20,679 bases of DNA from positions 1 to 20,679 of IMG/VR virus record IMGVR_UViG_3300017725_000101. The stretch is one strand, 5' to 3'. Origin of the DNA: a virus. This document shows, in pieces, positions 1 to 20,679 of this stretch. The translations under genes and the position numbers were made by a program. How positions within the stretch are numbered: the stretch's first letter is position 1; each line of letters opens with the position of its first letter. A model generated the notes under the pieces. The model saw only the letters and a list, made by a program, of their open reading frames with translations. It searched no databases and was not told the origin of the DNA.

Positions 1-2
1 AA

Positions 3-2240
3 TCAAGAGTCACAGATGCAGACCTGTTGCTTAGAGGTCAAGATGGTAGTTCATTTATAACTGCTCTTACTCTTGATATGTCAGAAGCAGGTTTTGCTAC
101 ATTTAACGATGGTGGTGCATTTGGTGGAACAGGTGCTTTAAAAATTCCAGTTGGTACAACAGGACAAAGGCCTACAGCCACAACAGGACAAATTCGATGG
201 AATAGTACAGATGGTGCTTTAGAAGTTTATAACGGAACTGCTTGGACTGCAGTTGGAACAGGTTCATCAAATAAAGTATTAGATACTGCTCCATTAAATA
301 ATGAAAAGATTGCAGTACATACAACTACAGCTGCGGTTCATGATGGAACATCTGCGGTTAATCAACAATTTACAGCGACTGCTGGACAAACAGCATTTAC
401 GTTAAGCCAAGATCCTTCATCAGAAAACAATACACAAGTTTATATTAATGGTGTATATCAACAAAAGACAGATTATACTGTGGTTGGTACTACATTAACT
501 TTTGATACTGGTTTAACAGTTGGTGATGTTGTTGAAGTTAACATGTTTACAGTTGCTACACTTGGTAATACAGATACTGTTACAGAAGGTGTAAGTAATC
601 TTTATCATACAACAGCAAGAGCTAGAGGAGCTATAAGTGTAAGCGGAAATGCATTATCATATAATAGTTCATCAGGCGTTATAACAGCAAACTTTGAAGA
701 AAGCCCTGCTTTTACGGGCAGTGTTGATGTGGCTGGTAACATCACAGTTGGTAATAATGATTCTATACTTGCTGAAAATAATTTAAGATTTAAGTCATCA
801 GGTGCTGCTTATATAGACCATAATACAAATGGTCAAAGTATTGTTTTTAGAACAAGTAACTCAAGTGCACTTGACACCCAAGCTCTTATTATAGATCACC
901 TTGGTAATTCAACAATTAGATCTGGTGGAAAACTAATCATTAACCGTACCGATAATGCAACTGGTGGTGAAATAACTTATGGCCCATCATCGGGAACTGG
1001 ATTTACATTTAATGATGTAAACAGTGACGGAATAGACTTTAAGACTGGATCCACCATGCTAATGTCAATTGACAGCACAAACCAGAAAGTTGGAATAGGA
1101 ACAGATTCTCCAGCAACACTTCTACATATCAAGAAGGCAGGTTCAACTTCAGCAGTACAAGAATTTATTAGAATAGAAAACAATGCAGGCGGTGGTGCAT
1201 CTGCAGGTTCATCAATCAATTTTCATCATTATCATGCAGGTGGTGGTCCAGCTGGAGGAGCGAAAGCCGCTTCTATCACAGCACAGAATATGGCTTCATG
1301 GCCAGGAGGAACTCCTTCTAGTTATAGCACAGGGTTAGCTTTTGGCACTTTACACGAAAATACTTTTGCCGAAAGAATGCGTATTTCTTCTAATGGAAAG
1401 GTAGGTATTAATGTTGAAAAGAATGGTAATAGTATTCCGCAAAAAACATTCCATGTAGAACATACTGCAGGAGCTTCTGAAGGTATACTTATATCCGGAG
1501 CTTCTGATACAGCAGGACATACCGCAGGAATACTACTAAGAGCAGAGGGTGGAGAAGCAGATTCTTCACTTCGAGCTAAAGGCGCTATCTTTTTCGAAAG
1601 AACAGGCACTTATGGTGTAGGTAAACTACATTTAGCAAATAACATTGGAGGAGACAATACTTCAGCTACTCTTTCACATGCAAGAATGACTTTAGATACT
1701 GATGGAACAATATCTACTTCAGGAGACTTTAAGCCTGGTGCTGATGTTATAATGAATAATGGTAGAGGTATATCTTTTTCAGCTACTGCAAATGCTAGTA
1801 CTGCTGGAACATCAATGGGATCGGAATTACTTGATGATTACGAAGAAGGAACATTTTCTCCTACAATTATAGCAGGTACAACAAATCCAACAGGGGGTAG
1901 TAATTTATCTCCAACAGGTCATTATGTAAAAATAGGAAGACAGGTTTGGGTTGCCTTTTATGTTGGTGTTTCATGGACCAATAGTCCATCTGGAGGAATT
2001 TATGTAAATCGTTTACCTTTTACTATAGCAAATAATAGTAATAATAACTCTCACCCTTCAGCTACAACTTACAATTTTGGGACTGGTACCGGAGAGTCAC
2101 CATTTTTATCACCACAGCTTGGTCAAACAAATGCAAGATTATATATGATGGGTCCTGCAGGTTGGGGAGCAGCAGATTTTGCTTCTCATGTAAGTTCACC
2201 ACTCTATATCACAGGACAATTTACATATTTTACAACATAG
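3..2240 (+). CDS. Tail fibre-like structural protein A (5' partial)
   Basis: The frame is open to the left edge and codes before the TTG at 27, so the start lies outside the window. The visible part is a modular virion fibre. Nt 144-257 encode a 'GTTGQRPTATTGQIRWN..DGALEVYNGTAW' module and nt 363-548 a 'FTATAGQTAFTL...VYINGV' module. Nt 576-695 encode a 'NLYHTTARARGAISV' module. Shaft repeats follow (VGIGTDSP at about 1089, RMRISSNGKVGI at about 1374). From 1824 a 'ELLDDYEEGTFSPTI' motif opens the C-terminal tip. I know these modules from cyanophage and pelagiphage tail fibres; the function is assigned by that resemblance. The gene ends in TAG, which overlaps the ribosome binding site of the next small gene. 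Whether it is a distal fibre or a baseplate-attached fibre cannot be told, because the N-terminal attachment region is missing. Confidence is high for a fibre-like role and low for its exact position on the virion. Confidence 0.85.
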   Translation, partial: SRVTDADLLLRGQDGSSFITALTLDMSEAGFATFNDGGAFGGTGALKIPVGTTGQRPTATTGQIRWNSTDGALEVYNGTAWTAVGTGSSNKVLDTAPLNNEKIAVHTTTAAVHDGTSAVNQQFTATAGQTAFTLSQDPSSENNTQVYINGVYQQKTDYTVVGTTLTFDTGLTVGDVVEVNMFTVATLGNTDTVTEGVSNLYHTTARARGAISVSGNALSYNSSSGVITANFEESPAFTGSVDVAGNITVGNNDSILAENNLRFKSSGAAYIDHNTNGQSIVFRTSNSSALDTQALIIDHLGNSTIRSGGKLIINRTDNATGGEITYGPSSGTGFTFNDVNSDGIDFKTGSTMLMSIDSTNQKVGIGTDSPATLLHIKKAGSTSAVQEFIRIENNAGGGASAGSSINFHHYHAGGGPAGGAKAASITAQNMASWPGGTPSSYSTGLAFGTLHENTFAERMRISSNGKVGINVEKNGNSIPQKTFHVEHTAGASEGILISGASDTAGHTAGILLRAEGGEADSSLRAKGAIFFERTGTYGVGKLHLANNIGGDNTSATLSHARMTLDTDGTISTSGDFKPGADVIMNNGRGISFSATANASTAGTSMGSELLDDYEEGTFSPTIIAGTTNPTGGSNLSPTGHYVKIGRQVWVAFYVGVSWTNSPSGGIYVNRLPFTIANNSNNNSHPSATTYNFGTGTGESPFLSPQLGQTNARLYMMGPAGWGAADFASHVSSPLYITGQFTYFTT

Positions 2241-2248
2241 GAGAAAAA

Positions 2249-2530
2249 ATGGCTTTAACAAAAGAAAATATAGTAGATAAATTAGAAATCGTTGAAGATG
2301 GAAGCGTTCAAATCAGAAAAGCTACTGTCATAAAAGAAGACGGGACTGAATTATCTAGAACATTTGAAAGATATGTTCTCCATCCAAGTACTAAAACAGG
2401 AGATACTTGGGGAGATACAGATATTTCTACGGAAGATGATAGAACTAAAGCAGTTTGTTCAGCGGTTTGGACAGATGCTGTTAAAAGTAGCTATCAAACT
2501 GCTTATGATGCTTCATTTGCATCAGAATAA
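2249..2530 (+). CDS. Small conserved-type hypothetical protein, 93 aa
   Basis: The open frame extends up to 2162, but the better start is the ATG at 2249. It has a strong AGGAGA at 2239-2244, just after the TAG of fibre A, and avoids an 87-nt overlap. The 93-residue product (MALTKENIVDKLEIVEDGSV..., ending ASFASE) is acidic and soluble, with no signal peptide or membrane segment. The N-terminal half reads as alternating beta strands (KLEIVEDGSVQIRKATVIKEDGTE) and the C-terminal half as helix. Small proteins starting MALTKEN and placed beside tail fibre genes are familiar to me from marine T4-like phages, but I know of no assigned function. Co-transcription and translational linkage with fibre A suggest an accessory role such as a fibre assembly factor or small virion protein; that is inference. 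Confidence 0.8.
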   Translation: MALTKENIVDKLEIVEDGSVQIRKATVIKEDGTELSRTFERYVLHPSTKTGDTWGDTDISTEDDRTKAVCSAVWTDAVKSSYQTAYDASFASE

Positions 2531-2546
2531 AGGTATAAATAATTAA
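2531..2546 (+). promoter_or_regulatory. T4-type late promoter abutting the start of gene C
   Basis: AGG at 2531-2533 is followed by a perfect TATAAATA at 2534-2541, then ATTAA and the ATG at 2547. TATAAATA is the T4 late promoter -10 element, read by the gp55-type sigma factor. Transcription normally starts about six bases after the box, which here is the start codon itself. There is no Shine-Dalgarno between box and ATG. Confidence 0.8.
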
Positions 2547-4310
2547 ATGGCATTAACAAAAGTAAAAGCTAGTAATATAACATTAACAACTGCTGCGGCA
2601 AATAGTAATGATACTACTCCTGCCACAACGCAATATGTTACAACAGCTATTAATAATTTAATAGATGGAGCTCCTGCAACATTAAATACATTAGATGAAA
2701 TTGCAGCAGCTTTAAATGACGATGCCGCTTTAAATACTACTCTTACAAATGCTATAGCAGCTAAATTGCCACTAGCTGGTGGAACATTAACTGGCGCTTT
2801 AACAATGAGTGATCCACCAACTATAAATAATGCAAGAGTTATAGTACAAAGAGCAAATGATGATTCATCAATAACTTTTGCTAATAATGCAAGTGGTACT
2901 CCTTCAAGTCATACTTGGGCAATAGGATTAGACTATTCAGCAAGTAATGGTCTATCAATTGCTTATTCTGCTAGTGGTATACCTTCATTAACCGGGAGTA
3001 ATTTAGTACAAATAGACACTACAGGCAAAGTTGGTATTGGAACAAGCGCTCCGTTATCTAAATTAGCAGTTGCAGATGACAATAGTTTTAGTGGTGCAGA
3101 CGGTCAAATTGTATTCTCTATAACACCTTCGGTAAGTAATACTGAAAGCGCAGGCATGGCGTTTGGCACTTATAACGATAACGATTATTGGAAACAAGGC
3201 ATATTCTGGAAGCGCACTGGTTCGTATGGTAGAGGTGAACTGCATTTTGCTAATAGGGCAGCAGCAGATTCAACAACAGTATCAATATCTGACTCTAAGA
3301 TGATGATTGATGAAGACGGCAACGTTGGTATCGGAACAACTGCTCCAAATGCTCCATTAACGGTTTGGACTGCTTCATCCGCATCAAGTCAGAGTGCATT
3401 ACGACTTAATAATCCTGGTGGTTTTACAAATGTAGGAGCTGGTGCTGAACTTATATTCTCTCAAGATAGAAGTACTTCTGAAGACTATAGAATGGCCGCA
3501 ATAACTTCTGGACAACAATATGCCGGCTCATCATCAGGAGCAGATTTAAAATTCTGGACACGTCATAGTTCCTCAATAACCAACAAAATGACATTATCGG
3601 CCGACGGAACGTTGGTTTTAAGGCCCAGTGGAGTCACTACAGGGCTACAATTACAAGGACGTTCATCAGATAATAACTTCTTTATACAGTTTAATACTAA
3701 TGGCGGTACTGCAAATAAAGCTTCTATAGGTACTGATACTGGAAATAATACCTTACAATATGGAGCAGATAATCATAAGTTTGTAAACCAAGCAACTAAT
3801 GCTACTGCAATGTCTATTGCTTCAACAAACGCGCCAAGGCTGCATGTAGGAAGTGGAAATCAGAATGGTGCTACTGGAAAAAGAGGTGTACGAACTGGTC
3901 GTACTATATACAACTGGTTTAATTATGGAAAAAATGAAGGACATACATATCTTCACATAAAAACAGACCTTCAGTTTCCCACTGGTAGTAATCCACAACC
4001 TACAATGTCTATGCTTCACATTAAAGGATATACTTATAGTGCAGAAAGTTTTGATTCAATGCTTGGGTTTCATAATTGGAGCGGCACTATTCATCAACCA
4101 ATATATACAAATAATGGGACAAGAACTGTTGTGAGTTCTAGTTGGGCGCCATACAGGTCATCTGATAATTATGTAGTTATAGTTTTAAGTATTGGCAACA
4201 ACTATCCAGGAATATCTATAGATTGGCATCAAGCGTTTGATTCATACACATTTAGGGATATTGATGTATTAGCTTTCACTAAAAATGCAAATACAAGCGG
4301 AGTTTATTAA
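2547..4310 (+). CDS. Tail fibre-like protein C with shared adaptor and beta tip
   Basis: This 587-residue fibre has three parts. Residues 22-86 are an adaptor (ATTQYVTTAI..LNTLDEIAAALNDD..., ending KLPLAGGTLTG) also found in D, F and H and common in phage side-tail and marine fibres. The middle is a shaft with VGIGTSAP and VGIGTTAP repeats and a 'RTGSYGRGELHFAN' block that also occurs in fibre A. Residues about 451-587 form a tip containing YLHIKTD, LHIKGYTYS and NYVVIVLSI and ending SGVY; it is homologous to stand-alone protein J. Host-receptor binding by the tip is inferred from its position. The ATG at 2547 is set by the late promoter directly upstream. There is no leader with a ribosome binding site; the nearest AGG is 13 nt away. 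A 49-codon gene follows after one base. Confidence 0.87.
   Translation: MALTKVKASNITLTTAAANSNDTTPATTQYVTTAINNLIDGAPATLNTLDEIAAALNDDAALNTTLTNAIAAKLPLAGGTLTGALTMSDPPTINNARVIVQRANDDSSITFANNASGTPSSHTWAIGLDYSASNGLSIAYSASGIPSLTGSNLVQIDTTGKVGIGTSAPLSKLAVADDNSFSGADGQIVFSITPSVSNTESAGMAFGTYNDNDYWKQGIFWKRTGSYGRGELHFANRAAADSTTVSISDSKMMIDEDGNVGIGTTAPNAPLTVWTASSASSQSALRLNNPGGFTNVGAGAELIFSQDRSTSEDYRMAAITSGQQYAGSSSGADLKFWTRHSSSITNKMTLSADGTLVLRPSGVTTGLQLQGRSSDNNFFIQFNTNGGTANKASIGTDTGNNTLQYGADNHKFVNQATNATAMSIASTNAPRLHVGSGNQNGATGKRGVRTGRTIYNWFNYGKNEGHTYLHIKTDLQFPTGSNPQPTMSMLHIKGYTYSAESFDSMLGFHNWSGTIHQPIYTNNGTRTVVSSSWAPYRSSDNYVVIVLSIGNNYPGISIDWHQAFDSYTFRDIDVLAFTKNANTSGVY
2610..2804 (+). repeat. Fibre adaptor module, copy 1 (C)
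   Basis: Encodes residues 22-86 of fibre C. It matches the F copy best (LDEIAAALNDDAALNTTLTN in both); the D and H copies read LNELAAA.GDDANFSTTV instead. DNA identity is patchy but includes runs such as aaatacattagatgaaat, shared with F. Confidence 0.85.
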
Positions 4311-4311
4311 T

Positions 4312-4461
4312 ATGGAAGAATATACAAAAGAAGAAACATTAGATATAATAAATGAAGGTGGTGGAATATTTCCAGTAGCAGTAAATGGTGATATTGTTAA
4401 CCAGTATGGTCATTGGTTTATTATGAAAAATGATAAATGGGAATATCAACCTCCTGAATAA
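4312..4461 (+). CDS. Small hypothetical protein, 49 aa
   Basis: A short frame runs from the ATG at 4312 to the TAA at 4459-4461 and fills the gap between fibres C and D. It encodes 49 residues (MEEYTKEETLDIINEGGG... ending KNDKWEYQPPE), acidic and rich in aromatic residues in its second half (QYGHWFIMKNDKWEYQ). The start is one base after the stop of fibre C, a spacing that favours translational coupling. The stop lies six bases before the late promoter box of D, so the frame fits its interval exactly. No family is recognised. Its place matches the fibre-then-small-gene pattern of the array, so a fibre accessory role is possible. The alternative is a chance frame, but the tight fit and sensible composition argue for a real gene. 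Confidence 0.7.
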   Translation: MEEYTKEETLDIINEGGGIFPVAVNGDIVNQYGHWFIMKNDKWEYQPPE

Positions 4462-4463
4462 AT

Positions 4464-4480
4464 AGGTATAAATAAGTAAT
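4464..4480 (+). promoter_or_regulatory. T4-type late promoter abutting the start of gene D
   Basis: AGG at 4464-4466, perfect TATAAATA at 4467-4474, then AGTAAT and the ATG at 4481. The spacing is one base longer than at C, F, H and gp13. Initiation six bases after the box would place the 5' end at or one base before the ATG. Confidence 0.8.
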
Positions 4481-6637
4481 ATGGCATTTTCAAAAGCAAG
4501 AAGATTATCAGATTTTATAGCAGCAGATGGTACTATACCAACTGGGAAATTTGCCAGTGGGACAATTACTTCTGCTCATATAGCTAACTTAGGAATTACT
4601 CATGCTGATCTCCATACTAATATGGATCTTACTGGTAAAACTGTTCTAGTAGCAAATGCATCAACTGGCGATAATGATACGACCGCAGCAAATACGGCAT
4701 TCGTACAACAAGAAATCGCAGCATTAGTTGATAGCTCACCTTCAGCTTTAAATACATTAAATGAATTAGCTGCAGCTTTAGGCGATGATGCAAATTTTAG
4801 TACAACAGTTAATACTAATATAGCAGCAAAACTACCACTAGCAGGTGGTACGATGACAGGCCATTTGCGAGGAACTTCTTTTAGTGTTGGCGCTGGAGAT
4901 GCTGGAGAAGCACTTAATATTCTTGATGGTGGACACACGGGACAAGGAGCAGCAAATACAGTAAGTTTAGCTTCTTTTGCAGAAAGCGCTTCTGGAAATT
5001 CCGCGGGTCTTTGGATTGGTTCTATGACTAACGAGAACACTGCTGTTCTTGGATCAAGGACATCTTCGGGAAATTTTGCATTTCAAACTTATCATAATAG
5101 TGCTTGGGGCGAAAGAATGCGAATTTCTTCAGGTGGTAATGTTGGTATTGGTACTCTCGCAAATATTGATCAAATGCTCCACCTAGAAAAATCTGCAGGA
5201 ACAACGATAGTAAAAACAGAAGTTGCAGCAAACAGCATAGTCGGTTTTGAAATACAAAAAACAGGCTCAACCACTTCTAATTGGAGAATCGTAGATGGAC
5301 AAACAGCTAATGGCAATTTAGAAATATATGATGTAACAGATTCTCGCTCAGTAATGATGATTGATGGTGATGGCGATATTGGTATGGGTGTTGCTCCTGC
5401 CACACATGCAAAATTAACATTAGGTGGAACTGCAACCTCATACAGTTCGGTTTTAGCATTTGATAATAATACTGCTGGTGGTGCAACATTCTTTATGGTA
5501 GCGTCAGATAACACATGGTCAGCAGGCGCCAATAAGTTTCTCATGGGGCATGGTGTACCCTCTAGTTCTGCGGTTGACGTTACTATAGATGCAGATGGTA
5601 GAGTTGCTATTGGAACAGATACTCCAAGTGCGCACACTCCTTTAACTGCTTATTATAGCTCTACTAGTCAATTTAATATAGGTGGACCACAAGCTGGTAT
5701 TTCTAATAATGTTTATTATAATGGTTCTGCTTATACAAATAGAAACACAGGTGCAGGTGGATCACTATTACAAATGGCCACTGATGGTAGTTTTGCATTT
5801 AGGAGAGCAACATCAGGTAGTTCACCTACATTAAATTACTCAATGTACATCGATGCAAATGGAGCTGTTGGTATTGGACCGACTTCTATATCTTCAGGCG
5901 TAAAGCTAGAGGTAACTGGTGGTAAAATATACGTACCAGGTCATAACATACAAGCACAGACTGCTTTAATTGGTGGATATACTAATTATAAATGGAAAGA
6001 ACAACCATCAAACAACGCAGCATCTGGTCCAACAAATAATAGATCCGCAGCCTTTATAGGGTCAAACTCATCGACTACTGGTATTGTTTTGCAAAGAGAT
6101 TCAATTGGAAATACTTTTCCAGACTTTGCGATTACAGAGAGTGGATATACATACATCAACGGCAATATAACAATGCAAAATGGTGGTAATGATTCTGCTG
6201 ACTATCGTTCGGGAGCTGCTGGTTATGTTAATTGGGGCTCAAAAATAGAAAATCATGGTTGGAAGAACTGGTCTGGTACTGGAAACTATACTGCAAGATT
6301 ATATACACCTATCGTTCATAATGAAGGAAATATGTTTCAACTAGAAATCGATGTATTTGGATATAGTACGGGTGGTTATGCTCAAAGATACATTGGTGGA
6401 GGATATGCTTATTCGGGAAGTTCATTAATAGCACACGGTACTGTAGCACTATCTGGAACTTTAACACATAGATTAACTACAGCAACACATCCAAACTTTA
6501 ATTCAACAGTGGTTTGTTTTGATATAGGTCATACTAATAATAACGGAACAGCTTATTATAATCATATGAGATGGAGATATCAGGGTTGGAATGGTAAGAA
6601 ATCAGAAGATTTTGTTTGGTCAGCAGTAACAACATAG
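4481..6637 (+). CDS. Tail fibre-like protein D
   Basis: The product has 718 residues. The N-terminus (MAFSKARRLSDFIAADGTIP.., about 1-60) is unlike those of the other fibres and may be its attachment part. Residues 66-129 are the shared adaptor, of the LNELAAALGDDANFSTTV type. The shaft carries GERMRISSGGNVGIGT, DIGMGVAP, VAIGTDTP and VGIGPTS repeats spaced along about 200-480. Residues about 593-718 (GWKNWSG...YTARLYTPIVHNEGNMFQLEIDVFGYS...) form a beta-rich tip that may be distantly related to the tips of C and J. There is no S74 or C1q signature. A receptor-binding role is inferred from architecture. The start is fixed by the late promoter box six bases upstream and by the conserved ATGGC context. 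Confidence 0.86.
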   Translation: MAFSKARRLSDFIAADGTIPTGKFASGTITSAHIANLGITHADLHTNMDLTGKTVLVANASTGDNDTTAANTAFVQQEIAALVDSSPSALNTLNELAAALGDDANFSTTVNTNIAAKLPLAGGTMTGHLRGTSFSVGAGDAGEALNILDGGHTGQGAANTVSLASFAESASGNSAGLWIGSMTNENTAVLGSRTSSGNFAFQTYHNSAWGERMRISSGGNVGIGTLANIDQMLHLEKSAGTTIVKTEVAANSIVGFEIQKTGSTTSNWRIVDGQTANGNLEIYDVTDSRSVMMIDGDGDIGMGVAPATHAKLTLGGTATSYSSVLAFDNNTAGGATFFMVASDNTWSAGANKFLMGHGVPSSSAVDVTIDADGRVAIGTDTPSAHTPLTAYYSSTSQFNIGGPQAGISNNVYYNGSAYTNRNTGAGGSLLQMATDGSFAFRRATSGSSPTLNYSMYIDANGAVGIGPTSISSGVKLEVTGGKIYVPGHNIQAQTALIGGYTNYKWKEQPSNNAASGPTNNRSAAFIGSNSSTTGIVLQRDSIGNTFPDFAITESGYTYINGNITMQNGGNDSADYRSGAAGYVNWGSKIENHGWKNWSGTGNYTARLYTPIVHNEGNMFQLEIDVFGYSTGGYAQRYIGGGYAYSGSSLIAHGTVALSGTLTHRLTTATHPNFNSTVVCFDIGHTNNNGTAYYNHMRWRYQGWNGKKSEDFVWSAVTT
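4676..4867 (+). repeat. Fibre adaptor module, copy 2 (D)
   Basis: Encodes residues 66-129 of fibre D, ending KLPLAGGTMTG. It groups with the H copy (LNELAAA, GDDANFSTTV) rather than with C and F. Confidence 0.85.
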
Positions 6638-6646
6638 GAGAATTAA

Positions 6647-6943
6647 ATGAATGATTTTACAGACGCACCATGGTTAAATAATACGCCTCCTCCACAGGAG
6701 ATTACAGACAAAATAGAAGAATTAAATGGTTATATTAACAGGAGAATTCAGGCTTATAATAGAATAGAAGAACAATTAGATCTTCTATTTAAAGACGTAG
6801 ATGCAGGTAAATTTGGAGATGATGCTAAAACTGGTTCATGGTATTTACATGTAAAATCAGTAAAAGACGATTATTTAAAACCAAGTAATCCCGAAACATT
6901 ACAAGAAGAATTAGATTCGCTAATAACGAAACACCACGGGTAG
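6647..6943 (+). CDS. Small hypothetical fibre-linked protein, 98 aa
   Basis: It starts at 6647 behind GGAGA at 6637-6641, which overlaps the TAG of fibre D. The 98-residue acidic protein has a proline-rich start (PWLNNTPPPQ). A predicted helix with YNRIEEQLDLLFKDVDAG spans residues 37-54, followed by SWYLHVKSVKDDYLKPSN at 64-81 and a final helix at 84-95. The 'IEEQLDLL(Y/F)KD' pattern recalls small proteins next to tail fibre genes in marine phages, where no firm function is known to me. A role in fibre assembly or in the collar is possible but not shown. The following 67 nt contain the promoter region of gene E. Confidence 0.8.
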   Translation: MNDFTDAPWLNNTPPPQEITDKIEELNGYINRRIQAYNRIEEQLDLLFKDVDAGKFGDDAKTGSWYLHVKSVKDDYLKPSNPETLQEELDSLITKHHG

Positions 6944-6979
6944 ATAAATAGTTATTGGAAGGATAAATCGGTATAAATA
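6943..6979 (+). promoter_or_regulatory. Late promoter of gene E with two upstream look-alikes
   Basis: TATAAATA at 6972-6979 is a perfect late box. Upstream lie GATAAATA at 6943-6950, overlapping the previous stop codon, and GATAAATC at 6962-6969. The perfect box is 31 nt before the ATG, leaving a true leader with a ribosome binding site, unlike the other late promoters of this window. Confidence 0.75.
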
Positions 6980-6993
6980 GTAATATTAACCTT

Positions 6994-7007
6994 GGAGAGT
7001 GAAAAGG
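6994..7007 (+). promoter_or_regulatory. Ribosome binding site of gene E
   Basis: GGAGAG at 6994-6999 and AAAAGG at 7002-7007 precede the ATG at 7011. The first is 11 bases from the ATG and the second 3 bases, so the purine-rich stretch as a whole is the likely site. It confirms the 7011 start. Confidence 0.65.
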
Positions 7008-7010
7008 TAA

Positions 7011-9188
7011 ATGGCAACACAACACAATTTTAGAATTAAGAACGGCTTAGAAGTCGCAGGTACCGAGCGTATCTCATCTGCTGGTGCCATAACTCCACAA
7101 TCATTAACTGTAACTGCTGATGCTAGTGTAGGTGGAAACCTAACAATTACTGGTAATCTTGTAGTTAATGGTAGTACAACAACTATTGATACTGCAACTC
7201 TAAGTGTTGAAGATCTTAATATTACTGTTGCTTCAGGTGCCGGTAATTCATCTGCTGCAGACGGAGCAGGCCTTACCATAGCTGGAGCAAGTGCAATCTT
7301 TGCTTGGGATCACGCACAAGGAGCAATGACACTTAATAAAGAGCTAAGACTTGATAATAACAAAGGTTTATTCTTTAGAAATTCTAGCTCTAATGGAACA
7401 CTAGGATTAAAAGCAGACACATCAGATAATATTACATTTAGACAAAATGGCCAATGGGATAGACTAGTTATTAAAGATGATGGAGTAGATATTGCTGGCC
7501 ATATTTATACTCCTAATAGTATATCTTCAGGATTTGCATCTACTTTAAAAGGATATTTTTACGAAAGTACTGTAGATCAAAATGGAACTGGTAAACCATC
7601 TAGTGTTTTAGGTCTTGCTGCAAATATTAATTCAAGGGGAGAAGGACCTTCTATAGACTTTAATGCTGTTTGGACTGGTGCAGCAGGATATCAACAAGAT
7701 AATTGGAATGAAGGATGGACAGTAGGCCGAGTAGCTGGTGTATATGATTCATCGGGATTAGATACTGGTGCTTTAGCATTTTACACACAAACATCCGGTT
7801 CTTCAGGTGGAGCAAGTTCTTCTTCTTTAACTGAAAAAATGCGAATCACTAGTGCAGGCAATGTTGGTATAGGAGTAAGCGTCCCGCTCTCTCCTTTATC
7901 TGTTCAGGCAGATGGTGGTGCTGGAGTAGCTCGTTTTATTGGAAGAGCTGCAGATAATATTTCTAGTATAGGATTCTACAATAATGGTCAAAGCGCCGAT
8001 TCGTATCTTCAAAGTAATAGTTCTTGGATAAGAGCTAGAGCAGATGGTGGTTTTCATTTCAGAAAAGGCAATACACCAATAGTTACAGATACAGACGGTT
8101 TTACTATTAATGGCATGAATCTTGGTATTGGAACTGCAGATCCCCAAAGAGAATTACACGTACATAATTCTAGTAGTGGTGCAACTCCGACAAGTAATAG
8201 TGTTGCTGTTTTTGAAGGCAATGATAATACAGAAATAAGTATACTTGGTGGAAGTAGTTCTGTTCTCGCAATTAATTTTGGACACAGTGGTGATAATAAT
8301 GAAGGACTCATTTATTTCAATACTACTACTGGTTCAGAAAATATGCAACTCCAGTCTACAAAAGACATTACATATCAAGTTACTTCAACTAACTCTACTG
8401 CAGGACACCACATATTTAAGTCTCATAATACAGAGATTATGAAAATTGATGGTCAACATAATAGAGTTGGTATTAATGTAAGTCCAGGATCTGCACTTAC
8501 AGTTAAACCATCTGGAAGTATAGGTGATGGTGCTAATATTGTAGATTTTATAGGATCAGATATAAATCAAAGATTAATTGTAGCCAATTTTGCATGTGGA
8601 TCAGATGAAGACCGTGTAGGTTTTATTTGGGAAAATCAAGGTGTAGCATTATGGCGTAACTGGATGGATGATGATGGCCATTTAAGATTAAAATCAAGCA
8701 ATCCAACACATGACCATGATGGAAAAAGAGTCGTAACAGAAACATTAGTTACAGGAACTTCTGGAGGTTTCTTAGAACAAGTAAGAGTTTATCCAGGAAA
8801 CGTTGCAAACTATACTGGAGATGTAGAAGGTGGTGTTAATAAAGGCGGAACACAAATCTGGATTTTTAGTATACAAGGAAATAACACTTGGTATAAAGTA
8901 TTAACAAATATGCATGATATGACATTTGAAATGTTCACAGCAATAGGTGATGCTGGATCCCGTGACCAAGCATCTTATTCAGTTAATATGACATCACCGG
9001 CTTATGGTGTGAGTAGTTTAAATCAAAATTATTATCATAATGGTGGTTGGAATACTGGAAGTTTTGAATACCGATTTGTGGCTACACCCGGAAATAATGC
9101 ACAATATGATTTAGAATGTAGATTTACGAGTTACTACTCTTCATCTAATGTAGCAACTGGTTATATACATATGAGGAGATTATATTAA
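7011..9188 (+). CDS. Tail fibre-like protein E
   Basis: The product has 725 residues. The N-terminus MATQHNFRIKNGLEVAGTE resembles the 'HNFR.KNGL.V.GT' start of many cyanophage fibres. Residues 40-105 carry the 'NLTITGNLVVNGSTTTIDT..LSVEDLNITV' module common in marine phage structural proteins. This gene lacks the adaptor shared by C, D, F and H. Shaft repeats include EKMRITSAGNVGIG, LGIGTADPQRELHV and VGINVSPGSALTV. A block around residues 455-481 (YQVTS....AGHHIF.S.NTEIM) is duplicated in fibre F. Residues about 586-725 form a tip (VRVYPGNVANYTG... ending GYIHMRRLY) that I do not recognise. It is the only promoter-proximal fibre with a leader and ribosome binding site. Its stop overlaps the next start (TAATG). 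Confidence 0.86.
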   Translation: MATQHNFRIKNGLEVAGTERISSAGAITPQSLTVTADASVGGNLTITGNLVVNGSTTTIDTATLSVEDLNITVASGAGNSSAADGAGLTIAGASAIFAWDHAQGAMTLNKELRLDNNKGLFFRNSSSNGTLGLKADTSDNITFRQNGQWDRLVIKDDGVDIAGHIYTPNSISSGFASTLKGYFYESTVDQNGTGKPSSVLGLAANINSRGEGPSIDFNAVWTGAAGYQQDNWNEGWTVGRVAGVYDSSGLDTGALAFYTQTSGSSGGASSSSLTEKMRITSAGNVGIGVSVPLSPLSVQADGGAGVARFIGRAADNISSIGFYNNGQSADSYLQSNSSWIRARADGGFHFRKGNTPIVTDTDGFTINGMNLGIGTADPQRELHVHNSSSGATPTSNSVAVFEGNDNTEISILGGSSSVLAINFGHSGDNNEGLIYFNTTTGSENMQLQSTKDITYQVTSTNSTAGHHIFKSHNTEIMKIDGQHNRVGINVSPGSALTVKPSGSIGDGANIVDFIGSDINQRLIVANFACGSDEDRVGFIWENQGVALWRNWMDDDGHLRLKSSNPTHDHDGKRVVTETLVTGTSGGFLEQVRVYPGNVANYTGDVEGGVNKGGTQIWIFSIQGNNTWYKVLTNMHDMTFEMFTAIGDAGSRDQASYSVNMTSPAYGVSSLNQNYYHNGGWNTGSFEYRFVATPGNNAQYDLECRFTSYYSSSNVATGYIHMRRLY
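8372..8452 (+). repeat. Shaft block shared between fibres E and F, copy 1
   Basis: Encodes YQVTSTNSTAGHHIFKSH followed by NTEIMKIDG. The matching copy in F is at 10714-10795. The proteins agree at most positions and the DNA is clearly similar, suggesting duplication or recombination between fibre genes. Confidence 0.75.
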
Positions 9189-9433
9189 TGGCTAAAACAG
9201 CAACAATTACAAGTTATCAAGAAGATTTTGATAATAGTCAAATGATAGATTGCCCTGCAGATATTATTGCAGCAAACGACATGATGAATGAAGGAGATCA
9301 AATTAACGAGATTTTATTAACTCATCCACTACCATATAAAGTGGAATTTAAAGATGGATCAACTTCTCACGGTCAATCATATTATAAAACAGAAGAAGAA
9401 GCAGAACAAGCTAAAATAGACTGGGAAAGATAA
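9188..9433 (+). CDS. Small hypothetical acidic protein, 81 aa
   Basis: The ATG at 9188 shares its A with the stop of fibre E (TAATG). AGGAGAT at 9174-9180 supplies a ribosome binding site inside the end of the fibre gene, so translation is coupled. The 81-residue product (MAKTATITSYQEDFDNSQMI... ending QAKIDWER) is soluble, acidic and has no membrane segment. It shows a beta-like middle (ILLTHPLPYKVEFKDGSTSHG) and a charged helix at the end (TEEEAEQAKIDWER). No family is recognised. Its location immediately after a fibre gene, before a new late promoter, repeats the array's fibre-then-small-gene pattern and hints at a partner of fibre E. Confidence 0.78.
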   Translation: MAKTATITSYQEDFDNSQMIDCPADIIAANDMMNEGDQINEILLTHPLPYKVEFKDGSTSHGQSYYKTEEEAEQAKIDWER

Positions 9434-9436
9434 ATT

Positions 9437-9453
9437 AGGATATAAATAGTAAT
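9437..9453 (+). promoter_or_regulatory. T4-type late promoter abutting the start of gene F
   Basis: AGGA at 9437-9440, perfect TATAAATA at 9441-9448, then GTAAT and the ATG at 9454. The whole stretch through ATGGC closely matches the box at gp13. Confidence 0.8.
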
Positions 9454-11937
9454 ATGGCATTAACAAAAGTACCAAGTAATTTAGACGCAACTATAGCTAC
9501 TACTCAGAGTGCGAGTGATAATAGCACAAATGTTGCAACTACAGCATATGTAACAACCGCTATAGCAAATTTAGTGGATGGTGCACCTTCAACTCTAAAT
9601 ACATTAGATGAAATCGCTGCAGCTTTAAATGACGATGCAGCTTTAAATACTACACTTACAAATAGTATTGCTCTTAAAGCGCCATTAGCAAACCCAGATT
9701 TTACTGGTCAATTACAAGTTACGAATTCAGCTACAACAGTACAAGAACTTATCGTTACCGGTAATAATACAAGGTCAGCACTTAGCTTACAATCGAAAGA
9801 TCCTTCTGGGGGAACAGTTGATTTAAGAATGCATTCTTTAGGCGATGGTCCAAGAGGAGAAATATTTACATTTTCAAATCATGACTTAGCATTTGCTACA
9901 AACAATAGTGCTCCTAAAATGACACTTGATACTGGAGGAAGGTTAGGAATACAGCAAACACCTACAGCAAATAATTTTACTTTACAAGTTAAAGGAATAC
10001 AAACAGACGGTTCAGATGGTAGAGTAGCTTACTTTAAAGGATATGGATCACAAACTTCTATTGGAAGTACTGGTCCATCAGTAGTTATACAAAATGCAAA
10101 TAATACAACAAATAATTATACTAAACTAAGTTTTGAATCAGCCGGTGCTGGAGAAACTGTTTCGATAAATTCACAGAATATAGACCATACAAATCATTAT
10201 GGTGATATGGCTTTTAATACTAGAGGCTCTGGTGGATATTATGAAAAGGCACGTATTAAAGCTAATGGACACTTAGAATTTAACCCGGTTAATTCTTTTG
10301 CAGCTTTAAATAATAGTATTCTATCAAGTTCAAATACATATCTATATATGATGGGTGGAGCTGCTGGATTATACTTAGCAAATAATTCTGGCCTTGATAC
10401 TTCTATTGGTATAAGAGACGCAAATTATATAGACTTCAATACAAGTAGTGGTGAAAAGATGAGGCTTACCAGTGCTGGAATTCTTGATATCGGTAAAGCA
10501 TCGTTTTCTAGTTATCCCGCTGGCTCAAAATTAAATGTTTATGCAGATGGAGAAGGAATTAGATTAGATGGAACTGGAGGTACAACTAGAAGACTAAGAT
10601 TTAGAAATGTTGGTGCTGGAACCGGTCCTGGGGAAATTGTTGCTGATGGTTCATTGATAATTAAAAATGAAGATGCTAATGCTTATCTTAATTTAAGCTC
10701 TATAAGAAATATAGAATATCAAGTTACATCAGGAAATGGTACTGCTGGGCATCATATATTTAATTCTTATAATACAGAAATTATGAGACTTGATGGTGCT
10801 AGTAATAATGCAAAATTTACATATCCGATTCTTCAAGGTGGTTCAACATCATCAGTTGGAATTGGTTCAACAATGGCCGATGTTAATGGAGCAGAACTTG
10901 GACCAGGATATTTAAACCTAGCTAGAGACGATACTGTAGATGCTAAACAAATCAGCTTTAGTAAAAATGGTGTAAGAGTTTCTGATATATCTACTACAGA
11001 TAAAGGTATTTTGTGGGAAGTTTTAGAATCATCGGGTAACGCAGCTGCTTTCCAAGTGACAAATGGTGTAGGACAAACTGTTTGGGGTTCCATGAACGCT
11101 CAAGGGCATAAATGGCAGGATAATGTTTATAATGCGTTCTCAGCTGGTGGAATGTCAATGGGTTCTGATAGTTCAAACACTTCACACATGTGGTGGAATG
11201 TTTATGATACAGGATCGAAACATGGTGTATCTGCTGGTTATGGAATGGATGAATATGTATCAAATTCAACTGGTGATTATACTATTCGTATGTCAGATAG
11301 TTCTGGTTTCGTAGGAGATGGAGTAGTATTAACAGAAAGATATCGATTCACTAATAAAGGTTCATTAAATATTTATGCAACTGGTAGTCAAAACGAAACT
11401 AATGATGCAAAAATATATGTAGTAAAAAATAGTTCTTCAGATTGGTCTATGAGTTTAATATCTGGTGCTGATGATTACGGAATTAGAGTAAGAGGTAACG
11501 GGGCTTATGCATTTGGATGTATTGATCATAATGCAAATAGTTATAGAGCTAGAATACATTATAGTGGATATATTTACTCATCTGATGGTACAATTCATGA
11601 TATTGATTCCGATGTAAGATTAAAAGAAGAAATAGTAGCTGCTCCTTCACAATGGCAAATGATAAAAGATTTACCATTGCAAAAATATAAATGGAAAGAT
11701 AGAAGACATGGTGATATAGATTCATATGGATGGATTGCGCAAGAGGTAGAAAAAAAATATCCAGAGTTTGTAGAACCAATACCGCAAACAAAAGAAGCTG
11801 CAGATGCTGGAGAACAAGATCCAGAATATTTAACTGTAAAAACTGGTGATATAACAAGAAGAGCTCTAGCAGCTTTACAAGAAGCAATGGCAAGAATAGA
11901 AACATTAGAAGCTGAGGTGGCAGCACTTAAAGGATAA
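9454..11937 (+). CDS. Tail fibre-like protein F with S74 intramolecular chaperone
   Basis: At 827 residues this is the longest fibre in the window. Residues 22-87 are the shared adaptor (C-type, ending KAPLANPDFTG). The shaft holds divergent repeats (LGIQQTP, EKMRLTSAGILDIG) and the block shared with E at about residues 421-448. The C-terminal 109 residues are a peptidase S74 / intramolecular chaperone domain. It begins SDVRLKEEI with Ser719 and Lys724, the spacing of the self-cleavage Ser-Lys pair known from endosialidases. YGWIAQEVEKKYPEFV follows, then a C-terminal leucine-heptad helix (LAALQEAMARIETLEAEVAA). In the family this domain trimerises the fibre, cuts itself off before Ser and leaves. 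The expected mature fibre would therefore be about 718 residues. The start is set by the late box five bases upstream. Confidence 0.9.
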   Translation: MALTKVPSNLDATIATTQSASDNSTNVATTAYVTTAIANLVDGAPSTLNTLDEIAAALNDDAALNTTLTNSIALKAPLANPDFTGQLQVTNSATTVQELIVTGNNTRSALSLQSKDPSGGTVDLRMHSLGDGPRGEIFTFSNHDLAFATNNSAPKMTLDTGGRLGIQQTPTANNFTLQVKGIQTDGSDGRVAYFKGYGSQTSIGSTGPSVVIQNANNTTNNYTKLSFESAGAGETVSINSQNIDHTNHYGDMAFNTRGSGGYYEKARIKANGHLEFNPVNSFAALNNSILSSSNTYLYMMGGAAGLYLANNSGLDTSIGIRDANYIDFNTSSGEKMRLTSAGILDIGKASFSSYPAGSKLNVYADGEGIRLDGTGGTTRRLRFRNVGAGTGPGEIVADGSLIIKNEDANAYLNLSSIRNIEYQVTSGNGTAGHHIFNSYNTEIMRLDGASNNAKFTYPILQGGSTSSVGIGSTMADVNGAELGPGYLNLARDDTVDAKQISFSKNGVRVSDISTTDKGILWEVLESSGNAAAFQVTNGVGQTVWGSMNAQGHKWQDNVYNAFSAGGMSMGSDSSNTSHMWWNVYDTGSKHGVSAGYGMDEYVSNSTGDYTIRMSDSSGFVGDGVVLTERYRFTNKGSLNIYATGSQNETNDAKIYVVKNSSSDWSMSLISGADDYGIRVRGNGAYAFGCIDHNANSYRARIHYSGYIYSSDGTIHDIDSDVRLKEEIVAAPSQWQMIKDLPLQKYKWKDRRHGDIDSYGWIAQEVEKKYPEFVEPIPQTKEAADAGEQDPEYLTVKTGDITRRALAALQEAMARIETLEAEVAALKG
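9517..9714 (+). repeat. Fibre adaptor module, copy 3 (F)
   Basis: Encodes residues 22-87 of fibre F. It is close to the C copy up to TLTN, then diverges to KAPLANPDFTG, the form frequent in other phage tail fibres. Confidence 0.85.
10714..10795 (+). repeat. Shaft block shared between fibres E and F, copy 2
   Basis: Encodes YQVTSGNGTAGHHIFNSY followed by NTEIMRLDG in fibre F. It is the partner of the block at 8372-8452 in fibre E. Confidence 0.75.
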
Positions 11938-11941
11938 TTAA

Positions 11942-13579
11942 ATGGCAAACACAAAACTACCAGCACGATTATTAGATACATCAGCGATCCCGGCGTTAAA
12001 CGTTACTGGGGATTTAACTGTGGATACTACTACTCTTAAAGTAGATTCTACTAATAATAGAGTTGGTATTGGTGTTGCTTCACCTGCAGGTCTTCCTTTG
12101 CAAACAAAAGTATCAAGTGGAGACAACAAGCTTAGGATGACTACTGCTAGTAAAGATGCATTTATTTTAGAGCTAAAAGATGCGAGTGGCGATGTACATC
12201 TTGGTACAAACACAACAGCGGGCGCAATAGTAATAGCAGATGGCGGCAAGGTTGGTATTGGCACAAATAATCCAAGTACAAAACTTACGGTTAAAAATGA
12301 TAATGCCACTACAAGTTTTGGTGATAATAATATTATTACTATTCAAAATGCAAATACTACAGATAATTCAAGAATGGGATTGGCATTTACGGGAAATACC
12401 AACGTAGGTAGTGGTCTTGCTTTAGTAGAAGGCGTTAGTTATGATCAGTCTCAGGGACATACAAGTTTAAACTTTAGTGTTTACAACGGTTCTTGGCATA
12501 ACGATATGATGGTGTTAAAGGCTGGTAGAGTTGGAATTGGAGAAACTGATCCAGACTTTAAGTTGCATGTTAAAGATACAAACACTCAAATTGCTATTGA
12601 GTCAACTACTACTAATCAAAACTCCTCTCTTTATTATATAGCTAATGGAGCGAATCAATGGGAGACTGGAGTAAATATTACTGCAGGTTTAGATTACGAA
12701 ATCTACGATAGAGTAAATAATGGTGCTAGGATGGTTGTTCAGCATGACGGCAAGATTAGAATTGGTAATAATATTCCAATGTGGTCAGGCGCTTATGGTG
12801 GTGCTTTAGTATTAAAAGGTAATAATGCTACTAGTGACAGATATGCACAGTTAACCGTAGTAGATTCTAGTGGGTCGATAGCATACACTGGATTAATAGT
12901 AAATAATACTGGAAACGTTGGTATTGGTACTAATAACCCACAGAAACTAACCCATATAAGAGGAGCGGGCGATGGAACTCATCTCAGAATAGCTAGAAAT
13001 GGGGTTTCGGAATGGGATTTCTCTATTGGTAATACATCTACATTGTCTGGTGTAGGATCTGGCGCTTTGGAGATTCTTCCACAAAATGGCAATTCAGCTA
13101 ATGAATTTGCAATAGGTCAAGCGGGTACAACTGCCAGCATGCTTCACTTACACGCATACGGCATGAATTTACCAAAACAAACCGTTTTTTCAGCAGCTCT
13201 TCCTGCTGTGACAAATGGTGGTAACACAATTGTTTGGGGTGGGGAACACTTGGATGTAGGTGGAAACTTTAATACATCAAATGGCAGGTTCACAGCACCT
13301 ATAGGAGGCAACTACTTCTTTTCTTTTTGGTTGTTGCTAGACCCTTCAGGCGCAGGAAACTATTCAAGAGTATTATTTAAAAAAAATGGCAGCGTTTCAA
13401 CGCAATGGACAGACAATTTAGAGTCTACAGATGCTGGGGCAACCGCGGCTTATCATTCGGTAGGAGGATCAGCAGTCATACCTATGGCTGCAAATGACTA
13501 CATTGAACTTCATAACGACGGGCAAAACCCCACATACGGAACATCATACGGAAACTTTAGCGGATTTTTAGTTTCTTAA
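11942..13579 (+). CDS. Tail fibre-like protein G with C1q-like tip
   Basis: The product has 545 residues. The short N-terminus (MANTKLPARLLDTSAIPALNVTG) carries no adaptor. A dense shaft follows with VGIGVASP, KVGIGTNNPSTKLTV, RVGIGETDPDFKLHV, IRIGNNIP and NVGIGTNNPQKLTHI. Residues about 413-545 fit the C1q/TNF-like fold: FSAALPAV at the start, then GNFNTSNGRFTAPIGGNYFF (442-461), a VLFKKNG strand, SAVIPMAANDYIELHND, and a closing NFSGFLVS. In that family such domains are trimeric jelly-rolls that bind ligands, which suits a receptor-binding tip. The tip DNA is richer in G+C than neighbouring genes (29 of 60 bases in 13201-13260 and in 13441-13500), hinting at separate origin. The gene starts four bases after F behind AGGA at 11931-11934 and has no TATA box, so it depends on F's transcript. 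Confidence 0.86.
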   Translation: MANTKLPARLLDTSAIPALNVTGDLTVDTTTLKVDSTNNRVGIGVASPAGLPLQTKVSSGDNKLRMTTASKDAFILELKDASGDVHLGTNTTAGAIVIADGGKVGIGTNNPSTKLTVKNDNATTSFGDNNIITIQNANTTDNSRMGLAFTGNTNVGSGLALVEGVSYDQSQGHTSLNFSVYNGSWHNDMMVLKAGRVGIGETDPDFKLHVKDTNTQIAIESTTTNQNSSLYYIANGANQWETGVNITAGLDYEIYDRVNNGARMVVQHDGKIRIGNNIPMWSGAYGGALVLKGNNATSDRYAQLTVVDSSGSIAYTGLIVNNTGNVGIGTNNPQKLTHIRGAGDGTHLRIARNGVSEWDFSIGNTSTLSGVGSGALEILPQNGNSANEFAIGQAGTTASMLHLHAYGMNLPKQTVFSAALPAVTNGGNTIVWGGEHLDVGGNFNTSNGRFTAPIGGNYFFSFWLLLDPSGAGNYSRVLFKKNGSVSTQWTDNLESTDAGATAAYHSVGGSAVIPMAANDYIELHNDGQNPTYGTSYGNFSGFLVS

Positions 13580-13595
13580 TAAAACGGAGAATAAT

Positions 13596-13850
13596 ATGGA
13601 TTATACAATAACACTATCAGATACAGAAAAGAAATGTATGGAATACATAGCTGTTGATGTGGACGAGTGGATTACAAATGCAGCAACTAATAGAGCGGCA
13701 GTAGCTAAGCAAGAAATACTTAAATTGAATATGGAATATTGCAATGAGAATAGTGTAACTATTGCTACGGGTGAAGATGCGCAAATAACTCAAGCCTATA
13801 CATTAGGTGTTATAAAAAAATTAGCAGATGCTTCTACTTCTACACCATAA
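13596..13850 (+). CDS. Small hypothetical protein, 84 aa
   Basis: It starts at 13596 behind GGAGA at 13586-13590, 16 bases after fibre G. The 84-residue product reads MDYTITLSDTEKKCMEYIAV, then a mostly helical stretch (DEWITNAATNRAAVAKQEILKLNMEYC) and a low-complexity end (ASTSTP). 'T.TDTEKKALEY.A..(P/V)..WI.NA...RA' patterns are familiar to me from small genes beside marine phage fibres, with no function known. There is no membrane segment or signal peptide. Its position after G and before the promoter of H follows the array's pattern. Confidence 0.8.
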   Translation: MDYTITLSDTEKKCMEYIAVDVDEWITNAATNRAAVAKQEILKLNMEYCNENSVTIATGEDAQITQAYTLGVIKKLADASTSTP

Positions 13851-13851
13851 T

Positions 13852-13868
13852 AGGATATGAATAATTAA
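13852..13868 (+). promoter_or_regulatory. Variant late promoter abutting the start of gene H
   Basis: AGGA at 13852-13855, TATGAATA at 13856-13863 (one mismatch to TATAAATA), ATTAA, then the ATG at 13869. Position and flanks match the perfect boxes, and the ATTAAATGGC end equals that of gene C, so it is probably a weaker late promoter. Confidence 0.65.
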
Positions 13869-15704
13869 ATGGCAACTCAAGTAAAAACAGGATTAATAGC
13901 AAACGATGCAATTACAGATGCAAAGATTGCTAATGTAGCTTTAACAGGTGTTACTGCCTCAAGTGGTGATAGTAGTACCTCATTGGCTACAACTGCTTTT
14001 GTTGCAACAGAAATTAATAGTTTAATCGATTCAGCTCCAGGTGCATTAAATACACTTAATGAACTTGCTGCAGCAATGGGTGATGATGCTAACTTTAGTA
14101 CAACTGTTACCAATAGTATAGCAACGAAACTGCCGCTTGCTGGTGGAACATTAACTGGTGATTTAGTATTAAAATCAGATGGTGGTTCGGATGTTATAAA
14201 TGTTGTTCACTCAGGTAACACAGTACAACTTGTATCTATTGGTCAGAGTAGTGATAACTCTGGTAATGGAGTAATACAACTTAAAAGAAATAACGGTGTA
14301 CTACATTCACAAATACACTCACACGGCAGTACATATTTCAATGGAGGTAGTGTAGGCATAGGGTTTGCATCAGGTACTCCGGGAAGAAAATTACATATTA
14401 AAGATGGCGGTCAAATAAAATTAGAAAGTAGTTCATCTGGCGGTTGGGTTGGTTTAGATTTTGCTGCAGGAAATGGAACATATGATGGATATATGGGAAT
14501 GCTTGATAGTAACGGTCGTTTCTTTATTGATGTAGATTCCAATGGAGAAGATTTAACAATATTACAGAACGGCAACGTTGGTATTGGAACTTCAAACCCA
14601 GCAGGTCAATTGCATGTTTACTCTGGAGATGCTGGTGCAGTTACTCCATCATCGCAAGCAGATGATTTAGTTGTAGAAAACAGCGCAGAAGGTGGCATAA
14701 CTATTATGACACCAGATGATCAATCAGCTAGAATTAGATTTACAAGTCCATCCACTGAGTCAGGAGATGAAGGTGGAGCAGACATTTTCTATCGTCAAAA
14801 CATTAATAAGATGTCACTGGGTACTACAGTTTCAGGCGGTAAATTAGCTTTTAAATCTGGAGCCGGTGTTGAAACTATGATACTAGATAACGGTAATGTT
14901 GGTATCGGTGTAACTCCTGCAGCTTGGTATGGTAATGCTTCTGCATTACAAATATCTCCTACAGGTGCATTATATAATACAAGTAACTGGGAAGATTTAA
15001 ATTTAGGTAATAACGTTTATATTAATAGTAGTGGAACAGACTCTTATATACAAGCTGATGCAGCCTGTAAGATACGATTAACAGATGCCGGTCTAATGGA
15101 TTTCAGAGTAGCAGGTGCAGGTTCAGCAAACGCAGCGATAAGTTGGAATACTGCCATAGCAATAAATTCTTCAGGACAAGTTTTAGTAGGTGGAGCTCCT
15201 GGTGCTTGGGTTGATGGTAATGATATACTAATAACACACGGTAGAGGTATTTTTAAAGGATTTGGACATTCTGCGTTAGCTTTAGGTAGATATAATTCTG
15301 GGGGAACTGCTGGTGAAGCAGGGTCCATGCTTGCGTTCTTATATGGAGGAGCCGGTATTGGTACTATCAGCATTACAACTAATTCAACTCAATATAACAC
15401 AACTTCAGATATCCGTTTAAAAGAAAATATACAAACCATTGTTGATGGTAGTAGTAAAATAATGGCAATGAATCCTGTGTCACACACATGGAAGGCTAAT
15501 CCTACAGAGGATGCAGTGCACGGATTTATAGCGCAGGAAATAAAAGATATTGTTCCAGAAGCAGTGACAGGAGAACCTGAGGGTGAAGAAATGATGCAAA
15601 TGGATTATGGTCGTATCACTCCTGTAATTGTTGCTGGACTACAAGATGCTTTAAAGGAAATAGAAAAATTAAAAGAAAGAATTAATGAGTTGGAGAATAA
15701 GTAA
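13869..15704 (+). CDS. Tail fibre-like protein H with S74 intramolecular chaperone
   Basis: The product has 611 residues. The N-terminus MATQVKTGLIANDAITDAKI leads into the shared adaptor at 33-99 (D-type, LNELAAAMGDDANFSTTV, ending KLPLAGGTLTG). The shaft includes VGIGFASGTPGRKLHI, NVGIGTSNPAGQLHV and NVGIGVTPAAWYG. The last 99 residues are an S74 domain starting SDIRLKENI, with Ser513 and Lys518 in the self-cleavage spacing. HGFIAQEIKDIVPEAV follows, then a charged coiled-coil end (DALKEIEKLKERINELE). The region just before the cleavage site is short shaft-like sequence and not an obvious globular tip. The fibre might therefore bind with its shaft end or use the next gene product, J, as tip. 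The stop overlaps J's start (TAATG). Confidence 0.9.
   Translation: MATQVKTGLIANDAITDAKIANVALTGVTASSGDSSTSLATTAFVATEINSLIDSAPGALNTLNELAAAMGDDANFSTTVTNSIATKLPLAGGTLTGDLVLKSDGGSDVINVVHSGNTVQLVSIGQSSDNSGNGVIQLKRNNGVLHSQIHSHGSTYFNGGSVGIGFASGTPGRKLHIKDGGQIKLESSSSGGWVGLDFAAGNGTYDGYMGMLDSNGRFFIDVDSNGEDLTILQNGNVGIGTSNPAGQLHVYSGDAGAVTPSSQADDLVVENSAEGGITIMTPDDQSARIRFTSPSTESGDEGGADIFYRQNINKMSLGTTVSGGKLAFKSGAGVETMILDNGNVGIGVTPAAWYGNASALQISPTGALYNTSNWEDLNLGNNVYINSSGTDSYIQADAACKIRLTDAGLMDFRVAGAGSANAAISWNTAIAINSSGQVLVGGAPGAWVDGNDILITHGRGIFKGFGHSALALGRYNSGGTAGEAGSMLAFLYGGAGIGTISITTNSTQYNTTSDIRLKENIQTIVDGSSKIMAMNPVSHTWKANPTEDAVHGFIAQEIKDIVPEAVTGEPEGEEMMQMDYGRITPVIVAGLQDALKEIEKLKERINELENK
13965..14165 (+). repeat. 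Fibre adaptor module, copy 4 (H)
   Basis: Encodes residues 33-99 of fibre H. It is nearest to the D copy. Confidence 0.85.
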
Positions 15705-16195
15705 TGACAGATGCAGTATATTTAGCAAAAGAAGGGTTATACAATACCGTAGGGCGAATAGTAAACCAGCATGTACCAGCTTTCGGCCGGAGTGGGAGCA
15801 GAGGTCAAAGAGCATGTCTTGGATTTTTTGGAGCAAATGGAGCATCTTATATTCATGTAAAAATGTCTGCAGGAGGAAGTGCTGATAGAATGCATAAATT
15901 TGAATATGACGGTTACACTTACTCGTCTTTAAATGTTCATAATTCAGTAACGTTTTATACTTACAATGGAACTTCTACTCCATATCAACCGAGTCTTGTA
16001 AATTGGGGAGAAACCACAGGTGGAATCGTAAATTATTACTATTCTTCTTCAGATGATAAGATTGTAATAGTATTACAGACGAGTGGGTCATACACTGGAG
16101 GATTTCTCTATCATCAAACTGGACAATCACATGTTGACCATTCATGTGATGTAATAGCACATACTTCAAGTGCTAATATCAGTGGAGTTTACTAA
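15704..16195 (+). CDS. Stand-alone fibre tip-like protein J, 163 aa
   Basis: The ATG overlaps the stop of H (TAATG). The 163-residue product has no adaptor or shaft repeats. It aligns with the C-terminal tip of fibre C: YIHVKMS matches YLHIKTD, DGYTYSS matches KGYTYSA, SSSDDKIVIVLQTSGSYTGG matches RSSDNYVVIVLSIGNNYPG, and both end SGVY after a matching VIAHTSSAN / VLAFTKNAN. It therefore looks like a fibre head encoded separately. A function as a detachable tip on H, whose S74 domain leaves after trimerisation, or as a second baseplate tip, is inference. Its stop overlaps the next start (TAATG), making an H-J-16195 coupled unit. There is no signal peptide or membrane segment. Confidence is good for the homology and low for the role. 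Confidence 0.8.
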   Translation: MTDAVYLAKEGLYNTVGRIVNQHVPAFGRSGSRGQRACLGFFGANGASYIHVKMSAGGSADRMHKFEYDGYTYSSLNVHNSVTFYTYNGTSTPYQPSLVNWGETTGGIVNYYYSSSDDKIVIVLQTSGSYTGGFLYHQTGQSHVDHSCDVIAHTSSANISGVY

Positions 16196-16512
16196 TGGAA
16201 GGTTGGATAAAAAGAACAAGAGATGATGGATTAATAGAATATGTGCACCCTAAGCACGATGAAATAATAGCTGCAGCAGAAGCAGAAGAAGCAGCTAATC
16301 ATGATCCAATAACAATAACTCCTGAGCAAATGGCGGCTGATAATTTATTTAGTCTTCGTAGAATTAGAAATCAAAAACTTGCTGAAACAGATTGGTGGGC
16401 TAATTCAGATTTATCAATGACACAAGAACAAAAAGATTACCGTCAAGCTCTACGTGCTATAACAGATACATATTCATCATTAGAAGATGTAGTATGGCCC
16501 GAGAAACCATAA
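16195..16512 (+). CDS. Phage tail assembly chaperone-like protein, 105 aa
   Basis: The ATG shares its first base with the stop of J. The N-terminal third (MEGWIKRTRDDGLIEYVHPK, then an AAAEAEEAA helix) is variable. Residues 52-105 (FSLRRIRNQKLAETDWWANS..., then YRQALRAITDTY and VVWPEKP) match the 'R..RN..L..TDW......YRQALR(D/A)IT......VWP.(K/P)P' pattern of Phage_tail_APC-like proteins. These are small proteins encoded after tail fibre genes in many tailed phages and thought to help fibre assembly. The assignment comes from motif recognition. Its place at the end of the H-J unit supports a chaperone role for H or J. A role for all the fibres, or none, remains possible. Confidence 0.85.
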   Translation: MEGWIKRTRDDGLIEYVHPKHDEIIAAAEAEEAANHDPITITPEQMAADNLFSLRRIRNQKLAETDWWANSDLSMTQEQKDYRQALRAITDTYSSLEDVVWPEKP

Positions 16513-16538
16513 TAATATGTCATTTCTAAGTAATTTAT

Positions 16539-16554
16539 AGGTATAAATAGTAAT
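16539..16554 (+). promoter_or_regulatory. T4-type late promoter abutting the start of gp13
   Basis: AGG at 16539-16541, perfect TATAAATA at 16542-16549, then GTAAT and the ATG at 16555. It is the only late box seen ahead of the 13-14-15-16-17 block, so it probably drives all five genes. The short gap after the previous gene (16513-16538) holds nothing else convincing. Confidence 0.82.
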
Positions 16555-17652
16555 ATGGCTAAACCAAACAGCAGATCAACATTAATTCAATATTGCAAAA
16601 GGGCTTTAGGGCATCCTGTGATAGAAATTAATATAGATGATGATCAGGTAGATGATAGAATTGATGAGGCTTTACAGTTTTATCAAGAGTATCATGCTGA
16701 TGCTATTGAAAAAGTATATTTAAAGCACTTAGTTACTAAAACAGATCAAACTAATGGGTATATAACCATACCTAATTTAGTGACAAATGTTGTAAGACTT
16801 ATGCCTTTAACTGATTCGAATTTAACAAACAATATGTTTGATGTTAAATATCAAGTCATGCTTAATGATATGCATTCACTTGGGTTTATGGGTCAATTAC
16901 ATGATTTTACTATGAAGATGCAACATCTAGCTATGTTAGATATGGTACTTGATAGTGATGAAAAACATGTAGATTTTAATAGACATAAGAATCAATTAAG
17001 AGTTAATATGGATTGGTCTACTGATACTGAAACTCCAGATGATGTAACTATAGCTGTTACTGTTTCTGGTGGTAAATTCTTATTTGATGGGCAAACAACT
17101 CCAAATAAAACATTATCAATAGGGTCAACAATTACTTTTGATCAATCACATGCTTCAAACGCTGGCCATCCACTTAAATTAAGTACTACTATTAATGGTG
17201 CACATGCAAGTGGAAGTGAATACACTTCTGGAGTAACTTATGCTGGAACTCCGGGTCAAGCAGGATCAAGCACAAAACTAGTAGTAACAGATACAACAGA
17301 AACTTCGTTATATTATTACTGTCAAGTACATAGTGGAATGGGTAATTCTGGATTACTTACATCTGAACTTACACCAGGTAAATTTACTTATCTAGTCGTC
17401 GAATGTTATAGAATAGTAGACCCAGATACATATACTGAAGTATATAATGATTATTACTTAAAAAAATATGCTACAGCTTTAATTAAACAACAATGGGGTC
17501 TTAACCTATTAAAATTTGAAGGTATGCAAATGCCCGGTGGTGTTACCTTTAATGGTCGACAAATATTTGATGATTCAAGAGAAGAAATCGAAAAGCTTAC
17601 TGAAGAAGCTAGGCTTAATTGGGAAGAACCTATCGATTTTTACACGGGGTAA
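16555..17652 (+). CDS. 13: Neck protein gp13 with inserted cupredoxin-like domain
   Basis: T4 gp13 with gp14 completes the filled head and makes the neck that accepts the tail. Residues 1-155 (SRSTLIQYCKRALGHPVIEI, DDDQVDDRIDEALQFYQEYH, YLKHLVT) and 275-365 (FTYLVVECYRIVDPDTYTEV, YNDYYLKKYATALIKQQWG, FNGRQIFDDSREEIEKL) match the marine T4-like gp13 family. Between them, at about 163-270, is an extra domain with GHPLKLS (His205) and YYYCQVHSGMG (Cys256, His259, Met262). Those are the four ligand types and the C-x2-H-x2-M spacing of a type-1 copper site. The protein is 365 residues, against about 309 in T4 and, from memory, about 260 in cyanophages. It starts five bases after a perfect late box and stands three bases before gp14. 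Confidence 0.88.
   Translation: MAKPNSRSTLIQYCKRALGHPVIEINIDDDQVDDRIDEALQFYQEYHADAIEKVYLKHLVTKTDQTNGYITIPNLVTNVVRLMPLTDSNLTNNMFDVKYQVMLNDMHSLGFMGQLHDFTMKMQHLAMLDMVLDSDEKHVDFNRHKNQLRVNMDWSTDTETPDDVTIAVTVSGGKFLFDGQTTPNKTLSIGSTITFDQSHASNAGHPLKLSTTINGAHASGSEYTSGVTYAGTPGQAGSSTKLVVTDTTETSLYYYCQVHSGMGNSGLLTSELTPGKFTYLVVECYRIVDPDTYTEVYNDYYLKKYATALIKQQWGLNLLKFEGMQMPGGVTFNGRQIFDDSREEIEKLTEEARLNWEEPIDFYTG
17041..17364 (+). other. Inserted cupredoxin-like domain within gp13
   Basis: Encodes about residues 163-270 of gp13. It starts VTIAVTVSGGKFLFDG, has SIGSTITFDQSHASNAGHPL in the middle and ends TSLYYYCQVHSGMGNSG. The pattern of strands plus His...Cys-x2-His-x2-Met is that of small blue-copper proteins. 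Similar domains appear in other marine phage structural proteins, so this is probably a movable surface domain. Copper binding is untested. Confidence 0.7.
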
Positions 17653-17655
17653 GTT

Positions 17656-18609
17656 ATGCCTAGAAACGTTTATTTTTCTCAGGCCGTAAGATCCGAACAA
17701 AATCTTTACGAAGATTTAATTATTGAGTCATTAAAAATATATGGCCAAGACATATATTACCTACCTAGAGATATTGTAAATAAAGATTCTATTTTAGGAG
17801 AAGATCAATCTTCTAAATTTGATGATGCATATATGATTGAAGGTTATATAGAAGGCACTGATGGTTTTGAAGGACAAGGAGATTTATATTCTAAGTTTGG
17901 TCTAGAAATAAGAGATGAAGTTAACTTCGTTATTTCTAGAAAAATATGGGATAGGTATGTTGGGTTTCAAGATGAAACAACCGAACAACCAAGACCTAAA
18001 GAAGGTGATTTAATATTTTTACCTTTAACTAATAAGTTTTTTGAAGTCATGTTTGTTGAACATGAACAACCATTTTATCAATTATCTAATCTTCCAGTAT
18101 ATAGATTACAATGTGCTCTATATGAATATGCTGAAGAAGAATTTGATACCGGAATTGCTGGTATTGATTCAATTGAAGAAACAGATACATACCAAGTTAC
18201 TTTAGATTATTCTACCACAAACAATATTCATTTGCAAAAGGGAGAAAAAGTTACTCAAGATCTTACATTTGATACTTCATCTCCTCCTCAAGCTTTAACT
18301 AGTGTATTTGGAGAAGTACAGAAGATAGAAAAACTATCTGCAATTGCTGGTAGAATTCAAGTATCTCAGATAGGAGTTAGTGGTATTGCAGAAGCAAGAG
18401 ACTTTATAGCTTCTTCAACTTTAACTTTAAAAGGTGATACGTCTACAAATACTGTAACAATTACTAAGGTATATGATATTGGAGATAATAGTGCATTTGT
18501 AGATCCTACAGATACGCAAGCAGAAAATGTTGCATTCGAAGTTGCAGCAGACGGTTTCTTAGATTTTACAGAAAGTAACCCATTTGGAGATCCATCGGAT
18601 AATTACTAA
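17656..18609 (+). CDS. 14: Neck protein gp14
   Basis: The 317-residue product fits the T4 gp14 family, which forms the head stopper/neck ring next to gp13 and docks the tail. Supporting segments are MPRNVYFSQAVRSEQNLYED (1-20), YGQDIYYLPRDIVNKD (29-44) and KFDDAYMIEGYIEGTDGFEG (54-73). Others are LYSKFGLEIRDEVNFVISR (78-96), the EGDLIFLPLTNKFFEVMFVE stretch (116-135) and a C-terminal LDFTESNPFGDPSDNY. T4 gp14 has 256 residues; the extra length lies mainly in residues about 180-300, a beta-rich threonine- and serine-rich stretch. It starts three bases after gp13 and its stop overlaps the gp15 start (TAATG), so the neck proteins are translated together. DNA here is very AT-rich (14 G/C of 60 in 17701-17760). 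Confidence 0.88.
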   Translation: MPRNVYFSQAVRSEQNLYEDLIIESLKIYGQDIYYLPRDIVNKDSILGEDQSSKFDDAYMIEGYIEGTDGFEGQGDLYSKFGLEIRDEVNFVISRKIWDRYVGFQDETTEQPRPKEGDLIFLPLTNKFFEVMFVEHEQPFYQLSNLPVYRLQCALYEYAEEEFDTGIAGIDSIEETDTYQVTLDYSTTNNIHLQKGEKVTQDLTFDTSSPPQALTSVFGEVQKIEKLSAIAGRIQVSQIGVSGIAEARDFIASSTLTLKGDTSTNTVTITKVYDIGDNSAFVDPTDTQAENVAFEVAADGFLDFTESNPFGDPSDNY

Positions 18610-19634
18610 TGTTTGGAAGTCATTTTTATCACGCAACAATTAGAAAGTCAGTAGCCGTTTTTGGTACTCTTTTTAATAATATATCTGTCATAAGAAAAGA
18701 TGGCAGTGGTGGTATATTAAATCAAGTTAAAGTTCCATTAGCTTATGGTCCTAAACAAAAATTCTTAGCTCGTATGAATGAAAATTTAGGTGATTCTTCA
18801 ATGGCTCTTAAATTACCAAGAATGGCCTTTGAAATTACCAGTATTGATGTTGACCTAAATCAAAAACAAAATAAAAGAAATAAAATAACAAATGTAGGTA
18901 GCGATAGCTTAACACGAGATAAAATCGATTTTCATGTGCCATATAATATTGGTATGGAATTAACTGTTATGGCTAATAACCAAGATGATGGTTTACAAGT
19001 AGTAGAACAAATCTTACCATATTTTCAACCTGATTATACTGTTTCAATTAAACCTATTGATGGGTGGACAGATTTTAAACAAGATGTTCCTATTGTATTG
19101 AACTCAGTAGCAATAAATGATGATTACGAAGCTGATTTTTTAACTAGAAGAGTATTAACATACACCTTAGGATTTACTATGAAAATGTCATTTTATAGTT
19201 CTAAGGGAAGCCAAAAAGTTATTAAAGAAATTGATATTGATTACACAGATCTAGATAATAAAACTCTTATTTTGGCTGATCAGAATATTCAAGTGGATCC
19301 ATTAACAGCAATTGAATCAGATACATTAGTTTCTGGAACACCAGGATCTGGACAATATAGAATTGTTACTACTATTGACTTTATTAACCAACCACAAACT
19401 CCTACATTAGAATTACAGTCTGATTCTGGCACGTTTAGTGTAGGCGAAACGATAACAGCAACAACTTCTGGATCTACTGGTAGAGTTGGAGCATTTACTC
19501 CTGTAGTTGTAGATGGTGCATTAATAAGAAATGACTTAGCAATAGTAGATGCTGATGGATATTTCCAACCGGGTGAAACAGTAACAGGTGGAACATCAAA
19601 CGCAACTGGCGTAGTTACAACATGGCGAATATAA
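18609..19634 (+). CDS. 15: Tail sheath stabiliser / tail terminator gp15
   Basis: T4 gp15 caps the tail tube and sheath and binds gp14 on the head. The position between gp14 and gp16 and the sequence fit: MFGSHFYHATIRKSVAVFGT, FNNISVIRKDG, VPLAYGPKQKFLARMNE, LPRMAFEITSIDVD, then a PYNIGMELTVMANNQDDGLQ and VEQILPYFQPDYTVSI core. ADFLTRRVLTYTLGFTMKM and FYSSKG close the conserved part at about residue 200. Its 341 residues exceed the 272 of T4. The surplus is a C-terminal tail (about 235-341) with two related units, FSVGETITATTSGSTGRV (276-293) and FQPGETVTGGTSNATGVV (319-336). Its ATG overlaps the gp14 stop. gp16 starts one base after its own stop. Confidence 0.87.
   Translation: MFGSHFYHATIRKSVAVFGTLFNNISVIRKDGSGGILNQVKVPLAYGPKQKFLARMNENLGDSSMALKLPRMAFEITSIDVDLNQKQNKRNKITNVGSDSLTRDKIDFHVPYNIGMELTVMANNQDDGLQVVEQILPYFQPDYTVSIKPIDGWTDFKQDVPIVLNSVAINDDYEADFLTRRVLTYTLGFTMKMSFYSSKGSQKVIKEIDIDYTDLDNKTLILADQNIQVDPLTAIESDTLVSGTPGSGQYRIVTTIDFINQPQTPTLELQSDSGTFSVGETITATTSGSTGRVGAFTPVVVDGALIRNDLAIVDADGYFQPGETVTGGTSNATGVVTTWRI
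19434..19616 (+). repeat. Two-unit GET(I/V)T repeat in the gp15 tail
   Basis: Units encoded at 19434-19487 and 19563-19616 share F..GET(I/V)T..TS..TG.V. This type of unit is common in structural proteins of marine T4-like phages and is expected to be a surface beta element. Confidence 0.65.
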
Positions 19635-19635
19635 T

Positions 19636-20055
19636 ATGGATAAAAAAGAAAAAATTTCTGAAAGATTAGCTAAAAATCTACCATCAAAAAATAAAACAGA
19701 TTTAGCTAAAGTTCCAGTTGAAGCAAAAGATATCAAAGATGATTATGAGTTTTCTAGAGAAACTTATAAAGATCTTATAAGAACTGGAACTTTATCCATG
19801 GATGCATTAGCTGAATTGGCTAGAGAGTCCGAACATCCAAGAGCATTTGAAGTATTGTCAAATCATATTAGAAATGTTGGTGAAGTAACTGATAAACTTA
19901 TGAAGCTTCAAAAGGCTAAAAAGGATCTAACAAAAGAAGATCGAAAACAAGTGACAAACAATAACGTTTTTGTTGGTAGTACTACCGATTTACAAAGAAT
20001 GTTATTAAATAAAGATGATAATATTATAGATGTCGAACCAGATAAAGAACAATGA
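19636..20055 (+). CDS. 16: Small terminase subunit gp16
   Basis: The 139-residue, mostly helical, charged protein sits directly between gp15 and gp17, as T4 gp16 does. T4 gp16 forms rings that recognise DNA and regulate the gp17 ATPase and nuclease during packaging. Segments seen are a lysine-rich start (MDKKEKISERLAKNLPSKNK), DYEFSRETYKDLIRTGTLSM (36-55) and DALAELARESEHPRAFEVLS (56-75). A coiled-coil-like helix, NHIRNVGEVTDKLMKLQKAK (76-95), and VFVGSTTDLQRML (111-123) follow. The order matches marine T4-like gp16 proteins, which are shorter than T4's 164 residues. It begins one base after gp15, and its last 26 bases overlap the gp17 start. A pac-like site, known inside gene 16 of T4, could lie here but cannot be picked out by eye. 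Confidence 0.87.
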   Translation: MDKKEKISERLAKNLPSKNKTDLAKVPVEAKDIKDDYEFSRETYKDLIRTGTLSMDALAELARESEHPRAFEVLSNHIRNVGEVTDKLMKLQKAKKDLTKEDRKQVTNNNVFVGSTTDLQRMLLNKDDNIIDVEPDKEQ

Positions 20056-20679
20056 GCTAGGTTATTTAGGCAACCCATCAGTTAAAAGAGACGGCGTTGA
20101 ATCTGAATTTACCAAGAAAGAAATCCTAGAATATAAAAAATGTATGGAAAGTCCCGTATATTTTGCTCGTACCTATGTAAAGGTTATTTCTCTTGATGAC
20201 GGTTTAGTTCCATTTGATTTATATCCATATCAAGAAAAGATGTTTAATCATTTTCTTAATAATAGATTTAGTATTGTTTTGGCATGTCGGCAATCAGGCA
20301 AAAGTATATCTTCAGTAGTATACCTATTATGGTTTACTATATTTCATCCAGAAAAAACAATTGCAATATTAGCTAATAAAGGTGCAGTTGCAAGAGAAAT
20401 GCTAGCTCGTATTACATTAGCATTAGAAAATTTACCATTCTTTTTACAGCCTGGTTGTAAAGCTTTAAATAAAGGTAGTATAGAATTTAGTAATAATTCT
20501 AAGATTATAGCTTCAGCAACAAGTGGTAATTCAATTCGTGGTTTATCTATTAATCTTCTATTTTTAGATGAGTTTGCTTTTATTGAAAATGATGGGCAAT
20601 TTTATACATCAACTTATCCTGTAGTATCTGCTGGTAAAGATACTCAGATTATTATTACATCTACAGCAAATGGAATAGG
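20030..20679 (+). CDS. 17: Large terminase subunit gp17 (3' partial)
   Basis: gp17 is the packaging motor: an N-terminal ATPase and a C-terminal nuclease. The frame begins at the ATG at 20030 inside the end of gp16, with an in-frame TAG just upstream at 20027-20029. It reads MSNQIKNNELGYLGNP, a typical marine T4-like gp17 start, and runs off the right edge after 216 codons. Visible ATPase motifs are YPYQEKMF (67-74), Walker A ACRQSGKS (85-92, Lys91), Walker B LLFLDE (176-181, Asp180 and Glu181), and the coupling motif TSTANG (210-215). The nuclease half is outside the window. The ATG at 20052 is immediately followed by a stop in the same frame, which leaves 20030 as the natural start. Translation is probably coupled to gp16 by the 26-base overlap. 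Confidence 0.92.
   Translation, partial: MSNQIKNNELGYLGNPSVKRDGVESEFTKKEILEYKKCMESPVYFARTYVKVISLDDGLVPFDLYPYQEKMFNHFLNNRFSIVLACRQSGKSISSVVYLLWFTIFHPEKTIAILANKGAVAREMLARITLALENLPFFLQPGCKALNKGSIEFSNNSKIIASATSGNSIRGLSINLLFLDEFAFIENDGQFYTSTYPVVSAGKDTQIIITSTANGI

Follow-up and report, generated by a model that had tools for sequence, protein, structure and literature searches.

In phage T4, residues 190-239 of the neck protein gp13 form domain III, which binds fibritin (PMC12270204). This domain is disordered in the isolated gp13 ring and ordered in the virion, where twelve copies hold the collar/whisker fibritin trimers (PMC12270204). The mobile domains that decorate phage structural proteins are known chiefly in the form of Ig-like folds; these are widely shared, fibritin included (PMC3797505). 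Tail fibres of marine phages that contain HxH motifs have also been proposed to carry iron, as a Trojan or Ferrojan horse (PMC11705849), an idea related to the present case but without direct bearing on a cupredoxin domain. In our literature search, no phage structural protein was described as having a cupredoxin domain.

Here we describe such a domain in the gp13 of a marine virus. The feature is real and well defined: a fold of copper proteins, with a full ligand set, is used in the way of an Ig-like decoration, and it sits where function has been mapped, in a neck protein for which the T4 relative has a cryo-EM structure. The reading that we favor, with reasonable but not firm confidence, is a mobile cupredoxin decoration or docking domain that would be present twelvefold on the neck and is probably able to bind copper; we infer both its copper loading and its function.

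Gene order and architecture of gp13

The window, i.e., the whole stretch of DNA analyzed (20,679 nucleotides), corresponds to positions 1-20,679 of the IMG/VR record IMGVR_UViG_3300017725_000101 and is a fragment of the genome of a marine virus. A run of tail-fibre-like genes is followed by genes for T4-type gp13, gp14, and gp15 and then for the small and large terminases. The fibre set is unusually large for one contig, with at least seven large fibre-like genes in a row (positions 1-16195), some of which (13869-15701 and 9454-11934) end in an S74 chaperone domain. Features of the neck genes are listed in Table 1.

Table 1 Features of the gp13 gene and its downstream neighbors, with positions in the window
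Feature	Position	Strand	Evidence
gp13-like neck protein (head-tail adaptor Ad2), 365 aa	16555..17652	+	PHROG 211, E 3.7e-36, two stretches; structural match to T4 gp13
gp13 core, N-terminal half, residues 1-158	16555..17028	+	Alignment with T4 gp13 and insert-free relatives
Inserted cupredoxin-like domain with linkers, residues ~159-277	17029..17385	+	Absent in insert-free gp13s; AF2 model; fold matches
His205, predicted first copper ligand (GHPLKLS)	17167..17169	+	Domain residue 47, two before strand E49-52; >=90% conserved (alignment A4)
Cys256, predicted thiolate ligand	17320..17322	+	Domain residue 98, final residue of strand E93-98; >=90% conserved
His259, predicted second His ligand	17329..17331	+	Loop following strand E93-98; >=90% conserved
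Met262, predicted axial ligand	17338..17340	+	C-x2-H-x2-M spacing, as in several bacterial Copper-bind proteins
gp13 core, C-terminal half, residues 278-365, helix bundle	17386..17652	+	Alignment and full-length model
gp14-like neck protein (head closure Hc2), without cupredoxin domain	17656..18609	+	PHROG 460, E 4.9e-85; Pfam T4_neck-protein
gp15-like tail sheath stabilizer, with a C-terminal extension of a different kind	18609..19634	+	PHROG 227, E 1.4e-73; Pfam T4-gp15_tss

The gp13 open reading frame runs uninterrupted across the insert. The protein belongs to the T4 gp13/Ad2 group, with a homologous core on either side of the insert and the gp14 and gp15 genes coming next. The first-pass annotation had proposed an extra domain between two intact halves of gp13, and this holds: PHROG 211 matches both flanks as two separate stretches, and insert-free relatives are only ~249-251 aa long, reading IxMDW-xxEVxVxDY-xVxECY where the window protein has ~117 more residues. 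In alignments of gp13 proteins with and without the insert, the domain is absent from the insert-free ones, which make up most of the relatives, and the insertion point falls in the turn of one beta-hairpin. The span first given for the domain, 17041-17364 (codons 163-270), fits the modeled strands, which run from residue 164 to ~271. The window gp15 has another neck decoration, a C-terminal extension (residues ~245-341) that matches the tail-fibre family PHROG 9851.

Predicted fold of the insert

Searches of PDB sequences with the domain or with a family profile gave nothing significant, so a fold search was needed. AlphaFold2 modeling of full-length gp13 with 25 gp13 relatives was of moderate quality (pLDDT 71), the insert being among the better parts. 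In VIA-align comparisons, this full model matched T4 gp13 (9lu4_A) with Z 15.4 and rmsd 2.4 over 118 aligned residues, and its residues 162-271 matched rusticyanin (2cal) with Z 8.2 and rmsd 2.5 over 98 residues. The insert modeled alone with 102 relatives reached pLDDT 92.5 and pTM 0.86. All 50 matches listed by Foldseek for this model in the PDB were copper cupredoxins or multicopper oxidases: rusticyanins, copper nitrite reductases, and laccase-type oxidases, with E values of 1.3e-3 to 1e-2 and TM ~0.5, rusticyanin being at the top (E 1.3e-3, probability 1.00). VIA-align gave Z 8.5 and rmsd 2.9 both with rusticyanin (103 residues) and with the N-terminal cupredoxin domain of H. denitrificans nitrite reductase (97 residues). 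The models thus predict a cupredoxin fold over the whole domain, in agreement with what had been proposed from the sequence. The Z values of ~8 are middling, which, like the TM of ~0.5, counts against our preferred reading.

The four residues first read as copper ligands (codons at 17167, 17320, 17329, and 17338) are where they had been placed in the sequence. By DSSP, they lie in the domain model as H47, C98, H101, and M104, around strands E49-52, E93-98, and E109-113. The first His precedes a mid strand, Cys closes the last-but-one strand, and the second His and Met follow in the next loop. At the level of predicted secondary structure, this order and placement is that of type-1 copper sites, as had been supposed.

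Sequence links to copper proteins

The window domain scores 16.0 bits against Pfam PF00127 (Copper-bind), under the cut-off of 21.2. An hhalign comparison of the domain profile with canonical Copper-bind proteins gave a weak probability of 12.6%, with the Cys and His in register. Because this profile-profile alignment is weak, the case for homology rests on the fold and on bridging cellular sequences. Two bacterial proteins, L371 and L372, provide this bridge from the phage domain to the Copper-bind family: they match the phage-domain HMM (E 8e-12 and 2e-32, respectively) and score 32.5 and 24.7 bits on PF00127, the only cellular relatives to pass its cut-off. The C-x2-H-x2-M spacing is also found in bacterial Copper-bind proteins with a CGPHPEM-type motif (L393, L394, L396, L397, and L399). 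Plastocyanin-type proteins have an Asn after the first His, where the window domain has a Pro. An origin from cyanophage plastocyanin was considered and has nothing in its favor, the best fold matches being rusticyanin and nitrite reductase. PF25489 (At5g54830-like domain) was matched by 8 of 43 members of the domain family (best E 5.7e-6); the window copy gave no match, and one gp15 domain scored 26.7 against a cut-off of 27.

Evolutionary history and spread of the domain

In a tree of the gp13 core, computed without the insert, the 20 sequences that carry it all group together (support 0.84). Since they form a single clade, the insertion into gp13 appears to have occurred once and then to have been inherited. 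A cupredoxin-fold domain would thus have entered the turn of the gp13 beta-hairpin in an ancestor of this phage group.

The suggestion that this kind of domain is spread among structural genes was borne out, as other phages have it in gp14, gp15, fibres, and baseplate proteins. A separate insertion is present in the gp14 of related phages, with a full ligand set (L154:2057-3322, L155:1814-3079, and L206), near the point where the window gp14 reads TFDTSSPP...SVFGEVQK. In other related phages (L063, L065, L066, L068, and others), the domain is at the C-terminus of gp15. Fibres and baseplate proteins of cyanophages, pelagiphages, and Methylophilales phages often carry it. Among the annotated phage hits listed, no cultured phage had it in gp13; isolates such as P-SSM2, S-TIM5, Melnitz, and Bellamy have it in fibres or in structural proteins of other kinds. 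In cyanophage S-TIM5, which is outside Kyanoviridae, the carrier is a structural protein of the virion, encoded two genes past the portal (L128:2125-3579). Among 149 loci with readable gp13, gp14, and gp15, the domain was found in gp13 (22 loci), gp15 (12), or gp14 (3) and never in two of them. This is no more than suggestive of an enforced rule of one domain per neck, as chance alone would give ~2.5 loci with two and the loci share ancestry.

A scan of bacterial genomes with a single sequence returned no relative, and the family alignment did return relatives. The same domain, 38-73% identical and with the same ligands, is present in marine bacteria and archaea (SAR86, OM182, SAR92, and Marine Group II). 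Several of the carriers, in these groups and in Woeseiaceae, have lipoprotein-like starts, with N-termini that end in ACGGGG in the bacterial ones, and other matches in that scan look phage-derived. The lipoprotein-like N-termini (ACGGGGG) in marine bacteria include those of L298, L300, L305, L313, L322, L324, L330, L331, and others.

Other gp13 insertions were also seen. A second, different insert of ~78 residues is located one loop further on and marks another clade of 10 sequences (L137, L140, L141, L142, L144, L149, L150, L159, L199, and L202); T4 domain III spans both this site and the cupredoxin site. An N-terminal insert near residue 70, with two FxxGExITGGTSGAxA-type repeats, is found in L061, L066, L077, L154, and L155. 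The gp13 proteins of S-CAM9 and S-8S56 were rejected as carriers of the hairpin insert: they are long, but their hairpin is uninterrupted and the extra sequence is N-terminal of it.

Conservation of the predicted ligands and probable copper binding

The likelihood of a chance ligand set was evaluated with the pattern of an H followed, after 35-65 residues, by C-x2-H-x2-4-M. It arose in 79 of 200,000 shuffled versions of the insert and, in six-frame ORFs without the domain (625,161 residues), in only two proteins, with four overlapping matches. Against seven close relatives, the dN/dS of the insert is 0.06-0.29, which shows purifying selection; values in the gp13 core are slightly lower (0.03-0.15).

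Conservation was judged on sets found without a ligand motif, namely the gp13 search (17 distinct inserts) and a tblastn search (19 domains from 18 named phages). Collections found with YYYC..H patterns were left out of the counts, as such a pattern favors sequences that have the ligands. Neither of the two outcomes that would have spoken against the original proposal was seen, and a lack of these residues is not routine among relatives: all four were retained in 15 of the 17 gp13 inserts and in 17 of the 19 named-phage domains, and they are among the few nearly invariant positions of the domain (alignment A4). The exceptions are L018 and L019 (gp13), P-RSM6, and the second domain of S-CAM22 gp7, together with L116 and L119 from other searches. 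These lack Cys, His, and Met jointly rather than singly and retain the fold pattern. Because L018 and L019 sit on separate branches of the gp13 insert clade, the ligands were probably lost twice there. Such a joint loss is what a shared working site would predict, which suggests that there is one. The relatives that keep the fold without the ligands in turn say that, judging by sequence, the site is not always required and that a structural role does not always need copper.

Two variations of the site were noted. In the gp15 C-terminus of L065 (4074-4373), a His takes the place of the axial Met (H, C, H, H). In the gp15 proteins of L072, L077, and L162, and in L122 and L123, an extra segment splits the His half of the domain from the Cys/His/Met half, with the ligands intact in both.

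Free copper is scarce in the cytoplasm, where phage proteins fold; copper loading would thus have to follow lysis. Together with the ligand-free relatives, this favors a purely structural decoration, which we see as possible at a tentative level: the domain would be a metal-free beta-sandwich in the virion with a role like that of Ig-like domains, which phages share widely and place on fibritin too (PMC3797505), and its Cys, His, and Met would be an inherited fold-stabilizing cluster. However, the near invariance of the four ligands and their joint loss suggest a working site, and distant cellular relatives keep all four in 68 of 69 cases, but in a search that used the Cys/His motif. Weighing ligand conservation and joint loss against cytoplasmic folding, ligand-free relatives, and the Pro after the first His, we consider that the domain is probably able to bind copper. 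In the decoration or docking domain that we favor, the type-1-like His-Cys-His-Met site would shape or stabilize the domain tip.

Site on the virion and possible functions

T4 gp13 residues 190-211 align at the insertion point of the window protein. By this alignment and the published T4 structure (PMC12270204), the insert takes the position of T4 domain III, between the swing domain and the second half of the helix bundle. A domain at the head-tail joint, which had been called unexpected, is less so given that segment 190-239 of T4 gp13 is already a fibre-binding module (PMC12270204). By homology to T4, the cupredoxin domain is expected to point away from the gp13 ring toward the outside, with twelve copies should the ring be a dodecamer like that of T4. 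Exposed there on the collar, it would most likely be a module for adhesion or docking, which may hold fibres near the neck or bring the virion weakly to a surface.

A narrower possibility is that the domain functionally replaces T4 domain III and anchors a collar/whisker fibre encoded just upstream of gp13. It occupies the same place in gp13 as the fibritin-binding domain (PMC12270204). In T4, the fibritin gene is directly upstream of gene 13, and in the window, a run of fibre genes occupies that place. No member of the fibritin family was recognized among the upstream fibre genes scanned in this genome fragment, and the domain is also found in gp14, gp15, and fibres, where anchoring is less obvious; we therefore regard this replacement as unlikely. 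We consider quite improbable a metal lure, a copper version of the Ferrojan horse in which exposed copper sites would mimic a copper or metallophore ligand for host surface proteins: an iron version has been proposed for marine fibres with HxH motifs (PMC11705849), and the cupredoxin domain is common in marine phage fibres, but the neck is poorly placed to bind a receptor. Electron transfer or copper handling by the virion would fit the complete type-1 ligand set and the rusticyanin- and nitrite-reductase-like fold and is nevertheless highly improbable, as neither a redox partner nor a second copper center was identified and such activity is rare in structural proteins.

The docking or decoration domain that we favor can be taken further, although only speculatively. 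The collar might be metallated, with up to 12 type-1 copper centers per virion whose copper state would affect fibre attachment or adsorption, the domain having moved between marine bacteria and genes for phage structural proteins. With the same reserve, fewer centers might be present where gp14 or gp15 carries the domain instead. Copper in marine virions can now be tested for, as can the idea that the gp13 hairpin serves generally as a socket into which neck-fibre or adhesion modules fit.

Comparison with known systems

T4 gp13 (PDB 9lu4 and 9lu6) has the same core fold and invariant residues and, at the same hairpin ahead of the final helices, a further segment. It differs in that this segment, domain III, has ~50 residues and binds fibritin (PMC12270204), whereas that of the window is cupredoxin-like and has ~117 residues. 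The Ig-like decoration domains of tailed phages are likewise mobile beta-sandwiches common to unrelated exposed phage proteins; the window domain is set apart from them by its predicted cupredoxin fold and conserved metal-ligand set.

Rusticyanin, the N-terminal domain of H. denitrificans nitrite reductase, and PF00127 proteins of the amicyanin/pseudoazurin type share the predicted fold and the order and placement of His, Cys, His, and Met. In contrast to these type-1 cupredoxins, the window domain is located within a phage structural protein, has a Pro after the first His and a long GTHxxGSEYTTGV region, and falls under the family cut-off in sequence. Some members of the phage-domain family match the At5g54830-like domain (PF25489), which is itself not a phage family. 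The cupredoxin-like domains of marine bacteria and archaea have the same ligands as the window domain and differ in that several sit in lipoprotein-like exported proteins.
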